DNA from: a virus
Direction: 5' to 3' (one strand)
Length of the DNA stretch: 64,000 bases
IMG/VR virus record: IMGVR_UViG_3300029922_000014
Coordinates: 86,437 to 150,436 of that record
Of this stretch, positions 1 to 64,000 are shown piece after piece. The position numbers and the translations under genes were made by a program. Each line of letters starts with the position of its first letter. Position 1 is the first letter of the stretch. The notes under the pieces were generated by a model. That model searched no databases, was not told the origin of the DNA, and saw only the letters and a program-made list of their open reading frames with translations.

Positions 1-146
1 GTACGCGTCGCGGTGGTCAGTTCCGCGAACTCGGTCACCAGCCCGGTGAAGGCGTGGTTGAGGCGCGCGAGCAGGGGATCGACGATCCTGCCGCTGTGGG
101 GCGCTTCGGTGCGGATGGCGAGCGGGACGTATGACTTCCAGTCCAT
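1..146 (-). CDS. MazG-like protein, N-terminal part
   Basis: This gene begins with ATG at 146 and runs off the left edge, so only about 48 codons are visible. The segment RLNHAFTGLVTEFAEL resembles the first helix of MazG-type nucleotide pyrophosphohydrolases, which has a leucine-rich stretch followed by TEF/AEL acidic positions. If correct, it would hydrolyse dNTPs, as the second MazG-like gene at 37689-38078 is expected to. The catalytic second helix pair lies outside the window, so the call rests on one motif only. Confidence 0.4.
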   Translation of the reverse strand, partial: MDWKSYVPLAIRTEAPHSGRIVDPLLARLNHAFTGLVTEFAELTTATR

Positions 147-153
147 GTGATTC

Positions 154-546
154 CTAACGGGAGCGGGTTGGTCTGAGGGCAGAGAGGAGGATGCGCGTCG
201 CTTCATCGCGGTTGCGGTCACGGCTGCGGTGCTTCTCACAGGCGCCAGTGCGCCCGGTCACGGGATCTTTCACCTTACAGGCGGTCGCGTTCACGTTCAC
301 GCCTTCACCGAGGCGTCGGTAGTAGGTCACTTCAAACGGCGGAGGCTGGCCACCGTACTTGTCGATGTGCACACGCTGGTTGCCCCAACGCTTGATGGCA
401 CCCGCTTCCGTAGTGGCAATTGGGCCTGATGCACCACAGCGCCGGGAGGTGCAATCCACCCACCACACGTTGTCCCGACTGGACTGTATCTCAGTCTTTT
501 TGCTGCTGCAAAACGGGCAGCGGGCGAGCTTCTTCGTTTTCTTCAC
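154..546 (-). CDS. Lar-like zinc-ribbon protein
   Basis: The product has 130 residues if it starts at the GTG that overlaps the upstream stop (GTGA at 543-546). Near the N terminus are C10, C13, C32 and C37 in the order CPFC...WWVDCTSRRCG, followed by GPIATTEAGAIKRW. This matches the pattern of restriction-alleviation (Lar) type zinc ribbons, which end in an aromatic-rich A(I)xxWN segment. The known Lar protein modulates host type I restriction; that role here is inference. The C-terminal half is basic and unrecognised. A longer start at 594 is possible but would overlap the neighbour by 52 bp. Confidence 0.55.
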   Translation of the reverse strand: MKKTKKLARCPFCSSKKTEIQSSRDNVWWVDCTSRRCGASGPIATTEAGAIKRWGNQRVHIDKYGGQPPPFEVTYYRRLGEGVNVNATACKVKDPVTGRTGACEKHRSRDRNRDEATRILLSALRPTRSR

Positions 547-995
547 GGGCTGACACCAACGGAAACCTGCGCTTCGTACTGCTGCGCTGCCCACGTCTGC
601 ACGTAGTCCGCTTCTTCGTCCACGCCATCACAGACACGACGAAACTTCAGCAGGTGCAGGTGATGATTGCGCAGGTGAAATGCAACGATTTCAACAACCT
701 GCCGATCCGTCAACGGAGGATTCCAGCTTCGCGGATAGATCGGAAAGAAGTCCAGGAGTGCAAGCTTCGCGGTCACAAAAATCACCGGGTCGACACCAAG
801 CAATACACCCACGACGCTGTGGACCATCTTACCGTAGTTCCGGTCAGGTGCATCGCAGGCGCGACGATATTCCATTACGGCGGCGTCGATGTTCAGACTG
901 TTTGCTGCTGCGACACGGCACGCTTCCAGGTGTGCGCGCAATTCGTCAGCATGGCGCTGCTGCAAAGCAATGAGCGCTTCAAGAGCATTCTTCAT
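543..995 (-). CDS. Hypothetical protein, 150 aa
   Basis: I do not recognise this protein. The ATG at 995 is preceded by GAAGGA at a good distance and lies 2 nt after the stop of the upstream gene, which decides against the longer start at 1037. The N terminus is alanine- and glutamine-rich and likely helical. The middle part (VVGVLLGVDPVIFVTAKLA) is hydrophobic but carries a charged residue and is only a weak membrane candidate. It is part of a tightly packed run of small genes. Confidence 0.6.
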   Translation of the reverse strand: MKNALEALIALQQRHADELRAHLEACRVAAANSLNIDAAVMEYRRACDAPDRNYGKMVHSVVGVLLGVDPVIFVTAKLALLDFFPIYPRSWNPPLTDRQVVEIVAFHLRNHHLHLLKFRRVCDGVDEEADYVQTWAAQQYEAQVSVGVSP

Positions 996-997
996 GG

Positions 998-1657
998 TCA
1001 GGGTCCTTCGTAGGGGTGGCCAAGGTCTTCGCAACATTCACGCGCCGACTTGGCTTCGTCATCGCGTTCTTTCTCCACGCGCTCATCGCGGATCCGTTCC
1101 GCTTCCTTATCGCCTTCAGCCGCGAGGCATCGGAGTTCAGCAATCTCGGCCGGCGTGAACGACACCGCGGTATTGTCCAAGTCGTGATCGGTGAAGTTCG
1201 ATCCTTCACTCTCAAAGACGTGGCGTATGTACCGGCGCAGAAGACCGCGATAATCGTCGATCGCTTCCGTAGTCGTTCCGCGGATGGCCAAACCGGGTTG
1301 ATCTGCGCTCTGACTGACGACGTCGACAGATTCCAAGTTTACCCGTTCGATCAGCGTGCCGGGAAGATTGCCCGCCGAAAACAGGTTCCATCCTTTCATG
1401 CCGTAAACGTAGATGTCTCCGCCTTCGCGCCGGCTGTCGCCCAGCTTCGGGCCGCTGACGTACACAGGATCGTCGAGGGTCCATCCTTCGCTCCAATCGC
1501 GGTGACCGCGACAGGACGGACTCTTTTGCGCATGCTCGGAACGGCATTCACCCAGAAGCATGGCGCCGGTCTGTCCATCCATCTCCGGATGCGGATGGGT
1601 GATGGTGTCGAACACGGTGCAACAAACGGGACAGCGGGCGGTGGTCTGATAGGTCAT
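998..1657 (-). CDS. Hypothetical protein with N-terminal CxxC
   Basis: The product has 219 residues and starts with a CPVC pair at residues 9-12 plus a further Cys at 38, so a small zinc-binding head is possible. The C-terminal third is very rich in Glu, Arg and Asp (ERIRDERVEKERDDE) and is probably helical. I do not recognise a family. The start ATG at 1657 follows the upstream TAA by a single base. Confidence 0.6.
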   Translation of the reverse strand: MTYQTTARCPVCCTVFDTITHPHPEMDGQTGAMLLGECRSEHAQKSPSCRGHRDWSEGWTLDDPVYVSGPKLGDSRREGGDIYVYGMKGWNLFSAGNLPGTLIERVNLESVDVVSQSADQPGLAIRGTTTEAIDDYRGLLRRYIRHVFESEGSNFTDHDLDNTAVSFTPAEIAELRCLAAEGDKEAERIRDERVEKERDDEAKSARECCEDLGHPYEGP

Positions 1658-1658
1658 T

Positions 1659-1946
1659 TTATTTTTTCGTCTTTGATGTCCTGCTGAACTTCGCCATCAT
1701 CGCTTCGCGCTCTTCGCGTCGCGCTTTCACGTTTGGGTGCTCACCAGCGGGAATCGTCGCGACTGGAACCGGAACCCAAAGCGGCTCTGATCCGTCGGAG
1801 GTCGCCTCGGCCATTTGTAGTTCGTCCGTGCTCTTGACGGAATAAAAACCGTGATCGCCGCCAGGACCGATGACGGTGTGGTCGTTGAACCGCGCGCTGA
1901 CGCGTTCCCAGGTCTGTTTGCGCAGAATGCGGAGCATGAGGGTCAT
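1659..1946 (-). CDS. Hypothetical protein, 95 aa
   Basis: This is a small unrecognised protein. Its ATG overlaps the stop of the upstream gene as ATGA (1943-1946), the typical coupled arrangement of this genome. The C terminus is basic (KARREEREAMMAKFSRTSKTKK), which would suit nucleic acid or protein binding, but no function can be inferred. Confidence 0.55.
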   Translation of the reverse strand: MTLMLRILRKQTWERVSARFNDHTVIGPGGDHGFYSVKSTDELQMAEATSDGSEPLWVPVPVATIPAGEHPNVKARREEREAMMAKFSRTSKTKK

Positions 1947-2311
1947 GGCATACCGTGATCAGTTTGCGTGTGCTTTTTGAGTTCTTCCACGGTGGCGCAA
2001 CCCCAACCGCACCCTGAACAAATATAGGGATACGGCAGAGTGAAGGAACATTTGATGAACTCGAAGAAATGCCTGCCGTCAGCATCGAACTTGAGCACAG
2101 CACAATCGGGAATGTCGGCCGGTAGTACGGCGCCACATTCCGTGCGCAGTTGTCCTGCCGTCATGCCTCCCATTGTGCTTGGGAGTGTGTGCAGCGTAAT
2201 CGTCGCGGTCATGGACTTCGCGGTCATGGACTTCGCGGTCATGGACTTCGCGTCTGCTTTGTTTCCAGCAGATTCATTTACCGTCACGTGAAAGTCTTCA
2301 AGTCTGTTCAT
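1943..2311 (-). CDS. Hypothetical protein with C2H2-like finger and KSMTA repeats
   Basis: The product has 122 residues. Residues about 23-37 are three tandem KSMTA units encoded by an exact 15-bp DNA repeat. The C terminus holds a C2H2-like finger (CSGCGW...HTQTDH). A dyad and a possible TTGACT box lie upstream at 2346-2376. I do not recognise the family; the finger suggests nucleic acid or protein binding. Confidence 0.6.
   Translation of the reverse strand: MNRLEDFHVTVNESAGNKADAKSMTAKSMTAKSMTATITLHTLPSTMGGMTAGQLRTECGAVLPADIPDCAVLKFDADGRHFFEFIKCSFTLPYPYICSGCGWGCATVEELKKHTQTDHGMP
2208..2254. repeat. 15-bp tandem repeat inside a gene
   Basis: The unit GCGGTCATGGACTTC is repeated three times in tandem. 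The period is a multiple of three, so it only adds KSMTA units to the small zinc-finger protein. Such repeats expand and contract by slippage. Confidence 0.85.
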
Positions 2312-2363
2312 GGCGTTATGCGCTTATTCTCGCGCTATGCCATAAAGTCAATCCCCCAACAAT

Positions 2364-2376
2364 TGACACGATGTCA
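2364..2376. promoter_or_regulatory. Operator-like dyad, gene-end type
   Basis: Perfect TGACACGATGTCA. Its last three bases are the TGA stop of the gene at 2374-2574. No matching -10 follows the embedded TTGACA at 15 bp; a separate TTGACT lies at 2346-2351. Confidence 0.75.
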
Positions 2377-2574
2377 ATCGGCGTCGGTGCCCAGGAGAGA
2401 ACGAACTTGGGCGTACCCTTCCGCATGCTGTTGCTGACCCTTGATCACCGCAGAACGAAACAGCGGATCATATTCGATGTCGAACCAGTAGTGCTGCGAC
2501 TCGCGAACTATTGAAGAAAGGACCGCAGCGTCTTTCTGAAGTTCGATGACGGCCTGAAGGCGACGCGTAGTCAT
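2374..2574 (-). CDS. Hypothetical protein, 66 aa
   Basis: The product is mostly helical by composition. The ATG at 2574 overlaps the stop of the preceding small gene as ATGA. The stop codon TGA is the end of the perfect dyad at 2364-2376, so the gene terminates within the regulatory site. I do not recognise a family. Confidence 0.55.
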   Translation of the reverse strand: MTTRRLQAVIELQKDAAVLSSIVRESQHYWFDIEYDPLFRSAVIKGQQQHAEGYAQVRSLLGTDAD

Positions 2575-2759
2575 GATTGTACGGCGATTCGCAACGACAG
2601 GCAGACCCAAAGAAGCGGTTGATGGCGCAGTACTAACTCACAGAGCCTGCTGCATTTGCCCAGCGCCCGCAAGAGTGCCGTCGACAGCCGGTGCGTTGCC
2701 GCATTCAGCCCCGGCACCAGCGCCCTCAACCGAAATATTTGTGCGTCGTAGAAGCTCAT
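2571..2759 (-). CDS. Small hypothetical protein, 62 aa
   Basis: The frame is supported mainly by its fit between neighbours: it begins 3 nt after the upstream stop and ends in an ATGA overlap with the next gene. The product has three cysteines and a Leu-rich C terminus. No family is recognised, and the frame could be fortuitous. Confidence 0.4.
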   Translation of the reverse strand: MSFYDAQIFRLRALVPGLNAATHRLSTALLRALGKCSRLCELVLRHQPLLWVCLSLRIAVQS

Positions 2760-2762
2760 CGG

Positions 2763-3071
2763 TCAGACGTCGCGACGGACGTAAACGGCGGACGGTTCGG
2801 TCAACCCGTCAGCAACCACACCGACGAATTGTAGTGGTCGCCCAGGCTCATCTTCCGGAACAACGCCACCGTCGATGCAGCGATAGATCCCAAACGTCAA
2901 ACTGGAAACGCTGGCATTCCGCGAATGCGCAGTCATCAGCACAACACTGCGGCGGTCGCAGTGCACAACGCCGAGAAACGTTATGTCACTCGGAAAGGTG
3001 TGCTCGACGTAATCGCCATAACCGACGTTGACGTTGATGGTGTCGATGCGCCGCAGCAGGTTTGTAGTCAT
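2763..3071 (-). CDS. Hypothetical protein, 102 aa
   Basis: Unrecognised, beta-rich looking protein. It is coupled to its upstream neighbour by ATGA (3068-3071). No metal-binding motif or membrane segment is evident. Confidence 0.55.
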   Translation of the reverse strand: MTTNLLRRIDTINVNVGYGDYVEHTFPSDITFLGVVHCDRRSVVLMTAHSRNASVSSLTFGIYRCIDGGVVPEDEPGRPLQFVGVVADGLTEPSAVYVRRDV

Positions 3072-3451
3072 GGCGCATCGTCCAACGGCAAACCCAACGC
3101 ATGCCGCTCAGCCCGGTTGAGTTTGGCCAGCCCGGACTTCTTGAGTTCAGCGGTGCGCTGCTTGTTGTCGACATCGACCGAAACCGGCTCCTGCTGCGCC
3201 ACGATGTACCATTCGGTGCGGGAATCTCCGCCCTCACGCGAAAGCGGATATTCGACCGGCACAGCATACACATTTTCGATGATGCCGTTCTGGTCCTGCT
3301 GCCCTGCAAAACCAGATTCGGCTTGTCCGGACGCTTCAATCTGCGCGCGGTGAATCGTCGAGTAGTAGCCGATCAACTTGCCGCAAACGCTGTTGCCGTC
3401 GGTGTCATGGCTGCGGTAGGAAACGCGATGGATCAAACGAACATAGCTCAT
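3068..3451 (-). CDS. Hypothetical protein, 127 aa
   Basis: Unrecognised. It is preceded by a good ribosome site within the 3-nt gap from the 247-residue gene. The C terminus (ELKKSGLAKLNRAERHALGL) looks like a short helical hairpin. It is part of the tandem run of small genes. Confidence 0.55.
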   Translation of the reverse strand: MSYVRLIHRVSYRSHDTDGNSVCGKLIGYYSTIHRAQIEASGQAESGFAGQQDQNGIIENVYAVPVEYPLSREGGDSRTEWYIVAQQEPVSVDVDNKQRTAELKKSGLAKLNRAERHALGLPLDDAP

Positions 3452-3454
3452 GGG

Positions 3455-4198
3455 TCAGCCTTTCAGCAGGTCTTTGACGGTGGGGTCTTTCAGCTTTGCC
3501 AGAATGCGCGCAGCTTTCTTGTCGATCGTCGCTTTGGTCTTCTTGAGGTGTGCACTACATCCACCGGCGTCGCACGGATCGTGCTTGGTCAGATAGGCAG
3601 TGGCGGCGGCGTCCTGTGCGGCGAAGTGGGCGCGGTGTTCACGCATGTCCGGCATCGCCAATCGCTCCGCCACTTCGGCAGCAGACACTTCGATGAACAT
3701 GTCGGTGTAGTCGCGTGTCAGTCCGCGGATGGCCGGCGTGTCGTGGCCCAGCACCTTGTCCCAGACCTTGCCGCGGTTGTTCCATTCTCGCAGCGTCATG
3801 CCTTGCGGCAGGTCGGTGTTGTCCCAGTACGACCACTCCCTGACCAGCGGTGAACTGGTGAAGCTCGCGGACAGGTCCTTGTGCTCGCAGAAGACGAGCG
3901 CCGGTGTGTAGTCGTACGGCCCGGGAAAGATGGTGATGGCCAGTTCAAAGTCGAACGCGGGATTCCTGAGCCCGGTCCGCTTGATGTCGCGCGCCTGATC
4001 CTCAAGGAGGTTGCGCGCGCTTTGCAGAACGTTGGGCTTCTTCTCATGCAGAAGCGGAACGATGCACGCGGCCAGGGTGTCGATGCGCCGTTTCTTGGCA
4101 GCAATCGCATAGGCTTTCTGGACGTTGTCGAGCAGGTCGACGATGGCGCGGATGTTGCCGGTGTCGATCCGGTAACCGTTGTAAATCTTGGCGCTCAT
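3455..4198 (-). CDS. Hypothetical protein, 247 aa
   Basis: This is the largest unknown of the left region. It is soluble by composition, with an N-terminal helical part (residues 12-80), a central beta-rich part, and an Ala/Lys-rich helical C terminus containing DPCDAGGCSAHL, a possible small Cys/His site. No family is recognised. The ATG at 4198 overlaps the upstream stop as ATGA. Confidence 0.65.
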   Translation of the reverse strand: MSAKIYNGYRIDTGNIRAIVDLLDNVQKAYAIAAKKRRIDTLAACIVPLLHEKKPNVLQSARNLLEDQARDIKRTGLRNPAFDFELAITIFPGPYDYTPALVFCEHKDLSASFTSSPLVREWSYWDNTDLPQGMTLREWNNRGKVWDKVLGHDTPAIRGLTRDYTDMFIEVSAAEVAERLAMPDMREHRAHFAAQDAAATAYLTKHDPCDAGGCSAHLKKTKATIDKKAARILAKLKDPTVKDLLKG

Positions 4199-4347
4199 AG
4201 GTCCTTCTTCAGTTTCTCCGCTTCAGCGCGGGCAGCTTTCCACACCATTCGCAGCATGAGGCTGGCGGCAGTGAGCGATGAAAGCGTAGTGATGATGTCA
4301 GCGATGAGCGTCGCCCAGAGAACGAGGTTTGGGTCGAGGTGTGGCAT
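4195..4347 (-). CDS. Small single-pass membrane protein
   Basis: From the ATG at 4347 the product has 50 residues: a short head, one strongly hydrophobic stretch (LVLWATLIADIITTLSSL and following), and a charged KAARAEAEKLKKDL tail. This topology is common for small phage inner-membrane proteins such as holin-like or accessory lysis proteins, but there is no lysis cassette beside it. A longer start at 4440 is possible. Confidence 0.5.
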   Translation of the reverse strand: MPHLDPNLVLWATLIADIITTLSSLTAASLMLRMVWKAARAEAEKLKKDL

Positions 4348-4358
4348 GTTATTTCTTT

Positions 4359-4460
4359 TCAGCGCACAGCTTCTTGGCAATCCAAGGAGCGCACATGCGC
4401 AGAGCGCCGATTTCCCAGGACAATCAATAGCGCCGGCCATTCAACAGCGAGGAAGTGCAT
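4359..4460 (-). CDS. Possible 33-aa ORF
   Basis: An ATG at 4460 overlaps the upstream TAA (TAATG) and opens 33 codons, starting MHFLAVEWPALLIVLG, which is mildly hydrophobic. Only the coupled junction supports it. It shares sequence with an alternative long form of the membrane protein read in another frame, so only one may be real. Confidence 0.25.
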   Translation of the reverse strand: MHFLAVEWPALLIVLGNRRSAHVRSLDCQEAVR

Positions 4461-4612
4461 TACCGGAGTCCGCTCAGGATGCGCACGCGCCATTGGCGTT
4501 GGTGCTGGGTGACGATGGTACAGGCGATCCAATGCTTCCGTAGTACGGTTGCGGATGTTTGGTGTTCACCCGGGTGAAGCAACCACGCCGGAGGCAGAGG
4601 AAAGCGGATCAT
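4460..4612 (-). CDS. Small hypothetical protein, 50 aa
   Basis: The frame is supported by an ATGA overlap with the upstream gene at 4609-4612. The product is basic and rich in Trp, His and Arg. No family is recognised. Confidence 0.4.
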   Translation of the reverse strand: MIRFPLPPAWLLHPGEHQTSATVLRKHWIACTIVTQHQRQWRVRILSGLR

Positions 4613-4857
4613 GCGACGGCAGGAGGTGCAGGGTGAGGGATCCAAACAGAACCAGGACCGGGCTGCTTGGTCTCCCATATAGGTGGACCGTTAGGAATGC
4701 CCCACCCAGGGGAAAGCCCTAACGTCCCGTGGAAATAATACCGGAACTGCCACCAGCCGACAGCCGGATCCCACACCATGGCCATGTCTTCTGCCCGTGG
4801 TGTTTCTTCGGCGCAGGAACGCAGTTGCGCACGGAGTTTGTAGTCGGGCAGGCTCAT
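4609..4857 (-). CDS. Hypothetical protein, 82 aa, Trp/Pro-rich
   Basis: The product has many aromatic and Pro/Gly residues in its second half (WWQFRYYFHGTLGLSPGWG). It is coupled by ATGA to the co-chaperonin gene upstream. No family is recognised. Confidence 0.5.
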   Translation of the reverse strand: MSLPDYKLRAQLRSCAEETPRAEDMAMVWDPAVGWWQFRYYFHGTLGLSPGWGIPNGPPIWETKQPGPGSVWIPHPAPPAVA

Positions 4858-5228
4858 GACCGCGTGACCTTATACGGACGATTGACGGTGGATTTGGAGG
4901 TGCGTTGAAACAGGCGTTCAAACAAACCATCGCCTCCTTCAGGGATGGCCACCCCCAGGACATACACCTCGCGAATGATCAGCAGGTCCTGACCTTCCGC
5001 TTTGACGTCGTTGCCCTCGTATTGCTTGAAGTAGACGTAGTCGCCCACCTGCACTTCGACGGGGATGCGGACGCCGCGCTTGTTGCGCAGGCCGGGACCG
5101 ACGGCGATCACGGTGCCTTCGAGGGTGAGCGCATGGAGGTTATCCGGCGCCAGGATGCGGCCGATGGTGATGACGTCGCGGGGCTTGGCGCGGCGGATGG
5201 CGAGGTTGTCGTCGATGAGAGTCAGCAT
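4854..5228 (-). CDS. groES: GroES-like co-chaperonin
   Basis: The protein has 124 residues. Residues about 36-95 match the GroES fold closely: EGTVIAVGPG, then VEVQVGDYVYFKQYEGNDVK, then DLLIIREVYVLGV, which correspond to the GxVxAVGxG, VGDxVxF and roof/core segments of co-chaperonin 10. Known phage homologues (T4 gp31) replace host GroES to fold the capsid protein; that role is inferred here. It carries about 30 extra C-terminal residues rich in Arg and Ser. The ATG at 5228 has GAAGGA upstream; a longer frame to 5342 is open but has no ribosome site. No GroEL is encoded in the window. Confidence 0.85.
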   Translation of the reverse strand: MLTLIDDNLAIRRAKPRDVITIGRILAPDNLHALTLEGTVIAVGPGLRNKRGVRIPVEVQVGDYVYFKQYEGNDVKAEGQDLLIIREVYVLGVAIPEGGDGLFERLFQRTSKSTVNRPYKVTRS

Positions 5229-5345
5229 GGGAGTCCTTCGTTGAGGCTGAGGCAGGTTGAACGATGGGATCACCCGCGGGATGGGCGGCAGCGGATCACC
5301 AGATCGGTGAAATAAAACGTCACGGCTCAGAAGAGTAGCCATGAA

Positions 5346-5381
5346 TTACTTTCTGCGCTTCGTGAAGGCAGAGGTCAGCAT
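5346..5381 (-). repeat. Duplicated gene-tail sequence (FTKRRK stop)
   Basis: An ATG with GAAGGA in front opens only 11 codons ending FTKRRK-stop. The last 18 bp, ending at the TAA, are identical to the end of the gene at 5849-6334, which also ends FTKRRK. This looks like a leftover 3' end from duplication or deletion of a related gene. It may still be translated as a tiny peptide. Confidence 0.55.
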
Positions 5382-5845
5382 GGAAGTCCTTCACAGGGAA
5401 TGTTGTGTTCTTTCATCAGTGCGCAGATCAATTCAAAGGCAGCACGGTCGCAGCAACCTGGACGGATGATGTCCCGATAGCGACTGGAACGCTCGAAGTG
5501 TCCGATCTCGGTAGTGGTATAGAACGAACCGCCACACGGCCACCAGCGCACAGGAGATGTCGATGGCAGCATGGATGAGTTGTACGCATCCCACGGAACT
5601 TCGTTCTCGTCTTGGAATGACAAGTCATCATCGTTTGCGCTGCGTGCCCAGGTGAACAATTGATCCGGAAAGGTGCTGGCGTGGTGCGGTAGTGCGGCAA
5701 TGCACTCGTCGAAGTCCGGGCGATCATTCAGAATCGCAGCGGTGCAGGCGTCCATGAATGAATCACGGAAGTGCTCACCGCGATGTTTGCCGCAGTCGAA
5801 GTATTGTTTCCGCTTCGCGTCGATGATGTAGTAGAAGACGCCCAT
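5375..5845 (-). CDS. Hypothetical protein, 156 aa
   Basis: The N terminus (MGVFYYIIDAKRKQYFDCGKHRG) looks like the start of a small globular domain, but I cannot assign it. Cys is fairly frequent, with CC at about residue 132. It ends with its TGA inside the start region of the 11-codon remnant. Confidence 0.6.
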   Translation of the reverse strand: MGVFYYIIDAKRKQYFDCGKHRGEHFRDSFMDACTAAILNDRPDFDECIAALPHHASTFPDQLFTWARSANDDDLSFQDENEVPWDAYNSSMLPSTSPVRWWPCGGSFYTTTEIGHFERSSRYRDIIRPGCCDRAAFELICALMKEHNIPCEGLPC

Positions 5846-5848
5846 GGG

Positions 5849-6334
5849 TTACTTTCTGCGCTTCGTAAAAGTGGAATTGTTCCAATTGTCGGTGTACAGG
5901 AGCAGGCCGCCATTGCGACCGCAGCGACTCCGCATGCGGTCTTCTGCGCTGCACAGGTCATGCAAAAAGGTCCTGCGCTGTGGGCTTTCGCTGTCTAACC
6001 ACAGCGCAATCACATTCCGGCCGAGCAACACGCGTTCGTCGATGTCAGTCAGAAAGGTGACTTCCAGACCATAGCAGGACGCTTCAAACCGATGCGTTAC
6101 GCCGCGATGCGCATGGATTCCGTAGGCGGTCAGCGCTGTGATCATCGCCTCCACATATCGGGCAGGGACGACCACGCATGCATGCTGTCCGGATATCATG
6201 GTGGCGGCGGTGTGCTTGATGGACTTCATCAAGAGCGGAATCGCCACCGCGATTTTATCTGCGGGCAGGTTGACGAAGGGAAGATCGAAGTTGTAGCCGT
6301 CGACGATCCGCTGATCTTCGGATGAAAGCGTCAT
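5849..6334 (-). CDS. Hypothetical protein, 161 aa
   Basis: The start ATG lies 2 nt after the upstream TAG. The protein ends in FTKRRK, a basic tail whose DNA is repeated at 5346-5363. No family is recognised. Confidence 0.6.
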   Translation of the reverse strand: MTLSSEDQRIVDGYNFDLPFVNLPADKIAVAIPLLMKSIKHTAATMISGQHACVVVPARYVEAMITALTAYGIHAHRGVTHRFEASCYGLEVTFLTDIDERVLLGRNVIALWLDSESPQRRTFLHDLCSAEDRMRSRCGRNGGLLLYTDNWNNSTFTKRRK

Positions 6335-6336
6335 GG

Positions 6337-6915
6337 CTAAAGCTCCCACGCGTCATACATGCGCTCTGCCTCGAACCAGTCCGCCTCAGCAAACCCGTCG
6401 ACGCGTCCACGCTTCTCGTACAGGCCATAGGCGATCACTGCGATTTGTGCGTGTCGGTAGCGCGCGTACTGGTGATGAGCACCGCGCCGCGTCGCCTCTT
6501 CGGCTACGTAGTCGACGGCGCGCTTCTCCATCGCTGCAAGAATGCCCTGACGCTCTTCGGCGCTCAGGGCAGGTGCCGGGGCTTCCATTTCATCCAGCCC
6601 CGTAGTGGCCTCTTCCTCGTCTTCGTCGCGCGCAAGGATCTCCGGCACCTTGGCGAACTCCGCCAGCAGGATGGCCATCACTTCGTCGACGCTCATCCAC
6701 CCATGCGACGGGTCGTGCCCATCAGCGTGATGGACCATCTGCTTCTTCGGCCAGACAGGGTCGTCTCCCGGACGCACGACCTGCAACGACCAGTCCCCAT
6801 GCCGCGCACGGAAATAGAACGGGAAGCCGTGCATGGTGCCACTGGCTTGCGCGGGACAGGCGCCGCCAATGTCGGTGATGACAAGGCCGGCGGGGAGAGT
6901 TTCGAGACTGATCAT
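6337..6915 (-). CDS. Hypothetical protein with DUF2934-like C terminus
   Basis: The C-terminal 35 residues (AYGLYEKRGRVDGFAEADWF, then EAERM) match the short helical pattern of DUF2934, in which an A-Y-elw-e-G-dG--dW--AE segment is typical. The N-terminal part (GFPFYFRARHGDWSLQV) looks beta-rich, and an acidic linker (DEDEEEATTG) separates the two halves. Function of the domain is unknown. Confidence 0.55.
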   Translation of the reverse strand: MISLETLPAGLVITDIGGACPAQASGTMHGFPFYFRARHGDWSLQVVRPGDDPVWPKKQMVHHADGHDPSHGWMSVDEVMAILLAEFAKVPEILARDEDEEEATTGLDEMEAPAPALSAEERQGILAAMEKRAVDYVAEEATRRGAHHQYARYRHAQIAVIAYGLYEKRGRVDGFAEADWFEAERMYDAWEL

Positions 6916-7193
6916 CGTAGTGCCTTCTTGAGTTTGTTGCGGGTCTTGCGGTACGCCTTCTTGTCGATCGGCTGCTTGCCGGTGCCCTTTCGGTAAAAGC
7001 CGGATCGGCGCAGGTCATCTTCCTTCGCCGCCTGCACGTTCATGTCCACACCGTTCATCCAGGTGATGAAGTGGGCGTTGGTGGTTTGGCGAAAGTGGCC
7101 GCCCTTGGCATGCAAAGCCTCCGCCTCATCCGCGAATGCCATCGGCACGGGGTAACCGTAGTAGGACGGAACGGGATCGACGGTCTCTTGCAT
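6912..7193 (-). CDS. Hypothetical basic protein, 93 aa
   Basis: The ATG at 7193 has GAGGAAG in front and is preferred. An in-frame GTG that is part of the dyad at 7209-7221 would add seven residues. The C terminus is strongly basic (KKAYRKTRNKLKKALR). No family is recognised. Confidence 0.55.
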   Translation of the reverse strand: MQETVDPVPSYYGYPVPMAFADEAEALHAKGGHFRQTTNAHFITWMNGVDMNVQAAKEDDLRRSGFYRKGTGKQPIDKKAYRKTRNKLKKALR

Positions 7194-7208
7194 GACACTT
7201 CCTCGGAT

Positions 7209-7221
7209 TGACACGATGTCA
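7209..7221. promoter_or_regulatory. Operator-like dyad between genes
   Basis: Perfect TGACACGATGTCA starting 1 nt downstream of the pilin-like gene's TAA and about 16 nt before the next ATG. No good -10 element follows, so it is not an obvious promoter. Confidence 0.75.
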
Positions 7222-7222
7222 G

Positions 7223-7531
7223 TTAGCGATTCTCGACTTGCTCAGGCAGCGCTTCGATCTCGGCGGGAAAGAAGCGGATCTCCTGGAACCGCGGCGTGGC
7301 TTGCGGTCCGTTGTCGATGCGACAGATAAACACGTAACCGGAATCGGCCAGTTCCGACTTCATGATCGTCGCTTGCGCGTGGCTGGACTTGATGACTACG
7401 ACCTGCCCGACGGTAAATACGTGGCGGTTCCGTATCAGCACGATGGCCGGAATAATCATTCCGGCGATGATTGCGAGGATGCTGATGACGATCAGCAGTT
7501 CGATGATGGTGAAACCTTTGATCGTTTTCAC
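7223..7531 (-). CDS. Type IV pilin-like (pseudopilin) protein
   Basis: The product has 102 residues and begins MKTIKGFTIIELLIVISILA, a textbook type III (prepilin) signal: a short basic leader, Gly at -1, Phe at +1, Glu at +5, then about 20 hydrophobic residues. In known systems PilD/GspO cuts after the Gly and methylates the Phe, and the hydrophobic helix packs into a pilus or pseudopilus. The remaining 70 residues are a small soluble domain without recognisable pilin cysteines. It lies inside an ordinary phage gene run, coupled by ATGA to its upstream neighbour. It could be cargo from the host or could interfere with host pili. Confidence 0.8.
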   Translation of the reverse strand: MKTIKGFTIIELLIVISILAIIAGMIIPAIVLIRNRHVFTVGQVVVIKSSHAQATIMKSELADSGYVFICRIDNGPQATPRFQEIRFFPAEIEALPEQVENR

Positions 7532-8064
7532 GGGTGCAGCCCTTGGGTGTTGAGCGCTTTGATGCGCGCTTCTTTTTCAAAGCGCTGCTTCGTTTCGATG
7601 TCGCGATAGTTCCAGCGCGGCGCGATGGTGCCATCCGGCCGCAGCCGAAACTCATCCACTGACCACCACGTCAGCGAACCGACGACGGCCCAGCGTTCGT
7701 GTGCCCAGCGCATGCTGTCACCGACGAGGTCAACATAGGTGATGATGAAGCCGCGGTGGCGCGGGAGCGGAACGTAGTTGGGCGAGAGGAAGATGGATGC
7801 TGGCGGATCGGGACGGCGGTCTTTGATCAGCAGACCTTCAGCGATCCAGCGCCAGCCCAGTTCGGTCAGGTGCTTCGGCGCTTGGCCCTCCCAGCGTAGT
7901 CCTTCCGGGCTGTTCCACAGCCAGTCCCAGGCTTCGCGGTCATCCGTGGCAACCGCGTCGATGAGCATGGCGCCCATGTCCTGCGCGCTGTGCCGGTAAC
8001 GGTCGCAACTGAACTCGAACACTTCGCCTCGGTCGAGGTCTGCGAGACTGCGAGCGTCGGTCAT
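7528..8064 (-). CDS. Hypothetical protein, 178 aa, Trp-rich
   Basis: The ATG at 8064 overlaps the upstream stop as ATGA. The product has an unusually high Trp and Arg content (WDWLWNSPEGLRWEG, RWAHERWAVVGSLTWWSVDEF). No family is recognised. Confidence 0.55.
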   Translation of the reverse strand: MTDARSLADLDRGEVFEFSCDRYRHSAQDMGAMLIDAVATDDREAWDWLWNSPEGLRWEGQAPKHLTELGWRWIAEGLLIKDRRPDPPASIFLSPNYVPLPRHRGFIITYVDLVGDSMRWAHERWAVVGSLTWWSVDEFRLRPDGTIAPRWNYRDIETKQRFEKEARIKALNTQGLHP

Positions 8065-8426
8065 TGGAGCTTCCCGTCGACGACATGCGCGCAGACGTGC
8101 GTCTCGTACGAGGGGATGTATGCCGGGCAGGTTGGGCAACGAACCACCGGGGTGATGCGGATGGCGCCGGTGAACCCAAGAGGAGGGTTGTCGATGAGGG
8201 CATGAGCCTCCTTATGGCTTACCGCCATGTCCCACAACCCTTGGCCTTTAATCCAAGCCACTTCGGTGGTGTTGCGAACAAGCCCCTCAACGCGGTACAT
8301 CTCTTCGCGCTTGGGCTCCGTAGTGGCTTCCATACGTGCCACCGCAGCCAGCCCTGCGTCCAGTTCTGGCTGGGTCGGGCGGCCGAGCGTGTGCAGGACC
8401 TTGCGGATGATGTCGGCGTCGGTCAT
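8061..8426 (-). CDS. Hypothetical protein with C-terminal zinc site
   Basis: Starting at the ATG overlapping the previous stop (ATGA at 8423-8426), the product has 121 residues. It ends with CPTCPAYIPSYETHVCAH, a CxxC...HxCxH arrangement that suggests a small zinc site. The rest is unrecognised. Confidence 0.55.
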   Translation of the reverse strand: MTDADIIRKVLHTLGRPTQPELDAGLAAVARMEATTEPKREEMYRVEGLVRNTTEVAWIKGQGLWDMAVSHKEAHALIDNPPLGFTGAIRITPVVRCPTCPAYIPSYETHVCAHVVDGKLQ

Positions 8427-8644
8427 GACGCAAACTCCCCGCGCCACGCTTCGTCGCGGTCAGTGTATGGATCCGGTTCAACGCTGATGATGCGGCAGCC
8501 ACAGAAGCGCATGGGCTTTCCATCCACAATCGCTTCGTAGTCGAACTTGTCAGCGTCAGGAGCAGCTGCCAGTACGGCAGCAAGCTGTCGGCGCCATTGT
8601 TCTAACAACGCAGACACGCTGGTATCAATGTGCTGTTCAATCAT
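8423..8644 (-). CDS. Hypothetical protein, 73 aa
   Basis: First gene downstream of the repeat region at 8640-8990. The ATG at 8644 is about 12 nt from the predicted transcription start of a TTGACA-N15-TATCGT promoter. The N-terminal half is helical, and the C-terminal half has FCGCRIISVEPDPY. No family is recognised. Confidence 0.5.
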   Translation of the reverse strand: MIEQHIDTSVSALLEQWRRQLAAVLAAAPDADKFDYEAIVDGKPMRFCGCRIISVEPDPYTDRDEAWRGEFAS

Positions 8645-8663
8645 ATCATTTCTCGCGTAGTGC

Positions 8664-8690
8664 ACGATATGGACCGGAACGAACTGTCAA
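8664..8690 (-). promoter_or_regulatory. Promoter with 15-bp spacer
   Basis: TTGACA, 15 bp, TATCGT, in the same geometry as the other promoters of this genome but without the dyad. It would drive the small-gene run starting at 8644. Confidence 0.5.
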
Positions 8691-8722
8691 CGACCAGTGA
8701 AAGAACTTCGCCCGCTGCATGT

Positions 8723-8925
8723 TGTTTCCCGCGTCATGCGACGACATGGACAGGATTCCTGCGCGTGGATGTACATAGCGCACTATGCGTTATTTCTCCC
8801 CTGGACAATATTCCTGTTTCCCGCGTCATGCGACGACATGGACAGGATTCCTGCGCGCGTGTTTTCATAGCGCATGACGCGACATTCTGCACCTGGATAT
8901 AATTCCTATTTACCGCGCTATGCGG
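8723..8925. repeat. Tandem repeat, period 92 bp
   Basis: A 43-bp block is repeated exactly at 8723-8765 and 8815-8857 (period 92). A third degenerate start lies exactly one period on at 8907, and a weak fourth on the left near 8640. Each unit carries one copy of the CGCGTNATGCG palindrome and one CTGGAYANNATTCC-like element; a further inverted palindrome lies at 8869-8881. This is the only gene-free stretch over 300 bp in the left region (8645-9000). Nothing in it looks coding. Confidence 0.85.
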
Positions 8926-8990
8926 TAATGGCGAGCACGAAGAGGGAAGGCTTAACCGATATCCAGGTGCGTCCGTAGTCGTCACCTGAT

Positions 8991-9003
8991 TGACATCGTG
9001 TCA
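8991..9003. promoter_or_regulatory. Operator-like dyad, gene-end type
   Basis: Perfect TGACATCGTGTCA; the last three bases are the TGA stop of the gene at 9001-9336. It faces the repeat region. Confidence 0.75.
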
Positions 9004-9336
9004 GTTGCCTGCATGCCCGAGAGTGCCGTCAGCCGCAGGCGGAGCCCAGTGACAGAACCCACAAATCTTGTTTCCGTCATCCAGCTTCGCGGCGACTGGC
9101 CAACCCCCCATCGCTTTGATGGCACTGTTCAGTAGTCCGAGAGCAGACAGGGAGTCGTTGCCGGTTCCGCTGATCAGTTCGGGATCGGAGCCCAGCACGG
9201 TGCCGATGGTAACGCGGTTGCGGACCACGGCACCAAAGCCGTCAGGATCGAGGGGGAGGAGGCGATTGAAGAGGTCGATCACCGGCTGCGAGATGCCCTT
9301 GGCGGTGCGATCGGTGAGGTCTTTGTCTTCGTGCAT
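9001..9336 (-). CDS. Hypothetical protein, 111 aa, with CxxCH
   Basis: The start has GAAGGA in front. The product contains a CGFCHW motif near the C terminus. The last codon and stop are inside the dyad at 8991-9003. Its 5' end overlaps the upstream gene by 58 bp, more than usual here. No family is recognised. Confidence 0.55.
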   Translation of the reverse strand: MHEDKDLTDRTAKGISQPVIDLFNRLLPLDPDGFGAVVRNRVTIGTVLGSDPELISGTGNDSLSALGLLNSAIKAMGGWPVAAKLDDGNKICGFCHWAPPAADGTLGHAGN

Positions 9337-9605
9337 GGGATGTCCTTCAGGATTGATTCGGCAATAGATTGAGCGACGTGGGCAACGTAGTGTGCGTCCT
9401 GATGCTGGAAGATGTAGTCCGCGAAGTCTTTGAGTTCATCGGATGGGGTCGAAGCCGGAAGCCAGTTCATCACCTGTTCGACGCGGTAGCCTTCGACCGT
9501 GTTCCAGGCGTCGAGGAGCGCTTGGGCCTCTTTGCGGCTGTGGACGTTGTAGGGCTGGTGGGTTTGTTCGACGGCCTTGAGATAGTCGTCGCGGGTGATG
9601 GTCAT
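9279..9605 (-). CDS. Hypothetical protein, 108 aa
   Basis: A helical, acidic protein whose last 20 residues (PCTKTKTSPIAPPRASRSR) overlap the next gene in another frame. The tail reads unlike the rest and may be a recent extension. No family is recognised. Confidence 0.5.
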   Translation of the reverse strand: MTITRDDYLKAVEQTHQPYNVHSRKEAQALLDAWNTVEGYRVEQVMNWLPASTPSDELKDFADYIFQHQDAHYVAHVAQSIAESILKDIPCTKTKTSPIAPPRASRSR

Positions 9606-10045
9606 GGTGTCCTACCTTTGGCGTTCTTGTGCTTGACGCAGTTCCACCATCCAACCGACTTGCAGCGCCGACAGTCGTCAGGCGGAAGGATCTTGCGGCA
9701 GGCGGTGGCGTACTTCTCCGCTTCCTTTTGCGCCTTCGCCCGATCGGGGCGGGGCTTGGCCTTGTGGATGGTGCTTCCTGTCAGTTGCTTGGGCATCTTC
9801 GCATTCCAGACCTTGACCAGGACGGTGTCCCGGCGCTTGGTCAGTCTGCGGATGAGCTTGGTCAGTTGATGGGCCTTCTTGGCTTGCGCCTGCCATGCTT
9901 CGTAGTCGCAGGGGCGCACCCGGGTCATGGCAGAGAGTTGCCGGGCGATGGTCCCACGAATGGTGTGCATGCGGGCATGAATGCCCTTCAGGTCTGCATT
10001 GGCTGAGTCGATCTGCTGCTTCAAGACGGACGGGGTGAGGTTCAC
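9602..10045 (-). CDS. Basic protein with C-terminal zinc site, 147 aa
   Basis: I chose the GTG at 10045, which follows the upstream stop by 4 nt; the open frame extends further but into clearly non-native sequence. The protein is highly basic (RLTKRRDTVLVKV, KAKPRPDRAKAQKEAEKY), with DDCRRCKSVGWWNCVKH near the end, a likely zinc site. Nucleic-acid binding is plausible but unproven. Confidence 0.5.
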   Translation of the reverse strand: MNLTPSVLKQQIDSANADLKGIHARMHTIRGTIARQLSAMTRVRPCDYEAWQAQAKKAHQLTKLIRRLTKRRDTVLVKVWNAKMPKQLTGSTIHKAKPRPDRAKAQKEAEKYATACRKILPPDDCRRCKSVGWWNCVKHKNAKGRTP

Positions 10046-10049
10046 GGGG

Positions 10050-10429
10050 TCACGCCTTGCCGTTGCAGGTCTTGCACGGGCGTTGGTGTGGCTCCAGGCG
10101 GTATTGAAATGGGTCAATGCCCGTTCCGATACAGTCCTTGCACACGCCGGCCAGGGCTGGCTTTCCAGTCTCGGCCTCAACAGCCTCTTGATGAGACTTG
10201 AGCACTGGGGTGTTGTCAGCGGTCAGGCGGCGGCCTCGGCCGAGGCAAGCGTCACAGCGGGTCATACTTCCATGCCCGGTGTCGATGTACGCTTTGCCTT
10301 GGCAGGCGGTGCACTTCGCTTTGTAGTCGATGGTGTTGCCGGCCAGCATATCCCCGGCGATGAGCATGAGCGCCAACAATTGCTGATCAGTCAGGCGGTC
10401 AAAGTGCGGGGCGTCATGGGATTGTTCAT
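10050..10429 (-). CDS. DnaJ-type zinc-finger protein with apparent frameshift
   Basis: Four CxxCxGxG-like motifs (CTACQGKA, CDACLGRG, CKDCIGTG, CKTCNGKA) form a complete DnaJ-style zinc domain without a J domain. The natural start is the ATG at 10429, which overlaps the upstream stop as ATGA, but that frame closes after 12 codons. The zinc-finger frame is open upstream as HFDRLTDQQLLALMLIAGDM, which reads like native protein. The two frames join if one C is added to the CCCC run at 10408-10411. This may be a sequencing error, a mutation or frameshifting; otherwise translation would need a TTG start near 10379. Confidence 0.65.
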
Positions 10430-10725
10430 GCGTTGGCCTTGAGGAGGTTGTCCATGTCGGCCAGGAAGTTGGCTTCCGTGATGTAGCCGTAGAGTGGTTT
10501 GGCGCCTGGGGTAACGATGGCGGCGCCTTTCATCTCTTCCTGCGTGCCCCAGATAAGATCCCCTCCGAATGTTTCGATCAGGATGATCGGTTCTTTGCCG
10601 CCGGTGATCAGGAGAATGGAATGGGCGTGGGCTCTGATCGACTTGAACAGGATCTCCTGAAGGTCGGGCAGGTCGCTGAGCGAAGCAGAGGCGGCTTCGA
10701 GTTCTTCAAAGGGAGGGAGCGTCAC
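10426..10725 (-). CDS. Hypothetical protein, 99 aa
   Basis: The start is a GTG at 10725. The product looks like a small alpha/beta domain (ILLITGGKEPIILIETFGGDLIW). It is followed by the DnaJ-like gene through an ATGA overlap. No family is recognised. Confidence 0.5.
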   Translation of the reverse strand: MTLPPFEELEAASASLSDLPDLQEILFKSIRAHAHSILLITGGKEPIILIETFGGDLIWGTQEEMKGAAIVTPGAKPLYGYITEANFLADMDNLLKANA

Positions 10726-10740
10726 GTCAGGTCATCCAAT

Positions 10741-10753
10741 TGACACGGTGTCA
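10741..10753. promoter_or_regulatory. Operator-like dyad, gene-end type
   Basis: TGACACGGTGTCA with both arms perfect. Its last three bases are the TGA stop of the gene at 10751-11140, and it lies 15 nt before the GTG of the next gene. Confidence 0.75.
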
Positions 10754-11140
10754 GTCCGTGTAGCAGGCATGATGGGCGGTTCCGGGTTGCCGGTCCTCGT
10801 TGTGAGGCTCCACAGAGGCGCTGGAAGGCTGTTGTACGGACTTTCCTGTCTTCTTGGCCACGCGGGGAGGGTCTGACTGTTTCATAGCCTTTGCGGGGCT
10901 TGCAGCAGGTTCTTTGGAATCAGCCGAAACGGCATAAGGGGCGGGCTTGTTGATGGGCATCCAGGCAGTTATTGACCGCGCAAGCTTGCAAACGATACGA
11001 GGACCGCCCACGGTGAGGAAGAGCGGGTGTAAAGCATGGAACGTCGCCCACTCCACACACCCGTTACGCGTGATCCAGCACTCCTGCCCATCGTCAGGCA
11101 GCCGTTCCGCAATCGGGATCCAGAGTTCGGTGGTGCTCAT
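10751..11140 (-). CDS. DUF551-like protein
   Basis: The first 65 residues fit DUF551: LWIPIAERLPDDGQECWI, a GCVEWATF strand and a closing ITAWMPI. This family is common in phages and its function is unknown. The last 60 residues are a low-complexity basic/Pro tail not part of the domain. The ATG lies only about 14 nt downstream of the predicted -10 box with no Shine-Dalgarno, so the mRNA may be nearly leaderless. Confidence 0.65.
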   Translation of the reverse strand: MSTTELWIPIAERLPDDGQECWITRNGCVEWATFHALHPLFLTVGGPRIVCKLARSITAWMPINKPAPYAVSADSKEPAASPAKAMKQSDPPRVAKKTGKSVQQPSSASVEPHNEDRQPGTAHHACYTD

Positions 11141-11153
11141 GGCTGTGAGGAAG

Positions 11154-11204
11154 AGCGTACCAGATCGAATGGCGCGTCAACCAGTATTTTCCGCATCATG
11201 CCGG
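11154..11204 (-). promoter_or_regulatory. Composite promoter without dyad
   Basis: Palindrome CCGCATCATGCCGG (11191-11204), 10 nt, TTGACG, 15 bp, TACGCT. The right half of the dyad is absent, which shows the promoter and the operator are separable. It drives the DUF551-like gene and lies downstream of tnpB. Confidence 0.65.
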
Positions 11205-11257
11205 AAGTATGTTCAGAATCCAAAGTCGGAATCAGGCACGGCGCTGTTGTCCTAAGT

Positions 11258-12451
11258 TCACGTATTCACCGTGCAAATAGGTTCCTGCTTCACAGACGGT
11301 AGTTTCGTCCCGGTCTTACGACCAGGGCCAGAGCTTCCATCTCCACAGGCGTTTATTCCCGCGCAACTCGCGGTATGGATATTTTTTGCGGCATTCAGAT
11401 CACGGTCGAGCGTGAAGCCACATGCAGTACAGGAAAAGACCCGCTCTGCGAGCGGAAGGGAATCTTTCTTGTGACCACAGCTTGAACAGGTCTTTGACGA
11501 AGGAAACCAGCGGTCGACGACAAACACCGATTGCGCTTTGTATTCCAGTTGACGTCGAATCTCACTGAATCCCACGTCATTCAAGGCGCGTGAAAGATGG
11601 CGGTTTGCCATCATGCCTTTCACGTTGAGGTCTTCGAGACCGACAGAACCATACTGCTTGGCTATCGCCGTAGTGGTCTTGTGCTGCCAGTCTTTTCTGA
11701 TTTGAGCTATCCGCCAATGCTGACGACTGAGACGAGCAACGGCTTTCTTCCGGTTGCTGGATCCTTTGACTTTGCGAGAGACGAAACGAGAGAGACGCTT
11801 CAAACGTTCGAGAGCAGACTTGAGCGGTTTGGGAGACTGAAAGGTAGTGCCGTCGGAGAGAACCAGAGCAGTCTTCAATCCGAGGTCGATGCCGACAGCG
11901 GGCTTTGACACGATGTCAGTTGGCGGATCGGGAAGTTCGACTTGAACGGAAAGCCACCAGCGTTGACCGACAAAAGACAAAACAGCGGAGAGTGGTTTGC
12001 CGTCGAAGCGGAGTTCTTCGTGGGTATCAACCCAACCAATATTCGGTAGTTTAACAGCTTTACCGGCGAACGAAAATGTTCCAGGTCCGTTGTCGAGACG
12101 TGCTGATTGCTTGGATTTATGTTTGCTCTTGAAGTCGGGCGGGGACATCTTTGGTCCCTTGCGCTTGCCTGAGCAGGAGTCGAAAAAGTTTTGGTAGGCG
12201 GTGCCGAGGTTGATGATCGCCTGCTGAACAACGCGCTTTGGCACATCCAACATCCAAGGGAACTCTTCACGCTTGATCGTATTCAAACTCTTCCGCAACG
12301 ATCCGTCGTTCGGCTTGTACCCAGCGGCAAACTGAGCACGCCAGTGACATAATGCCCAGTTAAAGGCAAAGCGCGCCGCTCCGACGCACTGCCGGAAGAA
12401 TGCTTCCTGCTTTCGCGTGGGGGCAAGCTTGATGATGTGGGCGCGGATCAC
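11258..12451 (-). mobile_element. tnpB: IS1341-type element with TnpB nuclease
   Basis: The product has about 397 residues, the usual TnpB length. The RuvC catalytic residues are all visible: D189 in GIDLGLKT, E273 in GLEDLNVKGM, and D351 in DRDLNAAKNI. A Cys4 zinc ribbon (CSSCG...CTACG, C322-C344) lies between the last two. TnpB is an RNA-guided nuclease whose guide is normally made from the element's right end, here just past the stop at 11258. No TnpA partner is present. The start is taken as the GTG at 12451 (IRAHIIKLAPT); an upstream GTG at 12475 is possible. A dyad lies inside the gene at 11906-11918. Element ends were not resolved. Confidence 0.9.
11906..11918. promoter_or_regulatory. 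Operator-like dyad inside tnpB
   Basis: Perfect TGACACGATGTCA within coding sequence, encoding TDIVS just before the first RuvC motif. The in-frame GTG-TCA could serve as an internal start. Confidence 0.7.
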
Positions 12452-12502
12452 TGCACACACAATAACAAAAAACACAGGCGTGGCCAGTATCAGGTATTTC
12501 CT

Positions 12503-12540
12503 GGCGGATTGATCGGATCAAGTGGTATGGGGAGCTTCGG
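12503..12540. repeat. 38-bp repeat, copy 1
   Basis: These 38 bp are identical to 15985-16022. Here the copy spans the 3' end of the gene at 12518-12853 and the upstream flank of tnpB. It contains TTGAT on the tnpB-sense strand, a known target motif for some IS605-family elements. Confidence 0.85.
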
Positions 12541-12853
12541 CGTCCCATCCGTAGTGGTCCTGGCCCCGGATGATCTTCCATCCGCGTTCACGTGCATAGG
12601 CGGACTTGAAGCGGCGCGCGGCGACGCGGGTAAAGAAACTGCCACCGACGCAGTGGGCTGCCTGGATTCGGAGCGGCTTGGCCTTGGGGTCTTTGACGTC
12701 CTGGTGGACGGTGTAGTAGCCGTCGCCTGACACTTGCGGCTTCTGGTCGAGGTCGGCAGTCACCCTGCGGACGTGCAGGCTGGTCGATTCCTTCTTGTCT
12801 TCCTTCGGGTCGGTGTTGTGAACGATCCAGCGGTATGGCGCGGGGTAAGTCAT
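12518..12853 (-). CDS. Hypothetical protein, 111 aa
   Basis: A soluble, basic protein (RWIVHNTDPKEDKKES...). Its last codons and stop lie in the 38-bp repeat shared with the LamG gene, so its natural C terminus may have been replaced when tnpB arrived. No family is recognised. Confidence 0.55.
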   Translation of the reverse strand: MTYPAPYRWIVHNTDPKEDKKESTSLHVRRVTADLDQKPQVSGDGYYTVHQDVKDPKAKPLRIQAAHCVGGSFFTRVAARRFKSAYARERGWKIIRGQDHYGWDAEAPHTT

Positions 12854-12888
12854 TGGTCAATGAGTCCAGAGAGGCGGATGCCTGATTA

Positions 12889-13251
12889 TCAGAACAGGTC
12901 GGTTTGAGGAACAGCGTCGTCGTCTGACCCCTCCACCTCCACAGGTTCAGGTGCACGGACCGCTTGCATGGCTTCGTAGGCGTTGGCGGGTCTATTCTGT
13001 TTTCTGATCTCGTCGCGCTTGGCGCTGACTTGCGCCAGGACCGCGGCCGGCAGGCGTTCGAGCAGGATGCGTTTGTAGTAGATACTCACGAGCGCCTTGG
13101 ACTGCTTCTCGCTCCACTCTTCGACGTTCCCAGTTCCGAGTGAACAGAGATTGGCGATAAGGTCCGACTCGAATGGGGTGAGCTTGGCGAAGTTGTCAGG
13201 CGCGGTGAGGGAATGGAGCATTCCTACGGACTGGGCGGGGGTCAGGCGCAT
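12889..13251 (-). CDS. Hypothetical protein, 120 aa
   Basis: The ATG at 13251 has AAGGA in front and lies 2 nt after the 3D gene's stop. The product is helical with an acidic tail (EVEGSDDDAVPQTDLF). No family is recognised. Confidence 0.55.
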   Translation of the reverse strand: MRLTPAQSVGMLHSLTAPDNFAKLTPFESDLIANLCSLGTGNVEEWSEKQSKALVSIYYKRILLERLPAAVLAQVSAKRDEIRKQNRPANAYEAMQAVRAPEPVEVEGSDDDAVPQTDLF

Positions 13252-13253
13252 GT

Positions 13254-13607
13254 TCAATCCTTAACCGTGATGGTCATGTGCCGTCGGCCCCACTGCACAG
13301 CTTCGGCGTGGGTTTTGAATCTGAGGTCGATGTGAACGATTCCGCGCTTGGCATCCTTGCGCATGGCGCCGCCGGTATCATCGACCTTTGCCCAATTGCC
13401 GTTGTTGTAACCGGTGACTTTGATCAGGGTTCCGTAGGGCAGGATGGTCGGGGCTGCGGCGATGCCGGTGGGATGATCGTCGGTATCGACATCGGTTGAG
13501 GTGATGCCGGAGAAGTCTGAACCACAGTAGCCGGTGACGATCGCCTGGAGTTCGACGGCTGGGGCGGTGGCGCACAGGACGAGCAGAGCGACGAGCTTGA
13601 TTGACAC
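13254..13607 (-). CDS. Secreted 3D-domain protein
   Basis: After a short signal peptide (about 16 hydrophobic residues) comes a 3D domain: APTILPYGTLIKVTGY, VDDTGGAM, HIDLRF and AVQWGRRHMTI, with the conserved aspartates in place. This double-psi barrel fold occurs in lytic transglycosylases and resuscitation factors and binds or cleaves peptidoglycan. A role in lysis or cell-wall remodelling is likely but inferred. The start is a GTG that is itself part of the dyad at 13602-13614. Confidence 0.75.
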   Translation of the reverse strand: MSIKLVALLVLCATAPAVELQAIVTGYCGSDFSGITSTDVDTDDHPTGIAAAPTILPYGTLIKVTGYNNGNWAKVDDTGGAMRKDAKRGIVHIDLRFKTHAEAVQWGRRHMTITVKD

Positions 13608-13614
13608 GATGTCA
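13602..13614. promoter_or_regulatory. Operator-like dyad, stop/start junction
   Basis: Perfect TGACACGATGTCA. On the minus strand it supplies the TGA stop of the AAA+ remnant and, 4 nt later, the GTG start of the 3D-domain gene. Confidence 0.8.
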
Positions 13615-13926
13615 GTCCTTCCCGAATCCGCCGGGCTTGTACGCGGCGAGGTTCTTGAAGTGTTCGAGCTTCGGGCTCGTGCCGTGGTTAACGCGGACCA
13701 GCCGGCAGAGTTGCTTCACGTCGCGGCCGGTGGCGCGGGGGAAGGCTTCGACCAGGGACAGCACCGTCGCCTTGGTGAGCTTCATTCCGTAGTGGGTGCT
13801 CAGGATCGACCAGAGGTCTTCCTTGTCCTTGGCGCTATCCGGGACGCCATAGCTGACTTCCGCGATGCAGCGGCTTCGGATGGCGTCGTCGACATCGTCC
13901 CCGCGGACTCTTTTCGTAGTGGTCGT
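13612..13926 (-). pseudogene. AAA+ ATPase C-terminal remnant
   Basis: One open frame of about 104 codons reads TTTKRVRGDDVDDAIRSRC, IAEVSYGVPDSAKDKEDLW and later FPRATGRDVKQLCRLVRVN. This is the sensor 1, arginine-finger (SRC) and sensor 2 (GRDxKQL) region of an AAA+ ATPase. No Walker A or B module exists upstream in any frame, and the frame has no good start before an ATG at about 13782. It is joined out of frame to the gene at 13835-14101, so this looks like a deletion remnant. Confidence 0.6.
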
Positions 13927-14101
13927 GCGCCACCTGCTTGAGGCAGAGCAGGTCCTTCTTGGTGAACAGCCGGGAGTCGAACGATTTGGGCTCGCCGTCG
14001 TTGTAGTTCCAGCCCCACTGGTCAGGGGGATCCATGAACTTGGGGCGGGAATACTGCGCGATGTAGGATTCCGCGATGGCTTTGGTGATGAACAGTTGCA
14101 T
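13835..14101 (-). CDS. Hypothetical protein, possibly truncated
   Basis: The first 65 residues (from MQLFITKAIAESY to KQVAHDHYEKS) read as native protein, and the ATG follows the upstream stop closely. The last 23 codons are an out-of-frame reading of the AAA+ remnant (PRGRCRRRHPKPLHRG), so the original C terminus seems lost. No family is recognised. Confidence 0.5.
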   Translation of the reverse strand: MQLFITKAIAESYIAQYSRPKFMDPPDQWGWNYNDGEPKSFDSRLFTKKDLLCLKQVAHDHYEKSPRGRCRRRHPKPLHRGSQLWRPG

Positions 14102-14107
14102 GGGTTC

Positions 14108-14539
14108 TCAGAGTTCGCAGGCGTAGTGGGTGAGCAGGGGCTTCCAGGAATCGAAGTCGTTCGGGCAGTTGGTCGCGAGGTTCTTCAGCACACGGACCGT
14201 GGCGCGGTTGAGGAAGATCACCCGCGGGTTGTTGACCCCACCGCCAACGTAGTTGCTTTCGATGCGGAAAGGGCAGTCGAACCCCCTTGTCATCAGCGCC
14301 GCGTGGATGTCCGAGCGAGCACGAACATAGGTTGCGGTCGTTGCCGACAGGCCAGTGAAGTTATCCAATACCGCTTCGACAGCGTCGCTGGCTTCCTTCG
14401 TGACGTCCTCGAACGACGTCAGGTTTCTGATCCGGTTCATCCGATCCTGGTGAAGGTCTTCGTCGTCGCCCGGGAATGACAGCTTCCCGATAAACGTGAC
14501 GCCGTCGCTATTGTCGCTGTCGCTCATTCCGTCGCTCAT
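14108..14539 (-). CDS. Hypothetical protein, 143 aa
   Basis: The ATG at 14539 has GGAG in front. The N terminus is Ser/Asp-rich and the rest looks alpha/beta. No motif is recognised. Neighbours on both sides are virion-proximal or remnant genes. Confidence 0.55.
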   Translation of the reverse strand: MSDGMSDSDNSDGVTFIGKLSFPGDDEDLHQDRMNRIRNLTSFEDVTKEASDAVEAVLDNFTGLSATTATYVRARSDIHAALMTRGFDCPFRIESNYVGGGVNNPRVIFLNRATVRVLKNLATNCPNDFDSWKPLLTHYACEL

Positions 14540-14563
14540 GGCATTCTCCGGTTTGTCGGTCGG

Positions 14564-15091
14564 TTAGTGGTGGGAGTTGGCAACGCCGAGCGCGGCCTTC
14601 GCCATCACAGACGACAGGTAGTCGATCTCGCCTTGGGAGAGCTTGCCGAGACCGTAGCCGTAGGAGGAGAGCATGGCGGCGATACGGGCTTTCGCTTCAG
14701 CCGGCGCGTCCTCGTATTGCAGCGGGTTGTCCTTGGCGCCGATGCTCGCGAGCTTCAGGCCCAATGCCCGGAGGTAGGTCACCGCCTTTTCCTCGCCGTA
14801 GGCGTGAATGTAGGTCTTGTCCTTGGTCACGTCGTCTTCGGTGAGGATCGCACGCACCGGCGTGTCGCTCCAGTCGATATCGATCACGCGCTTGCGCCAG
14901 CCGAGTTCGATCAAGCCCCACGGGGTCTTCACGAGCCACCAGGGGCTGCGGTGCCGGTAGACGGCTTCCTTGAGGATGTCGGCGTCGGATTCACCGTCGC
15001 GGGTCGTGATGTAGCCGTTGGGCAACCGCCAATGCTTGGTCACGGGGATACCGGCGAGGGTGAAGATGCCGAGGAGGGTGAGTTCGTTCAT
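14564..15091 (-). CDS. Hypothetical protein with N-terminal hydrophobic segment
   Basis: The product has 175 residues from the ATG at 15091. Residues 3-17 (ELTLLGIFTLAGIPV) could be a signal anchor. The remainder is soluble with several Trp residues (SPWWLVKTPWGLIELGW). No family is recognised. Upstream is the 28-codon ORF under the composite promoter. Confidence 0.6.
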   Translation of the reverse strand: MNELTLLGIFTLAGIPVTKHWRLPNGYITTRDGESDADILKEAVYRHRSPWWLVKTPWGLIELGWRKRVIDIDWSDTPVRAILTEDDVTKDKTYIHAYGEEKAVTYLRALGLKLASIGAKDNPLQYEDAPAEAKARIAAMLSSYGYGLGKLSQGEIDYLSSVMAKAALGVANSHH

Positions 15092-15099
15092 GTGCTTTT

Positions 15100-15186
15100 C
15101 TAGGGCTGGTGCATGGCGCGGCGGGCGATGGCGAGGCTGCGCAGGCAGATGGCGTCGGTGATCTGAGCGTTCATGGCGATGGTCAT
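15100..15186 (-). CDS. 28-aa ORF behind conserved leader
   Basis: An ATG preceded by AAGGAG and the GGTCC hairpin leader opens 28 codons (MTIAMNAQITDAICLRSLAI...). It is supported by its perfect placement behind the leader used by six other genes. It may be a real micro-protein or a leader peptide for the next gene 9 nt downstream. Confidence 0.45.
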   Translation of the reverse strand: MTIAMNAQITDAICLRSLAIARRAMHQP

Positions 15187-15284
15187 GGGAGACTCCTTGG
15201 TCCTTTGGACCGCTGGTTGGTTGTTGTACCCGCATCATGGTGCGGACTGACATCGTGTCAATTGCTGTTTTCCGCGTTATGCGG
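15187..15284 (-). promoter_or_regulatory. Composite promoter, dyad and hairpin leader
   Basis: Palindrome CCGCGTTATGCGG (15272-15284), then TTGACA within a perfect dyad (15248-15260), 16 bp, CATGAT. The leader has GGTCC-TTT-GGACC (15199-15211) directly before AAGGAG. Confidence 0.75.
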
Positions 15285-15467
15285 AACTTCCGCTGGGATG
15301 ACCGGAACGTTCGCCAGGATTTCGGCCTTGCGCAGCACAATGGCTTCCGCTTCCTGTTCGATGGTGTCGGTGATCAGCTTGGCGAGGTCCTGGAGGGTGT
15401 TGACCTTGACCGTGCGACGGTCGAGCGCCTTGATCAGCTTGGACACGACGGTTTCGCGCAGAAGCAA
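15258..15467 (-). CDS. Helical protein, probably the 3' part of a frameshifted gene
   Basis: The frame encodes VVSKLIKALDRRTVKVNTL and ITDTIEQEAEAIVLRKAEIL, clearly native helical sequence. The only available start is a TTG at 15467. The frame just upstream continues as native-looking KAATEPALRAGHRG before a stop. It probably belongs with the ORF at 15434-15604 as one gene of about 113 residues split by a -1 shift. The stop TGA lies in the dyad at 15248-15260. Confidence 0.45.
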   Translation of the reverse strand: MLLRETVVSKLIKALDRRTVKVNTLQDLAKLITDTIEQEAEAIVLRKAEILANVPVIPAEVPHNAENSN

Positions 15468-15604
15468 GCCACGATGCCCGGCACGCAGGGCGGGTTCGGT
15501 GGCGGCTTTGGCGCTGGTATATAATCACCGCCGGTGGGCTTGATCGCGTGCAGGGCGTTGCGGAACTTGTCCTGGACGGTGATCGGAGTCTTGTGCATGG
15601 CCAT
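15434..15604 (-). CDS. ORF behind conserved leader, probably 5' part of a frameshifted gene
   Basis: Starting at the ATG after CAGGAG, the first 30 residues (HKTPITVQDKFRNALHAIK) read as native. The tail (APKPPPNPPCVPGIVACF) is an out-of-frame reading of the following helical gene. No family is recognised. Confidence 0.45.
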   Translation of the reverse strand: MAMHKTPITVQDKFRNALHAIKPTGGDYIPAPKPPPNPPCVPGIVACFCAKPSCPS

Positions 15605-15696
15605 TGGATGCTCCTGGTCCATTGGACCGTTGGCGTTATGGCTGCATCCTGACATGGATTGACACGATGTCAATCGAGACTTTCCGCGTAACGCGC
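15605..15696 (-). promoter_or_regulatory. Composite promoter, dyad and hairpin leader
   Basis: CCGCGTAACGCGC (15684-15696), TTGACA in a perfect dyad (15660-15672), 16 bp, CAGGAT. The leader hairpin GGTCC-ATT-GGACC is at 15616-15628, before CAGGAG. Confidence 0.7.
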
Positions 15697-15787
15697 GTTT
15701 TCCGTGCCTTGAGCACCTTGGCGTACGCAGGACAGAGGTCGGATACAATCGAGCCTGGAAACGCCTTACAGGTGCCAGTAAACGGCA

Positions 15788-15938
15788 AACCCGACCCCAA
15801 CAAGGGATCGGGTCTGGCGTGTTCGCCCGCGGTGCACTTTCACAGGGGAGGGGGGAACTCCAGCCGAAAAGATCAACGCGCTGCCCAAAGGAAGGAGTGC
15901 ACGGGGGGACGTGCGGGCAGTGGCAGAACGGTAAGCGC
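15788..15938 (-). ncRNA. Candidate small RNA
   Basis: A TTGACA-N16-CAAGAT promoter (15941-15968) and a 10-bp terminator hairpin (15789-15813) bracket about 150 nt with no convincing ORF, in a gene-free stretch of about 290 bp between the LamG gene and the next small gene. No tRNA, tmRNA or known riboswitch pattern fits. It rests on promoter-plus-terminator geometry only. Confidence 0.35.
15789..15813 (-). terminator. Hairpin terminator candidate
   Basis: Ten-bp stem ACCCGATCCC/GGGGTCGGGT (one T-G pair) with a TTGTT loop, followed on the minus strand by TTTGCCGTTT. The U tract is weak. It would close the LamG-side transcript or the candidate small RNA. Confidence 0.55.
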
Positions 15939-15940
15939 GC

Positions 15941-15968
15941 ATCTTGCGCACTACGCAGAGTCTGTCAA
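15941..15968 (-). promoter_or_regulatory. Promoter candidate for small RNA
   Basis: TTGACA, 16 bp, CAAGAT, the same class of -10 as the CATGAT and CAGGAT promoters nearby. It lacks both palindromes. Confidence 0.4.
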
Positions 15969-15971
15969 CGG

Positions 15972-16721
15972 TCAGGTGTGGCCGGGCGGATTGATCGGAT
16001 CAAGTGGTATGGGGAGCTTCGGAGGGCGCAGGATTATACTCCCGTAGTTCGGTCCTGGACCGTTACCAGTCTGCAAAAGGATCGTCGATGCGGCCATGTG
16101 CCGACCGTTGCCGCTGTGGTCGGTGAGGTCGCGGGCGGTGGGTAGTGGCCAATAGGCGTATGGACTGCCAATGATGGGCGGGTTCGAGTTGGCTTCCGCA
16201 ACCAATTGGGTCGGGGTCATGGCGACCTGCCAAATCTTGACCGATTCGAGACTACCGACGAACTGCGCATGTGCGGTCGACGAGAACAACACGATGCGAT
16301 CGAACGGGAAGCGGTTGCGGACATCCAGAAGCTGCAAGCTCAATTGCCCGTCGAAGTAGTAACTGCTGAGGGAACCATCGGAGATGAACCCCCAGTGATG
16401 CCAGCGTGTGTCGAGGCTTGGCCACTGCCCCGTAGTCTGGATGCGGTCACCGACAAAGAGTTCAGGAGTCAGGCCGGATTCATCGGATCCCAGGTACAGT
16501 GACTCGGGGCCGCCTTCCGTGCAAATGGCGATGGCGGCGGCGCGCGCGTTGGTGGGCTTCTCCCAACGCACCCACATGGACACTGTCAGAGGTCCGGTCC
16601 CTGGCCCTGCCTGCGGTGACGCGAAAACGCCGCCATAAGGCCATTCCAGGTGGCACTCCCGGAAGATCGCGTTGCCGATCCCCGGGCCGTAACCGATGAC
16701 TGCGATGGTCGTGACGCTCAC
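15972..16721 (-). CDS. LamG/concanavalin-like virion protein
   Basis: The product has 249 residues. A LamG-type jelly roll spans about residues 15-180, with LTVSMWVRWEKPTN, WHHWGFISDG, YYFDGQLSLQL, FVGSLESVKIWQVAM. Such domains in phage particles bind glycans on tails or head decorations. The C-terminal PKLPIPLDPINPP is encoded by the 38-bp sequence repeated at 12503-12540. It is coupled by ATGA to the 1072-residue gene upstream, so both are probably virion proteins. Confidence 0.75.
   Translation of the reverse strand: MSVTTIAVIGYGPGIGNAIFRECHLEWPYGGVFASPQAGPGTGPLTVSMWVRWEKPTNARAAAIAICTEGGPESLYLGSDESGLTPELFVGDRIQTTGQWPSLDTRWHHWGFISDGSLSSYYFDGQLSLQLLDVRNRFPFDRIVLFSSTAHAQFVGSLESVKIWQVAMTPTQLVAEANSNPPIIGSPYAYWPLPTARDLTDHSGNGRHMAASTILLQTGNGPGPNYGSIILRPPKLPIPLDPINPPGHT
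15985..16022. repeat. 38-bp repeat, copy 2
   Basis: Identical to 12503-12540. Here it is coding for the LamG protein's C terminus, which suggests this is the ancestral position. Confidence 0.85.
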
Positions 16722-19700
16722 TTCTTGCCCATGGTCCCAAGCGACGTCTTCATGCCGGTATGGTGTTCGATGGTGCGGTGCAGGTCGTCGGCGTAGACGC
16801 CGTCCGCGGAATGCTTCACGGTGTACTTGCCGCCGCTGATCTTGCCAAAGTCCACCTTGTAGGTGTCGTCGGGCTTGAGGTGCACCTTGATGTGGTTGAC
16901 GTTCTTGGCGTTCTTGCCGATCTTGAACTGGTAGGATGGCATGCCGGTGCCGGGAACGTGGGTCTCCTTGCCGTCCTCACCTTTGGTAGTGTAGCCCTGC
17001 CCGTGGTCGACCATCATGTTCTTGGCGCCGAGCATGAAGTGCGCCTTGGCACCGATCTGCTTGTGGATCGCGTGCGCCTTCTCCAGGCCTTCCTTGGCGG
17101 CCTTCTCGTTGATGGCTTCGGTAAGGGATTCTTCCTTCTTGCCGAAACCGGGGGCGGCGCGGACGCCGTGCTTCTCGCGAACCTTGGCTCGGGCTTCCGG
17201 GTCCTGCTTGTGGCCCATGTGCCCCTTGTCGGGCGTGCTGCCGCCCCACTTGCCGCTGTTGATGTTCTTGAGGATGTCGGAGTACTTGATCTCCATCTTC
17301 CCCGGCTTGTGGCCATCCTTGATCGCGTAGGTAGAGACGACGAGCGTCGCGCGGTCCTTATCCAGGTCGCGGGACTTGATCGTCCACCAGACGTTCTTGA
17401 TGACTACGGACTTGTTCGGAACGAAGTACTTCCGCAGGTCCTTGTCGTTGAGTTTGCCTTCGGTCAGCGATTCGTTGTGCAGGTGGATGTGGACGTGCTT
17501 GGCCTTGTCCTCGGGGCCTTCGTCTTCGTCGTCGTCGTCTTCATCACCCTTGCTGTTGGCACCGCCTTCCTCTTCTTCTTCGTCCTCTTCGTCGGGAACG
17601 TCGTCGGTACCGGTAGCGCCGGGAGCCGGCGGCGGGACAACGGTCGGGTTGGGCAGTTCGTTGGCGCCCTGCGCACCAGCACGGGTCATCATCTGTTCGC
17701 CCATCTTCGGGACGGAGATGTAGCCGGTGGGGCTGGCCTTCCATTCGTTGGGCTTGAGCCCAAAGCGCTCTTCGATGCGGACTTCCATCGCGTCGATGTC
17801 GCAGTCGGCGCACAGGAGCATATCGTAGTAGGTCTGAACGTCGGCCACGGTGAAGTTCTTGGGATCGACACCCTCCGCCAGGATCTTGGCCTTCGCGTCG
17901 TCGAGCCGCGTCTTGGCTTCCGTGGTCAGGTTCTTGGACAGCCCAACATACAGCTTCAGCCGCGCGGCGGCGGTCTTGGCGTTGGGTGACGATTCCAGGA
18001 GCCCCTTGGCGATCGACGCGGCAGAGCCCTCAAAGAAGTTCTCCGGCGGGGTCCAAGATTCGCCCAGTTGGACGAAGTTCTTGCCCTTCATCGCCTGCAT
18101 CGCGTTGCCCTTGGTCGTGGCGCGCACGCAGGAGACAACCAATTGCCCGTCGGCGTCCATGGTCTGCTGCATCAGCGATTCGGCTTGATCCATGGTCAGA
18201 GCGTTGTTGTTCACCAATTCCCAGCCGTCCTTGGTCTTCTGGCAGATCCAGTAGTCGCAGGAGGCTTTGCCAGCGGCTTCGGTAGTGGCCTTCTTCGCGA
18301 AGCCATGCTCATCGTGGTGGACCTTGTCGAACGTCTTGGCCCGGAGCTTCCCCATGGCTTCGCTGTGATCCTTGGCCTTGATGTATGCGGCGAAGTGCGG
18401 CTTACCGTGAGGGTAGGTCTTCTCGTTGTTTGGACCGGTGTGCGGCGTCAGCGCGTTGTCGATCGTGCGCTCCAATTCGCCCTTGGTCTTCTTGCCCTGG
18501 CCCAGAATGGGCTCATGCATCGTGGTGCCCTTGGCGCCCCGACCGATCACAGGGTAGTGCATGGTTTCGTCGATTGACGCGATGTCAGTGGCCTCAGTGA
18601 TGCTCTTCACATGGACGCGGGAATCGTTGTGGACCGGATCATGCGACTGCACCGACGTCGCAAACATCTCGGCGTGTTTCTTCGCACCGAACTTGAAGGC
18701 GTGATGCTGTTCCTTCGTGTCGCCGCGCGTGCTGGTTCCAACATGCTCACCGGACCGATGACCCATGGCACCGGCGGCCTTCTTCAAATGATCGACCGTG
18801 AACGGCTTGCCCGACGAATGCTTGGCACTGTGGGCCACCAGCACGTAGTGAGCTTCGTCGATGCCTTCGTTGCGGCGCTTGAGCATGTTGCGGGCGGTGC
18901 CGCGCTTGCGCTTGCCGAGCATGCCGTACTTGGACGGGAAGCTGGCACGGACGGGAGCGAAGGAGGCAGAGGCGAATCCGCCTACGGTGCCGGAGCGGGT
19001 CATCTCGTCGATGTAGTCGAGGAATGATCCGGGAAGCTCCACCTCTGCGCCCTCAGCATTGAGGAAGATCAGGTCACCGTTGACGTCTTCCGACATGGAA
19101 CAGGTGTCGCCGGCCGGGGAGATGACGGTCACACCTTCGGTGCCGATGACAAGCTTCCAGGTCTGGTCTGATTCGACGGATTCCTTGACGGAAAAGTCGC
19201 CCATCAGAAAGTTCATGATGTCGACGTGGGCGGCGGTCGAATCGCCATTGTGCTTGGTCAGGATCTTGTCGATCCCACTACGGTAGAGAACCATGTCGCC
19301 TTCGTCGACGTAGCGGAACACATTCTCGTCATCGCGGATGGTCACGGAGACGACGCCGGGTTCGATCTCGACTACTTCCCAGGCCGGCTGCTCCAGCGAT
19401 TCGCGGACCTTGGTCGCGGCGTCAGCGGGCTGTTCGTCGGCGTTGGGGTCCTTGATCTTCTTCGGCGGGACGGGCTGCTTGCCGAGCGGGGTACATTCGA
19501 TGATCGACACATCGGAGACGCGGTCGTTGGCGATGTCGGTGGTGCCGGCGGTCAGGGACAGCTTGTATTTGAGGAACTGTGCTTCCCCCAGCTTGCCGGT
19601 GTCGTCGCGGGTCAGGGCGCCCTCGAAGATGGCGGTGAAGCTCTTGGGGCCGACTACGGTCTCGACGAGCTTCGCGTAGAGCGAGGCGGATTCCTGCATC

Positions 19701-19936
19701 AGCCAGGACTCGAACTGCAACGCGCACAAGCCGACGTCGGTCGCGGTGAAGATCGGATCGCGGGCGAGGAACTGCGCGGCGAAGGTCTTCGGATCGTCCT
19801 GCACGCCGGCCCACTCCAGGACCTTGTTGATGACGGCGCGCGGATGGGCGATGGTGTCGCCGGTCTCGATCAGGTCGAGTTCAGCGCGGAGCGCGGCGAT
19901 GTCTTCGGTCTTCGGTTGGATCGTGAGCTTCTTCAT
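16718..19936 (-). CDS. Large hypothetical, probably virion-associated protein
   Basis: From the ATG at 19936 (MKKLTIQPK) the product has 1072 residues; the frame is open further but reads as non-native. The central part has AHSAKHSSGKPFTVDHLKKA and a second GKPHFAAYIKAKDHS segment. A strongly acidic stretch (DEEDEEEEEGG and DEDDDDEDEG) precedes HVHIHLHNESLTEGK. The motif ESLTE occurs again about 130 residues later. Position between LamG and packaging genes suggests a structural or ejected protein. No family is recognised. A degenerate dyad lies inside at 18575-18587. Confidence 0.65.
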   Translation of the reverse strand: MKKLTIQPKTEDIAALRAELDLIETGDTIAHPRAVINKVLEWAGVQDDPKTFAAQFLARDPIFTATDVGLCALQFESWLMQESASLYAKLVETVVGPKSFTAIFEGALTRDDTGKLGEAQFLKYKLSLTAGTTDIANDRVSDVSIIECTPLGKQPVPPKKIKDPNADEQPADAATKVRESLEQPAWEVVEIEPGVVSVTIRDDENVFRYVDEGDMVLYRSGIDKILTKHNGDSTAAHVDIMNFLMGDFSVKESVESDQTWKLVIGTEGVTVISPAGDTCSMSEDVNGDLIFLNAEGAEVELPGSFLDYIDEMTRSGTVGGFASASFAPVRASFPSKYGMLGKRKRGTARNMLKRRNEGIDEAHYVLVAHSAKHSSGKPFTVDHLKKAAGAMGHRSGEHVGTSTRGDTKEQHHAFKFGAKKHAEMFATSVQSHDPVHNDSRVHVKSITEATDIASIDETMHYPVIGRGAKGTTMHEPILGQGKKTKGELERTIDNALTPHTGPNNEKTYPHGKPHFAAYIKAKDHSEAMGKLRAKTFDKVHHDEHGFAKKATTEAAGKASCDYWICQKTKDGWELVNNNALTMDQAESLMQQTMDADGQLVVSCVRATTKGNAMQAMKGKNFVQLGESWTPPENFFEGSAASIAKGLLESSPNAKTAAARLKLYVGLSKNLTTEAKTRLDDAKAKILAEGVDPKNFTVADVQTYYDMLLCADCDIDAMEVRIEERFGLKPNEWKASPTGYISVPKMGEQMMTRAGAQGANELPNPTVVPPPAPGATGTDDVPDEEDEEEEEGGANSKGDEDDDDEDEGPEDKAKHVHIHLHNESLTEGKLNDKDLRKYFVPNKSVVIKNVWWTIKSRDLDKDRATLVVSTYAIKDGHKPGKMEIKYSDILKNINSGKWGGSTPDKGHMGHKQDPEARAKVREKHGVRAAPGFGKKEESLTEAINEKAAKEGLEKAHAIHKQIGAKAHFMLGAKNMMVDHGQGYTTKGEDGKETHVPGTGMPSYQFKIGKNAKNVNHIKVHLKPDDTYKVDFGKISGGKYTVKHSADGVYADDLHRTIEHHTGMKTSLGTMGKK
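18575..18587. promoter_or_regulatory. Degenerate dyad inside the 1072-aa gene
   Basis: TGACGCGATGTCA, one arm mismatch, encoding TDIASID in frame. It may be a weak site or chance. Confidence 0.45.
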
Positions 19937-20003
19937 GCCCCGAAACGTAGTGGAGGCGTACGAGCGGGGAAGGCAGAAACAACGAACCTCGGGAACCTCA
20001 GGA

Positions 20004-20540
20004 TCAGATATGTGCCCAGCGCCTGGGAGCGCCACCGCGAAAAGGAGCAATAGCACGAATCGCCCGCGGTGAAACTCCGTATTTCGACGCTACTGCAATT
20101 ACGGCGCCGTCTCGCCATGTGCGGTGTTTCAATATATCACGAATTGCCAGAACATCTGCTTCACTAAGCCGGGCTGCGCCATGTTTTTCCCCATGTGCGT
20201 GACGACGCTGTGCCACAGTATCTGCAATATTATCAATTTGTGTCCCAAGCACGAGATGCTGCGGATTCACACAAGCGGGGTGGTTGCAACGATGCCTAAC
20301 AACTGCGCCATCCGGAATATCCCCATAGGCCATTTGCCAAGCCCACCGATGCGCTTTGACCGGCCACGATGAAATAATTCGAGACGAAACAGGACGAAAC
20401 TCGCCATACCCATTCGGATTCTTAGCGCCCGTCCAGAGCCAGCAGGTATCGGTTTTTTGCACCTTCGCGTAAAATCGCTTCCGCGCGGTCAAATAACCTG
20501 CATCTGTACGTTGCTGTACCGTCAAACGCTTCCGCACCAT
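20004..20540 (-). CDS. HNH homing endonuclease
   Basis: The product has 178 residues. The HNH core reads HRWAWQMAYGDIPDGAVVRH, RCNHPACVNPQHLVLGTQ, DNIADT, the usual beta-beta-alpha metal fold with zinc cysteines. A C-terminal resolvase-like helix-turn-helix (LSEADVLAIRDIL...SKYGVSPRAIRAI) would recognise DNA. It sits as a free-standing gene between the ADP-ribosylglycohydrolase and the large virion gene. The region is more AT-rich than its neighbours by eye, which fits recent arrival. Confidence 0.85.
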   Translation of the reverse strand: MVRKRLTVQQRTDAGYLTARKRFYAKVQKTDTCWLWTGAKNPNGYGEFRPVSSRIISSWPVKAHRWAWQMAYGDIPDGAVVRHRCNHPACVNPQHLVLGTQIDNIADTVAQRRHAHGEKHGAARLSEADVLAIRDILKHRTWRDGAVIAVASKYGVSPRAIRAIAPFRGGAPRRWAHI

Positions 20541-20548
20541 ATTCAACC

Positions 20549-21514
20549 CTAACCCTCCATGAGACAGGTGTCAGCGAAGTCCACAGCGAGTTTGACAACA
20601 TCGGCTTCACGTGCAATCACACGCTGCCATTCCAGCGGCAGCGCCTCTGCACCATGGATCCATCCGGACAGCGCGCCGGTAATCGCCGCCGTCGTATCAG
20701 TGTCAGACCCTAAGTTCACTGCGGCCAGGACGCTATGCGCAAATGCTTCGGTACCAACCAGACCCAAGGTCTCTGTCTGGTGCAAGCACCACACTGCGGA
20801 TTCCAGCGAATGGATGCAGTACCCTCCGCTCTGAATGTCCCTGCGCGCGGCAGCGAAAATCGAACCATCCTCAAGGCGAGCAAACTCGCGCTTATCCTCG
20901 GTCCCGAGCAACATGCCGCCGACAGCCATGGCCAACGCTTCGCGAATGCTGCGCCCGTTAGCCAGCGGCGAGAGCATGCGCGCATGCGTAACACACGTAT
21001 AGGTCGAACGGTCGTGGGCGTGCGTCAGGGCGGACCCCTCGCGGGCAAAACGTTCGATATGGTGCGGATTGCTGAAAAGGGCATACACGTTCAAGGGCAT
21101 GCAACGCATCAAGCTGCCATTGCCGTTGCTGCTCAGACTGGTGCCGCCGCACTGACTGGCAGGAAAACCGGCTTTGCGCTTGGCAATCGCTGCGCGCGTC
21201 GCATTTCCACAGTCGAAGTTCACACCGTGGGCGGTCCAAGTCGCATGGTCATACCAGGAAACAAACGAATCCATGACGGCTTCGAGGTCCCAGCCCTTGC
21301 GGACCAGAACGTCAGCGGCGGCCAGGGTCATGGAGGAGTCGTCAGACCACGTCCCAACCGGTTGATTCCAGGTGCCGTGTCCACGCATCTCTTTAATCGG
21401 ATCCGCATCGCGTGCTTCACGGGTGCTGAACTCTGCATAAACCCCAAGAGCGTCGGAAATGCAGGTGCCGATGATCGAACCGATGATGCGCGAGCGAAGG
21501 GTGGGGGTCGACAT
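20549..21514 (-). CDS. ADP-ribosylglycohydrolase family protein
   Basis: The product has 321 residues. Family motifs are GTCISDALGVYAEF near the N terminus, GTWSDDSSMTLAAADVL (metal-binding aspartates) and GSDTDTTAAITGALSGW near the C terminus, the di-metal DraG/ARH3 signature. It should remove ADP-ribose from protein or nucleic acid. In a phage it could undo host ADP-ribosyltransferase toxins or tune phage-made modification; this is inference. The ATG at 21514 has GGAG in front and lies behind a composite promoter with a leader hairpin. Confidence 0.9.
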   Translation of the reverse strand: MSTPTLRSRIIGSIIGTCISDALGVYAEFSTREARDADPIKEMRGHGTWNQPVGTWSDDSSMTLAAADVLVRKGWDLEAVMDSFVSWYDHATWTAHGVNFDCGNATRAAIAKRKAGFPASQCGGTSLSSNGNGSLMRCMPLNVYALFSNPHHIERFAREGSALTHAHDRSTYTCVTHARMLSPLANGRSIREALAMAVGGMLLGTEDKREFARLEDGSIFAAARRDIQSGGYCIHSLESAVWCLHQTETLGLVGTEAFAHSVLAAVNLGSDTDTTAAITGALSGWIHGAEALPLEWQRVIAREADVVKLAVDFADTCLMEG

Positions 21515-21604
21515 GGCAGGCTCCAGGTCCGGGGGACCGTTGGGGTATGGCTGCATCATGGCGGGATTGACACGATGTCAATCGCTGTTTTCCGCGTCAT
21601 GCGG
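21515..21604 (-). promoter_or_regulatory. Composite promoter, dyad and hairpin leader
   Basis: CCGCGTCATGCGG (21592-21604), TTGACA in a perfect dyad (21568-21580), 15 bp, CATGAT. Leader hairpin GGTCC-GGG-GGACC (21526-21538) then GGAG. Confidence 0.8.
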
Positions 21605-21615
21605 AAAGCACCGCA

Positions 21616-22107
21616 TCAGCGACGGGGGACGCCCGGTCCTTGGATCCTGGCGCTCTGGGCCATGTGCTGCTTGAACTGTTCCGACAGCACATCGGCAAAC
21701 TGGCGATTGCCGTCGTTCTGGGCGGTCTGGCAGCAGGGTCCGTAGTAGGCGATGGCCTCGTCGAGGTTGTTCGCGCCGATCAGCGGGAAGTCCAGCATGG
21801 CGTTGGTCTTGCGCACGCGGCCGAGCGGATCCTTGGCCGTCAATTCCATCTGCTGGCGCCCGATGAAGGGGTGGAACTCCAGCGGGAAGATGCCGGTGAT
21901 CACACGGCGATGGATGATGCGCGCCACGGGGCCATAGCCGTAGACGTGCTCCTCGTACGTGAAGGCCTGCGCGAGCCCCGCCAGAGCCTCCAAAGACAGC
22001 CCGGTGCCTTCGGGAGGGGCCGCCGCTTCCGGTGCCGTCTGAGAGGCTTCCTGTGGCTGCACGGGAGCTTCCGGGGCGGTGGTATCGGCGGCGTTCTCGG
22101 TGTTCAT
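21616..22107 (-). CDS. Hypothetical protein, 163 aa
   Basis: The first 45 residues are a Pro/Ala/Glu-rich linker. A globular domain follows (YEEHVYGYGPVARIIHRRVI...). No family is recognised. It ends just before the motif-2 palindrome of the next promoter. Confidence 0.6.
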   Translation of the reverse strand: MNTENAADTTAPEAPVQPQEASQTAPEAAAPPEGTGLSLEALAGLAQAFTYEEHVYGYGPVARIIHRRVITGIFPLEFHPFIGRQQMELTAKDPLGRVRKTNAMLDFPLIGANNLDEAIAYYGPCCQTAQNDGNRQFADVLSEQFKQHMAQSARIQGPGVPRR

Positions 22108-22403
22108 GGGGATGCCTTGACTGATGGCTTGTGGTTGATGCGCGGACGGCGCACGGGGGTCTGACGGAGGTTGCGGGATTCGTTGTACTGCCGGATCAGG
22201 TCGACGTAGACATCGACGTTCTCTGCCAGCGTGATGATCGCTTTGCGGATGGCCTTCTCGGACATCGTCTTCGGCATGGTGACGGCGACCTTGATTGGGC
22301 AATTCTCGAAGCTCAGGAAGTCGACAGTGAACGTCGCACCGTCGTCATCACGGACGATGACGCCTGCATCATTTTCCTCTTCAGTCAAGATGGTCTTGTT
22401 CAC
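22104..22403 (-). CDS. Hypothetical protein, 99 aa
   Basis: Begins with GTG. It has an alpha/beta look (ATFTVDFLSFENCPIKVAVT) and a basic tail. Coupled to the next gene by ATGA. No family is recognised. Confidence 0.5.
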   Translation of the reverse strand: MNKTILTEEENDAGVIVRDDDGATFTVDFLSFENCPIKVAVTMPKTMSEKAIRKAIITLAENVDVYVDLIRQYNESRNLRQTPVRRPRINHKPSVKASP

Positions 22404-22424
22404 GGGTTCAGATTGTAGTAAATG

Positions 22425-22994
22425 TCAATAGTGTTTCAATAGATTGTTTCGCGCGCAATTGCCTGCAAATAGTTTGAGGAGGCTTTCGACATCTTTCACC
22501 ATGTCCATTTCACGTAGCGGATTGAAATGAATGGCGTGGCCGCCGTTCTGGATGAACTCGCGCACGTTGGTGCGATTGTCGTCGATCAGAATCGTATTCG
22601 ACTGGGCCAGGAAACGGCGATGGCTGGTGATGTAGTACGGCGCCCCGGCGGCATTCTTCTTGAACCACAGCATCATTCCGCGCGGCGCCCACAGGTAATC
22701 ACGCGGGTCGGTGACAAAGCGCAATTCGCCATAACGGACAACGGCACGAAACAGTTCTCCGTAGTGGGCGAATGGCTTCATCTCAGACCAGAACGTGATG
22801 CCTTTGGCGTCGATGATCTCAACCAATTGAGGGTAGGTCATGCCGAATGAGTTCTGCACATTCTGACGGTCGAGGTCGGGGTGCGCGTACAGTTCTTCAC
22901 GCCCAACCAATCGCAGACATTCTCGCATCCACGGTGCGCAGACATCATGCACGTCCAGGTAGATCACCGGCGGAGGTGGATCATGAAGCGGCAT
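22425..22994 (-). CDS. HAD-like 5'-nucleotidase-type protein
   Basis: The product has 189 residues. Motif I reads VIYLDVHDVCAPW and motif IV ILIDDNRTNVREFIQNGG followed by AIHFN, the layout of small phage HAD deoxynucleotidases. The Asp normally two residues after the nucleophile is His here (D-V-H), an unusual change at the general acid position, so activity is uncertain. It may trim dNMPs. The ATG at 22994 lies within the previous gene's end (14-bp overlap). Confidence 0.65.
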   Translation of the reverse strand: MPLHDPPPPVIYLDVHDVCAPWMRECLRLVGREELYAHPDLDRQNVQNSFGMTYPQLVEIIDAKGITFWSEMKPFAHYGELFRAVVRYGELRFVTDPRDYLWAPRGMMLWFKKNAAGAPYYITSHRRFLAQSNTILIDDNRTNVREFIQNGGHAIHFNPLREMDMVKDVESLLKLFAGNCARNNLLKHY

Positions 22995-23190
22995 CGGTGT
23001 CCTTAACGGCGAGCGCCACAACGCGCCCGTAGGGGGAGCGGCCAAAACGTCGAGAGACGATCTTGAACGGGGTGCGCCAGAGGAACCATGCCAGGATCCG
23101 TAGTGGGCGGGGGTACATGTCGACGGCGCGGGCAACACCAACCACCTTGAATCCAGGCGGGGCTTTTGGTGCTCCAATGCGCGGTTTCAC
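22981..23190 (-). CDS. Hypothetical basic protein, 69 aa
   Basis: The GTG at 23190 overlaps the upstream stop as GTGA, which picks this start. The middle (LRILAWFLWRTPFKIV) is aromatic and hydrophobic. No family is recognised. Confidence 0.5.
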   Translation of the reverse strand: MKPRIGAPKAPPGFKVVGVARAVDMYPRPLRILAWFLWRTPFKIVSRRFGRSPYGRVVALAVKDTDAAS

Positions 23191-23420
23191 AGTGCCCTCA
23201 ACTGGTCCAGGCGGAAGAAGTCCGTCTTCCAGGCCGGGGCATTCGTTTGCGGGTCCATGTACGGGATCTTGAGATACACCGCATGCGCCTTGTCGCTGTC
23301 GTAGGTGAAGCTCATGATCGTGCCCAACATACGGAAGCTCAGACTCTTTTCGTCGAGCACACGCATGCGCATGCCAACACGGAGATTCGCGCGGTCGGGA
23401 ATGTCCAGGGTGACGTTCAT
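23187..23420 (-). CDS. Hypothetical protein, 77 aa
   Basis: A beta-rich small protein (LRVGMRMRVLDEKSLSFRML). Coupled by ATGA to the gene upstream. No family is recognised. Confidence 0.5.
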   Translation of the reverse strand: MNVTLDIPDRANLRVGMRMRVLDEKSLSFRMLGTIMSFTYDSDKAHAVYLKIPYMDPQTNAPAWKTDFFRLDQLRAL

Positions 23421-23686
23421 AGGGATCGAATCTCGCCTTCGCCAGTGGACAGGTATGCTTTTGCGCGTTCCGCTTCAACGGACATTCGGTGCAGGTATGC
23501 CCGTCCGTCCTCCATGCAATAGACCGTAGTGGTGATGCGCCGCCCGGCGCCGGCATCAACGACCAGTCGCCGTTCCTGCGGAAGACAGTTGCACACCGCA
23601 CACAGTTTCTTTTGTGCCGGTGTGACATTTTCGACTTCGATGGAGATTGACCGAAACCATAGCCCCGGCTTGCGGCGGGAGGTCAT
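23417..23686 (-). CDS. Hypothetical protein with CxxCxC
   Basis: Contains CAVCNC and a later YCMED, a possible zinc site, in 89 residues. The ATG overlaps the upstream stop (TGATG). No family is recognised. Confidence 0.5.
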   Translation of the reverse strand: MTSRRKPGLWFRSISIEVENVTPAQKKLCAVCNCLPQERRLVVDAGAGRRITTTVYCMEDGRAYLHRMSVEAERAKAYLSTGEGEIRSL

Positions 23687-24048
23687 CAGTTATCGAACCA
23701 TATGACAACCAGAGGATCGCGCGTGAGCTTGCGCGCATCGGCCAGAACCTGAACGAACGACACCTCGTCATCGGATGGATCCGGGGGATCGAAGTGATGA
23801 GGCTCTGCCTGCCTGACCGTGGCCTCAAGCTCATCAGGCGTCAGCGCCTGGATTCCAAAAAAATCGTACTCCATAAAATCTGCAAGCCCATCGACGTAGT
23901 GCCAGTGGTCACGCTCTGCATTGAGAAGGGCAGGAAAAATATTGACGTACCGTGGCAAATGGTAGTCGGAATGCGCCGACGGCCATATGCGAGGATACTT
24001 CCCGTACTCATCTTTCTGGATGAGTTTGATGTTGATGTCAGTGCCCAT
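23686..24048 (-). CDS. Hypothetical protein, 120 aa
   Basis: An acidic and aromatic protein (ERDHWHYVDGLADFMEYDFFG). No motif is recognised. The start follows the upstream stop by a few bases. Confidence 0.55.
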   Translation of the reverse strand: MGTDINIKLIQKDEYGKYPRIWPSAHSDYHLPRYVNIFPALLNAERDHWHYVDGLADFMEYDFFGIQALTPDELEATVRQAEPHHFDPPDPSDDEVSFVQVLADARKLTRDPLVVIWFDN

Positions 24049-24051
24049 GGC

Positions 24052-24501
24052 TCAGGAGACCGTAGTGATGCCGACGCGGGTTTCCGGCTTCTCGGATGCA
24101 GCCTGGATACCTTCGACGTAAGCGGCCTCATCGAACGGGACGCCCTGCACGGTGGCGAGTTGCTGGGCGGTCGTAGTGGCGACTTCCTTCCACTTCGGAC
24201 GGCGGCCAGTGGTTTCCTCGACGAAGGGGGCGAAGCGGCCGGGCTCGAAGGACAGGCCCTGGTCGGTGGCGGCCTTGATCTGGATCTGGATGTGCTTGAA
24301 GGCCTTCTCGGCTTCGCCGCGTAGCGCATTCAGCAGGTACGCGGCTTCGAGCGAATCCTGACTGGTGACATCGCCAGGAGCGGCGTTGCCGAGCGCTTCC
24401 AGGACGTTGACGAGATTGGAAACGCTGGCCTCGACGCGCCGGGCCAGGGTCGGCTTCTTGGGTTTGACTGCGGGAACGGTGGCGAGCTTGCGGACGGCCA
24501 T
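24052..24501 (-). CDS. Hypothetical helical protein, 149 aa
   Basis: The ATG at 24501 has AGGA in front. A basic Ala/Pro-rich N terminus is followed by long amphipathic helices. No family is recognised. It lies downstream of the hairpin at 24535-24561. Confidence 0.55.
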   Translation of the reverse strand: MAVRKLATVPAVKPKKPTLARRVEASVSNLVNVLEALGNAAPGDVTSQDSLEAAYLLNALRGEAEKAFKHIQIQIKAATDQGLSFEPGRFAPFVEETTGRRPKWKEVATTTAQQLATVQGVPFDEAAYVEGIQAASEKPETRVGITTVS

Positions 24502-24534
24502 GGCGTATTCCTGGTAATGTGGTGCAACACTGAA

Positions 24535-24561
24535 GCCCATCCGCCATGACAGCGGATGGGC
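24535..24561 (-). terminator. Hairpin between genes
   Basis: A perfect 10-bp stem GCCCATCCGC/GCGGATGGGC with a 7-nt loop, just after the gene at 24580-25008. No strong U tract follows, so it may be an mRNA-processing or 3'-protecting hairpin instead. Confidence 0.5.
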
Positions 24562-24579
24562 CAGGAACAGAGCGGATGA

Positions 24580-25008
24580 TCAGACCTTGAACTTTTCCAA
24601 GAGCAGGTTGAAGGCGAAGGCATAGGCCTTGGCCTTGGTTTCCTTGGTCGGGACCAAGCCCTTGATGGCCTTGTACTGGGCGTGGCCTTCGGGGCAGGTC
24701 ACCTTGAGAAGATCCGCGATGTTGTGGGCAAAGAAGTCGACCGCCTTGGCCACCTTCTCCGGAGTGGCACCTTCGGGCATGACGGTGGGATATTTCTCCC
24801 CGTCGGTGGTCTGGGCAGCCGGGACGGTCGCCTTGGCAGCGGTTTTGGCCTTGGCGTCCGCGATGGCGTTGACGGTCGGCATGAAGATGACCTGTTCATC
24901 GGCGGTCATGGGCGCGAAGCCCTTTTCCTGGAGTTTCGCGTTGATTTCCGCGAGGGGCTTGGCCATCTCGACGAGGAGGGTGATGATGTCGGTACGGGTG
25001 GCTTTCAT
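24580..25008 (-). CDS. Hypothetical helical protein, 142 aa
   Basis: It sits behind a full composite promoter and hairpin leader with AAGGAG, and ends at a hairpin, so it may be a strongly expressed single gene. The product is Ala/Lys-rich and helical, without recognised motifs. Confidence 0.65.
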   Translation of the reverse strand: MKATRTDIITLLVEMAKPLAEINAKLQEKGFAPMTADEQVIFMPTVNAIADAKAKTAAKATVPAAQTTDGEKYPTVMPEGATPEKVAKAVDFFAHNIADLLKVTCPEGHAQYKAIKGLVPTKETKAKAYAFAFNLLLEKFKV

Positions 25009-25099
25009 GGGAGGCTCCTTGGTCCATTGGACCGTTGGTGTGATGAGCGAAGCATATGCGGACTGACATCGTGTCAATGCCTCTTTTCCGCATAGCGCG
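25009..25099 (-). promoter_or_regulatory. Composite promoter, dyad and hairpin leader
   Basis: CCGCATAGCGCG (25088-25099), TTGACA in a perfect dyad (25064-25076), 15 bp, TATGCT. Leader hairpin GGTCC-ATT-GGACC (25021-25033) then AAGGAG. Confidence 0.8.
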
Positions 25100-25110
25100 T
25101 AAAATGCTCT

Positions 25111-25338
25111 TTAAGCAATGCGGTCCTGGTCCAGCAGAGCAAAAACCACCGGTTCTTGGGTGGTCGGGCAGACAGAATAGAAATTGAAGACACTGGGGCG
25201 GGTAAAACGCCGAGCGAGAAGACCGTGCCGCAAACTGCAACGGGGGCAGGATTCGACGACGATATTTACCGCAGTAAGAGGAATGCGAATAACAAACTCT
25301 TTCTTAGGTTCAGCCGCTGGTTTGGTTGCGGATCCCAT
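25111..25338 (-). CDS. Small protein with CPRC motif
   Basis: The product has 75 residues with CPRC in the middle and a VCP later, a possible zinc ribbon. It overlaps the ORF at 25266-25442 by 73 bp in another frame. No family is recognised. Confidence 0.45.
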   Translation of the reverse strand: MGSATKPAAEPKKEFVIRIPLTAVNIVVESCPRCSLRHGLLARRFTRPSVFNFYSVCPTTQEPVVFALLDQDRIA

Positions 25339-25442
25339 CCATCCTTGCAGGCTTCTGCAACGGTGACGGCAAACAGGACAACATCCGAATCTTCAAAGAC
25401 GCGGTTGTCGATGCTCCGAGACAGGATTTTGTAGTCGAGCAT
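25266..25442 (-). CDS. Small protein resembling DUF1737
   Basis: The first 40 residues (LDYKILSRSIDNRVFED... and ACKDGWDPQ) recall the short DUF1737 fold, in which a YK-start and a closing GWxPQ are typical. The last 18 residues overlap the next gene and look less native. Function unknown. Confidence 0.4.
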   Translation of the reverse strand: MLDYKILSRSIDNRVFEDSDVVLFAVTVAEACKDGWDPQPNQRLNLRKSLLFAFLLLR

Positions 25443-25457
25443 CAGACTTCCGCGCGA

Positions 25458-25637
25458 TCAGTGCTTTTTTGCGCGCTCACGCGGATCGGTGGCCTTGACC
25501 GATTCGTCGGCGTGGCCGTCGGTGGTCTTCGGACGGATCACGGGGGCGTTGGTGGCAGCATCATGGCCGCCGACGGAGTCCAGGTCTTCGACGATGGGTC
25601 CGCGGGCGGGCGGTGGGATCTGGCGCTTCTCGTTCAT
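25458..25637 (-). CDS. Hypothetical protein, 59 aa
   Basis: Hydrophilic, probably disordered protein. The ATG at 25637 with GGAG in front is preferred over a longer start. No family is recognised. Confidence 0.45.
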   Translation of the reverse strand: MNEKRQIPPPARGPIVEDLDSVGGHDAATNAPVIRPKTTDGHADESVKATDPRERAKKH

Positions 25638-25670
25638 GGGTTCTCCGGGCGACAGTATCCGCGCCATGCG

Positions 25671-25961
25671 TCAGTGTGCAACGTAGTCGTTGCCGAATAG
25701 CTCGTCGAGCAGCGAACGGTCACCGGTACAGGACCATTCCCGGCACTGATGCGGGGCGGTGCTGTAACACCACACGAAGCCTTCCCGGCCATCGTCGTGC
25801 TGGAACCCCCAGGACGCGCCGACCTTGTCAGCATCGTCCAGGGCAGTCGCATTCGGCATGCCGAGGATGGTGATCAGCGTGCGAAAGTCGGCGGTGATGG
25901 TACCGGTGCGGGATGCGCCGGTCTTCGGGATGGGGTTGATCATGGCGGCAATCGCGCTCAC
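25671..25961 (-). CDS. Hypothetical protein, 96 aa
   Basis: The GTG at 25961 overlaps the upstream stop as GTGA; an ATG six codons later is the alternative start. A compact domain with GFVWCYSTAPHQCREWSC. No family is recognised. Confidence 0.5.
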   Translation of the reverse strand: MSAIAAMINPIPKTGASRTGTITADFRTLITILGMPNATALDDADKVGASWGFQHDDGREGFVWCYSTAPHQCREWSCTGDRSLLDELFGNDYVAH

Positions 25962-26497
25962 AGCAGCACCGGTTCCAGGCCAAAATCCGCGTCATCAGAA
26001 GGGGACGCGTCCAGCACGATCTTCCGCTTGCGGCGGTTCTTCCTGCCCTTGTCCGCGCGCGGGGTCTGTTCGTGATCGAACCAGGAACCGTACAGCCCGG
26101 AACCGGGGTGCAGAGCCTGCTGCAAGGCGTTTCCGAGCCCCCAAACCTTGTGGAGGAGGTCCAGGTACCCTTTGCGCTCCGGAATGTCCTTGGCGCGTTC
26201 TTTGGCGGCGTCCTTGAAGTTGGAATAGTCGATGGCCTCCGCGAGGTGCGACATGACCAGCATCAGTTCGACCTTGGTGACGAAGATGCGGAAGGCGTAA
26301 TCGCGGCCGGGGATCTCGTGGATCTCGCGACCATCGAGCAAAGGGACAACGCGGATGAGCGTGACCATGCTTTCGAGGGTGCGCGCACGGATGACGCGTT
26401 CGTCGGGAGACGCCCGGGTGAAGGACACCTTGCCGCGGGTGATGGTCTCTTTCTCAGCGACGACTGAGAACATCCCGAAAGTCGTTAGAACCCACAT
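25958..26497 (-). CDS. Hypothetical protein, 179 aa
   Basis: It lies behind a composite promoter, hairpin leader and AAGGAG. The C terminus is basic (RADKGRKNRRKRKIV) followed by an acidic end. No family is recognised; an abundant or early nucleic-acid-associated protein is conceivable. Confidence 0.6.
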   Translation of the reverse strand: MWVLTTFGMFSVVAEKETITRGKVSFTRASPDERVIRARTLESMVTLIRVVPLLDGREIHEIPGRDYAFRIFVTKVELMLVMSHLAEAIDYSNFKDAAKERAKDIPERKGYLDLLHKVWGLGNALQQALHPGSGLYGSWFDHEQTPRADKGRKNRRKRKIVLDASPSDDADFGLEPVLL

Positions 26498-26587
26498 TTT
26501 TGACTCCTTGGTCCTTTGGACCGTTGGTGTGATGAGCAAAGCGTATACAGACTGACACGATGTCAATCAAGTTTCTGCATAGCGCGG
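26498..26587 (-). promoter_or_regulatory. Composite promoter, dyad and hairpin leader
   Basis: CTGCATAGCGCGG (26575-26587), TTGACA in a perfect dyad (26553-26565), 15 bp, TACGCT. Leader hairpin GGTCC-TTT-GGACC (26510-26522) then AAGGAG. Confidence 0.8.
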
Positions 26588-27142
26588 CAAATGCCGATAA
26601 GTTTGACCGCGACGGATGTATTCGATCACATCGCGTGACACTCCGTACGTTTGGGCTAACGCTGTGATCGAATCAGCAGAAGCAATGATCTCCGCAGCCT
26701 GCGCATTGGTCAGGAGCGCTTTGCAATGCTCCTCGCCCCAGGGCATGCGCCCGTTGCGTATAGCATCAGCAGCATTGGCCGCCTGTGTGTCGTATCGCAA
26801 ATTGTCTAGACGGTTGTCAAATGGGTTGTCGTTCGCGTGGCACATGACCGCCCTGGAAGGGCGCGGGCCGACAAACGCCCGTAGAACAATCAGCCCAACC
26901 GGCCTGACGAGTCTATTTGCGCGCCCGTTACGCAAATTGCAAATCGGAATCGCGCGACGCCTGTACCCAACCCGTGCAACAGTCAATTTCAGTTCAGCCG
27001 GCTCCTGATCCAGTTCGATCGTCGAAGTCCTGAACCCCTGGTGCTTGAACGAAAACACACGCCCGTGATCAGTAACGTAATAACCGTCCCAGCCCACAAC
27101 CGGAAGCTGGTGCTCACCATCTCGAAGATGAGCAATCCACAT
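26567..27142 (-). CDS. NUMOD4/HNH homing endonuclease
   Basis: Residues about 15-40 are a NUMOD4-like DNA-binding element (GWDGYYVTDHGRVFSFKHQG). The HNH core reads CHANDNPFDNRLDNLRYDT, and a C-terminal helix-turn-helix (ALAQTYGVSRDVIEYIRRGQ) follows. It is placed directly behind a composite promoter and hairpin leader, so a selfish gene has captured a phage expression cassette or displaced its original gene. Confidence 0.85.
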   Translation of the reverse strand: MWIAHLRDGEHQLPVVGWDGYYVTDHGRVFSFKHQGFRTSTIELDQEPAELKLTVARVGYRRRAIPICNLRNGRANRLVRPVGLIVLRAFVGPRPSRAVMCHANDNPFDNRLDNLRYDTQAANAADAIRNGRMPWGEEHCKALLTNAQAAEIIASADSITALAQTYGVSRDVIEYIRRGQTYRHLPRYAET

Positions 27143-27233
27143 ATAAGACTCCTGGTCCAGGGGACCGCTGGTGATGGGGGGTCATCATGCACGGACTGAC
27201 ACGATGTCAATCGCTGTTTTCCGCGTCACGCGG
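27143..27233 (-). promoter_or_regulatory. Composite promoter, dyad and hairpin leader
   Basis: CCGCGTCACGCGG (27221-27233), TTGACA in a perfect dyad (27197-27209), 15 bp, CATGAT. Leader hairpin GGTCC-AGG-GGACC (27154-27166) then AGGAG. Confidence 0.8.
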
Positions 27234-27738
27234 GAAGCGGGTAACTGGCGCGGTCGGCGTTCCGGATCAGGTTGCAACGCATGACGTACAGCGCCATTTC
27301 CATGTCGCGGCGGTTTGGGCGACTCGGGCGCGGCTTGGAACGCCGCCCGCCTGCCCGACGGTGGTTCTTCATGTACTGGCTCAATATCTTGCCGCAGACG
27401 TCCCAGTCGGGGATGGTCTCGCGGGCGACGCGCATCTGCCATTGGTAGTTGGCGTAAAAGGCCACGTGTGCGCAAGACGGTGCACCGTACTCGACGCGCA
27501 GTTCGTTCTTGCACGGACGCGGACCGAATTGCCCGAATCCCGGAATGGTCACCGGTCGGCCGAGCACTACCTGTTCCATGATCGCTTCGCACAGATAAGT
27601 CAGCGCGATGCCCATCTCGTATTCGTTCTTGCCGGAGGCGCGGGCGGCTTGAACCAGCGCATCCCCAAGCCCGTCGATTGGATTCGAGCGGACGCTGGTG
27701 ATGCGGGTGGTATTGTTCTGTGGAATGCCTTTGGGCAT
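27226..27738 (-). CDS. HU/IHF-like DNA-binding protein
   Basis: The product has 170 residues. Residues about 25-75 carry an HU-like helix pair and the VTIPGFGQFGPRP arm-base motif, a close match to the VxIxGFGxF signature. The C-terminal half is basic (KNHRRAGGRRSKPRPSRPNRR). It probably bends or packs DNA. It lies 2 nt downstream of the portal stop, so it may be made with virion proteins. Confidence 0.7.
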   Translation of the reverse strand: MPKGIPQNNTTRITSVRSNPIDGLGDALVQAARASGKNEYEMGIALTYLCEAIMEQVVLGRPVTIPGFGQFGPRPCKNELRVEYGAPSCAHVAFYANYQWQMRVARETIPDWDVCGKILSQYMKNHRRAGGRRSKPRPSRPNRRDMEMALYVMRCNLIRNADRASYPLPA

Positions 27739-27740
27739 GA

Positions 27741-30700
27741 CTACGCCTTCTTGGCGCGGAGTGTTTCCAAGTCTTCGTTCAACTGCTTGCGCTCTTCGGA
27801 ATCTTCGATGCCGTCGGTGATGTCCTGACCCATCCACAGCGGGGGCAGGGTCGACGGGTCGGTCTGCTGCACGATCTGATCGTCCAGGTGTGCTTCTGCG
27901 ATGTCACCGATGATCTTGCGCAGCGCAGGGGAACGGTGGATCGACTCGGCAATGCGCTTCTTCTCCCCTGACGACAGGCAGTAGTAGCCTTCGGTACCAG
28001 TCATGCGCGCCGCTTCCAGAATAGCCTTCTGATTCGTCAGCGACTCCTCAGGCGTGTTTCCGCCGCCCGTCACACTGGTAGCTTCGGGACCGGCCACCTC
28101 TTTCGAGAGCAGACGCAAGACGACGTCTTCGGGAAGCTTGGCGTATTGGGTGAGGATGTAGACGCTCCACACCTTGGGATTCACGCCGAGGGTCTGGCCA
28201 AACTGGGCCATCGCACCCATGAGTTCGCTGCGAAGCTGAATCAATTCGAGGCGTTCGAGTTCGTCGAGGTAGGAGCTTGGCGGGACGCAAACGAGGTAAC
28301 GGTTCTCTTCGGCGGTGGGATCGTAGTCGGAGTTTCCGACGGCGAGCAGGGTGTAATGGATGTCGAGGGTCTGACGGATGCCGTATTTGTAGGCCTTCTG
28401 AATGCGTTTGATGGTGCGGGCAAAGCGCACATCCTGCTGGAGCAGGGTAGCTTTTGCGTTGACATCCCCTTCAAAGCCGATATAGGCAGCCGGAATCTTC
28501 GCCACACCGCAGAAGATTTTCCGGTTCATGTCCACGTCTTGGATCTCACCGGCATTGCCAGCACCAGACATCGGTTCGATGCGCGTTTCGGAGTCGGCAC
28601 CGCGCACAGGCAGGAAGACATCTTCCCACGGGGTCAGGGGATTGAATTGTTTCCTGTAATTGGGGCTCGCCGGGTCAATATACTCGTTCTTCCGAAAGGC
28701 TTTCTTAAATTGATTCACGTAGTCCATCGCCTCGGACTCTTCCATATTACCAACATCAACAAGCACCATGTTACGGTCTGGCGCACGGCGAAGGCGATAC
28801 ATAAGCACAGCATCCATGCTCAGCGTATTGTGTGAAACAACGCCATTAGCAACGAAGTTGTGAAGATCGTCGGCAACGGTGATGTCATACGTCTCCCCTT
28901 CCCCTATAGGCTCGACGTGCGTTACAGGTTCGTAGACAACAGGAGCATCAGTCGCCTCGTCACTGACAAAAATACGGAATGCGCGCAGCGCCTTGGCGCG
29001 CTTTCCGCGAATTGTGGTCTCCCTGTCGATTGACTTGATCTCGCGACTGACTCTGTATCCCGACATCTGCGCCAACGTCCAGCAGCCCCGCATCAGTTCT
29101 TCGTTGGAAAGCCCAAGACGCCAACCGTTGCTCTGGAAACCTGCGTCGGCATCAAACATCCCTTGCAAGAAAGCACGCCGCACTTCCAGAGACATCCCAT
29201 AAAGCCACGACGGAACACGCTTCTTCGCAAAACCGTGAATGAAACCAACAGATTCCAACATGCGCTTAATCCCAAGCCCGAGAACCTGCACATGCCCGGC
29301 GCCGAGCGCATTGAAGGTTGCCGCCCCCCGAGGCTCTGGGGTGCAATTGAACAATTCACGACACAGGTCGATGTAGTAGGTGTTGCAGCCATCGTCCTCG
29401 CCCAACGCAAATGCGATGCCTTTCGACTCGAACCATCCGTCGCCAAGCATGAAGCCGAGAAACCGTGCAAAGCGCGCATCGACTTCAAAAGAAAGCGTAT
29501 CCAGGTCAACCCCGTGCACCGGATTTTTCCCTGTGCGAACCACAAGATCAACCGGAGGAACATCAATACCGGCAGCGCGCAAGCGCAGATAGTTCGCATG
29601 TGATATGCCGTTCTTGCCACGCAAAAAGGCATGCGCAACCTTCTGAATATGCTTATGTCCGACGAGTTGGGCGGAACGCAGCTTATCCATAATCCCAGGA
29701 GGGGTTTCGACAGGCCCGCGCGGGAGCACTGACCATGCATCACCACTCAGCGTAAACCTCCGCGTAGCGTCCCCATCAACCAAACGAGGGAGCACAAGCG
29801 AATCACGATCCCGATAGGCAGGCCAAACCGTCCGATCGGGCGCCGCGACCAGATGATCGGCACGCTTGTAGAGAAAGTTGCCGTCCTTGTCGCGCGCCAA
29901 CATCCCATGATTGGCAGTAACGACAATCTGCCGATGCGCGGTCCGAATCCGAACCAGCTTCTGCACACCCTGCTTCAAGACCGCAACAATCTCTGTCTTC
30001 CGCGTCTCACCCGTAGCCGGGTCGTGAGCGTAAGTGACCTGTCCACGACAAACACTCTCGGCTGTCGTGGGGCCGTCAGTGGTCCAGATAAGAGTTCCGG
30101 CAGCGATGCAATAGGTGCGCCACGGGTTGAACCACGTGTCGAGCAGCGCCGTGCCGTATCCAGTCTCTTCGTCTTTGCCGAGCAGGCGGAAATGCGTGTA
30201 GTCCCAGGGCCAGGAGGTCGCGCGTTTGCCGTTGCGAAACTGGACGCCGTCCTGACGGAATCCGACGAGGCGGCCGTATTTGTCCTCGACGCGGTGCATC
30301 TTGTCGGTGCGGCAGTACTTCCACCCGATGACACCTTTTCCAGCTTGGTAGATGTTGCGCTGGAAGCCATCGCCCATCTTGCACATGCGCCGGACCAGCG
30401 GGGTGCCGCGGTCTTCGATCATGATGTTGTGCAGGCATTCGTTGCCCGCCTTGATCATCTTCTCGTTCTTCGATTCGATCCAGACGTGGCGCCCACGTTC
30501 ATGGTCGGGCTGGGTGGCCTCTTCCGCGTAGATGTCGAGGAAGCTCGACACCATGCCGCTGCCATCCATCTCCTCGAAGATGCGGTAGCGTTCGAGCCTG
30601 GACCCGGCGATGTGGAAGAGGCGGCGCCACCATTCCTGCGCCTGTTCTTCCGCGTCACTGCGCTGTTCACCGTCGGTGTCGTATTGGGTAGCGTGGGTCT

Positions 30701-30812
30701 GCTTGTCGTACAGCCCGAGCAAACGCCAGTACCACGCCTGCTTGTGCGGGGTTCCGACCAGTTCGGACTGACCGTTTGTCGAACCTACGGGAGAATCGGG
30801 CATCTGCGGCAT
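27741..30812 (-). CDS. Portal protein with intein
   Basis: The precursor has 1023 residues: extein 1-234, intein 235-662, extein 663-1023, giving a spliced protein of about 595. The extein has long helical stretches, the KIPAAYIGFEGDVNAKATLL segment typical of T4-type portals, and a late ELERLELIQLRSELMG helix. It lies directly after the large terminase gene, the classic position. The portal is the dodecameric DNA channel of the head. Splicing must occur for a functional product because the intein interrupts the WRTY/TLSMDAVLMYR boundary. Confidence 0.85.
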   Translation of the reverse strand: MPQMPDSPVGSTNGQSELVGTPHKQAWYWRLLGLYDKQTHATQYDTDGEQRSDAEEQAQEWWRRLFHIAGSRLERYRIFEEMDGSGMVSSFLDIYAEEATQPDHERGRHVWIESKNEKMIKAGNECLHNIMIEDRGTPLVRRMCKMGDGFQRNIYQAGKGVIGWKYCRTDKMHRVEDKYGRLVGFRQDGVQFRNGKRATSWPWDYTHFRLLGKDEETGYGTALLDTWFNPWRTYCIAAGTLIWTTDGPTTAESVCRGQVTYAHDPATGETRKTEIVAVLKQGVQKLVRIRTAHRQIVVTANHGMLARDKDGNFLYKRADHLVAAPDRTVWPAYRDRDSLVLPRLVDGDATRRFTLSGDAWSVLPRGPVETPPGIMDKLRSAQLVGHKHIQKVAHAFLRGKNGISHANYLRLRAAGIDVPPVDLVVRTGKNPVHGVDLDTLSFEVDARFARFLGFMLGDGWFESKGIAFALGEDDGCNTYYIDLCRELFNCTPEPRGAATFNALGAGHVQVLGLGIKRMLESVGFIHGFAKKRVPSWLYGMSLEVRRAFLQGMFDADAGFQSNGWRLGLSNEELMRGCWTLAQMSGYRVSREIKSIDRETTIRGKRAKALRAFRIFVSDEATDAPVVYEPVTHVEPIGEGETYDITVADDLHNFVANGVVSHNTLSMDAVLMYRLRRAPDRNMVLVDVGNMEESEAMDYVNQFKKAFRKNEYIDPASPNYRKQFNPLTPWEDVFLPVRGADSETRIEPMSGAGNAGEIQDVDMNRKIFCGVAKIPAAYIGFEGDVNAKATLLQQDVRFARTIKRIQKAYKYGIRQTLDIHYTLLAVGNSDYDPTAEENRYLVCVPPSSYLDELERLELIQLRSELMGAMAQFGQTLGVNPKVWSVYILTQYAKLPEDVVLRLLSKEVAGPEATSVTGGGNTPEESLTNQKAILEAARMTGTEGYYCLSSGEKKRIAESIHRSPALRKIIGDIAEAHLDDQIVQQTDPSTLPPLWMGQDITDGIEDSEERKQLNEDLETLRAKKA
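28827..30110 (-). mobile_element. Intein with LAGLIDADG endonuclease (portal)
   Basis: The intein starts at Cys235 (CIAAGTLIWTTDG) and ends VANGVVSHN at 661-662, with Thr as the +1 residue. Splicing block B is visible (VVTANHGMLARDKDG), and two LAGLIDADG motifs occur (FLGFMLGDGWFES; FLQGMFDADAGFQ), so both splicing and homing functions look intact. It is 428 residues, a normal length for a bifunctional intein. Confidence 0.9.
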
Positions 30813-30848
30813 GGCTCAGAGCGTAGTAACCGTGAAGCATGCGGCAAT

Positions 30849-30861
30849 TGACATCGTGTCA
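30849..30861. promoter_or_regulatory. Operator-like dyad before portal gene
   Basis: Perfect TGACATCGTGTCA in the 56-bp gap between terL and portal genes. A CTGACA-N15-CATGCT arrangement could be a weaker promoter of the same class. Confidence 0.7.
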
Positions 30862-30868
30862 GTCCATC

Positions 30869-32998
30869 TCACAGATTTTTTTCCAGCGACTGCCAATCCA
30901 TCTTCCCGCCCTCGCCGGTGATGATCGGCGGCTGACGCGATTGCAGTGCAGATTCGGTACGCGGGTCGACCATGTGCGTGTTGGTCTTGATGTCGTTGCT
31001 GTAGTGGGCAGCGATGGCAACCTGACTGTGGAGCGCATTCCAGACAGACCCACAGCAACTATCAGCTACGTCTTTGCTGCCTTTTCCGCCCTTCGCATTC
31101 TTCACTGGGTGATCGACCTTGCCCTTTCCCTTGATGTCGCGGGTGAGGTCCAGGACTTCTTCAATGAAGGGTTCGTAGCGGTACGTGTGAATGCGCCGCT
31201 CAGAGAACGCAGCGCGCAGACCGACGTATTTAATGTCGTCCCGGTCGACGCTGATCTCCTTCGCCATGATTCCCATCTTGTTCAGGATCTGTTGACTGTC
31301 CTCCGATTCGTAACCGTCGAAGGTGACAACATGGACTGGAAAGAACTTGGTCAGGTATGCAACGAATGAGCGGATCTTCGAGAGGTCAATACGACTACCG
31401 GGCGGCGGCCGGATACGCAGCATGAAGTCCACCATCGCCACCGGCAGGTTCTCTGTGGTCGTGATCCCGAGGTTCGCGGGATCGGTACGCTTGACGCTCT
31501 TAAAACCCGCGAGGTGCGACATCGCGATGCCGGCACAGTCCCCCGTCAGTGCGATGTCGACGTGGAGGTAGCGGGGAGCGCCTCGGTTAAGGCGCGGCGT
31601 CCACTTGCCATCAACGACCTGACACACGCGCTCAACATTGAACGCATCTTGCAGGTGGAAGTCGGTGGCGATGTCGATGGTCAGTTCTTCGCGATCAAAC
31701 GGACATGGGATCTGATCGGTGATCGCGTCGAAGATCGAAGCGCGGTCGTGGATAAGCGGACTGACATTGAAGGTGGCAACGCCTGCGATGTCACGCAGCG
31801 CTTGGTCGGTGTCTTCGATGAACTGCTTGTAGTAGTCCTGGGGGATCTCGACGAGCTTGGCGCCGTCGCGCGGCTTCTCATCGGGCTTCAGGATGCGACT
31901 GCGCGCAATACGGTCACCGACTTCGACCTTGAACCACGACTGCTTGGCGAACTCCTTGGGCTTGAGGTCCCAGATGGCGTAGTCGCTGACGTACACCGCT
32001 GAATCATTCTTCGTCAACTTGATGCGCTCTTCGAGGAAGGCGCCCAAACCTGCACGCGATGAACCCAGCAACATGATGCCCGGAATAGTCCCACCGGGGC
32101 GCTTGAAACGACTCAAGACACGCGTGCTGGTGTTGTCGTAAAGCTTCTTGGCCTGCCCGACTTCGCCTTCAATCTCCGCCTTGGTCTTTCCTGGCATGTG
32201 CATGAAGTTGACTTCGTCCATGACGAAGCTGTAGAGGTCGAGACCGAGAGCATGAAACTCCCGAGAACCTAAAATGATTTTCACGTTCGACTTATCGAAC
32301 TCGATTTCCGATGAGAGCCGCAGATTGTGCGGAAACTCCTGTTGAAAGTACGGACTGCTTTCCAGATAGCTGCGAAGTTTGGCATAAGCACTATCGGTGA
32401 CTTGTTTCTTCGTAATCGAATAAATGCCAAACGTGATGAACGAATCAATCATCAGTCCGTAGTATTGCGCGGGATTCCGCATACAGGACATGTAATAGAT
32501 TTTGTACCCGAGCGCGCCTCCCATCATGCTCGTTTTTCCAGTTCCTATGCCCCCAGTTAGTAGCCACTCAGTAATTCCTGAGTTCGGATGCAGCACCGTG
32601 CACAGGTCGTGCATCCACTTGTCGTAAATCTTGGAGAAGTTGCGCCCAAAGTATTTCTGGTCAGTGAAGAATACTTCTGGCATCACCGGCTTGTGGATGA
32701 AGTCGATCTCCCAGATGGCATCGTGGATGACGTTGTAGGCGTCGCCTTCGCCCAAGCTGCTGACCAGCCATTCGATCACCAGCTTGCGCTCATAGGAGTT
32801 CAGCGCATCAAATGCCGTGCGAATGTCATCGCCACTGCCGTTGATGACGTCTTCAGCGAACTTGTCGAAGAGCGCGATGGTGTCGGCGTTCGCTTCGGTC
32901 GGCCGGATGCCGTTCGCGGGGTTGCCCGGCCGCGGACGCGCGTGCTGATCAGTTCCGCCAAAGACGGGATTCTTGGGAGGGAGCCTGCGAACAGCCAT
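30869..32998 (-). CDS. terL: Terminase large subunit
   Basis: The product has 709 residues. The ATPase half has Walker A GGIGTGKT (149-156) and Walker B YSFVMDEV (about 255-262). The RNase H-like nuclease has its aspartates at HVDIALTGD (D480), VVTFDGYES (D560) and KGSKDVADS (about 642-645). It would package DNA through the portal encoded next. The start follows the stop of the small-subunit-like gene without a gap. Confidence 0.95.
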   Translation of the reverse strand: MAVRRLPPKNPVFGGTDQHARPRPGNPANGIRPTEANADTIALFDKFAEDVINGSGDDIRTAFDALNSYERKLVIEWLVSSLGEGDAYNVIHDAIWEIDFIHKPVMPEVFFTDQKYFGRNFSKIYDKWMHDLCTVLHPNSGITEWLLTGGIGTGKTSMMGGALGYKIYYMSCMRNPAQYYGLMIDSFITFGIYSITKKQVTDSAYAKLRSYLESSPYFQQEFPHNLRLSSEIEFDKSNVKIILGSREFHALGLDLYSFVMDEVNFMHMPGKTKAEIEGEVGQAKKLYDNTSTRVLSRFKRPGGTIPGIMLLGSSRAGLGAFLEERIKLTKNDSAVYVSDYAIWDLKPKEFAKQSWFKVEVGDRIARSRILKPDEKPRDGAKLVEIPQDYYKQFIEDTDQALRDIAGVATFNVSPLIHDRASIFDAITDQIPCPFDREELTIDIATDFHLQDAFNVERVCQVVDGKWTPRLNRGAPRYLHVDIALTGDCAGIAMSHLAGFKSVKRTDPANLGITTTENLPVAMVDFMLRIRPPPGSRIDLSKIRSFVAYLTKFFPVHVVTFDGYESEDSQQILNKMGIMAKEISVDRDDIKYVGLRAAFSERRIHTYRYEPFIEEVLDLTRDIKGKGKVDHPVKNAKGGKGSKDVADSCCGSVWNALHSQVAIAAHYSNDIKTNTHMVDPRTESALQSRQPPIITGEGGKMDWQSLEKNL

Positions 32999-33688
32999 TC
33001 ATTCTACTACTTTCGCGGCTTTGATCTCGCGGGCAGCCTGCCTGACCGCCCGTGGCTTCTGCATCTTCTGCTGAATCGCCTTGGCCAAGTCGGCAGCGCG
33101 GGGTCCGAGCTTTTCGATCAGGTTGCGCACACGTTCACGCGCCAGGGCTTGTTCCTTCGGATCCAGGCCGCCGGTATCTTCCACGTCGATGCGTGCGCTG
33201 GCAATCTCCGCCGGCTTCATGAGCACGTCGAGGTTGCTGTCGGCACGGATGTCGATGCGGACCTTGGATTCTATGCCAAGGCACTCCATGACCTTTTCCG
33301 CGGCGCGAAGCTGCGTTGGGGTGATCCCAGCATCGCGCGTCAGCGGATTGCCGTGGCGGTCCTGCATGATCCTGCCTTCAGGATCGCGGATGTATGTCGG
33401 TCCGGCCATGGCCCGGTTGAGGGTAGACACCGCAGTCGGCGCCAGCCGCGCCAGCCCGCGCTTGGTGCTGAACTGGACACGGGATTGGATCGCCTCCTGA
33501 TTGTCGAACTCGTGCTTGAGCAAGTCGAGTTGCGTCCGCACCTCAGGACGATTGAGGAAGTCGCTGACCTGCGTGATGGTCCAGCCAAGCTCGACAAGAA
33601 CAGACGCCCCACGCGAAAAGAGTTCGACGACTACGCCTCGCTCTTCCGGTGAAAGCTGCGCCTGTGCAATGGCGACTTCGGACGACAT
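32999..33688 (-). CDS. Probable terminase small subunit
   Basis: The product has 229 residues, lies immediately before terL and has an N-terminal helix-turn-helix-like segment (WTITQVSDFLNRPEVRTQL) suited to DNA recognition, then a central ITPTQLRAAEKVMECLGI helix and a basic tail. Position and architecture fit a TerS; no specific family signature is certain. Confidence 0.6.
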   Translation of the reverse strand: MSSEVAIAQAQLSPEERGVVVELFSRGASVLVELGWTITQVSDFLNRPEVRTQLDLLKHEFDNQEAIQSRVQFSTKRGLARLAPTAVSTLNRAMAGPTYIRDPEGRIMQDRHGNPLTRDAGITPTQLRAAEKVMECLGIESKVRIDIRADSNLDVLMKPAEIASARIDVEDTGGLDPKEQALARERVRNLIEKLGPRAADLAKAIQQKMQKPRAVRQAAREIKAAKVVE

Positions 33689-34089
33689 CAGATTTTCTTT
33701 TCCTTGAGCGCTTGCTTGAGGCTGGTGGCCGGGATGAACCGAACATACCGACGCGCGGGAACACGCCGCAGGGTATCGCCGCCGGCCTCGCGATAGTTGG
33801 TCGGCTTCTTGACGTACGGTTCGAGCGTGCCGACGTTGACCAGTGACACGGTGCGACCGGTCTGGATGGCCTCCGTGATCACGCCGAGCAATGCGGTCCA
33901 GGCAGCGGTCGCTTGCAGCTTGGTGCAGGCCTTCTTGCCCAGGGTATGGCGCAGGACCTTTTCGAGGTGCCCACTACCGACCCGGCCGCCGACGGGGATG
34001 TCCGTCAGAAGGTCAGGGGCATCAGTGTCGGTGTCGGCATCAGCATCGTCCGCCACTGCGGTATCGACTTTGTCTTCGTCTTCGTTCAT
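33688..34089 (-). CDS. HU/IHF-like DNA-binding protein
   Basis: The product has 133 residues. An acidic disordered head (about 30 residues) precedes an HU-type body: VSLVNVGTLEPYVKKPTNYR and ARRYVRFIPATSLKQAL, matching the arm and C-terminal helix of HU. It could bend the packaging or replication origin. It is the second HU-like gene in the window. Confidence 0.75.
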   Translation of the reverse strand: MNEDEDKVDTAVADDADADTDTDAPDLLTDIPVGGRVGSGHLEKVLRHTLGKKACTKLQATAAWTALLGVITEAIQTGRTVSLVNVGTLEPYVKKPTNYREAGGDTLRRVPARRYVRFIPATSLKQALKEKKI

Positions 34090-34096
34090 GGGGATC

Positions 34097-34597
34097 TCAC
34101 AGGGTAGAAGGAGGGGTGGATGACGTCAGAACGTCCAGTGGCAACACGACAGCATCATTGAACATAATCCGCGGTGTTGGTTCAGGACCAATGCGGTGCA
34201 TGTTGAAAAACGCTGCCTTGGACAACAGGGCAAGATCGGGTGACCGATTCTTGGAAAAGATAAGGAGTGGCGTGAGTTCAGCTTCTACGGCTTGCCGCTT
34301 CGCCTGTTCCCACCACATCCACGGCCCCCACTTTGAACTGGTCATCGCAATGCCCAAGTCCCAATTGGCTTCCACTTTCTTGAGTTCAATGCACCACGGC
34401 ACCTTGATGCGTGGATCATGAATCAGGTCCCGGCCCCCCACCCAGGTACTGATCAGATTGCTGTCGTCCGCTTCCCTCCGCCGAAACAAAAGATTGGTCG
34501 TCGACATATCCTTGAACGACGGTCCCCCATACCAGATCGACATCTTTCGTGCGATCTCGTTCTCGTAGCTGTTTCCCTTGCGTCGTCCGTCGGTCAT
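34097..34597 (-). CDS. PD-(D/E)XK-like nuclease
   Basis: The product has 166 residues. The sequence KGNSYENEIARKMSIWYGG, then GGRDLIHDPRIKVPWCIELKK, gives a D...ExK catalytic arrangement seen in phage Holliday-junction resolvase-like proteins, followed by WWEQAKRQA and PLLIFSKNR. It probably cleaves branched DNA during recombination or packaging. The start ATG at 34597 lies 4 nt after the Rad50-like stop. Confidence 0.65.
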   Translation of the reverse strand: MTDGRRKGNSYENEIARKMSIWYGGPSFKDMSTTNLLFRRREADDSNLISTWVGGRDLIHDPRIKVPWCIELKKVEANWDLGIAMTSSKWGPWMWWEQAKRQAVEAELTPLLIFSKNRSPDLALLSKAAFFNMHRIGPEPTPRIMFNDAVVLPLDVLTSSTPPSTL

Positions 34598-34601
34598 ATG
34601 G

Positions 34602-36491
34602 TCAGTGTGCCGCGGAGAGCGTAGTGGTTTTCGCGCCATGCGCAACAACAACGGAAGAGCCGCCGCGGTCGACCACAGAGAACACGACATCCGCCGCAGC
34701 TTTTATGCGTTCGTCGTGGGTCACCATGATCACCGGGCAGGTCGCTGCGGTTTCTTTCAGAATGTCGATCACGTAGGAGCAACCCTGACGATCGAGCCCG
34801 TCAAAAATCTCGTCGACGAAAAGCTGGTTGAATGGCTTGACGGTCCGGGACGCCAGGAGGTCCCGGAAAGCGCAGAGAAGCGAAACATCGAACCGGCGCT
34901 TCTGCCCCTTGCTCGCGCCGTGGTACAGGTCGGTCTTGCCGGGAATGACGGCCTCGACGGACAGTTCCTCGCGGTAGACATCGCGCTTGGTCTTGAGTTC
35001 CCGGGTAGCATGGAGGCGCAGGATCGCCCCGGGTCCGAGGAGACGTTGCGCGTAGGCCGTGGCCCTGCGGTTGATCTCAGGTATCTCGGATTCGATCAGG
35101 AAGCTCTTGATCCCGGAGTTGCCAAATGCTTCGATCCAGAACAGGAGTTGATCCTGGCGCCCGCGCAGTTCGGCCTGTTCTTCGGTCAGCTTGAGGAGCT
35201 TGTTGCGCCCAATGGCGATCTCGGATTCAAGTGCAGTCACAGCGGCGCGGTCCTGGGACATGCGAGACTTCAACGATGCCACGCGTTCGCGCAGGGTGGC
35301 AGCTTCGGCCCGGAGGCGGCTCAACTCTTCGTCTTTGTGGGCAATTGCAGCCGCGTAAAGGCCTGCCCAGCGATCATTCGGTTGCAGCACGTCCGCCAGG
35401 GAGTCCTGCGCCGTTCTGGCCTCTGTGAGCCTCCGTTTGGCATCTGCAAGCTGGGGCGCCAAAGCTTCGATCGAATCACGCAGGGCGCGGACGTTCATGT
35501 CCGCGTGGCTGGCTTTGACTTCCTGCTCGCAAGCGGGACAGCGACTGCCGGTCATGTTCGCCCACGACGCCATCTCTTTCTTCTGCGCACTGAGCCTGAC
35601 TTCGGTGCGAGCGATCTCACCAGAGATGGTGGAGATGATGTCGGTGTGCGCACTGCGCTGCGCGTTGATGGCGGCCTGCTTGACCGCGACTTCACGGCGG
35701 CGAATGGTGATGGCAGCGGCGGCTTTTTGCTGACGCTCGACAAGACGAGCACGATCGACGGTCGTTCGGATTGACATCGCGTTAGTCCGACGAAGCCGAG
35801 CCTGCGCACGGATGAAGTCGAAGGACACTTCGCTATTGTCCTGGTTCGCCTTCTCCTGAAGGACTTGCAGGCGCACGTTCTGATTCTCCAGCACCGCAGT
35901 CACCGACGCGATCTCCGTGTCGATGCGGTCGAGGTTCGGCTGGATCATCTTGGAGTCAGAAGCGGCGAGCTTGCGCGCATCCTCATACAGTTCGAGGCAC
36001 AGCATCTTGTCAAAGATGCGTTTACGGTCGCTGTCGTCGGCGGAGAAGAACGACTTCACCTCTTCGCGCACGCCGAAAGCGACCACGTTCATGAAGCTCA
36101 GGTAGTCGACACCGATCATCTGCACGATCGCGGCGTCGGTCTGCGCGTTGGTTCCGCGAGTGACTTCAACGTCATCGACGAAGAGGCGCACGTTGTCGCG
36201 GTGCTTCGGGTGCTTGCGGTAACGGATGCAGCGGATCCTGGTTTTTCCGTCGGTGATGTTGACGGACACATACGTACCGCCCGTGGAGTCGTGCCGGATG
36301 ATGTTGTCGCCGTCGTACTTCGGCCGAATACACTTACTATAGAGTGAAAAACTAATACCGTCGAACAGGGCACTTTTGCCCATGCCGTTATCACCCTCAA
36401 TGAGGGTCAATCCAGTCTTCGCAAAGTCGAAGCTCGTCTGCTCGAAGAACATGAAGTTGCCGTAGTCGACCAACCCAATGACAAAGCTCAC
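34602..36491 (-). CDS. Rad50/SbcC-like ATPase
   Basis: The product has 629 residues. Walker A is GDNGMGKS (33-40), the coiled-coil apex carries the zinc hook CPAC (C318, C321), and Walker B is LFVDEIFDGLD near the C terminus. With the Mre11-like protein it forms the phage gp46/47 complex that resects DNA ends. A degenerate dyad (35772-35784) lies within the coiled-coil coding part. The two genes overlap by ATGA. Confidence 0.9.
   Translation of the reverse strand: MSFVIGLVDYGNFMFFEQTSFDFAKTGLTLIEGDNGMGKSALFDGISFSLYSKCIRPKYDGDNIIRHDSTGGTYVSVNITDGKTRIRCIRYRKHPKHRDNVRLFVDDVEVTRGTNAQTDAAIVQMIGVDYLSFMNVVAFGVREEVKSFFSADDSDRKRIFDKMLCLELYEDARKLAASDSKMIQPNLDRIDTEIASVTAVLENQNVRLQVLQEKANQDNSEVSFDFIRAQARLRRTNAMSIRTTVDRARLVERQQKAAAAITIRRREVAVKQAAINAQRSAHTDIISTISGEIARTEVRLSAQKKEMASWANMTGSRCPACEQEVKASHADMNVRALRDSIEALAPQLADAKRRLTEARTAQDSLADVLQPNDRWAGLYAAAIAHKDEELSRLRAEAATLRERVASLKSRMSQDRAAVTALESEIAIGRNKLLKLTEEQAELRGRQDQLLFWIEAFGNSGIKSFLIESEIPEINRRATAYAQRLLGPGAILRLHATRELKTKRDVYREELSVEAVIPGKTDLYHGASKGQKRRFDVSLLCAFRDLLASRTVKPFNQLFVDEIFDGLDRQGCSYVIDILKETAATCPVIMVTHDERIKAAADVVFSVVDRGGSSVVVAHGAKTTTLSAAH
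35772..35784. promoter_or_regulatory. Degenerate dyad inside the Rad50-like gene
   Basis: TGACATCGCGTTA, two arm mismatches, encoding TNAMSIR with an in-frame ATG-TCA. Weak candidate. Confidence 0.35.
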
Positions 36492-37492
36492 GACAGCCCC
36501 TTCGCTCTCTCCAGCAGTTCATTGCCGAGTTTGGACAGGTGCCCACCCGGATCAGGCAGATCGCGGTATTTCAGATAGGCGGTGATGATGTCGCCGTGGG
36601 TGTGGCTGGTGCGGATGTCGATCCGCGGCGGGGCTCCTGGCGCTTCGGAATAGCTCGACCTGACGATGCGGGCATGTTCGACCTTGGCCTTGATCTTCAG
36701 GTAGGTCGCGTGGTCCGGAGCGTCGATCCAGATGAAGTCGTTTTCGCCAACCTCCGGGACCGCGAAGGAGTCGGTGATCTTATAGAACCGCGGGCTGACG
36801 GTGTTCTCGACGAATGACAACGTGTCAGTCTCGGTATCGAGGATGCGCACCCCGCGCTTCCCGCCGCAGTCACCAAAGTCCAATTGCATCGGGGAGCCGA
36901 TGTAGTGGATGTTGTCGGTATCCTTCGGTGCGTGCACGTCACCCAGCAGAACACGCTTCCAGGACCGGGGCTTGAGCGCTTCGATCGGCAGAGTTTTGGC
37001 GGACTTGTGGACGGCGCCGTCGATCAGGGCATGCGCCAGCAGGTAGTCGCAATGCGATTCCTCGGCGGCCTGGGCGATGTCTTCGGCCAGTTGGGTGTTG
37101 TCGTCCGTCCAGGGCATGAGCATGAACGGCGGCATCATGAATGGCTGATCAATCACCTCACCGCTGCCGAGAAAAATCTGCATCGAATTGATGCCGGGCG
37201 TACGCAGGTAAGAATCGTGGTTCCCGACGATGAAGCACAGATCGACGCTTTGCGATGTTTCATGCACGACGCGGCAGAGGCGGTCCAGCACCGACATGTC
37301 GATGCTGGTGCGGGAGTCGATGAAGTCCCCGACCACGAAGATACGCTCGCACTTCTGGTCGATCGCGATTTTGGTCATCCACCGCCAGCAGTCGAGCATA
37401 TCGGTCAAACGCGTCGAAACGCCGTCGACGCCGATCGTCGAAAGACCGGCGTAGGTATCGAACTGCCAGTCGGCGGTGAGCAGAACTTTCAC
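36488..37492 (-). CDS. Mre11/SbcD-like nuclease
   Basis: The product has 334 residues from the GTG that overlaps the upstream stop (GTGA). Calcineurin-type metallophosphoesterase motifs appear in order: TADWQFD, VVGDFIDSR, VGNHDSY, LAHALIDG and LGDVHAP. It is the nuclease partner of the Rad50-like protein. A dyad with perfect arms lies inside at 36815-36827. Confidence 0.9.
   Translation of the reverse strand: MKVLLTADWQFDTYAGLSTIGVDGVSTRLTDMLDCWRWMTKIAIDQKCERIFVVGDFIDSRTSIDMSVLDRLCRVVHETSQSVDLCFIVGNHDSYLRTPGINSMQIFLGSGEVIDQPFMMPPFMLMPWTDDNTQLAEDIAQAAEESHCDYLLAHALIDGAVHKSAKTLPIEALKPRSWKRVLLGDVHAPKDTDNIHYIGSPMQLDFGDCGGKRGVRILDTETDTLSFVENTVSPRFYKITDSFAVPEVGENDFIWIDAPDHATYLKIKAKVEHARIVRSSYSEAPGAPPRIDIRTSHTHGDIITAYLKYRDLPDPGGHLSKLGNELLERAKGLS
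36815..36827. promoter_or_regulatory. Dyad inside the Mre11-like gene
   Basis: TGACAACGTGTCA: perfect arms but a different central triplet (ACG). It encodes DTLS with an in-frame TTG-TCA. Confidence 0.5.
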
Positions 37493-37692
37493 GGCACCAC
37501 CACAACAGTCAGGTTCCGCGCCATCCGCATCCAACGCCCATCAGCGCTCAACACATCGCGACGCAGGTCGGTAGGCAGATAACCTGGATACTCCGCGCTG
37601 CCGCGGACCGTGCGAACCGGCGGAAGAATCCTGCCATTTTTTGCCACGACACGAAACTTGTCGCCGGGCTTGAGGTCATTGAGCGCCGTCAT
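37489..37692 (-). CDS. Hypothetical protein, 67 aa
   Basis: A beta-rich small domain (DLKPGDKFRVVAKNGRILPP) like an SH3-type fold. Bounded by an ATGA upstream and a GTGA downstream overlap. No family is recognised. Confidence 0.55.
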   Translation of the reverse strand: MTALNDLKPGDKFRVVAKNGRILPPVRTVRGSAEYPGYLPTDLRRDVLSADGRWMRMARNLTVVVVP

Positions 37693-38078
37693 GCGAACTG
37701 CCCGATGCGCATGTCCAAGCCGACGCGCTGGGACACTTCGTCCCACTTATCGGCGGTCGCCTTGCCAAGGTCGATGCCGAGACGGAAGGCGAGGATGTCG
37801 AGGTAGACCACGACATCGGCCAGTTCCTTCGCCAGCATGATCCTCCGTGACTCCTCGGGCAGATTGTCGAGGTCGCCGCGCCGGATCTTCTTCTTGAGGT
37901 TGGCGTATTCCCCCAACTCACCCAGCACCGCTTCGAGCCATTCGGCGTCGGACCAGTCGGAACCGTCCGCCACGTGGACCACCTTGCCGAGGGCATCCTT
38001 GAAAAGCGGGAGGCGCGCGACGTTGGCACGGCGCAGGGCGGCGAAGGTGAGGGGGTTGAGTTCGTCGGAGATGGACAT
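37689..38078 (-). CDS. MazG-like nucleotide pyrophosphohydrolase
   Basis: The product has 129 residues. The all-alpha NTP-PPase motifs are visible: LGELGEYANLKKKIRRGDL and, on the partner helix, AKELADVVVYLDILAFRLG. Such enzymes hydrolyse non-canonical or excess dNTPs. It lies next to ThyX, so a dNTP-pool role is likely. The ATG at 38078 has AGGA in front. Confidence 0.8.
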   Translation of the reverse strand: MSISDELNPLTFAALRRANVARLPLFKDALGKVVHVADGSDWSDAEWLEAVLGELGEYANLKKKIRRGDLDNLPEESRRIMLAKELADVVVYLDILAFRLGIDLGKATADKWDEVSQRVGLDMRIGQFA

Positions 38079-38080
38079 GG

Positions 38081-39082
38081 TTATTTCCTGTCGGGCCATG
38101 CGCAGTTGACGGTCTCGAAGATGACGGCTTCTGAGACAAAGTCGTTCTTGCGAATCTTCTTGGCAAACTCGTCGAAGCGACGCTGACTCCAACCGGCATT
38201 CTCAATCGCGATTCGCGCGCAGTGACAACCGGCAAGCATCCCACCCAAAATCAACAACTCCACCTTGCTGAGATTGATACCGTCGATGAAGTGGTCTTTG
38301 TAGCTGGCCCATGCAGCAGGAAACAGCACTTCCGTGACGCGAGCAATGGCATCAGCGAACACGCGAATCTCAAACTGCGCATGCTTATCTGTGCGCAGAC
38401 GCAGGTAGTTCAGCAGATTCTTGAGGTCGCACTTCCACACGCACTGGGTGTAAATGTTCACACCGAGAACCATGCGGGCTTGCTCACGGGCAATTCCCGG
38501 AATCTTGAGACCGCTGGCACCGTGTTCATCGTTGATACCGCTGAGCAACGCCTGATAGAGCCCGTAGCTGTTGTCGTTATGCTCCTTGAGCCAATCGTAG
38601 AGCCTATGCGCAATCTTCGGATCCAGTTCATATTGAATGGTGGCCTGCTTGTTCACCGTCGTATTCATCGCCCAGTGCTCGGGCTTCGGAACGTAGAAGT
38701 CGCTGGCCAGTTCTGAATATCGCGCGCTCTCCTCATTCAAAGAGGCAGTGCGATGACGAACGTGCTGCCGCATAACAAAGATCGGCAGACGGATGTGGAA
38801 CTTCAACTCCCCCATCTCAATCGGGCTGGTGTGTTGGTTTCGGATGAGGTGGTCAATAAGGGCAGCGTCGGCGCTTACCTTGCGGGTACCTTTCTGGTAA
38901 CTGATACGCGCAGCGTCGGCCAGAGCAAAGTCGCAACCAACAGCGTCAGTCGGAATCAGACGCGGCATGCAATCCAGCACCTTGACGAATCCATGATCGA
39001 GGCACGGCTGATCAAGCAAATTGACAGGCAGACGCGAGAGAGCGTCAACAACAGCGTCGCCAGTAATCGGATCAGTGAACAT
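38081..39082 (-). CDS. thyX: Flavin-dependent thymidylate synthase ThyX
   Basis: The product has 333 residues with the ThyX signature RHRTASLNEESARY at 109-122 and a flavin/dUMP-binding C-terminal part (REQARMVLGVNIYTQCVWKCDLKNLL pattern). It converts dUMP to dTMP with methylene-THF and NADPH. It is longer than most ThyX (about 220-260), with an extended N terminus and C terminus. Confidence 0.95.
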   Translation of the reverse strand: MFTDPITGDAVVDALSRLPVNLLDQPCLDHGFVKVLDCMPRLIPTDAVGCDFALADAARISYQKGTRKVSADAALIDHLIRNQHTSPIEMGELKFHIRLPIFVMRQHVRHRTASLNEESARYSELASDFYVPKPEHWAMNTTVNKQATIQYELDPKIAHRLYDWLKEHNDNSYGLYQALLSGINDEHGASGLKIPGIAREQARMVLGVNIYTQCVWKCDLKNLLNYLRLRTDKHAQFEIRVFADAIARVTEVLFPAAWASYKDHFIDGINLSKVELLILGGMLAGCHCARIAIENAGWSQRRFDEFAKKIRKNDFVSEAVIFETVNCAWPDRK

Positions 39083-39091
39083 AATATTTCC

Positions 39092-39700
39092 TTACAGCCA
39101 AGGTGCGGTTTGAACGATGGACTTGAACACGATCTCGGCGGAGAAGGTCGGCACGCTGGTGTCGTAATAGTCGATGGTGAAGTCGTGCGCCGCGAGATAG
39201 GCGAGGATGTTGTAGACCATCGGAATGTCACCATGCAGCCGCGCCTGCGCCAGCTTCATCCGCTCTGTATCGAGTTCGTCACGGGCAGTGACGCGCTTCT
39301 CGCGCACGTCGGGCGGTGCCCAAAGATGCACGAACATGCTGCGGTAGGGCAGCGCGATGGCGTCGTGCATCTGCTGCCAATCCCGCGGCTGCCCGTCGAT
39401 CAGAATGACCTTCTTGCCTGCGGCGGTGTGGGCGCTGATCCCATCGACACACATCTTCCACGCTTCAACCGCGGTGTGCGCCGGGGCTGCTTGGCCTTGA
39501 AAGTGGGATGGCGGATACTTCGCCCGCATCATCTTTCCGACTTCGACCAGCCCGACGGTGGACTTCTTGCCCAGTTCCGCCAGGAGCGTGGTCTTGCCGA
39601 CACCGTTCGGTCCCAGGATCCACGCCAACACAGGGCGCGTCCAAAAGGCCATGTCGACTTCGTAGGGGGATATTTTGGGTTCAGCGGTCGCGGTGTTCAT
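39092..39700 (-). CDS. NMP kinase-like P-loop protein
   Basis: The product has 202 residues with a P-loop GPNGVGKT at 30-37, then VGKMMRAKY and VILIDGQPRDWQQM, the order of adenylate/dNMP kinases. It is likely to phosphorylate a (d)NMP, fitting its place next to ThyX and MazG. Substrate cannot be told from sequence. Confidence 0.7.
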   Translation of the reverse strand: MNTATAEPKISPYEVDMAFWTRPVLAWILGPNGVGKTTLLAELGKKSTVGLVEVGKMMRAKYPPSHFQGQAAPAHTAVEAWKMCVDGISAHTAAGKKVILIDGQPRDWQQMHDAIALPYRSMFVHLWAPPDVREKRVTARDELDTERMKLAQARLHGDIPMVYNILAYLAAHDFTIDYYDTSVPTFSAEIVFKSIVQTAPWL

Positions 39701-39706
39701 GGGTCC

Positions 39707-40612
39707 TCAGATGTCCAAGCGGATCTTGTAGCGGCGACCGTCCATCTCGGTTTCGGTCGGGCCAACCCACGTGGCAGGGATGATGACGGTCTTGCCCTTC
39801 ATCGCGGAATAGCGCTCTGCGTTGTAGGTGCGGAAGTGCCGGCGGCGGGCATGGGAACCCGGGCTGCTATGTGAACCGCGCAGGCTGGGAAGCAGATGCT
39901 GGATCTCGCGAGGGTACAGCGTGGTGTAGCGCGGGCGGTCGTCGCTGCGCAGGATCTTTCCGGCCTTCTTCGCCTTATCGGGTGACCGCGCCTTCATGGA
40001 CAGGGACTCAACCACGAAGCGCGCTGGCTGGTTGAACCAGCACACCTCTTCGATGGCAGCCCCGACGTTGCGGATGGCGCTTGCTTCGATGCCTGCGAAT
40101 GCAGTCACGGAGCGGTTGCGCTGCTGCGGCAGGATGATCTGGTCCTTGGTCACTGCCGCCCACCATTCGAGGTTGCCGGCGAGGGTGACGGGGTTGCGTT
40201 CGGCAGTCGGCTGGAATTGATAGCTGGACAGGGTTCCAACGGTGATGACGTAGGTGTCGGAGGGAACACCCTTGTCCTTGAAGAACGCGGTGCTGGGGCT
40301 GGGAGTCGAATCTGCGAACTCGCCTTCCGTGCCGAAGATCGGGTAGCATTCGATGAACGTGCGTGGTTTTGAAAAACCGACCTGCGCTTCATCCTCGTCT
40401 TCGATCAGGATGCAGGAGGCAGTGTCTTCGATCGCGGTGCAGTGGAACGGGAGGAAGAAGCTGTCGACCAGTTCTTTCACATCGCCATATTCCATTTCTT
40501 TCAGGATCTCGTGCGCGCGGCCAGGGAAGCTGAAGAGGGCGGCGGATTCGCACATCGCCCGGAGTGGCGGGATATGACGTTCAGCAAAGCCGCAGAGTTT
40601 ATCGAAAATCAT
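39707..40612 (-). CDS. Hypothetical protein, 301 aa
   Basis: It starts at the ATG at 40612 behind AGGTAACC and a composite promoter. The end contains SHARRRHFRTYNAERYSAM, a basic segment I have seen as a recurrent tail in phage proteins of unknown function. No catalytic motif is recognised. Confidence 0.65.
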   Translation of the reverse strand: MIFDKLCGFAERHIPPLRAMCESAALFSFPGRAHEILKEMEYGDVKELVDSFFLPFHCTAIEDTASCILIEDEDEAQVGFSKPRTFIECYPIFGTEGEFADSTPSPSTAFFKDKGVPSDTYVITVGTLSSYQFQPTAERNPVTLAGNLEWWAAVTKDQIILPQQRNRSVTAFAGIEASAIRNVGAAIEEVCWFNQPARFVVESLSMKARSPDKAKKAGKILRSDDRPRYTTLYPREIQHLLPSLRGSHSSPGSHARRRHFRTYNAERYSAMKGKTVIIPATWVGPTETEMDGRRYKIRLDI

Positions 40613-40627
40613 GGTTACCTGGGGGGA

Positions 40628-40677
40628 ATGATAGTTGAACTGACACGGTGTCAATCATTGTTTTCCGCGTAGTGCGG
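40628..40677 (-). promoter_or_regulatory. Composite promoter with dyad
   Basis: CCGCGTAGTGCGG (40665-40677), TTGACA in a dyad with perfect arms (40641-40653), 15 bp, TATCAT (5 of 6 to TATAAT). There is no leader hairpin. It drives the 301-residue unknown and probably the nucleotide-metabolism run. Confidence 0.75.
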
Positions 40678-41614
40678 AGATTCGCGCAAAGGGCGCAACA
40701 AACTTGCTGCGATGGGCGATGACATTGTCGAGACCGATCTTCGCCGCGAATCGCAAGAATCGCGTCTGATCGAACTCAAGTTCTTTCCCCTTCGCTTCGC
40801 AGTAGCAGGACTCGGAAAGGTCGATCCCGCGCATTTCATTCTCAAGTCGGCTGTGACTGTTGATGATGTTCGTGTATGCCTTCGCGCGTCCTTTAGCCGC
40901 GATTCCCGCCAAGCGTTTCACGAGCATTTCAAGCTGTTGCAGTGGAGTCAGATAGGTGACGTCGGTTCCCTCTTCCGCTTCGATCTCTGCCCACTCCATC
41001 ACGAGCTTCGGGGCGATCTTCTTGCCGCAACCGGCGGCGCCTCCGAGAGAGTCCGACGGGTCACCCAGCAGGGTCTTCATCAGCAGGTAGAGGTATGGAG
41101 GAACCCCAGCGTTCTCGCGAAAGTTGAGATGATCCGTCAGGCGTTCGCCGTCAAACACGGAACCACCCATGCCGACCACCTGGAACAGGTCACGATCGTT
41201 GCTGTAGACCACCGGTCTGCCCGTCGCCATGTTCTGCCTGACGATCGACGCACAGAGGTCATCGGCCTCAAAACCCAGCATCTTACAGACGGGAATACCA
41301 ACGGCGCGGCACAGGTCCTCACAGTTGACAAGCTCCTCATGGATCGCTTCGAGCACTTCGGGCGCGAGTTCCTTGCGGTTCTTGATCCGGCTCTCTTTGT
41401 AGTTGGGAATGAGGTCGGTGCGGTGCTTGGGAACGCCATTGTCGAAGCAGGCGTAAATCTGCGTAGTCTCCGGATGCAGTTCGAGAAAGCCGACAATAGC
41501 GCGCAAGAAGGCGTTCGGGCCACCGGACCTGACCTGCGCAACGATGTCGCCATCTATTGCAGCCATAATTCCACGCATTGCCAAATTATTGGAGTCGAGG
41601 ATCAAAACGGTCAT
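40655..41614 (-). CDS. 5'-3' exonuclease/flap endonuclease
   Basis: The product has 319 residues in the T5 FEN/PolA-N family: MTVLILDSNNLAMRG (metal Asp), YACFDNGVPKHRTDLIPNYK, FEADDLCASIV, VYSNDRDLFQVV, and the helix-hairpin region GDPSDSLGGAAGCGKK. It removes RNA primers and flaps. The ATG at 41614 has GGGAGAG in front, and the gene starts just after a terminator. Confidence 0.9.
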   Translation of the reverse strand: MTVLILDSNNLAMRGIMAAIDGDIVAQVRSGGPNAFLRAIVGFLELHPETTQIYACFDNGVPKHRTDLIPNYKESRIKNRKELAPEVLEAIHEELVNCEDLCRAVGIPVCKMLGFEADDLCASIVRQNMATGRPVVYSNDRDLFQVVGMGGSVFDGERLTDHLNFRENAGVPPYLYLLMKTLLGDPSDSLGGAAGCGKKIAPKLVMEWAEIEAEEGTDVTYLTPLQQLEMLVKRLAGIAAKGRAKAYTNIINSHSRLENEMRGIDLSESCYCEAKGKELEFDQTRFLRFAAKIGLDNVIAHRSKFVAPFARISALRGKQ

Positions 41615-41640
41615 GTGTCTCTCCCGAAAGAAATGTCTCA

Positions 41641-41674
41641 CCCAAAAGAAACTCCGGGTGGTTCGCACCCGGAG
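41641..41674 (-). terminator. Intrinsic terminator after ParB-like gene
   Basis: A perfect 9-bp stem CTCCGGGTG/CACCCGGAG with a 5-nt loop, followed on the minus strand by TTTCTTTT. It would end or attenuate transcription from the ParB-like gene before the FEN gene. Confidence 0.85.
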
Positions 41675-41708
41675 CTTGAACAACCAACAAAACCAGACGA
41701 TTTTCCGA

Positions 41709-42899
41709 TCAGGTCGCCGCAGCGGCCTCGGCCGCTTCCGCACCTTCCGTGGCAGCCGGAGCCGGCGGGGTGTACTTCTTCGCCTCGGCCTTGACGGCGT
41801 TGGTGAAGAGGGCCACGACCTTCTTGTCCTGGGCGGACTCGGGGTTGTGGGCCGGCAGGACCGGGGTTTCGAGGGTGCCGCGGTCCCAGAAGGCGAAGGC
41901 GAGGTTGCCGCGCATCTCGTGGAACTCGCTGGTCCCTTCCTCGTTGGTGCCGAGGGCCTGGATGTAGTAGTAGGCGATCTTGCTGATCATCTCCTGCTTG
42001 GCCTTGCTGGACTTCCAGGTGACCAGATTCGCCGCGCGGTCGGCCCCGGTGCGCCGGTTGTTGGCCTTGCCGTCGGTGGTCGTGGTGTCGGCGCCGGCCG
42101 CCGCCTGCGCGGTGCGGGCGATTTCCTTGGCGGCCTGACGGATCTTCGGCGCGGTGACCGCGTCCTTGAGGCGTTCGGCCACCGCGGTGCGGGTGGTCTC
42201 GTCGAGCTTGGACAGTTCCAGGGCGCTGGCGACCGGCAAGGAGCCGTCGGCCACGCGGGTCTGGATGTCGGCCGGGGCCTCGACGATGTTCAGGCAGCGA
42301 CGGACCTTGCCGATGTTGTGGCCGGTTTCCTTGGCGATGTTCTCGGGGGTCCAGTCGTTCGCCTTGCCGAGGTCACGGAAGACGTTGCCGAGTTCGATCG
42401 GGTTGAGGGCGACGCGGAGACCTTCATTGTTTTCCGCGATGGCGATGGCCTTCGCCTTGGCCTTGTTTTCGGGCGCGTCGTCGAGGTCGGTGCGGACGGT
42501 GGTGTTGATGGTTTCCCAGCCCAATTTCTGGGCGGCCAGGAGACGCCGATGGCCGGCGACGACATAGAACTTGCCGACGGTTTTCGGATGCGGACGGACG
42601 ACGATGTTCTGCAACTGCCCGTGGCGCTTCATGTTGTCCGCGAGTTCTTCGACCGCCGCCTCGTCGATGGTCTTGCGCGGGTTGAAGTTGGCTTCGACCG
42701 CGATCAGCGCGACGGGGAGGAGGGTGGCGAGCGTTTTCTTCGCGCTGCCGCCGCCCTTAACGTCGCCGGATTCGATGTTGACGCCGTTGACGGTGACTGC
42801 GACCGGCGCGGAGGCTTCGGCTTTCGCGGGGGCGGGGGTGGGTTTCTTCGGGGCTGCCGCAGGGGCGGCGGTGGTGGTTTCGTCCTTGGCCTTGGCCAT
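41709..42899 (-). CDS. ParB/KorB-like DNA-binding protein
   Basis: The product has 396 residues. After an Ala/Pro/Lys linker, a ParB N-terminal domain is clear: FNPRKTIDEAAVEELADNM, GQLQNIVVRPH, FYVVAGHRRLLAAQKLG. A ParB-type helix-turn-helix follows (WTPENIAKETGHNIGKVRRC, then ADIQTRVADGSLPVASALE). Such proteins partition DNA or, like KorB of RK2, act as global repressors on many dispersed palindromes. Its own promoter carries a perfect dyad, which would allow autoregulation. The C-terminal part has no dimerisation domain I recognise. Confidence 0.85.
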   Translation of the reverse strand: MAKAKDETTTAAPAAAPKKPTPAPAKAEASAPVAVTVNGVNIESGDVKGGGSAKKTLATLLPVALIAVEANFNPRKTIDEAAVEELADNMKRHGQLQNIVVRPHPKTVGKFYVVAGHRRLLAAQKLGWETINTTVRTDLDDAPENKAKAKAIAIAENNEGLRVALNPIELGNVFRDLGKANDWTPENIAKETGHNIGKVRRCLNIVEAPADIQTRVADGSLPVASALELSKLDETTRTAVAERLKDAVTAPKIRQAAKEIARTAQAAAGADTTTTDGKANNRRTGADRAANLVTWKSSKAKQEMISKIAYYYIQALGTNEEGTSEFHEMRGNLAFAFWDRGTLETPVLPAHNPESAQDKKVVALFTNAVKAEAKKYTPPAPAATEGAEAAEAAAAT

Positions 42900-42969
42900 G
42901 GCGGACTCCTTTGCCGGTGTTCCGGCGACTTTGGGCTGTTGCAGCGGGTTTGCTGCGTTGAGGACGTGG

Positions 42970-43018
42970 ACTGTACGCGGATTGACATCGTGTCAATCGG
43001 ATTTGCCGCGTTACGCGG
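42970..43018 (-). promoter_or_regulatory. Composite promoter with dyad for the ParB-like gene
   Basis: GCCGCGTTACGCGG (about 43006-43018), TTGACA in a perfect dyad (42983-42995), 15 bp, TACAGT. The recA stop TAA lies within the first palindrome. Confidence 0.8.
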
Positions 43019-44186
43019 AATCAGCGCTCGCAGCCTCTTCGTTTTCTTCGGAACCTTCTTCTCCGCGCGTTGGCTTCTCGTCGCCCGTCGCTGCGGCGTA
43101 CTTCTCCATGAGGTCAGCGAACGCTTCGTCCGCGCCTTTGCGGAAACTGGGGTCGTTTTTGTAGCGGTGCATCCAGTCGGAACGGGTGAATCCGAGCGGT
43201 GACCACTTGGCTTTGTATTCTCCGCCGCCTGATTTGAACTGCTTCGCATCGAAGAGGTGCTGGAAGATCGTCATCTCTTGAGACGGTCCGTAGTTGAAGT
43301 CCAGAACCCAGTTCGAGTGGCGCAGCGGCGGCGCGCACTTGTTCTTCTTGGTGATGCACCGGATCAGGAACCCCAGGGCAGGTCCACTGGTGCCAACCTT
43401 CAGCGTGGCGATCTTCACGCAGCGAACACGCAAAGACGCAGCGTAGCGTACGGCGGCGCCGCCAGGATTGACCTTGTTGTCACCGAATCCGGAGAATCCT
43501 CCGACCTTGTCGCGCTCCTGATTCACAAACAGCATGTGCGCGCGAACCTTCGGGATGCGCAGGAACATGCGGCGGCACCCTTTGCCCATCGCACGCGCGG
43601 TTTCTCCGACGGTCGCCTTTGAGGTGCTGGTGGCGAGACGTTCAGCGCGTGGTTGTGCGGCTGCAATCGAATCCCAAACGATCAGCGTCGGCGCATCCGG
43701 CTTGGTCGATTCGATATTCTCCAGCGCTTCCCAGATGAGGTCCCATCCTTCTTCAATGTCCATGGGCTGGACGTAGACCAACGCATCGGGGTTGATGCCA
43801 AGCGTCGCCATCTTCTCCAGATCGAGCGAGTTTTCGTAGTCGAGCAGGATCGGAACGCCCCCAACCTCCTGGCACGCTTTGATCGCGCGGTGGGTGATGG
43901 CTGACTTTCCCGCAGCTTCCTGTCCGTACACCTCGGAACAGCGACCAACGGGCCACCCTCCACCAAGGATGCGGTCGAGGTCTGGAAAACCAGTCGGGAT
44001 CCACTCCTCTACGGCTGCGGTGACGCTGTCGTCGGAGAGCAATGAAACGGTGCCGTCTGACTTTTCGCCAATCTTCTTTCGCAGCCCTTTGACCAAGGAC
44101 TTTGCGAGCGCGGTTTGGCTTGCGCTGATGACTACTTGATTGCTGGCGTCATCGCCTTCGGCTTCGATCGCCTCCGGAACTGACAC
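43011..44186 (-). CDS. recA: RecA-like recombinase
   Basis: A RecA core is clear: Walker A GQEAAGKS (canonical GPESSGKT), LIVWDSIAA as Walker B, and FVNQERDKVGGFSGFGDNK as the L1/L2 region. I place the start at the GTG inside the dyad (MSVPEAIEAEGDD, 391 aa) with TGAGGA upstream, which removes a 116-bp overlap with the next gene; a longer ATG start at 44315 gives 434 residues. It should carry out strand exchange with the SSB and mediator genes upstream. The C terminus is highly acidic, as in bacterial RecA. Confidence 0.9.
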   Translation of the reverse strand: MSVPEAIEAEGDDASNQVVISASQTALAKSLVKGLRKKIGEKSDGTVSLLSDDSVTAAVEEWIPTGFPDLDRILGGGWPVGRCSEVYGQEAAGKSAITHRAIKACQEVGGVPILLDYENSLDLEKMATLGINPDALVYVQPMDIEEGWDLIWEALENIESTKPDAPTLIVWDSIAAAQPRAERLATSTSKATVGETARAMGKGCRRMFLRIPKVRAHMLFVNQERDKVGGFSGFGDNKVNPGGAAVRYAASLRVRCVKIATLKVGTSGPALGFLIRCITKKNKCAPPLRHSNWVLDFNYGPSQEMTIFQHLFDAKQFKSGGGEYKAKWSPLGFTRSDWMHRYKNDPSFRKGADEAFADLMEKYAAATGDEKPTRGEEGSEENEEAASADSA

Positions 44187-44193
44187 GATGTCA
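44181..44193. promoter_or_regulatory. Operator-like dyad at the recA start
   Basis: Perfect TGACACGATGTCA; its in-frame GTG-TCA is the preferred recA start codon. Confidence 0.75.
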
Positions 44194-44199
44194 GTGTCC

Positions 44200-44568
44200 T
44201 CAAGCTGGCTTGCGGGCGACTCGGCGGGGTCCTGCTTTTGCAGGCGGCGCGGCGACTTCGGCTGCGGTTTCTTCGGACTGGTTTGAAGTTCCGCTCGCAG
44301 ATCCTGGATGCTCATAGCCGATCTCTTTCTGGCAGAATGCCGCGAGACCTTCGACACCGTCCTTGAGGGCGGATGAGAGGTCATTGATGATGTTGAGTTC
44401 AACCAGCACAGCACGGCAGACGATCCGCCGCAGTTGCGCCTCCGCCTTGGCCATGTCCCCCTCAAAGTCGCCGGTCGCATCGAACGCGACGGTCGCGCCG
44501 GGCTTGACGAATTGATAGGGGGCGATTTGCACGCTGGGGTTGATGGAGACAGAAATGCGTTCCGACAT
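44200..44568 (-). CDS. Hypothetical protein, 122 aa
   Basis: The ATG at 44568 follows AAAGG. The first 75 residues look alpha/beta, and the C terminus is Ala/Pro/Lys-rich (AEVAAPPAKAGPRRVARKP). Between SSB and RecA, it may assist recombination, but no family is recognised. Confidence 0.55.
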   Translation of the reverse strand: MSERISVSINPSVQIAPYQFVKPGATVAFDATGDFEGDMAKAEAQLRRIVCRAVLVELNIINDLSSALKDGVEGLAAFCQKEIGYEHPGSASGTSNQSEETAAEVAAPPAKAGPRRVARKPA

Positions 44569-44595
44569 GATAGGACCTTTCAGGGTCAAACGACA

Positions 44596-44625
44596 AACCC
44601 GCACCCCTGTGAAGAGGTGCGGGTT
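44596..44625 (-). terminator. Hairpin terminator/attenuator after the SSB gene
   Basis: Ten-bp perfect stem AACCCGCACC/GGTGCGGGTT with a 10-nt loop, then TTGTCGTTT on the minus strand. It lies between the SSB gene and the next start, so partial read-through is likely. Confidence 0.7.
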
Positions 44626-44632
44626 GCCGAGG

Positions 44633-45898
44633 TCACTTGCTGTTGCGCAGGGCGGCCTTGAGGCTGCTGCCGGCCGGGGTCGGCTTGGGCTTGGGCTTCG
44701 CGGTGGCGGCGGCGGCCTTGGCGGCTTCCTCCGCGGCGACGCGTTCGGCTTCGGCGGTTTCCTCCGCGGCGCCGGTTTCCGCAGCGGTGCTGGCTTCGGT
44801 GTCCTGAGTCTCGGCGCCTTCCTCGGGGAGGATGGTCATATCACCGAATCCGAGCGCCCAATCGACGCCATCGGGATCGGTGATCAGGTAGTCGCCGCCG
44901 TCATCGACGGACATCACCGTGCCGGTCTTCGCTTCCTCGCCATCCACGAAGGACACGCGGGTCACGCCCAGGATGACGCCGTTGGCGTCCGGTTCGGGAG
45001 CGGTCTGTTCCTCGACGGCCGGCTGTTCCACCACCGGCGCGGGCGTCGGCTTCTTCGGGGTCGCGGGGGCGGGCTTCGCCGGGGCCGGTTTGGCAGCGGC
45101 AACCGGGGCCGGTTTGACCAGGGTTTTGGCCGGGGCGGCAGCGGGCTTGACCAGGGTTTTGGCGGTGACCGGCGGCGCCGGTTCCGGCTGCGCGTTGGGG
45201 TCCTGGCTGAGGTATTCCTTGGGCACCGATTCGCCGGTGAGTGCCTTGTAGATTTTCTCCAGCTTCTCCCAGTCGACGCGGAAGCGATGGGCGCGCATGT
45301 TGAAGGCGTCGATGGCCGCCTGGACTGCGTCGATGAAGTCCTGCTCCTCGCCCACGGGCTGACGGTCCATGAACTCATGGACCCACGTGGTCTTGCCCTG
45401 CTTGACGACCTTTTCGACCTTGACGGTCCAACCGGAGACGAGGTCGGTGATATCCTCGCTGTGGTCGGGGTCGAGCATGCGCTTGACCACCGCGGTGAAG
45501 ATGGTCTTGGTGGCGCGGAAGATTTTCAGGTTCGGGGCTTCGGCGGTGCCGGGATCGCCCATCGGGATGACGAGCATCCAGTAGTCCGAGTTGGCGCGGA
45601 CGATCTTCTTGACGGCTTCCATGTCGGTGACGCCGTCGTCCTTGACCGATTCGAGGAAGTCGAAGATCGGGTCCTTGAGCCCGAGCGTGCGGGGCGAGGT
45701 GACGCCGAAGTTCAGCGATTCGGAGAAATACTGCTCGACTTCGAGGCCGGGGGTTTCCGCATCGTCGAAGGTGCAGAAGTGGAAATTGGCGCTGGTGAAC
45801 GACTTGTTGTCGATGATGGCGCCGGTCGAAAGCTTGCGCAGGCGGTCGTTGAGGCGCGCGCGCATTTCCGGGCTGATGGGGGTCTTGGAGGAAGCCAT
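44633..45898 (-). CDS. gp32-like single-stranded DNA-binding protein
   Basis: The product has 421 residues. The core resembles T4-type SSB: ANSDYWMLVIPMGDPG followed by NLKIFRATKTIF and a GWTVKVEKVVKQGKTTW strand pair. A long KTLVKPA/KPAPAKPA linker leads to a second beta domain (VSFVDGEEAKTGTVMSVDDG) and an acidic/Ala tail. It would coat ssDNA for RecA and the polymerase. The T4 zinc knuckle is not obvious. Confidence 0.7.
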   Translation of the reverse strand: MASSKTPISPEMRARLNDRLRKLSTGAIIDNKSFTSANFHFCTFDDAETPGLEVEQYFSESLNFGVTSPRTLGLKDPIFDFLESVKDDGVTDMEAVKKIVRANSDYWMLVIPMGDPGTAEAPNLKIFRATKTIFTAVVKRMLDPDHSEDITDLVSGWTVKVEKVVKQGKTTWVHEFMDRQPVGEEQDFIDAVQAAIDAFNMRAHRFRVDWEKLEKIYKALTGESVPKEYLSQDPNAQPEPAPPVTAKTLVKPAAAPAKTLVKPAPVAAAKPAPAKPAPATPKKPTPAPVVEQPAVEEQTAPEPDANGVILGVTRVSFVDGEEAKTGTVMSVDDGGDYLITDPDGVDWALGFGDMTILPEEGAETQDTEASTAAETGAAEETAEAERVAAEEAAKAAAATAKPKPKPTPAGSSLKAALRNSK

Positions 45899-45970
45899 GA
45901 TAGTAACCTTTCAGATTACGTGGGGTTGGGTGAAGCTGGGTTGTTGAGGCAGAGTCGAAACTGGGTCTGG

Positions 45971-46468
45971 TCAGGTTGTTTGTTCACGTTCGCGGCTCAC
46001 CAGTCGTTTCAGGACCCAGAGGCGGTTCCGTAGTGCGTCCGATGTTTCGCGTAGGACACCATATTGCCGTCGTTCTGAGTTCAAGTTCTTTCTCGCGGCA
46101 GCAACGGGATCATCAATGTCCAAGCATGCGCGCACGTGATGATCGCTGATGCGCATCCCGCCATTTTGTGTCGAACCTGCTTCGTCCTCAAGATACGTGC
46201 GAAAGGTGAGGAAGGCTTTTCCTTCAACTTCTGCCAATTTTCGCTCGCATTCACGCACTTTTGCAAGTTGCTGTTCTGCCTGATACGCCCAGAAGGCAAT
46301 CCGCTCCGGCGCATTGGTAAACTCTTCGATCATTTCGTCGGGATCGTCCGGGATGCGCAGTTCAGCGCGCAGATTGAAGGTGGCGACGGTGCCATTCTCC
46401 AACGTGATCTTGATCGCAGCGGTGGAAGCAAGGTAGTGCTCCCCGTGTTTTGCCGGAAGTCTTTTCAC
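45971..46468 (-). CDS. Helical protein between SSB and polymerase
   Basis: The product has 165 residues from the GTG overlapping the polymerase stop (GTGA). A long central helix (EQQLAKVRECERKLAEVEGK) and a following YLEDEAGSTQNGGMR suggest a coiled-coil accessory protein. Its position recalls recombination mediators such as UvsY, but I see no specific signature. Confidence 0.55.
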   Translation of the reverse strand: MKRLPAKHGEHYLASTAAIKITLENGTVATFNLRAELRIPDDPDEMIEEFTNAPERIAFWAYQAEQQLAKVRECERKLAEVEGKAFLTFRTYLEDEAGSTQNGGMRISDHHVRACLDIDDPVAAARKNLNSERRQYGVLRETSDALRNRLWVLKRLVSREREQTT

Positions 46469-49400
46469 TTTTTCTTCATCTTGAACACAAGGCACTGGCC
46501 CAGTTCATCCTCGTTGACGGGCTTGCGGAGAATGTCCATCTTGCCCTTTTCGTTCAGCCCGATCAGCGGCTGGTCCGAGGTCTTGCCGTCTTGCAGGTCA
46601 GCCGGCTCAAACTCCTGCATCTGTCCCCAGTTCAATCCGGCTTCAACTTCCGCGATGATCGGGATGTCGATCCAGTTCCAGTCAAGCCCTGGAAGGACTT
46701 CGTCGGAGAGCGCCGGCAGGTTCTCCATGATGTCCTTCGCCAGGATCGCAACGGCGAGGTATTCGTCCAAGACGCAGTCGAACATGATGGAGTCGTGGAC
46801 GGTCAGGATCAGCTTCGACTTGAAGCCGCCGTTTTTCAGAGCGCGCGTGATCAACACCAATGCCATCAGGGTCATGATGGCGGCCCCCGACTGGATCGGA
46901 AAATTAATACTTTGGCGGACGGCGCGCGACACCAGCGATGGATCAGAACTTCCAACTTCGGGAACGCGCCGACGGTGCCCGGTAAAAGAGTCGAGGTATC
47001 CGAGCTTAGTGACCTTGCGTTCCAGTTCATCCATGCCAGCACGAAGACGCGGAAAGCCTTTGAAAAAGTTTTCAAGAAACTTTTCACAATCTTCCAGCGA
47101 AACAAAGATACCGTCCTTCTTGAGCGCACTGCGGATTCCAGGAGCTTCGCTGCCGTACAAACTGTTGCCGGTCACCATGATCTGATTCCGGTGACGCATC
47201 ACCCAGTTAGAAGTCGCGGTCTGCAAACACCAAACAGCAGTTTCGCGCTCACCCGTCTTCTTCAGCCGTTGTCCCGTAACAACCGGTTTTCCGTAGCGGA
47301 GTTTCAGCGAAACATTGTCTTTGTACGTATCAGATTCCACTTCCCGCGGAAAGTAACCGGCAAGAAAAATGGCCAATTTCAGCGCATCCGCAGTAGGTCC
47401 ACGATTCTGCGTAACGATTCGCGTACCTTTATGATCAAGGTGCCCTTCTGCCTGAAAAGCGGCCTCAACGAAGGCACGCAATTCGGCCGTTCCGAGACGA
47501 AGAACAAACTCCTCTAGGGTGATGGAATGCAACTCTGCGCGTTTCCAGAGATCATGGGTGTAACCTGAACGCAGCCGAAACTCGTGAATATCAGTAACAG
47601 GACGGACGTGGAGCGTGTGCGGAAAATGTGAAAAAAGTTCTTTCAGCGCGGCAACACCGGCAGGCTTACTTTGATAGACACCGCCAAAATGCTTCTGCCG
47701 CCACCCATCCCGCCCCTGACTCGCTGCGCCCGTGAGTTCACTAAAAAAGAAGTGACCATCGGTAAATAGCCACGCGACCAAGGCAGCCTCGTAAACAGAA
47801 ATCGGAAGCAAACAAGTAGACTGAATCGGAGCGGATAGAAAAATACGATGCTCGTGTTTAATGTCTGCCGTACTGACGATACATGGAACCATCTTCCGCT
47901 TACCTGCGACAACAACACGCTTCTCCGCCATCCAACGATGGTCCTCAGTAGTCTCCATGCTGAAGTTTTTCGTCGCCAGCGTCACCACTTTCGCAACGGG
48001 GTGATAAACAATCCCAGTAACAGGAACCCACTTAGTCACCCCATTCTCCATCCCCAACACTTCATCGCCAACCTTGATCTGGCCATAGCCACGCCAACCA
48101 TCCCGAGTCAACGCTTCTGTATCCAACGGCACACAGCCAAAGTTGGTCCGCTTAGCGCTGGTACGCATCTTCTTCTTCGTGTCCTTGTCGAGCTTTGCAA
48201 ACTCTTCAACGGGCACACCAGAAACAATTGAGGCGGTGAGCGTATGCAGGTCACCACGCTCAAGGTACACTTGCTTCATCTTCGGTTCATCGAACAAGCA
48301 CGCAGCAATGCGCAGTTCAATCTGAGAAAAGTCGCAGTTGAGGAGAATGCCGTCATCCCCGAAACGCGAAACGTAGCAGGTTTTGATGTTCCAACGCGGG
48401 TTGTTACTAATGTTCTGCAAGTTCGGGTCTGAACTGGAGAGGCGGCCCGTCGCCGTCCCGCTGATCCAGAAGCTGCTGTGCAGCAAACCAAACTTGTCGC
48501 ACATCGTTTTTAACGCATTGATGAACGTCCCCTGGAGCTTGATCGCTTCGCGCGATGAGAGGATGAGCGTCGCCAGTTCGCTATCGTGGTCCCGCTCGAA
48601 ACTGTGCATCGTTTCGGCGTCGGTGGTGAAGTAGGACCACTCCTGCGCTTCGATCGCCTCGCGGCGCATGTCGTCCATCTTCGGGAAGCGCGTTCCGTTC
48701 GCCCGGCATTCATCCTGGCGTTGACGTAGTCGATAGCGGAGGTTCTTGCTTCCGGTCTCGGTCAGTTCTCCGGGCGGGTACCCCAGAAGCCCAAAGAAAA
48801 TCTCACCGACCTGTTTCCCTGAATTGGGGTTGAACTCGAAGGCGAATGGCTTGCGGCGACGCTTTCCAGTAGCCACGTCCTTTTCAGCTTCCCGCTGCAT
48901 TTTTTCGTCGACGTATTGCTTCACCGACGCATCTTCCTGGATCGCTTTGTCCAGCCGTTCGATCTCTTCGGTCAGGCGCTTGTCGATGCGATCAACCGCT
49001 TCCGGATCAATCTTTGCGCCGGCTGTTTCCATGTCGGCCAGGGCGGCGGAGAGGTGCGGAAAGAACTGTTCTGCCAGGATACGCAAGCGCGGGTTGTCGC
49101 GATATTCCGGCTCCTGGAACAGAAGAGGAGCAACGCGCCACGTGACGTCGGCGTCCATCGCGGCGTAGGTGAAAAGAATGGATCCTGGAATGTTCGCGTA
49201 ACTTCCGCCCTTCTTCGGATCGGCTTCCGGATGCGCAGCCTTGTAGTCTTCGAGCGGTCTGTCGTAACCGCCCATCCCCGTGTATTGGTACGCGAGCTTG
49301 TCGAGACCGTGCGTTCCGCGCTGCTCATTGATGACGAGATGCGTCGTCATCGTGTCAGTTTTGAAGATGGGGAGTTCGATGCCGATCGCTTCGCGGATGT

Positions 49401-50478
49401 GCTGACGGTCGAACTTTTCGTTCTGTCCGATCCAGTCGATCTCCGCCTGGAACAGATCGCGCAGGAGTTCGATCAATTCCGCACGCTCATGCTCCAGTGG
49501 GCCGCCAACACACCACGGGCTTTCGGAATGATCGAATGGGACCACATAGGCGGTATTGTCGCCGTTGGAAAAGCTGAAGCACACGAGTTTTGGGAACTTG
49601 TCCTGGTATATTTGCAATGATCCGGTTTCGGTATCGACGGAAACCGGGCGTCCCCAGGTCTTGAACTTCTCGAAGGTCTCCTTCACAACTGACATCGTGT
49701 CAATCGTGATATAGGTTCCGAACCCGGGTTTGCTCAGGTCCTCGCCAGCGAACAATCCCAGCGCCACGGTGATGGCGTTGGTGAAGCGGGTCATCTCATG
49801 ATCAAAGCGGAGCACGTAGGCCGGGTGCAGGCAGGCCACCACAGGGATGCCTTCGAGTTCCGGATGGCTGCCCTTGAGCGGTTGCCCGTTGAGGTGGCTG
49901 ATCCCAGAGGTATCCGTCAGAAACTCCAGCGGCGTGTTGCCCAACGCCAGGATGACCTTCGGCTTTCGGTCGACGATCTGCTGGATGAGTTGATGCGAAC
50001 AGCTTTGGACTTCCGTCTTGGCCGGCGAGCGATTCATCGGTGGCCGGCAGTTGACGACGTTGGCAAATCCGATCCGTAGTTCACCGACCTGCGCCTGCTC
50101 TGCACACATGTCGATCGCTTCACGCAAGAGCTTGCCTGAGCGCCCAACAAACGGCAGCCCTTGCCGGTCTTCGTCCTGGCCGGGAGCTTCACCAACACAC
50201 AGGATGTCCACCTCGGTCTGGTCTTCGACCACGTTCCGGGACTGGATCAGATGCCCTTCCTTGGCTGCTGCGCGGATCTTTATTGCATCGCGCTGGTAGA
50301 CGGCCTCGAAGTCAGGAAAGTCTTCGTGAAAGGCTGCCAGGGGGCAATGCAGACACCCCGATTTGAGCACGCCAGTGCATGGTGGAACAAGCGGTCTGGC
50401 GCCTGGGCGGAGTTCGGCTTTCCCGCGCGTGTCGATGAGCGCCTGCGCAACGCGATCTGCAAGACGACGAACAGCCAT
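46465..50478 (-). CDS. UDG-DNA polymerase A fusion with intein
   Basis: The precursor has 1337 residues. Residues 30-245 are a family-4 uracil-DNA glycosylase-like domain: CTGVLKSGCLHC, VGEAPGQDEDRQGLPFVG, NVVNCRPPMNR, LHPAYVLR. The 3'-5' exonuclease begins at VSVDTETGS (about 279). The polymerase has motif A CDFSQIELRI (715-724), the O-helix KRTNFG/SLYG (776-781 and 1106-1109) and motif C LTVHDSIMFD. Phage SPO1 polymerase is a known UDG-PolA fusion. An intein splits the O-helix, so splicing is needed for activity. A perfect dyad with in-frame ATG (49690-49702) lies between the two domains. Confidence 0.9.
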   Translation of the reverse strand: MAVRRLADRVAQALIDTRGKAELRPGARPLVPPCTGVLKSGCLHCPLAAFHEDFPDFEAVYQRDAIKIRAAAKEGHLIQSRNVVEDQTEVDILCVGEAPGQDEDRQGLPFVGRSGKLLREAIDMCAEQAQVGELRIGFANVVNCRPPMNRSPAKTEVQSCSHQLIQQIVDRKPKVILALGNTPLEFLTDTSGISHLNGQPLKGSHPELEGIPVVACLHPAYVLRFDHEMTRFTNAITVALGLFAGEDLSKPGFGTYITIDTMSVVKETFEKFKTWGRPVSVDTETGSLQIYQDKFPKLVCFSFSNGDNTAYVVPFDHSESPWCVGGPLEHERAELIELLRDLFQAEIDWIGQNEKFDRQHIREAIGIELPIFKTDTMTTHLVINEQRGTHGLDKLAYQYTGMGGYDRPLEDYKAAHPEADPKKGGSYANIPGSILFTYAAMDADVTWRVAPLLFQEPEYRDNPRLRILAEQFFPHLSAALADMETAGAKIDPEAVDRIDKRLTEEIERLDKAIQEDASVKQYVDEKMQREAEKDVATGKRRRKPFAFEFNPNSGKQVGEIFFGLLGYPPGELTETGSKNLRYRLRQRQDECRANGTRFPKMDDMRREAIEAQEWSYFTTDAETMHSFERDHDSELATLILSSREAIKLQGTFINALKTMCDKFGLLHSSFWISGTATGRLSSSDPNLQNISNNPRWNIKTCYVSRFGDDGILLNCDFSQIELRIAACLFDEPKMKQVYLERGDLHTLTASIVSGVPVEEFAKLDKDTKKKMRTSAKRTNFGCVPLDTEALTRDGWRGYGQIKVGDEVLGMENGVTKWVPVTGIVYHPVAKVVTLATKNFSMETTEDHRWMAEKRVVVAGKRKMVPCIVSTADIKHEHRIFLSAPIQSTCLLPISVYEAALVAWLFTDGHFFFSELTGAASQGRDGWRQKHFGGVYQSKPAGVAALKELFSHFPHTLHVRPVTDIHEFRLRSGYTHDLWKRAELHSITLEEFVLRLGTAELRAFVEAAFQAEGHLDHKGTRIVTQNRGPTADALKLAIFLAGYFPREVESDTYKDNVSLKLRYGKPVVTGQRLKKTGERETAVWCLQTATSNWVMRHRNQIMVTGNSLYGSEAPGIRSALKKDGIFVSLEDCEKFLENFFKGFPRLRAGMDELERKVTKLGYLDSFTGHRRRVPEVGSSDPSLVSRAVRQSINFPIQSGAAIMTLMALVLITRALKNGGFKSKLILTVHDSIMFDCVLDEYLAVAILAKDIMENLPALSDEVLPGLDWNWIDIPIIAEVEAGLNWGQMQEFEPADLQDGKTSDQPLIGLNEKGKMDILRKPVNEDELGQCLVFKMKKK
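47164..48135 (-). mobile_element. Intein in the polymerase O-helix
   Basis: The intein spans residues 782-1105 (324 aa), from CVPLDTEALTRDG to MVTGN, with Ser as +1 residue. Block B (METTEDHRWM) is present. The penultimate residue is Gly instead of His, an atypical C-terminal end. LAGLIDADG-like motifs are degraded (LVAWLFTDGHF; FVEAAFQAEGHL), so the homing function may be decaying. Removal restores NFG-SLYG, the exact polymerase consensus. Confidence 0.9.
49690..49702. promoter_or_regulatory. Operator-like dyad inside the UDG-PolA gene
   Basis: Perfect TGACATCGTGTCA at the UDG/exonuclease domain boundary, encoding IDTMSV. The in-frame ATG could start a polymerase-only product, although no strong ribosome site is seen just upstream. 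Confidence 0.75.
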
Positions 50479-51119
50479 CAGGTCTTGACCTTGGCATCAG
50501 CAGGAAGTGGCTTTGGCTTGGGGCGTCCGCGGCGCGGTTCAGCATTGATCTCAGCGCGGATTTTATCCTTGAGCCCCGCGCGCAGTTCGACCTTCAGTGC
50601 TTCGGTCGCGGCGGCGCGATCGGCAGACATGGCAGCGACGATGCGATCTGACAGGCGATTGATCGTAGTCGTCACCTCGTCCAGCTTCGCAGCCAGCATC
50701 TCGGCGGTGCTGCTGGTGATGCTGGCATGGGACGAATAGGCTAGAAGCAGGTTGTGCAGGTTGTGTCCGAAGTAGCCCCGGAGCCGCCAACGCGGACCCG
50801 TCTGCTTGGACTCCTTGCCCGGGTTGACGTACTTGAGGTCAGGCACGAAGCGCTGCATCAGGTTGTATCCCGATTCATCGCATTCGATGCGCCAGTCCTC
50901 ATCCAAGGCGATGAAGATCCCTGGATCCTTCGCCGGCGTTTCGGGGGTCGGCGGAAGCGCCAGGGCTGCCCTGATCTGATCCCGCAGTCTCGGCGTGGAC
51001 TTCACGCACACGCGGGAGGAGATAGACGGCTTTCCCGGTGTCGTGGCAGTCGAATCGGACGCCGCAGCGGACGCATTCGTGGCATCGGGCGGGGTGGCCG
51101 AAGCAGGATGGACGGGCAT
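50478..51119 (-). CDS. Hypothetical protein, 213 aa
   Basis: An Ala/Ser/Thr-rich head, a central domain (WRIECDESGYNLMQRFV, GYFGHNLHNLLLAY), a helical stretch and a basic tail. The stop overlaps the polymerase start (TGATG). No family is recognised. Confidence 0.6.
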   Translation of the reverse strand: MPVHPASATPPDATNASAAASDSTATTPGKPSISSRVCVKSTPRLRDQIRAALALPPTPETPAKDPGIFIALDEDWRIECDESGYNLMQRFVPDLKYVNPGKESKQTGPRWRLRGYFGHNLHNLLLAYSSHASITSSTAEMLAAKLDEVTTTINRLSDRIVAAMSADRAAATEALKVELRAGLKDKIRAEINAEPRRGRPKPKPLPADAKVKT

Positions 51120-51122
51120 GTG

Positions 51123-51932
51123 TCACCTTTTGATGAAGCTGTCGCGGAGGGCGTTGAAGCTGGATGCCTTGGGCTTGGTCATGGTGATCATGACCGTCCT
51201 GATGCCAGTGCCGGACTCCTGGAACGTTCCCTCGGGAAGTTCTTCGTAGCTGCCGTGCCGGGCGACGAAGTCGCGGAAGCTGACGGACACCTTGTCCTCC
51301 GCAAAAGTGAAGTGCGGGGAGGCAATGGCCACAAGCCTGCCGCCGGCTTCGAGAAAGTTCCAGGCGTGGAGGATGTGCCGGATGTCGGCGTTCTTGGTGA
51401 AGGGCGGGTTCATCAGCACCGCCTTGAAGGTGCCGATCTCTTCCGGGGTCACCGTGAGAAAGTCCCGCTCAAAGACGCGGGCGACGTGCGAGGATCTGCG
51501 CAACTTGGCACAAGCTTCCGGACGTATCTCAACGCAGGTGACGTGTGTGCCGCCCATACCAGCGATAATGGCAATATTGCCGTCGCCGGCAGACGGTTCG
51601 AGCACGCGTCCTTGCAACGTCGCTGCTTCCCCGGCGCGAAAAATCATCGCGTGTGCCACGTCGATTGGCGTCAAGAACACCTGGAAGGTCTGCTGCTGAT
51701 TGATGGCCTTGCCGCGTTCCAGCGCTTCCTTGAGGATGTCGCGGGGATCGCTGGGGAAGGTGTGGCACTTGCGACCGCGGTTCCATTTGCCGCCATAGGC
51801 CTCCAGCACCTTGTTCACGTCCTGGTAGAGCTTGCGGTCAAGCTGACCGTTCAGGGTGACGGTTTCCTGATCCATCGTTGCCTGCTTGAGCACGTCGGCA
51901 ACGGCGTCGGAGATGGTGAATGTGGCGGCCAT
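51123..51932 (-). CDS. SAM-dependent adenine-type DNA methyltransferase
   Basis: The product has 269 residues. Motif I VLEPSAGDGNIA (110-121), a CVEIRPE acidic loop and motif IV LMNPPF (173-178) give the alpha-type amino-methyltransferase order. NPPF is typical of N6-adenine or rRNA/DNA methylases. It may protect phage DNA from restriction or mark it. The N-terminal 85 residues (DVNKVLEAYGGKWNRGRKCH) form an additional substrate-binding part. Confidence 0.75.
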   Translation of the reverse strand: MAATFTISDAVADVLKQATMDQETVTLNGQLDRKLYQDVNKVLEAYGGKWNRGRKCHTFPSDPRDILKEALERGKAINQQQTFQVFLTPIDVAHAMIFRAGEAATLQGRVLEPSAGDGNIAIIAGMGGTHVTCVEIRPEACAKLRRSSHVARVFERDFLTVTPEEIGTFKAVLMNPPFTKNADIRHILHAWNFLEAGGRLVAIASPHFTFAEDKVSVSFRDFVARHGSYEELPEGTFQESGTGIRTVMITMTKPKASSFNALRDSFIKR

Positions 51933-52155
51933 TTTATTCTTTCGTTGTCCGGTCTATGCGAAGAGATTCACGCGGTGTGAACCTTCCGACTAATCACCAT
52001 CAGGTCATCACGAATGCGCGCAAAGCGCAGAGCGGAGAGCGGAGTACTGCTGGCGATTCCGCCTTGCCGCACTTTGGCGGTCGTGCTGCGTGAACACGAA
52101 GTCGTAACAGATGCGCTTTTGACGAGAGTTCACGATCGTGTCCAGAGTAGAAAAA
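51933..52155. other. Intergenic region without identified gene
   Basis: About 220 bp upstream of the methyltransferase gene. It contains a GC-rich inverted stretch (CGCAAAGCGCAGAGCGGAGAGCGGAG) but no promoter of the composite class that I can recognise. Confidence 0.4.
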
Positions 52156-52180
52156 CCCTGCCGGAGGTTATCCGGCAGGG
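52151..52180 (-). terminator. Intrinsic terminator after DUF932 gene
   Basis: A perfect 10-bp stem CCCTGCCGGA/TCCGGCAGGG, 5-nt loop, then TTTTTC on the minus strand. Confidence 0.9.
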
Positions 52181-52189
52181 CAGGTGCGT

Positions 52190-53257
52190 TCAGTTCAGCA
52201 AGTCGTTGCCGAAGGCGCGCAGGGCGGCGTAGCCCATGCCTTCGAGCGAGGTCTTGCGCTGGACGTTTTCGGTGTCGTGGGCGTGCTGGGTGATGCCGTT
52301 GACGAGGTTCCAGAGGGTCAGTTCACCCTCGGGGCGACCGTCGGATTCGGCCTCGTCGAGCGCATAGCGGGCGACCTTCGACCACAGCGCGTCGCTGCCG
52401 CCGTTGCGGCCGGACTTGACGAAGGAGGCGAAGTCGTCCACCTCGTTCGTGGTCATGAGGTGTTGCGCACTGGCCTGGATCACCGGGAGCACCAACCCGG
52501 TGCGGTGGGCCGCCACCACGATCGCCTGCTGCGACAGCATGTTGGCGTCACCGATGTGCTTGATGTGGTTGGCGTTCGATTCGCTGGCCACCGCACCATT
52601 GGTGCAGCGGAGGCGTTCGATGTAGTCGGCCACCACGGTCCGCGAATCCCCGGCGATCGAGTTCTCCAGGTTGATGCCGAAGCGGACGGCATCACCCACC
52701 TTAGCTTCCGCGGTCGAGGTTTCGCCCACGACGAGGCGCATGTACGGACCAGAGAGCCAGCCGCGGATGAAGTCGAGGGTGGGCGCGGCCGAGGCGAGAG
52801 CATCGAGCAGGTCGTTGTTGGCCACCGGGGTATAGGTGTCGGCGGTGACGATGCCGTAGACCATGCGGCTGGTGCCGTCGACGATCATGTGTTTGGGGCT
52901 TCCCTGATGCAGCGCGCTGGTGATGCAGGTGTGCAGGACGTCGAGGGCCTGGGCTTCATCGAAGGCGGCGAGTTGGCGGATGAAGCCGACCGGCACGCGG
53001 GAGAAGTGGCAGAGGTCACCGAATGCCTTCTGGGAAAGGCGCAGGTCGGTGTTGAGGATGTTGCCGGAGATGTCGATGCGGTTGAGTTCCTGGACGTCGA
53101 TCTGGGCGAGATGGGTCGCCTGGGTGTCCACTGCTTCGCGGAACTTGTGCTTGTCGCGGAAGTTGATGGAAGGCGGCGAGGGGAGGGAGAAGGCGTCGAG
53201 TGTGCTTTTGCCGTGGTTCGCACAGTCGGCGGCGAGGCGGGAGGCGATGGAAGCCAT
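52190..53257 (-). CDS. DUF932 family protein
   Basis: The product has 355 residues. Family features are MVYGIVTADTYTPVANNDLL, LVVGETSTAEAKVGDAVRFG and SIAGDSRTVVADYIERLRC. DUF932 proteins are common in phages and plasmids; the biochemical role is not established. The gene is transcribed alone: its own promoter lies upstream and a terminator downstream. Confidence 0.8.
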   Translation of the reverse strand: MASIASRLAADCANHGKSTLDAFSLPSPPSINFRDKHKFREAVDTQATHLAQIDVQELNRIDISGNILNTDLRLSQKAFGDLCHFSRVPVGFIRQLAAFDEAQALDVLHTCITSALHQGSPKHMIVDGTSRMVYGIVTADTYTPVANNDLLDALASAAPTLDFIRGWLSGPYMRLVVGETSTAEAKVGDAVRFGINLENSIAGDSRTVVADYIERLRCTNGAVASESNANHIKHIGDANMLSQQAIVVAAHRTGLVLPVIQASAQHLMTTNEVDDFASFVKSGRNGGSDALWSKVARYALDEAESDGRPEGELTLWNLVNGITQHAHDTENVQRKTSLEGMGYAALRAFGNDLLN

Positions 53258-53322
53258 GATGTTTTCCTTGCAGCCCGGGTACAGGGTTTGGTTTGGTCCC
53301 GGTTGGTTACTGCGCCGTCAAG

Positions 53323-53372
53323 GTTACGAAGGGTTTTTCCCCATTGCAAGCTGTTTTTTCCGCGTCATGCGG
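53323..53372 (-). promoter_or_regulatory. Composite promoter without dyad in -35
   Basis: CCGCGTCATGCGG (53360-53372), 10 nt, TTGCAA, 15 bp, CGTAAC. The geometry equals that of the dyad promoters, but the dyad is displaced upstream to 53391-53403. Confidence 0.6.
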
Positions 53373-53390
53373 GAAGTTCCGTGTGGGAAC

Positions 53391-53403
53391 TGACACGATG
53401 TCA
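53391..53403. promoter_or_regulatory. Operator-like dyad upstream of DUF932 promoter
   Basis: Perfect TGACACGATGTCA, 18 bp upstream of the CCGCGTCATGCGG palindrome and 2 bp after the primase stop. Confidence 0.8.
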
Positions 53404-53405
53404 GT

Positions 53406-54422
53406 TCAAGCCACCGCGTACTTCGAGCGACGGGCACGGATCTTGGCGCGGAGGCGTGATGATGGCGATGGACCACAGCGGCCTTCGAGCAGGGTTGTGA
53501 TCTCGGCGCGGCGATCGTGCGGGTCTCCGTAGTCGAGATACAGGATGCTGACCGTCGGCGCCCGCCCGACGAGTGCGTCGTACAGGGCTTCAGCGTATTC
53601 CTGCGCATCGGGGTCGAGAGCGATCACCAGTTCTTCTGTTCCAGCCTTGACCAATTCGTCGAGGAGTGCCAACTGCTTGTCTCCGATGGTCTTGCCCAAA
53701 AGCGCGACGGCGTGCGGAAAGGCCATGCACGAGAAAGCCCCTTCGGTCACAGCAACCAGGGGCGCTCCGACGCAGCGATCAAAGTTCATGAGCACGTCGG
53801 TCTTGTGGAAGCATTGCTCCATGTTCGGCGGGTTGAGTGCTTTGGCGTAATGGTCGCCGCAATAGCGCGTGGTGAAGTATACGTGCTTGCCGTGGGTGGT
53901 GATCGGAAAGATCAGCCGGTTCTGATAGGTCCCGGTCGACGCGTAGTGGATCTGGAACTCTTCGATCTGACTGTCGGGGATACCGCGTTTCGCGAGGTAC
54001 TTGATGCCGGTCATGGCGCTGTAGGAAACGTCCTTCCAGAGCGGTACGGCTTCCTTCGGCATCTTGATCGGTACGAGGTATTGCTTGGTCTGCGGGGCCG
54101 CCTTGCGCAGGCGTTCGATGATGGCGGATCGTAGGTCGCCTTCAGGCAGTTCCGCGGTGTCGCGTGCCAGCAACTGACGCTCGACGAACAGGAGCTTGCC
54201 GTTGTTAAGGTCTTTGAAGAGCCCTTCGAGCCCGGTGCCGTAGTCGCAGCGAAAGCAATGGCCGACGCGGTTGTGCAGGTCGAAGCCAAAGTTCGGATGG
54301 GTGGATTCACTGCCGACGCGGTCGATGCACTTGGGGCAGTGGAACCGGCGCTGGCCGCCGCTGCCGACGGACTTGCCCAGACGTTTTTCCAGGTATTCAA
54401 GGAGAGCCGGGGCTGGTTTCAT
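53406..54422 (-). CDS. DnaG-type primase
   Basis: The product has 338 residues. An N-terminal zinc ribbon (CPKC at 29-32, CFRC at 56-59) precedes a TOPRIM domain with AVTEGAF (E227) and LDPDA (D270, D272). It primes lagging-strand synthesis and is coupled by ATGA to the helicase gene. It lacks a separate helicase-binding domain and is shorter than bacterial DnaG. Confidence 0.9.
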   Translation of the reverse strand: MKPAPALLEYLEKRLGKSVGSGGQRRFHCPKCIDRVGSESTHPNFGFDLHNRVGHCFRCDYGTGLEGLFKDLNNGKLLFVERQLLARDTAELPEGDLRSAIIERLRKAAPQTKQYLVPIKMPKEAVPLWKDVSYSAMTGIKYLAKRGIPDSQIEEFQIHYASTGTYQNRLIFPITTHGKHVYFTTRYCGDHYAKALNPPNMEQCFHKTDVLMNFDRCVGAPLVAVTEGAFSCMAFPHAVALLGKTIGDKQLALLDELVKAGTEELVIALDPDAQEYAEALYDALVGRAPTVSILYLDYGDPHDRRAEITTLLEGRCGPSPSSRLRAKIRARRSKYAVA

Positions 54423-55876
54423 GGCTTTCTTTCTGGATTCGGGCGACGCGGAGGTTGCTGCGGTTTGACCAAGCCGACCCTGGCGCGCAGTTCAGCCGGG
54501 TTGGCGGCTGCGCGCATCTTCGGGCGCTCACCTGTAGCAGCGGGCAGGTCGATTGCACCGCAGTCGATGCGTTGCTTGGCGGCGTTCATGAGCTTGAAGG
54601 ACTTGAGCAAACAGCGGTTCCGTTCGATGCGGCAGTGGACTGTCACATTACCCTCAGCACGACGAATCTTCAAGAAATGCAAGCGTGCTTCCTGTGAAAT
54701 GACTTCGTCTTCGTTCTGGCACAGTGCTCCGGCAATGTCGACGATTGACCCCTTTTCTTTGGCCTCGGCAAAGCCACGCATGTTCGGGCGGTCCGGGTCA
54801 AAGTCGCCGTTGACCTGCGACGCAGTCCAGACCCCGGCATTGAAGTCGTTGCCAGCACGGCGCAGGGCGCGATAGGTCTTGGCGATCTCATGTCGAAGCG
54901 CATCCGAATGCTCGCTCATCTCCAACAGGTCTGCGTAGTCGAGAAGGATGAGGTCTGGGCGATACTTCTGCGCGCGCATCAGTTCGAGGTGGCTGCGGAT
55001 CGACTGAAGGCTGGCGGCAGAGTTCAGGTATCCCTTGATCATCACGTTGCCGCGGACAAGGCTCCGCAGGCGCTTCTTCATCAACTGCCCGTATTCGGCA
55101 CCGTTGGTGGTCTTGAGCTTGATCAGGTTGCCCATCATGCGGTCGTCGTACCGCTTTTTGATGTCATCCTGGTGCATTTCCAGGCTGTAGTGGACGACTT
55201 TGTGCCCCGCGACCATGGCACCGAATCCAAAGTTTATTAAGGCTGTGGTTTTCCCGACTCCTGTTTGTGCAAGGACGCAGCCGAGTTCACCGCGCCGGAT
55301 GCCGCCCTTCAAAGCGCGATCGACGTGTTCGATGCCGGTCGGAATGCGTTCGGGATCTTCCGTCTCCACCACAGGATCGGCGTACTGGATCGCGCGTGCT
55401 TCAGCGTCCTCCTGATAATTCACACCGACGTCAAGAATGTCTTCACCGACCATCAACGCGGCCTGCATGCGATTGATGATCTTGTTCGGTTCGCCGGCTT
55501 CGATCAGATCCATGGATTCGATGACGGCGAGCACAGCGGCCTGGACCTTCCCAAATCCAATAAGCTTGGCCCCGACGGCTTCTGCGTCGTGGATGTCGGC
55601 GGCGTAGAGCTTTTCGATCAGCCCTTGAACATGGCCGAATGACGCAGGATCGCAAATCTCGCGGCAGTTCTCTTCGAGGAGCGATTGTCCCGGAATCGCC
55701 TTGTATTCATCAACGTGGTCGATGAGCGCACGGGCAACGATCGCATGAACTTTGGAGTTCCAATACTTCGGATTGATCGCGGTTCGGAAGCGAAGCGCAA
55801 ACTGCGGCTGCCGGCAGAGCACTGCCAGGGCATGCTGTTGGAAACGCTCACCGAATTGCTCAGAGTAATTGGTCAT
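54419..55876 (-). CDS. DnaB-like replicative helicase
   Basis: The product has 485 residues. A short N-terminal domain is followed by a RecA-type motor with Walker A QTGVGKTT (204-211), YSLEMHQDD (motif H1a/2 region) and Walker B LILLDYADLLE (309-319). The basic tail (KPQQPPRRPNPERKP) is short. It unwinds DNA at the fork with the primase encoded next. Confidence 0.95.
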   Translation of the reverse strand: MTNYSEQFGERFQQHALAVLCRQPQFALRFRTAINPKYWNSKVHAIVARALIDHVDEYKAIPGQSLLEENCREICDPASFGHVQGLIEKLYAADIHDAEAVGAKLIGFGKVQAAVLAVIESMDLIEAGEPNKIINRMQAALMVGEDILDVGVNYQEDAEARAIQYADPVVETEDPERIPTGIEHVDRALKGGIRRGELGCVLAQTGVGKTTALINFGFGAMVAGHKVVHYSLEMHQDDIKKRYDDRMMGNLIKLKTTNGAEYGQLMKKRLRSLVRGNVMIKGYLNSAASLQSIRSHLELMRAQKYRPDLILLDYADLLEMSEHSDALRHEIAKTYRALRRAGNDFNAGVWTASQVNGDFDPDRPNMRGFAEAKEKGSIVDIAGALCQNEDEVISQEARLHFLKIRRAEGNVTVHCRIERNRCLLKSFKLMNAAKQRIDCGAIDLPAATGERPKMRAAANPAELRARVGLVKPQQPPRRPNPERKP

Positions 55877-55877
55877 G

Positions 55878-56786
55878 TCACCACGTGATGCCGAGGTCGA
55901 TTGAAGGGGTTGCCATCAGACGCGCCGAACGCGGAGACAGATCCTTCAACAGGTTTGCGAACTGTTTGTCGTCCCAGGTCTTAAACCCGATGAGCGCAGG
56001 AAACATGGGATTATATCCAGAAGCAACAGCAACGGCAGCACGAAGACGTGCAAGGTGCGCCACGTGTCCGATGGTCGGGTAGGTCTGACGCAGGCGTTCG
56101 AGGAGCCGGTTCGCCGCCACGTTCCGCGGTCCGAAAATGGCTTGGTATTCATCGGAATGGTCAGCATAGACCGCCAGTGGTTGACCATCACCATCGGTCA
56201 CGGAGCGACACAGCAGCCACAGCCGCTCCTCTTCCTCCTCCGCCATGCGATTGACGAGTCGGTCGAGTTCGGTGTTGCCGAGGTTGCGCCCGTCGGGATA
56301 GGCGAAGGTCCGCTGGCAAGTCAGCAGGTAGGACTGCCAGCGTCCGATCGCCGCCTTCTCCACGAGCACGATGGTCTGGAAGTCCGAAAACCTCCCCACT
56401 TCCTGGGATTGGATGTACGTGCGCCTTGCGTGCATCTGCACGGCGATCCACGCCACCGGTGACGCCCCGTATTTCGTGCACATGCGGGAGACCGTGGCGA
56501 GGGCATCATGTTCGGTGACCGGTTCGCAGCGGTCGTATCCGAAAATCTCCCGATGGAGTTGGTGATAGACCTGATGCAAATCGTCGTTGTCGGACGGCCA
56601 GACGAAGACCTTGGCTTCCTGCTCTGCAAGCATTTCTGACAGGCTTTTTCGATTCGTCCAGGTCTCCTGGATTTTCGCACACAGCACCCGGGCATGACAA
56701 CGATCGCAGGCGTCTGGGGCGTTTCCAGAGCCGTAGCAGGCCGGACGTCCGCGAGGGACGGGTGCTGGTTGGCGGTCAATTGACAT
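55878..56786 (-). CDS. Hypothetical replication-region protein, 302 aa
   Basis: The start is the ATG inside the dyad at 56781-56793. A Cys-rich head (CYGSGNAPDACDRCHARVLC) could bind zinc or iron-sulphur, followed by helical sequence. Position between the helicase genes suggests a replication role; no family is recognised. Confidence 0.6.
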   Translation of the reverse strand: MSIDRQPAPVPRGRPACYGSGNAPDACDRCHARVLCAKIQETWTNRKSLSEMLAEQEAKVFVWPSDNDDLHQVYHQLHREIFGYDRCEPVTEHDALATVSRMCTKYGASPVAWIAVQMHARRTYIQSQEVGRFSDFQTIVLVEKAAIGRWQSYLLTCQRTFAYPDGRNLGNTELDRLVNRMAEEEEERLWLLCRSVTDGDGQPLAVYADHSDEYQAIFGPRNVAANRLLERLRQTYPTIGHVAHLARLRAAVAVASGYNPMFPALIGFKTWDDKQFANLLKDLSPRSARLMATPSIDLGITW

Positions 56787-56793
56787 CGTGTCA
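56781..56793. promoter_or_regulatory. Operator-like dyad, stop/start junction
   Basis: Perfect TGACATCGTGTCA. On the minus strand, it gives the TGA stop of the UvsW-like gene and, 4 nt later, the ATG of the next gene. Confidence 0.8.
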
Positions 56794-58572
56794 GTCCTTG
56801 CGGGAACGCGAACGACGGCGCCGGTTGTCATCATGAAGCTTTTGCATCGCATCCTCCCAACGCAGAAACGGCCACAGCAGCGAATCCCGATTCTCAGGGA
56901 CCGCGGGCCAAGCGTAGAGCGGAAACACCTCATACCCTTCGCCCTCATACACACGGACCCGATCCAGTCCGTGCTGTGTCAAGGTCTCGTGCGAGGTGGG
57001 GATGATGTCCACGACCCACACTTCGTTGTCGCCGTCTTTCTTGCGTCTCGTACCGCGGCCGACGCGTTGAATCGCGTTGGTGTTGACGCTGACGCCTTCG
57101 GCCATGACCAGTGCTTCGATGCCTTCAACATCAGAGCCTTCGTCCAGGACGTTGTTCGCGATCAAGCACTTCGCCTTGCGTTCGGTGAAAGCCTTCTTGG
57201 CAGCCTCGCGATCCTCCTGTTTCGTCGCACCCCAGATCGCCACGGTGCTGATGCCTTGCGCCTCGGCCATGTCCTTCAACCGCTTCCACTGCTCTTTCTT
57301 GCGGGTGAACACCACGGTGCGCTTGCCATGATCGGTCAGCCACGCCACCACCCGGATCACCGCCCGGTTGTGGTAGTCGTTCTCCACGATCCCGAGGCGG
57401 TATGCGTCGGCATACGGCAGGTCGATCTCCTTGGTGAAGGAACGCTTCCCGATGAAGTATTCCTTCTGGCCTTTCGGAAGCGTCGGACCACTGACAGCGT
57501 CGGAAAGGATCGCAATGATCTTGGGCTTCGCCGCTGCACCGATTTCGATCAGTTCGTTCAGTTCAACGTTGCTGATGATGTCACCGGTAGCACCCATCAT
57601 GGTGGTGTCGTCGATCGCAGATTCTTTCAGAGGCGAACCACTGAACCCGAACCTGCGAATAGCTTTTGAGCGCAGACAAAACTCGGACCATGACTCCGAA
57701 CTGGCGTGATGTACTTCATCAAGAGCGAGAACTTGCCGCGTTTCCATCAATTGACGGATCACGGGATCGTACGGCACTTGTTCTATCCGCGTCCGCGTCA
57801 TTGGCTTGCCATCCGGACGTAGCACGGGTTTGCCGTTCGCCCCTTTGAGCGGTTCGCGAACCTTCTTCTCGCGGTCCTGAAATTGGATCAACGTCTGCGC
57901 GGTGACGATCGTGATGTCACCCATCTCCCGATTCTTGACACCATTTTTCTTCTGGCCGCCGCCGCAGATCCCGACGGTTGGCTCCGTTTCACTGATAAAG
58001 TATTTTGCGCAGCGCGCAGCAAACTGATGGACCAGATCAGCCTTGGGAACGACGACCAGTGTCTGCCATCCTAATTCCTCCCACAGGTACTTCGCAGCCA
58101 CGATGGCACATTCCGTTTTGCCGGCGCCTGTACTGGCCTTAACGATCCCACGTTGATTGGTCAGAATCGCCCGGATGGCATCCATCTGATCGGGGCGCAG
58201 GGTGATACCCGGCAGGTATTGATCCGTCAGCCGGGAAAGATCGACCTGATGGAAGTCCCCGAGTTCCTGCACGGTGACGGGCACAGCGCAGTTCGAGTAG
58301 TAACGCGTGACGCGGCTGACGAGTCCAGCAGGAAAGGTGAAGATACTCGGATCGCGACGGTCTTTACGATAAAAGCGGTGGAATCCATCCCAGCGCCCTT
58401 CCTTGAACGCCGGAGAAAAAAAGTGATTCGGGTGGATGATGCGGAGACATTCGTCGAGGTCAGCCTGGAGCGCACCACGGATTCGTGCGTATGCGCCATC
58501 AACAACGATGGAAATATCACTGCGAATTGCAGTAGTAGAATCCCGTACTTCGTTGCTATTTGCAGTATTCAT
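56791..58572 (-). CDS. UvsW-like superfamily 2 helicase
   Basis: The product has 593 residues. Motifs: Walker A STGAGKTE (147-154), DEVHH (285-289), SGSP motif III (GFSGSPLKES), and the C-terminal IANNVLDEGSDV and QRVGRGTRRK. The N-terminal domain (HPNHFFSPAFKEGRWDG) resembles the T4 UvsW DNA-binding part. It should remodel recombination intermediates and R-loops. Confidence 0.9.
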   Translation of the reverse strand: MNTANSNEVRDSTTAIRSDISIVVDGAYARIRGALQADLDECLRIIHPNHFFSPAFKEGRWDGFHRFYRKDRRDPSIFTFPAGLVSRVTRYYSNCAVPVTVQELGDFHQVDLSRLTDQYLPGITLRPDQMDAIRAILTNQRGIVKASTGAGKTECAIVAAKYLWEELGWQTLVVVPKADLVHQFAARCAKYFISETEPTVGICGGGQKKNGVKNREMGDITIVTAQTLIQFQDREKKVREPLKGANGKPVLRPDGKPMTRTRIEQVPYDPVIRQLMETRQVLALDEVHHASSESWSEFCLRSKAIRRFGFSGSPLKESAIDDTTMMGATGDIISNVELNELIEIGAAAKPKIIAILSDAVSGPTLPKGQKEYFIGKRSFTKEIDLPYADAYRLGIVENDYHNRAVIRVVAWLTDHGKRTVVFTRKKEQWKRLKDMAEAQGISTVAIWGATKQEDREAAKKAFTERKAKCLIANNVLDEGSDVEGIEALVMAEGVSVNTNAIQRVGRGTRRKKDGDNEVWVVDIIPTSHETLTQHGLDRVRVYEGEGYEVFPLYAWPAVPENRDSLLWPFLRWEDAMQKLHDDNRRRRSRSRKD

Positions 58573-58586
58573 CGGATGGACCGGTG

Positions 58587-58637
58587 TTTGTAATCACTTC
58601 CGGCCAGTGTCAACATCCGACTTTGTGCGCTATGCAG
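58587..58637 (-). promoter_or_regulatory. Composite promoter without dyad
   Basis: TGCGCTATGCAG (58626-58637), 12 nt, TTGACA, 15 bp, TACAAA. The helicase ATG at 58572 is only 14 nt below the -10, with no ribosome site, so the transcript may be nearly leaderless. Confidence 0.55.
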
Positions 58638-58645
58638 AAAAGCGG

Positions 58646-59110
58646 TCAGCCGCGCAATACACCGTGCTTGGCAGAACCAAAACATACTTTTTTCGTTACT
58701 GGGCGCGTATGTCGTTTCAGAACCGCATCAGCTTCGTAGTGCTTGAAGCGTCGCAGGCAGTATGGGCACACCAGGGAAGTTGCAGCCCGCGCCGACTCCG
58801 GCTTGAGCTTTCCCAGTTCGATCGGATGCCTTGGCGCGAAGGTCAAGGTGCTGACACGGGCCGATTCGATGCGATCGACGCGATAGGAGCGCAGGAGTCC
58901 GTTTTTGACGCGCACTCCATACAGCAACGTGTTCCCGGCCGCGGTCTTGCGAATGCTGTAGGGTTCGATGTACCGGACGCGCCCGCGATATTGCAGGCGG
59001 ACCTGATGGTGGCGAATCGCCGCGTTTCGGATGATGCCGAGGTTGAGGTCTTTGCCCCAAACTGGCGCCGGCAGCCGACGGGCGACTTCCAGCAATGTCG
59101 TGGCGATCAC
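58646..59110 (-). CDS. WYL-like domain protein with zinc finger
   Basis: The product has 154 residues. The middle reads VRLQYRGRVRYIEPYSIRKT, GNTLLYGVRVKNG, RSYRVDRIESA, a good match to the WYL nucleotide-binding fold. The C terminus has a finger CPYCLRRFKHYEADAVLKRH. WYL proteins often sense ligands and regulate transcription or defence genes. It lacks an N-terminal HTH. It is a secondary candidate for a regulator of the dispersed sites. Confidence 0.65.
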   Translation of the reverse strand: MIATTLLEVARRLPAPVWGKDLNLGIIRNAAIRHHQVRLQYRGRVRYIEPYSIRKTAAGNTLLYGVRVKNGLLRSYRVDRIESARVSTLTFAPRHPIELGKLKPESARAATSLVCPYCLRRFKHYEADAVLKRHTRPVTKKVCFGSAKHGVLRG

Positions 59111-59451
59111 GAACCGACTACCTGCGGCGGGTTGGTGCCTTCCCAGACGAACTCAGAAACGGGAAAGTGCTTGCCACACGCGCAGCAGAACGTGCTCCCG
59201 TAGTAGCGCGGGTCTCTTGAATACGTTTCTGCCAGCTTGCGCGCCATCGTGGTGATCGACTTGCACCTGTTGTGGATGTAGGACTGGCGCACTGGACGGA
59301 TGAAACCACGCGAGCGCTCTTCATCGGACAAGATCCAATAATCCCCGTGCATGCCGGTTACTGGATCGAGCGGCTGCGGGGCCGGTTCATGCTCCATGCC
59401 AGGAGCGGGCGGTTGGCCAGAGAGCGTCGTGCGTTTGGGGAGGTCGGACAT
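59107..59451 (-). CDS. Hypothetical protein with C-terminal zinc site
   Basis: The product has 114 residues. The conserved-looking end ITTMARKLAETYSRDPRYYG, TFCCACGKHFPVSEFVW is a recurrent phage protein pattern with a CxxC zinc site. Function unknown. Coupled by ATGA to the WYL gene. Confidence 0.6.
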   Translation of the reverse strand: MSDLPKRTTLSGQPPAPGMEHEPAPQPLDPVTGMHGDYWILSDEERSRGFIRPVRQSYIHNRCKSITTMARKLAETYSRDPRYYGSTFCCACGKHFPVSEFVWEGTNPPQVVGS

Positions 59452-59493
59452 GGCCACAGACTACGGGCGGGAAACCGCCGGGGCAAGCTGGAC

Positions 59494-59506
59494 TGACACG
59501 ATGTCA
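59494..59506. promoter_or_regulatory. Operator-like dyad, gene-end type
   Basis: Perfect TGACACGATGTCA; the last three bases are the TGA stop of the gene at 59504-59761. Confidence 0.75.
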
Positions 59507-59761
59507 GTTGTCAGGCGCGGTCCTCGCGCGCGCTGTCAGTGCCCGCTGTTCCGCATCCCACAAAGCCATTTGATGCACGATCATCTGTTCACAGTGATCT
59601 GCAATCGCCACGACGGTTTCTGGATCAGTGCTGCCCTCAAGCCGCTGAAGCGCATGCAGCAGACCGCAGGTGCAGATGTGACCAAGCGCATACACGTGGC
59701 AGTCCCCGTCGTGGGTTGGCCCAGTAGTCTTGCGATACCAGCGTGTGAGGTCGTCGATCAA
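59504..59761 (-). CDS. Hypothetical protein with CHVYALGHICTC motif
   Basis: The product has 85 residues with a Cys/His cluster near residue 22 and a helical rest. The only start is a TTG at 59761, next to 11-bp tandem repeats that disrupt the upstream frame, so the original start may have been lost. Confidence 0.5.
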   Translation of the reverse strand: MIDDLTRWYRKTTGPTHDGDCHVYALGHICTCGLLHALQRLEGSTDPETVVAIADHCEQMIVHQMALWDAEQRALTARARTAPDN

Positions 59762-59764
59762 GAG

Positions 59765-59808
59765 CTTGGTCAGTGCTTGGTCAGTGCTTGGTCAGTGCTT
59801 GGTCAGTT
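59765..59808. repeat. 11-bp tandem repeat, four copies
   Basis: CTTGGTCAGTG repeated at 59765, 59776, 59787 and 59798 (last copy one mismatch). The period is not a multiple of three. It lies exactly between the stop of one gene and the start of the next. Confidence 0.9.
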
Positions 59809-60097
59809 AGACGGTGACCAAGCTCTTGACGCGGCGGGCCTCGCGACGGGCTGCCCGTGCCACCCGCTTCTGCTGCTTGGTGAGGTCGGCACTGGTTACA
59901 GGAAAGTTCCGGCGCTCGAACCCTTCGACGAGGTTGGTCTGCTGTTGGATGGCCGCGGTCAGGACTGACTGCATCGACATGAGCTTACGCAGGTGACTGA
60001 TGCCCACCTGATGCCCCGCTGCATTGAGCACCGGCAGGGTGGCGAGCAGGCCGGTTGCGGCCCAGTCGGTCAGGACATTCTCGAAGTCGTCAGCCAT
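59807..60097 (-). CDS. Hypothetical basic protein, 96 aa
   Basis: The ATG at 60097 has a strong GGAGG. The C terminus is a basic helix (KQQKRVARAARREARRVK). It stands behind a promoter with its own 5' hairpin (60118-60140). No family is recognised. Confidence 0.6.
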   Translation of the reverse strand: MADDFENVLTDWAATGLLATLPVLNAAGHQVGISHLRKLMSMQSVLTAAIQQQTNLVEGFERRNFPVTSADLTKQQKRVARAARREARRVKSLVTV

Positions 60098-60117
60098 GTG
60101 AACCTCCAAAGTTCATA

Positions 60118-60163
60118 GATGGGTCATGCAATGACCCATCATGAAACGGCGAATCAAAGTCAA
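60118..60163 (-). promoter_or_regulatory. Promoter with leader inverted repeat
   Basis: TTGACT (60158-60163), 14 bp, CATGAT, followed by a perfect 10-bp inverted repeat GATGGGTCAT/ATGACCCATC (60118-60140) in the predicted leader. It repeats the promoter-hairpin-ribosome site layout with a different hairpin sequence. Confidence 0.5.
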
Positions 60164-60184
60164 GGGGCGACTACGGTTTCCGAT

Positions 60185-60197
60185 TGACATCGTGTCA
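60185..60197. promoter_or_regulatory. Operator-like dyad in gene-free region
   Basis: Perfect TGACATCGTGTCA, about 20 bp upstream of the TTGACT promoter at 60158. Confidence 0.8.
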
Positions 60198-60889
60198 ATC
60201 CACGGGGAGGGGGCCGGCGGCATCGGGGTGGGGAGACTTCGAGCTTCTGGCTTCGGTCTTCACACTTCGACATGCGAGCTTCGAGTGTGGTTTTCGAGAG
60301 GGCTTTTGCTTTGGGTTTCGACGGCTTTTGTCGGTTGTATTCGGCCGTTTCTCAAAAGTATTTTGTATTCGCAGCACATGCGCCGAACGGAGTGAGTGCG
60401 CTTTTTCTTTGTCTTTTTTTATAGGAAGAGAGGGAAGGATGAGGGAGGTATACGTAGTATACCCCCCGAAGACTGAAGAGGGGATGCAAGGGGAGAGGGG
60501 GAGGAACCTGCCCTTTTTTTCTATTTCTTTTGTTCGCCGTCGTCGACCCTACCGGTCAATCGTCGAACCGATCATCGAATCAATCGCCGCCCGAACCGAC
60601 TACCGCTTCCCCGCCGCACCCCGAAACCGATGATCACCCCGGCGTCGAACCGGTCATCGAATCCGCTGAACCGACACCGAACACCAGCGAACGGCCAAAA
60701 CAGTTGAGGCTCTGAATAGGCTGTTTTTAGCCTCTGGAATTGCTGATGGTTCTCGTGGGTACCCCCCGGTGTCTAAAGTCGATTAAACAGCCTCCCAGGC
60801 TTAGTTTCAGGCCACTCTGGAAGCGCCAGTCTGGCTCAAAAATACCAAAAACCGTCAATCTTCTGCTAACCCCATTAGCAGTTGGCGAT

Positions 60890-60902
60890 TGACATCGTGT
60901 TA
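60890..60902. promoter_or_regulatory. Degenerate dyad after RecQ-like gene
   Basis: TGACATCGTGTTA, one arm mismatch, downstream of the terminator at 60915-60946. Confidence 0.55.
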
Positions 60903-60914
60903 ATCCAAAACAGA

Positions 60915-60946
60915 ACCCCCATCCACAGAGCACCATGGATGGGGGT
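60915..60946 (-). terminator. Terminator after RecQ-like gene
   Basis: Eleven-bp stem ACCCCCATCCA/TGGATGGGGGT, 10-nt loop, then TCTGTTTT on the minus strand. Confidence 0.8.
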
Positions 60947-60971
60947 CAGGAGCTTCAAAACAGAGGGCGGC

Positions 60972-62723
60972 TCATGACTCGAAGTACCGCCGGATGTACC
61001 CCCGCTTGTCGATCGCGGAGATGTACCCGCACATGATCTGGAGACGCATCTTTTCCCTCCGCCGCCGGGCTTCGATGTTCTCGACCGGGATCATCTCGGT
61101 GATGGCCCCGGCGAAGAACTCCGGCTTGACCTTGGTCGTCTTGCCGCGGAAGACCGCACCCAGTTCCAAGATGCCCGCGTCGCGCAGCGTCTTGAGCGCC
61201 GAACTGACCGCGGTCTGGCTCAGGCTGCATGCCAGCCCCAGCGCGTCACGATCGACCAGGAAGTCGACGATGCGCGGACGCTCGCCAGCCTGAACGCCTT
61301 CAGCACCGATCACCACAGGCGCGACGGCTTCAGCGTCATAGCGCGCGCAGAGGTTGGTCAGCACCGCCATCTTGCTTTCGCTGAGTTCCGCCTGGGCCAA
61401 GGCGAGCTTGCCCTTGTCACCGACGAAGGACACGGTCAGGCCGGCATCACAGGCACGGCGTTCGATGATCTGGTAGCTGTCCATGGTGTGCAGGGCGCCG
61501 AGCACCTGTTCCGGCGGCAGTGTCAGGTTCATCGTCCGGGCGATCTCAATCGAGATGGTCTCGCCGGTCAGCGAGATGGTTTCCCCGAACTCATGCACGG
61601 TGGTCAACCATTTCCACACGACCTGGAAGGCGGTGTAGGGCGGGTTGCCGTTGTCGATGAACTTCTGGCGCATGTCGACGGCGTATTCGTCGTGGATCAG
61701 GATCACCGTCGATGGTTTGCCATCGCGCCCCGCCCGCCCGGCCTCCTGGCAATAGTCCTCCAAGCAGCCAGGGATGCCAAAGTGGCAGACGGTCCGGATG
61801 TCGGGGATGTCGATCCCCATGCCGAAAGCATTGGTGGCGACGACGGTGGTGAAGAGACCGCGCTTGAACTTGTCCTGCGTCTCCTCGCGTTCGAGCTTGT
61901 TCATGCCGGCGTGATAGACCCCGACCTTGTGGCGCATCGTGGGGTTCTGGCGGACGATGTCCTCTGCAAGGTTTTCACACTTCTTGCGCGTGCCGCCATA
62001 GATGATGTGTCGGCCTTCGCCGGTGATGTACGACTTGGCGTACCGGGAGAAGTTGTGGTTGGGGTTGCCGTTCCAGACGACGTAGTCGAGGTTCGGCCGG
62101 ACGGGGTCGCCCACCACGCGACGATAATCACCCATGCCGAGCGACTTGACGATGTCGCCTTCGATTTCCTTGGTCGCAGTCGCGGTGACAGCAATAATGC
62201 GGGCGCCCCCTTGAATGGACGCCTTGATCTGGCCGATGCGCATATACGCCGGACGAAAATCATGTCCGTTTCTGGATATGCAGTGAACTTCGTCCACAAC
62301 CAGAAAGTTGATGGGGGTGACGTCGACGGCGTCGCGGAAGCGATGACTGTCCAAACGCTCTGGCGACACGTAGAAGACTTTGTATTCGCCATAGCGGAAG
62401 TTGTTCAGGCGATCTTCGATCTCGGACTCGTCGAGCGAGGAGTTGATGAAGCTCGCCGGAATCTTGCGCTTGTGGCAGTCTTCGACCTGATCCTTCATCA
62501 AGGCGATCAGTGGGCTGACCACGATTGCGGTTCCGGGATAGAGAAGAGCAGCGATCTGGAAGATGGCCGACTTGCCATTCGCGGTCGGCAAGATCGCCAG
62601 GAGGTCAAGTCCTGCGATGATTGCTTCGAGCGATTCTTCCTGCGCTTTTCGGAGCGTGTCGAAGCCCCAGTGTTTTTGGAGCAGCACCAGGGCGTCGTCC
62701 ATGGTTGGTTGATGATCGGTCAT
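60972..62723 (-). CDS. RecQ-like helicase
   Basis: The product has 583 residues. RecQ motifs: LRKAQEESLEAII (motif 0), PTANGKSAIFQ (motif I, usually PTGGGKS), SPLIALMKDQV (Ia), VVDEVHCISRNGHDFRP (II and aromatic loop), VTATAT (III), ATNAFGMGID and QEAGRAGRDG (V and VI). The C-terminal part (about 430-583) replaces the usual RQC/HRDC with a winged-helix-like region. It probably processes recombination or fork structures and has its own promoter and terminator. Confidence 0.9.
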   Translation of the reverse strand: MTDHQPTMDDALVLLQKHWGFDTLRKAQEESLEAIIAGLDLLAILPTANGKSAIFQIAALLYPGTAIVVSPLIALMKDQVEDCHKRKIPASFINSSLDESEIEDRLNNFRYGEYKVFYVSPERLDSHRFRDAVDVTPINFLVVDEVHCISRNGHDFRPAYMRIGQIKASIQGGARIIAVTATATKEIEGDIVKSLGMGDYRRVVGDPVRPNLDYVVWNGNPNHNFSRYAKSYITGEGRHIIYGGTRKKCENLAEDIVRQNPTMRHKVGVYHAGMNKLEREETQDKFKRGLFTTVVATNAFGMGIDIPDIRTVCHFGIPGCLEDYCQEAGRAGRDGKPSTVILIHDEYAVDMRQKFIDNGNPPYTAFQVVWKWLTTVHEFGETISLTGETISIEIARTMNLTLPPEQVLGALHTMDSYQIIERRACDAGLTVSFVGDKGKLALAQAELSESKMAVLTNLCARYDAEAVAPVVIGAEGVQAGERPRIVDFLVDRDALGLACSLSQTAVSSALKTLRDAGILELGAVFRGKTTKVKPEFFAGAITEMIPVENIEARRRREKMRLQIMCGYISAIDKRGYIRRYFES

Positions 62724-62769
62724 GACACAGGGTCCTTTGGCTTGTCGCCGTTGGTTGGTTTGGGCTGAG

Positions 62770-62796
62770 AGTGTATATCCCGCGTCACGCGGACAA
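62770..62796 (-). promoter_or_regulatory. Promoter with palindrome in the spacer
   Basis: TTGTCC, 15 bp, TACACT. Here the CCGCGTCACGCGG palindrome (62780-62792) overlaps the spacer, the place the dyad takes elsewhere, so the two palindromes may be alternative operators. Confidence 0.55.
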
Positions 62797-62810
62797 TCGT
62801 TGTTTTGACG

Positions 62811-63026
62811 TCAGAAAACGATGCAGTCGCCGCGAAGGCAGCGCCAACCATACCAGGGACCATTGTACCGGCTCATGCGACGCTTACCGCAAGCGCAAAC
62901 TGCCCGCCGCCGTTCACCGTAGCGCGGCTGTTTGTACCTCCGCGGGTTGAAGACCTGGAAGCGGGGCATCCGGTCGACCATCTCTTCGTATTGGCGCAAA
63001 AGGCTGTTCGGGAAAACCGTGTTCAT
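62811..63026 (-). CDS. Small zinc-ribbon protein, 71 aa
   Basis: A basic protein with CACGK...WRCLRGDC, a Cys4 zinc ribbon, and FQVFNPRRYKQPRYGERRRA. Nucleic-acid binding is plausible; no family is recognised. Confidence 0.55.
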   Translation of the reverse strand: MNTVFPNSLLRQYEEMVDRMPRFQVFNPRRYKQPRYGERRRAVCACGKRRMSRYNGPWYGWRCLRGDCIVF

Positions 63027-63029
63027 GAT

Positions 63030-63042
63030 TGACGCCGTGTCA
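63030..63042. promoter_or_regulatory. Degenerate dyad, gene-end type
   Basis: TGACGCCGTGTCA, one arm mismatch; the last three bases are the TGA stop of the SGNH gene. Confidence 0.55.
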
Positions 63043-63702
63043 GTTCGGGGTGCTGAGGATGAGGGTCACGACGCGGTCATATCCCGCTTCGTTGAGGTGG
63101 ATGCCAGCCGGTTGGCTGTATTGCGGATCGCACCAGCCCGACGGCAGCACCACCGCTGGCCATAGGTTGAGCCACTGCGCGTTGCGCCCGTTGGCCACGT
63201 CTTGCAGTTGCGCCGTCAGGGTGCCAAAGTCCGCCGGTCCCAAGTTGTTTCCCGTCGCCCACGGATACTGAGGGGCGAGCGGCATCGGGGACAGGCAGAT
63301 GACCGTCGTTGCGCCCTTTGCGCGTACGGTGTCGATGAGTGTTCCATACTCGGCCATCGTCACATCGCGAGGCGTTCTGGTCTGAAGATCGTTGATTCCG
63401 CACCAAAGGTACACCGTCGGCGGGAGGCTGGGCTGCGCCTGCACGCGAGCAAGGACCATGGCGACGGTATCGCCTCCGACGCCAAGATTCTCTGCCCCTG
63501 GGAGCCACGTTTGCCACGCCCCCAGATAGACATAGCTGTCACCGATGACCGCCTTGGTCGTCGGGTTGGGAACCGAGTCATCGTGAGCGTCATAGGTCGT
63601 CGGGAACGCCGCTGCCCCGGGAGCGTGGTACGGTTCGTGATGGAGTCCACCGTATCCGCAGCCGGCGAGCATGATGATGGCGATGGTGAGGATGAAGCGC
63701 AT
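63040..63702 (-). CDS. SGNH/GDSL hydrolase lipoprotein
   Basis: The product has 220 residues. It starts with a lipoprotein signal (IAIIMLAGC, lipobox Cys15). The SGNH blocks are in order: VIGDSYV (nucleophile Ser56), NLGVGGDT (Gly), LWCGINDL (Asn104) and the D...H pair (WCDP, GIHLNEAGY, H202). It should be an outer-membrane or periplasmic esterase, acting on O-acetyl groups, lipids or surface glycans. It could alter the host surface during infection. Confidence 0.85.
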   Translation of the reverse strand: MRFILTIAIIMLAGCGYGGLHHEPYHAPGAAAFPTTYDAHDDSVPNPTTKAVIGDSYVYLGAWQTWLPGAENLGVGGDTVAMVLARVQAQPSLPPTVYLWCGINDLQTRTPRDVTMAEYGTLIDTVRAKGATTVICLSPMPLAPQYPWATGNNLGPADFGTLTAQLQDVANGRNAQWLNLWPAVVLPSGWCDPQYSQPAGIHLNEAGYDRVVTLILSTPN

Positions 63703-63749
63703 GGCGTGTTCCTTTGGAACGTCGAGTGGAAGGGGGCTGAAGGGCAGGA

Positions 63750-63902
63750 TCAACGGGCGGTGGCCATTTCCTCTGCACACGCTTCGACGAAGGTCAGGAA
63801 CTCGGGATCGTTCAGGGCGACGAAGGCGACTTCGTATTGCGCGCAGAACTGACGGACCAGGAAACCGATTTCCGCGTTGGTATGGGTCTTGAAGAGGTTC
63901 AT
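63750..63902 (-). CDS. Small hypothetical protein, 50 aa
   Basis: The ATG at 63902 lies behind CGGAG and the conserved hairpin leader. A helical acidic protein (EFLTFVEACAEEMATA). No family is recognised. Confidence 0.55.
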   Translation of the reverse strand: MNLFKTHTNAEIGFLVRQFCAQYEVAFVALNDPEFLTFVEACAEEMATAR

Positions 63903-63992
63903 GGCTGACTCCGGGTCCGTGGGACCATTGGGGTATGGCGGCCAGCGTACCCGGATTGACACGATGTCAATCCTATTTCCTGCATGACGCGG
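63903..63992 (-). promoter_or_regulatory. Composite promoter, dyad and hairpin leader
   Basis: CTGCATGACGCGG (63980-63992), TTGACA in a perfect dyad (63957-63969), 15 bp, TACGCT. Leader hairpin GGTCC-GTG-GGACC (63914-63926) then CGGAG. Confidence 0.8.
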
Positions 63993-64000
63993 AAAGTCTG

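What the first reader, a model, noticed from the sequence alone, without database searches (positions are those of the whole stretch)
41709..43018. A ParB/KorB-like protein is a candidate master regulator of the dyad sites
The protein has a ParB N-terminal domain and ParB-type HTH. Its own promoter carries a perfect dyad, which would permit autoregulation. KorB of RK2 is a ParB-family global repressor acting on a dozen dispersed 13-bp palindromes, a close formal parallel. No other classic repressor is encoded in this window. Alternatively the sites could be parS-like centromeres.
Basis: inference. Interest (0 to 1): 0.75.

Follow-up and report, generated by a model that had tools for sequence, protein, structure and literature searches.

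The report
Orphan phage ParB and even dyad array
A large bacterial virus carries about 54 copies of one short mirror-image DNA site, spaced unusually evenly over its whole genome, together with one ParB-type DNA-binding protein but no ParA partner; a very distant relative keeps both, so this protein is the best candidate to bind the sites and silence or organise the viral genome, although binding itself is untested.

Summary
Window 41709-42899(-) encodes a 396-aa protein with ParB_N and HTH_ParB domains, and a perfect ATTGACA-NNN-TGTCAAT dyad lies 82 bp upstream (42981-42997), overlapping the -35. That promoter dyad is weak evidence alone, because 13 promoters carry the same composite element. 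The complete 150.4-kb genome has about 54 sites (under 1 expected): 13 in promoters and 41 not. They are far more evenly spaced than chance (CV 0.54 versus about 1), and non-promoter sites fill the gaps between promoters. I found one diverged relative (95 kb, proteins about 30-50% identical). It has about 42 sites of a related motif, the same even spacing, and a 41%-identical ParB in the same position; its closest site pair sits just upstream of parB. No ParA was found. MerR, LuxR and Xre regulators elsewhere in the genome have no counterpart in the relative's sequenced part, which leaves ParB as the only clearly conserved sequence-specific candidate. Best reading: a KorB-like, ParA-less ParB is the global binder of a stoperator-like array. 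A classical centromere is disfavoured. Binding and silencing are inferred, not shown. A two-residue insertion in the CTP-binding Box III leaves clamp activity open.

The parts
41709..42899 (-). parB-like CDS, 396 aa (P0001)
   Evidence: 41% identical syntenic homolog in relative phage B
42477..42713 (-). ParB_N (nucleotide-binding) domain, residues 63-141; Box II GHRR at residues 116-119; Box III ENNEGLR at 156-162 lies just downstream
   Evidence: Pfam; alignment
42156..42407 (-). HTH_ParB DNA-binding domain, residues 165-248
   Evidence: Pfam; model pLDDT about 71-86 here, best fold matches ParB/Noc/KorB DNA-binding domains
41781..42044 (-). C-terminal helical region, residues 286-373, conserved in phage B but without a Pfam hit
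42981..42997 (-). dyad 1 in the parB promoter (perfect; sense reading ATTGACACGATGTCAAT, contains -35 TTGACA)
42970..42975 (-). candidate -10 TACAGT, 15 bp after TTGACA
43003..43021 (-). dyad 2 (ATTCCGCGTAACGCGGCAA) 5 bp upstream of dyad 1
2362..2378 (.). dyad 1, non-promoter
7207..7223 (.). dyad 1, non-promoter, 22 bp before a gene start
8989..9005 (.). dyad 1, non-promoter
10739..10755 (.). dyad 1, non-promoter, 22 bp before a gene start
11904..11920 (.). dyad 1 inside a TnpB/OrfB-like gene
13600..13616 (.). dyad 1, overlaps a gene start
15246..15262 (.). dyad 1, promoter class
15658..15674 (.). dyad 1, promoter class
18573..18589 (.). dyad 1, deep intragenic
21566..21582 (.). dyad 1, promoter class
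25062..25078 (.). dyad 1, promoter class
26551..26567 (.). dyad 1, promoter class; the orthologous gene in phage B also has a site
27195..27211 (.). dyad 1, promoter class
30847..30863 (.). dyad 1 between terminase and portal-like genes, non-promoter
36813..36829 (.). weaker dyad 1, deep intragenic
40639..40655 (.). dyad 1, promoter class
44179..44195 (.). dyad 1, deep intragenic in recA
49688..49704 (.). dyad 1, deep intragenic in DNA polymerase
53389..53405 (.). dyad 1, non-promoter
56779..56795 (.). dyad 1, non-promoter
59492..59508 (.). dyad 1, non-promoter
60183..60199 (.). dyad 1, perfect
60888..60904 (.). dyad 1
63028..63044 (.). weaker dyad 1
63955..63971 (.). dyad 1, promoter class, in the 127-bp terminal repeat (same site as record position 82)

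Best explanation
The protein is an orphan (ParA-less) phage ParB that most likely binds the 17-bp dyad through its ParB-type HTH as a dimer, and acts as a KorB-like global regulator of the phage genome. At the 13 composite promoters, parB's own included, the dyad contains the -35 hexamer, so binding there would block RNA polymerase. At the other roughly 41 sites, in gene junctions and inside genes, bound protein (or a clamp loaded there and sliding) would act as evenly spaced roadblocks, like mycobacteriophage stoperators, so that no stretch longer than about 6 kb is free of a site. Shown: the protein family, sites, promoter anatomy, even spacing, conservation of protein plus sites in a diverged phage, and absence of the ParA families tested. 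Inferred: that ParB is the binder, that the effect is silencing, and that a CTP clamp is involved.
For: ParB_N plus HTH_ParB; DNA-binding domain fold closest to KorB bound to operator (1r71, TM-score by target up to 0.76, rmsd 2.6; the model is only locally confident). Diverged phage B, found only through the promoter motif, has about 42 sites TTRACA-NNN-TGTYAA versus 0.1 expected and a syntenic 41%-identical ParB between recA and the 5'-3' exonuclease. In B the closest site pair of the record (117 bp) lies just upstream of parB. A's MerR, LuxR and Xre proteins have no B homolog in its 95 kb. In A the dyad carries the -35 with a -10 about 15 bp later at 13 promoters. The array is over-regular: A CV 0.54 versus 0.97 (P<0.0002), B 0.586 (P 0.001 or less); non-promoter sites fill gaps left by promoters (P<1e-4; rotation null P 0.005). 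No ParA families. KorB is a CTP clamp silencing promoters up to 1.5 kb away (PMC11790492).
Against: No binding data. Only one informative relative, and it is an incomplete 95-kb record, so A's other regulators could have homologs in its missing part. Box III of the CTP site has a two-residue insertion (ENNEGLR; ENSEDGR in B) against ENxxR in planctomycete plasmid ParBs, and Box II is GHRR rather than GERR in A, so CTP clamping is uncertain. KorB alone represses weakly and needs KorA (PMC11790492); no KorA equivalent was identified. SP-beta's dispersed element turned out to be bound by a recombinase-like protein (PMC10516654), a warning against picking the obvious candidate.
Confidence: 0.52

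Rival explanations
1. Another phage protein (Xre, LuxR/GerE, MerR, WYL or an unannotated repressor) binds the dyads as a stoperator-type immunity repressor; ParB has a separate role in replication or DNA handling.
For: MerR L005:3384-3956, LuxR L005:13000-13209 and Xre L005:15005-15565 exist; the LuxR and Xre genes also have dyads at their starts; a 17-bp odd-centred dyad also suits Xre repressors (own knowledge); ParB sits in the replication cluster.
Against: None of the three has a homolog in phage B's 95 kb, while sites and ParB are kept.
Confidence: 0.28
2. The ParB-bound array is architectural: it loads clamps evenly to compact, protect, segregate or package phage DNA, with little effect on transcription.
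For: Even spacing regardless of gene boundaries, including deep intragenic sites; site positions turn over between A and B while density persists; no transcriptional partner identified.
Against: Strong enrichment upstream of genes (A 27 observed versus 3.9 expected; B 22 versus 4.2); the -35 is built into the dyad at 13 promoters; stoperators in phage Trixie are also fairly even (CV 0.60, P 0.047), so evenness is compatible with silencing.
Confidence: 0.13
3. The sites are a parS-like centromere for partitioning a plasmid-like prophage.
For: ParB family; no integrase or resolvase found in A, so any lysogeny would be extrachromosomal.
Against: No ParA by two families, with all 14 control genomes positive; no LG-R/K-GL ParA-binding motif in the sequence; sites are spread genome-wide instead of clustered.
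Confidence: 0.05
4. The dyad acts as an RNA hairpin in mRNA.
For: A 7-bp stem with a 3-nt loop, sometimes covering the start codon.
Against: In the sense strand the arm changes break the RNA stem (C.A, 18 sites) more often than they keep it (U.G, 11 sites) in A; 13 sites lie at -35, where they would not be transcribed from that promoter.
Confidence: 0.02

Closest known systems
KorB of plasmid RK2 (ParB-family CTP clamp and global repressor; PMC11790492)
   Same: ParB_N plus HTH; palindromic operators next to promoters and elsewhere; possible autoregulation; DNA-binding domain fold match 1r71.
   Different: No ParA partner gene or KorA equivalent identified; different 17-bp 7-3-7 motif; about 54 evenly spaced sites in 150 kb; Box III insertion; C-terminal region without a Pfam match.
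Stoperators and immunity repressor of Cluster A mycobacteriophages (PMC6550527, PMC9283540)
   Same: Dozens of sites over a phage genome, many in short gene junctions, orientation bias relative to transcription, fairly even spacing.
   Different: Stoperators are asymmetric 13-bp sites bound by a monomeric non-ParB repressor; here the site is palindromic and often contains the -35.
SPBRE and MrpR of prophage SP-beta (PMC10516654)
   Same: A repeated phage element in promoters bound by one master repressor.
   Different: MrpR is a recombinase-like protein; about 10 promoter sites.
ParABS partition (chromosomal ParB, P1 ParB)
   Same: ParB_N plus HTH domains and palindromic sites.
   Different: No ParA, no clustered parS, no ParA-binding motif.

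Membership tests
ParB superfamily (ParB_N plus HTH_ParB) | ParB_N nucleotide-binding domain followed by the ParB HTH | tested here: met
   Pfam hits over cut-off; PDB hits to ParB/Noc
ParB superfamily (CTP clamp) | Box I, II, III motifs for CTP | tested here: inconclusive
   Boxes I and II recognisable (GxRR kept); Box III has a two-residue insertion in A and B; CTP binding is not testable here
KorB-type global repressor | binds many dispersed palindromes | not testable with these tools
   Sites exist; binding not tested
KorB-type global repressor | palindromes lie at promoters, own promoter included | tested here: met
   13 composite promoters with dyad plus -10, parB among them; B parB has two sites upstream
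KorB-type global repressor | partner KorA binding next to core promoters | tested here: inconclusive
   Dyad 2 sits 4-6 bp upstream of dyad 1 but no binder was identified
ParABS partition | ParA ATPase encoded | tested here: not met
   PF13614 absent from A; PF01656 absent from A and B; controls positive
ParABS partition | few clustered parS sites | tested here: not met
   About 54 sites spread over 150 kb
Stoperator array | dozens of repressor sites in short intergenic gaps over the genome | tested here: met
   Upstream enrichment 27 versus 3.9 expected, even spacing; Trixie control
Stoperator array | asymmetric site with one orientation relative to transcription | tested here: not met
   The site is palindromic; a partial bias exists (20 C..A versus 3 T..G among non-promoter sites)
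Stoperator array | bound repressor stops elongation | not testable with these tools
   needs a transcription assay

The most novel reading that the evidence does not exclude
A phage lineage has turned an orphan ParB clamp into a whole-genome silencer or chromatin-like coat: evenly spaced loading sites every 2-3 kb, maintained by selection on spacing rather than on individual positions, combining promoter occlusion at dyads that double as -35 elements with roadblocks or clamp coverage elsewhere.
Probability: 0.3. Interest if true: 0.82.

Novelty: new variant of a known kind. Interest (0 to 1): 0.62.

Why it matters
Orphan phage ParB proteins are common and mostly unexplained. Here is a case with a concrete, predicted, testable target set: about 54 sites in one phage and about 42 in a diverged one. 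It would extend the KorB model of ParB as a regulator from plasmids to phages, and offers a way to ask why such arrays are evenly spaced.

Tried and rejected
Relatives: single-protein scans of IMG/VR with ParB and terminase gave nothing but an identical 18.6-kb fragment; the exact-dyad scan gave single, chance-like hits apart from that fragment. Alignment scans with ParB, terminase and polymerase added only phage B and a 23.6-kb terminase relative C (2 sites, no ParB, apparently truncated on the parB side; uninformative). GTDB genomes with the ParB alignment: none. Composite promoter scans of IMG/VR and GTDB: only A, B and unrelated single-hit sequences. RNA hairpin: rejected by arm substitutions. 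Centromere: rejected on ParA and site distribution. Intragenic sites concentrated in long genes: not significant. Structure: whole-protein AlphaFold model poor (pLDDT 55, two-row alignment), usable only for the HTH region. Records NC_001335, Z18946 and AF271693 not held; Trixie used as the stoperator control.

Full report
OBSERVATION. The window is the last 64 kb of a 150,436-bp IMG/VR phage record. Its first and last 127 bases are identical, so the genome is very likely complete. The ORF 41709-42899(-) encodes 396 aa with ParB_N and HTH_ParB domains and is the only ParB_N protein of the record. A perfect dyad ATTGACATCGTGTCAAT lies at 42981-42997, 82 bp upstream of the ATG. In the window, TTGACANNNTGTCAA with at most 2 mismatches occurs 26 times versus 2.4 expected. 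In the whole genome, 47 sites have at most one mismatch to TTRACANNNTGTYAA versus 0.4 expected; 54 fit the tighter 17-bp form with at most one mismatch.

PROMOTERS AND NON-PROMOTER SITES. Nearly all genes run on the minus strand. Read in the sense direction, the sites fall into two classes. Thirteen sites have dyad 2 (TTTCCGCRTNAYGCGGAAA) ending 4-6 bp upstream, all keep TTGACA as a -35, and mostly have a TAYGNT-like -10 about 15 bp after it; the parB promoter is one. The other 41 lack that arrangement. The left arm is TTGACA in 13 of the 14 sites first scored as promoters (13 of 13 after dropping one spurious hit) but in only 12 of 40 others (Fisher P 7e-5). The dyad core is therefore a shared binding motif that doubles as a -35 in promoters. 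In non-promoter sites the CTGACA arm faces upstream 20 times against 3, a bias reminiscent of stoperator orientation. The perfect dyad at parB is thus not special: it permits autoregulation but does not show it.

ARRAY. Sites are enriched just upstream of genes (27 observed, 3.9 expected), but 7-11 are deep inside genes. The array is much more regular than chance: gap CV 0.525-0.54 versus 0.95-0.97 under uniform or gene-start nulls (0 of 5000 simulations), largest gap about 5.5-6 kb versus about 12 kb expected. With the 13 promoter sites held fixed, the remaining 41 fill their gaps (0 of 10,000 random placements as even; rotating the block gives P 0.005). The stoperators of mycobacteriophage Trixie, scanned as a control with the consensus from memory, are also somewhat regular (CV 0.60, P 0.047 at one mismatch; not at two), so evenness alone does not exclude silencing.

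RELATIVE. A promoter-composite pattern scan of IMG/VR found one diverged relative, phage B, IMGVR_UViG_3300020152_000020, 95 kb. Terminase is 51%, polymerase 49% and many other proteins 30-50% identical, largely in the same order. B has 42 sites (0.1 expected) of a related motif with another spacer (TTG/CAA) and a G/A change in one arm, the same even spacing (CV 0.586, P 0.001 or less), and a ParB 41% identical over 368 residues in the same place, between recA and the 5'-3' exonuclease. Two B sites lie in front of parB, 117 bp apart, the closest pair in the record. Six of 32 ortholog pairs have a site in both phages, parB among them, while intragenic sites sit at different positions: the array is kept, individual sites turn over.

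WHO BINDS. Outside the window A encodes MerR-, LuxR/GerE- and Xre-type HTH proteins; none has a homolog in B's 95 kb. The shared DNA-binding proteins with a recognisable family are ParB, two HU/IHF-like proteins (not expected to read a 17-bp dyad) and an HNH-like protein. B is incomplete, so this is supporting, not decisive. The window also has a WYL-domain protein (58646-59110). No ParA (PF13614 in A, PF01656 in A and B), no tyrosine integrase in A, no serine recombinase in A or B, and no sigma region 2 in A, though B has one.

PROTEIN. Closest ParBs outside the pair are those of planctomycete plasmids, 33-34%, a weak host hint. The HTH region of the model (pLDDT about 71-86) matches DNA-binding domains of KorB (1r71, TM by target up to 0.76), ParB (6s6h, 0.70) and Noc (6y93, 0.69). 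Box III carries a two-residue insertion in both phages relative to ENxxR; PMC12704722 notes that Box III is often divergent in orphan ParBs. The C-terminal region is conserved between A and B but has no Pfam match.

MECHANISM. Shown: protein, sites, promoter anatomy, even array, conserved pairing with ParB, absence of the ParA families tested. Inferred: ParB binds the dyads, occludes -35 at promoters, and acts at the other sites as roadblock or sliding clamp, as KorB does up to 1.5 kb away with KorA (PMC11790492). I put about 0.65 on ParB being the binder (the two ParB-binding readings taken together) and about 0.5 on a global-silencing role. The SP-beta case, where the element was bound by a recombinase-like protein (PMC10516654), is the main caution.

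VERDICT. The evenly spaced genome-wide array is the more surprising result. New variant of a known kind (KorB-like or stoperator-like).

Noticed in passing
window 43003-43021 and about 12 other promoters: Second dyad TTTCCGCRTNAYGCGGAAA placed 4-6 bp upstream of dyad 1 in 13 promoters; its core CGCRTNAYGCG recurs in phage B, sometimes looking like a terminator stem. Binder unknown; possibly a KorA-like partner site.
   Followed up: partly
window 15199, 15616, 21526, 25021, 26510, 27154, 63914: Third inverted repeat GGTCC-N3-GGACC just upstream of the ribosome-binding site of promoter-class genes (8 matches up to 1 mismatch versus 2.7 expected); could be an mRNA hairpin.
   Followed up: no
window 46465-50478: DNA polymerase A fused to an N-terminal uracil-DNA-glycosylase domain, with an extra insertion of about 320 aa (residues about 782-1106, likely an intein) that phage B's polymerase lacks.
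   Followed up: partly
L002 1-127 and window 63874-64000: Exact 127-bp terminal repeat of the record, suggesting a complete, circularly mapping genome.
   Followed up: yes
L031:12206-13225: Phage B encodes a sigma-70-like protein (regions 2 and 4); no sigma region 2 was found in A.
   Followed up: partly
window 11258-12475: TnpB/OrfB-IS605 family gene with a dyad inside it.
   Followed up: no
window 58646-59110: WYL-domain protein without a recognised HTH, a possible additional regulator.
   Followed up: no
window 27226-27738 and 33688-34089: Two HU/IHF-like proteins on either side of the terminase and portal genes, both with counterparts in phage B.
   Followed up: partly
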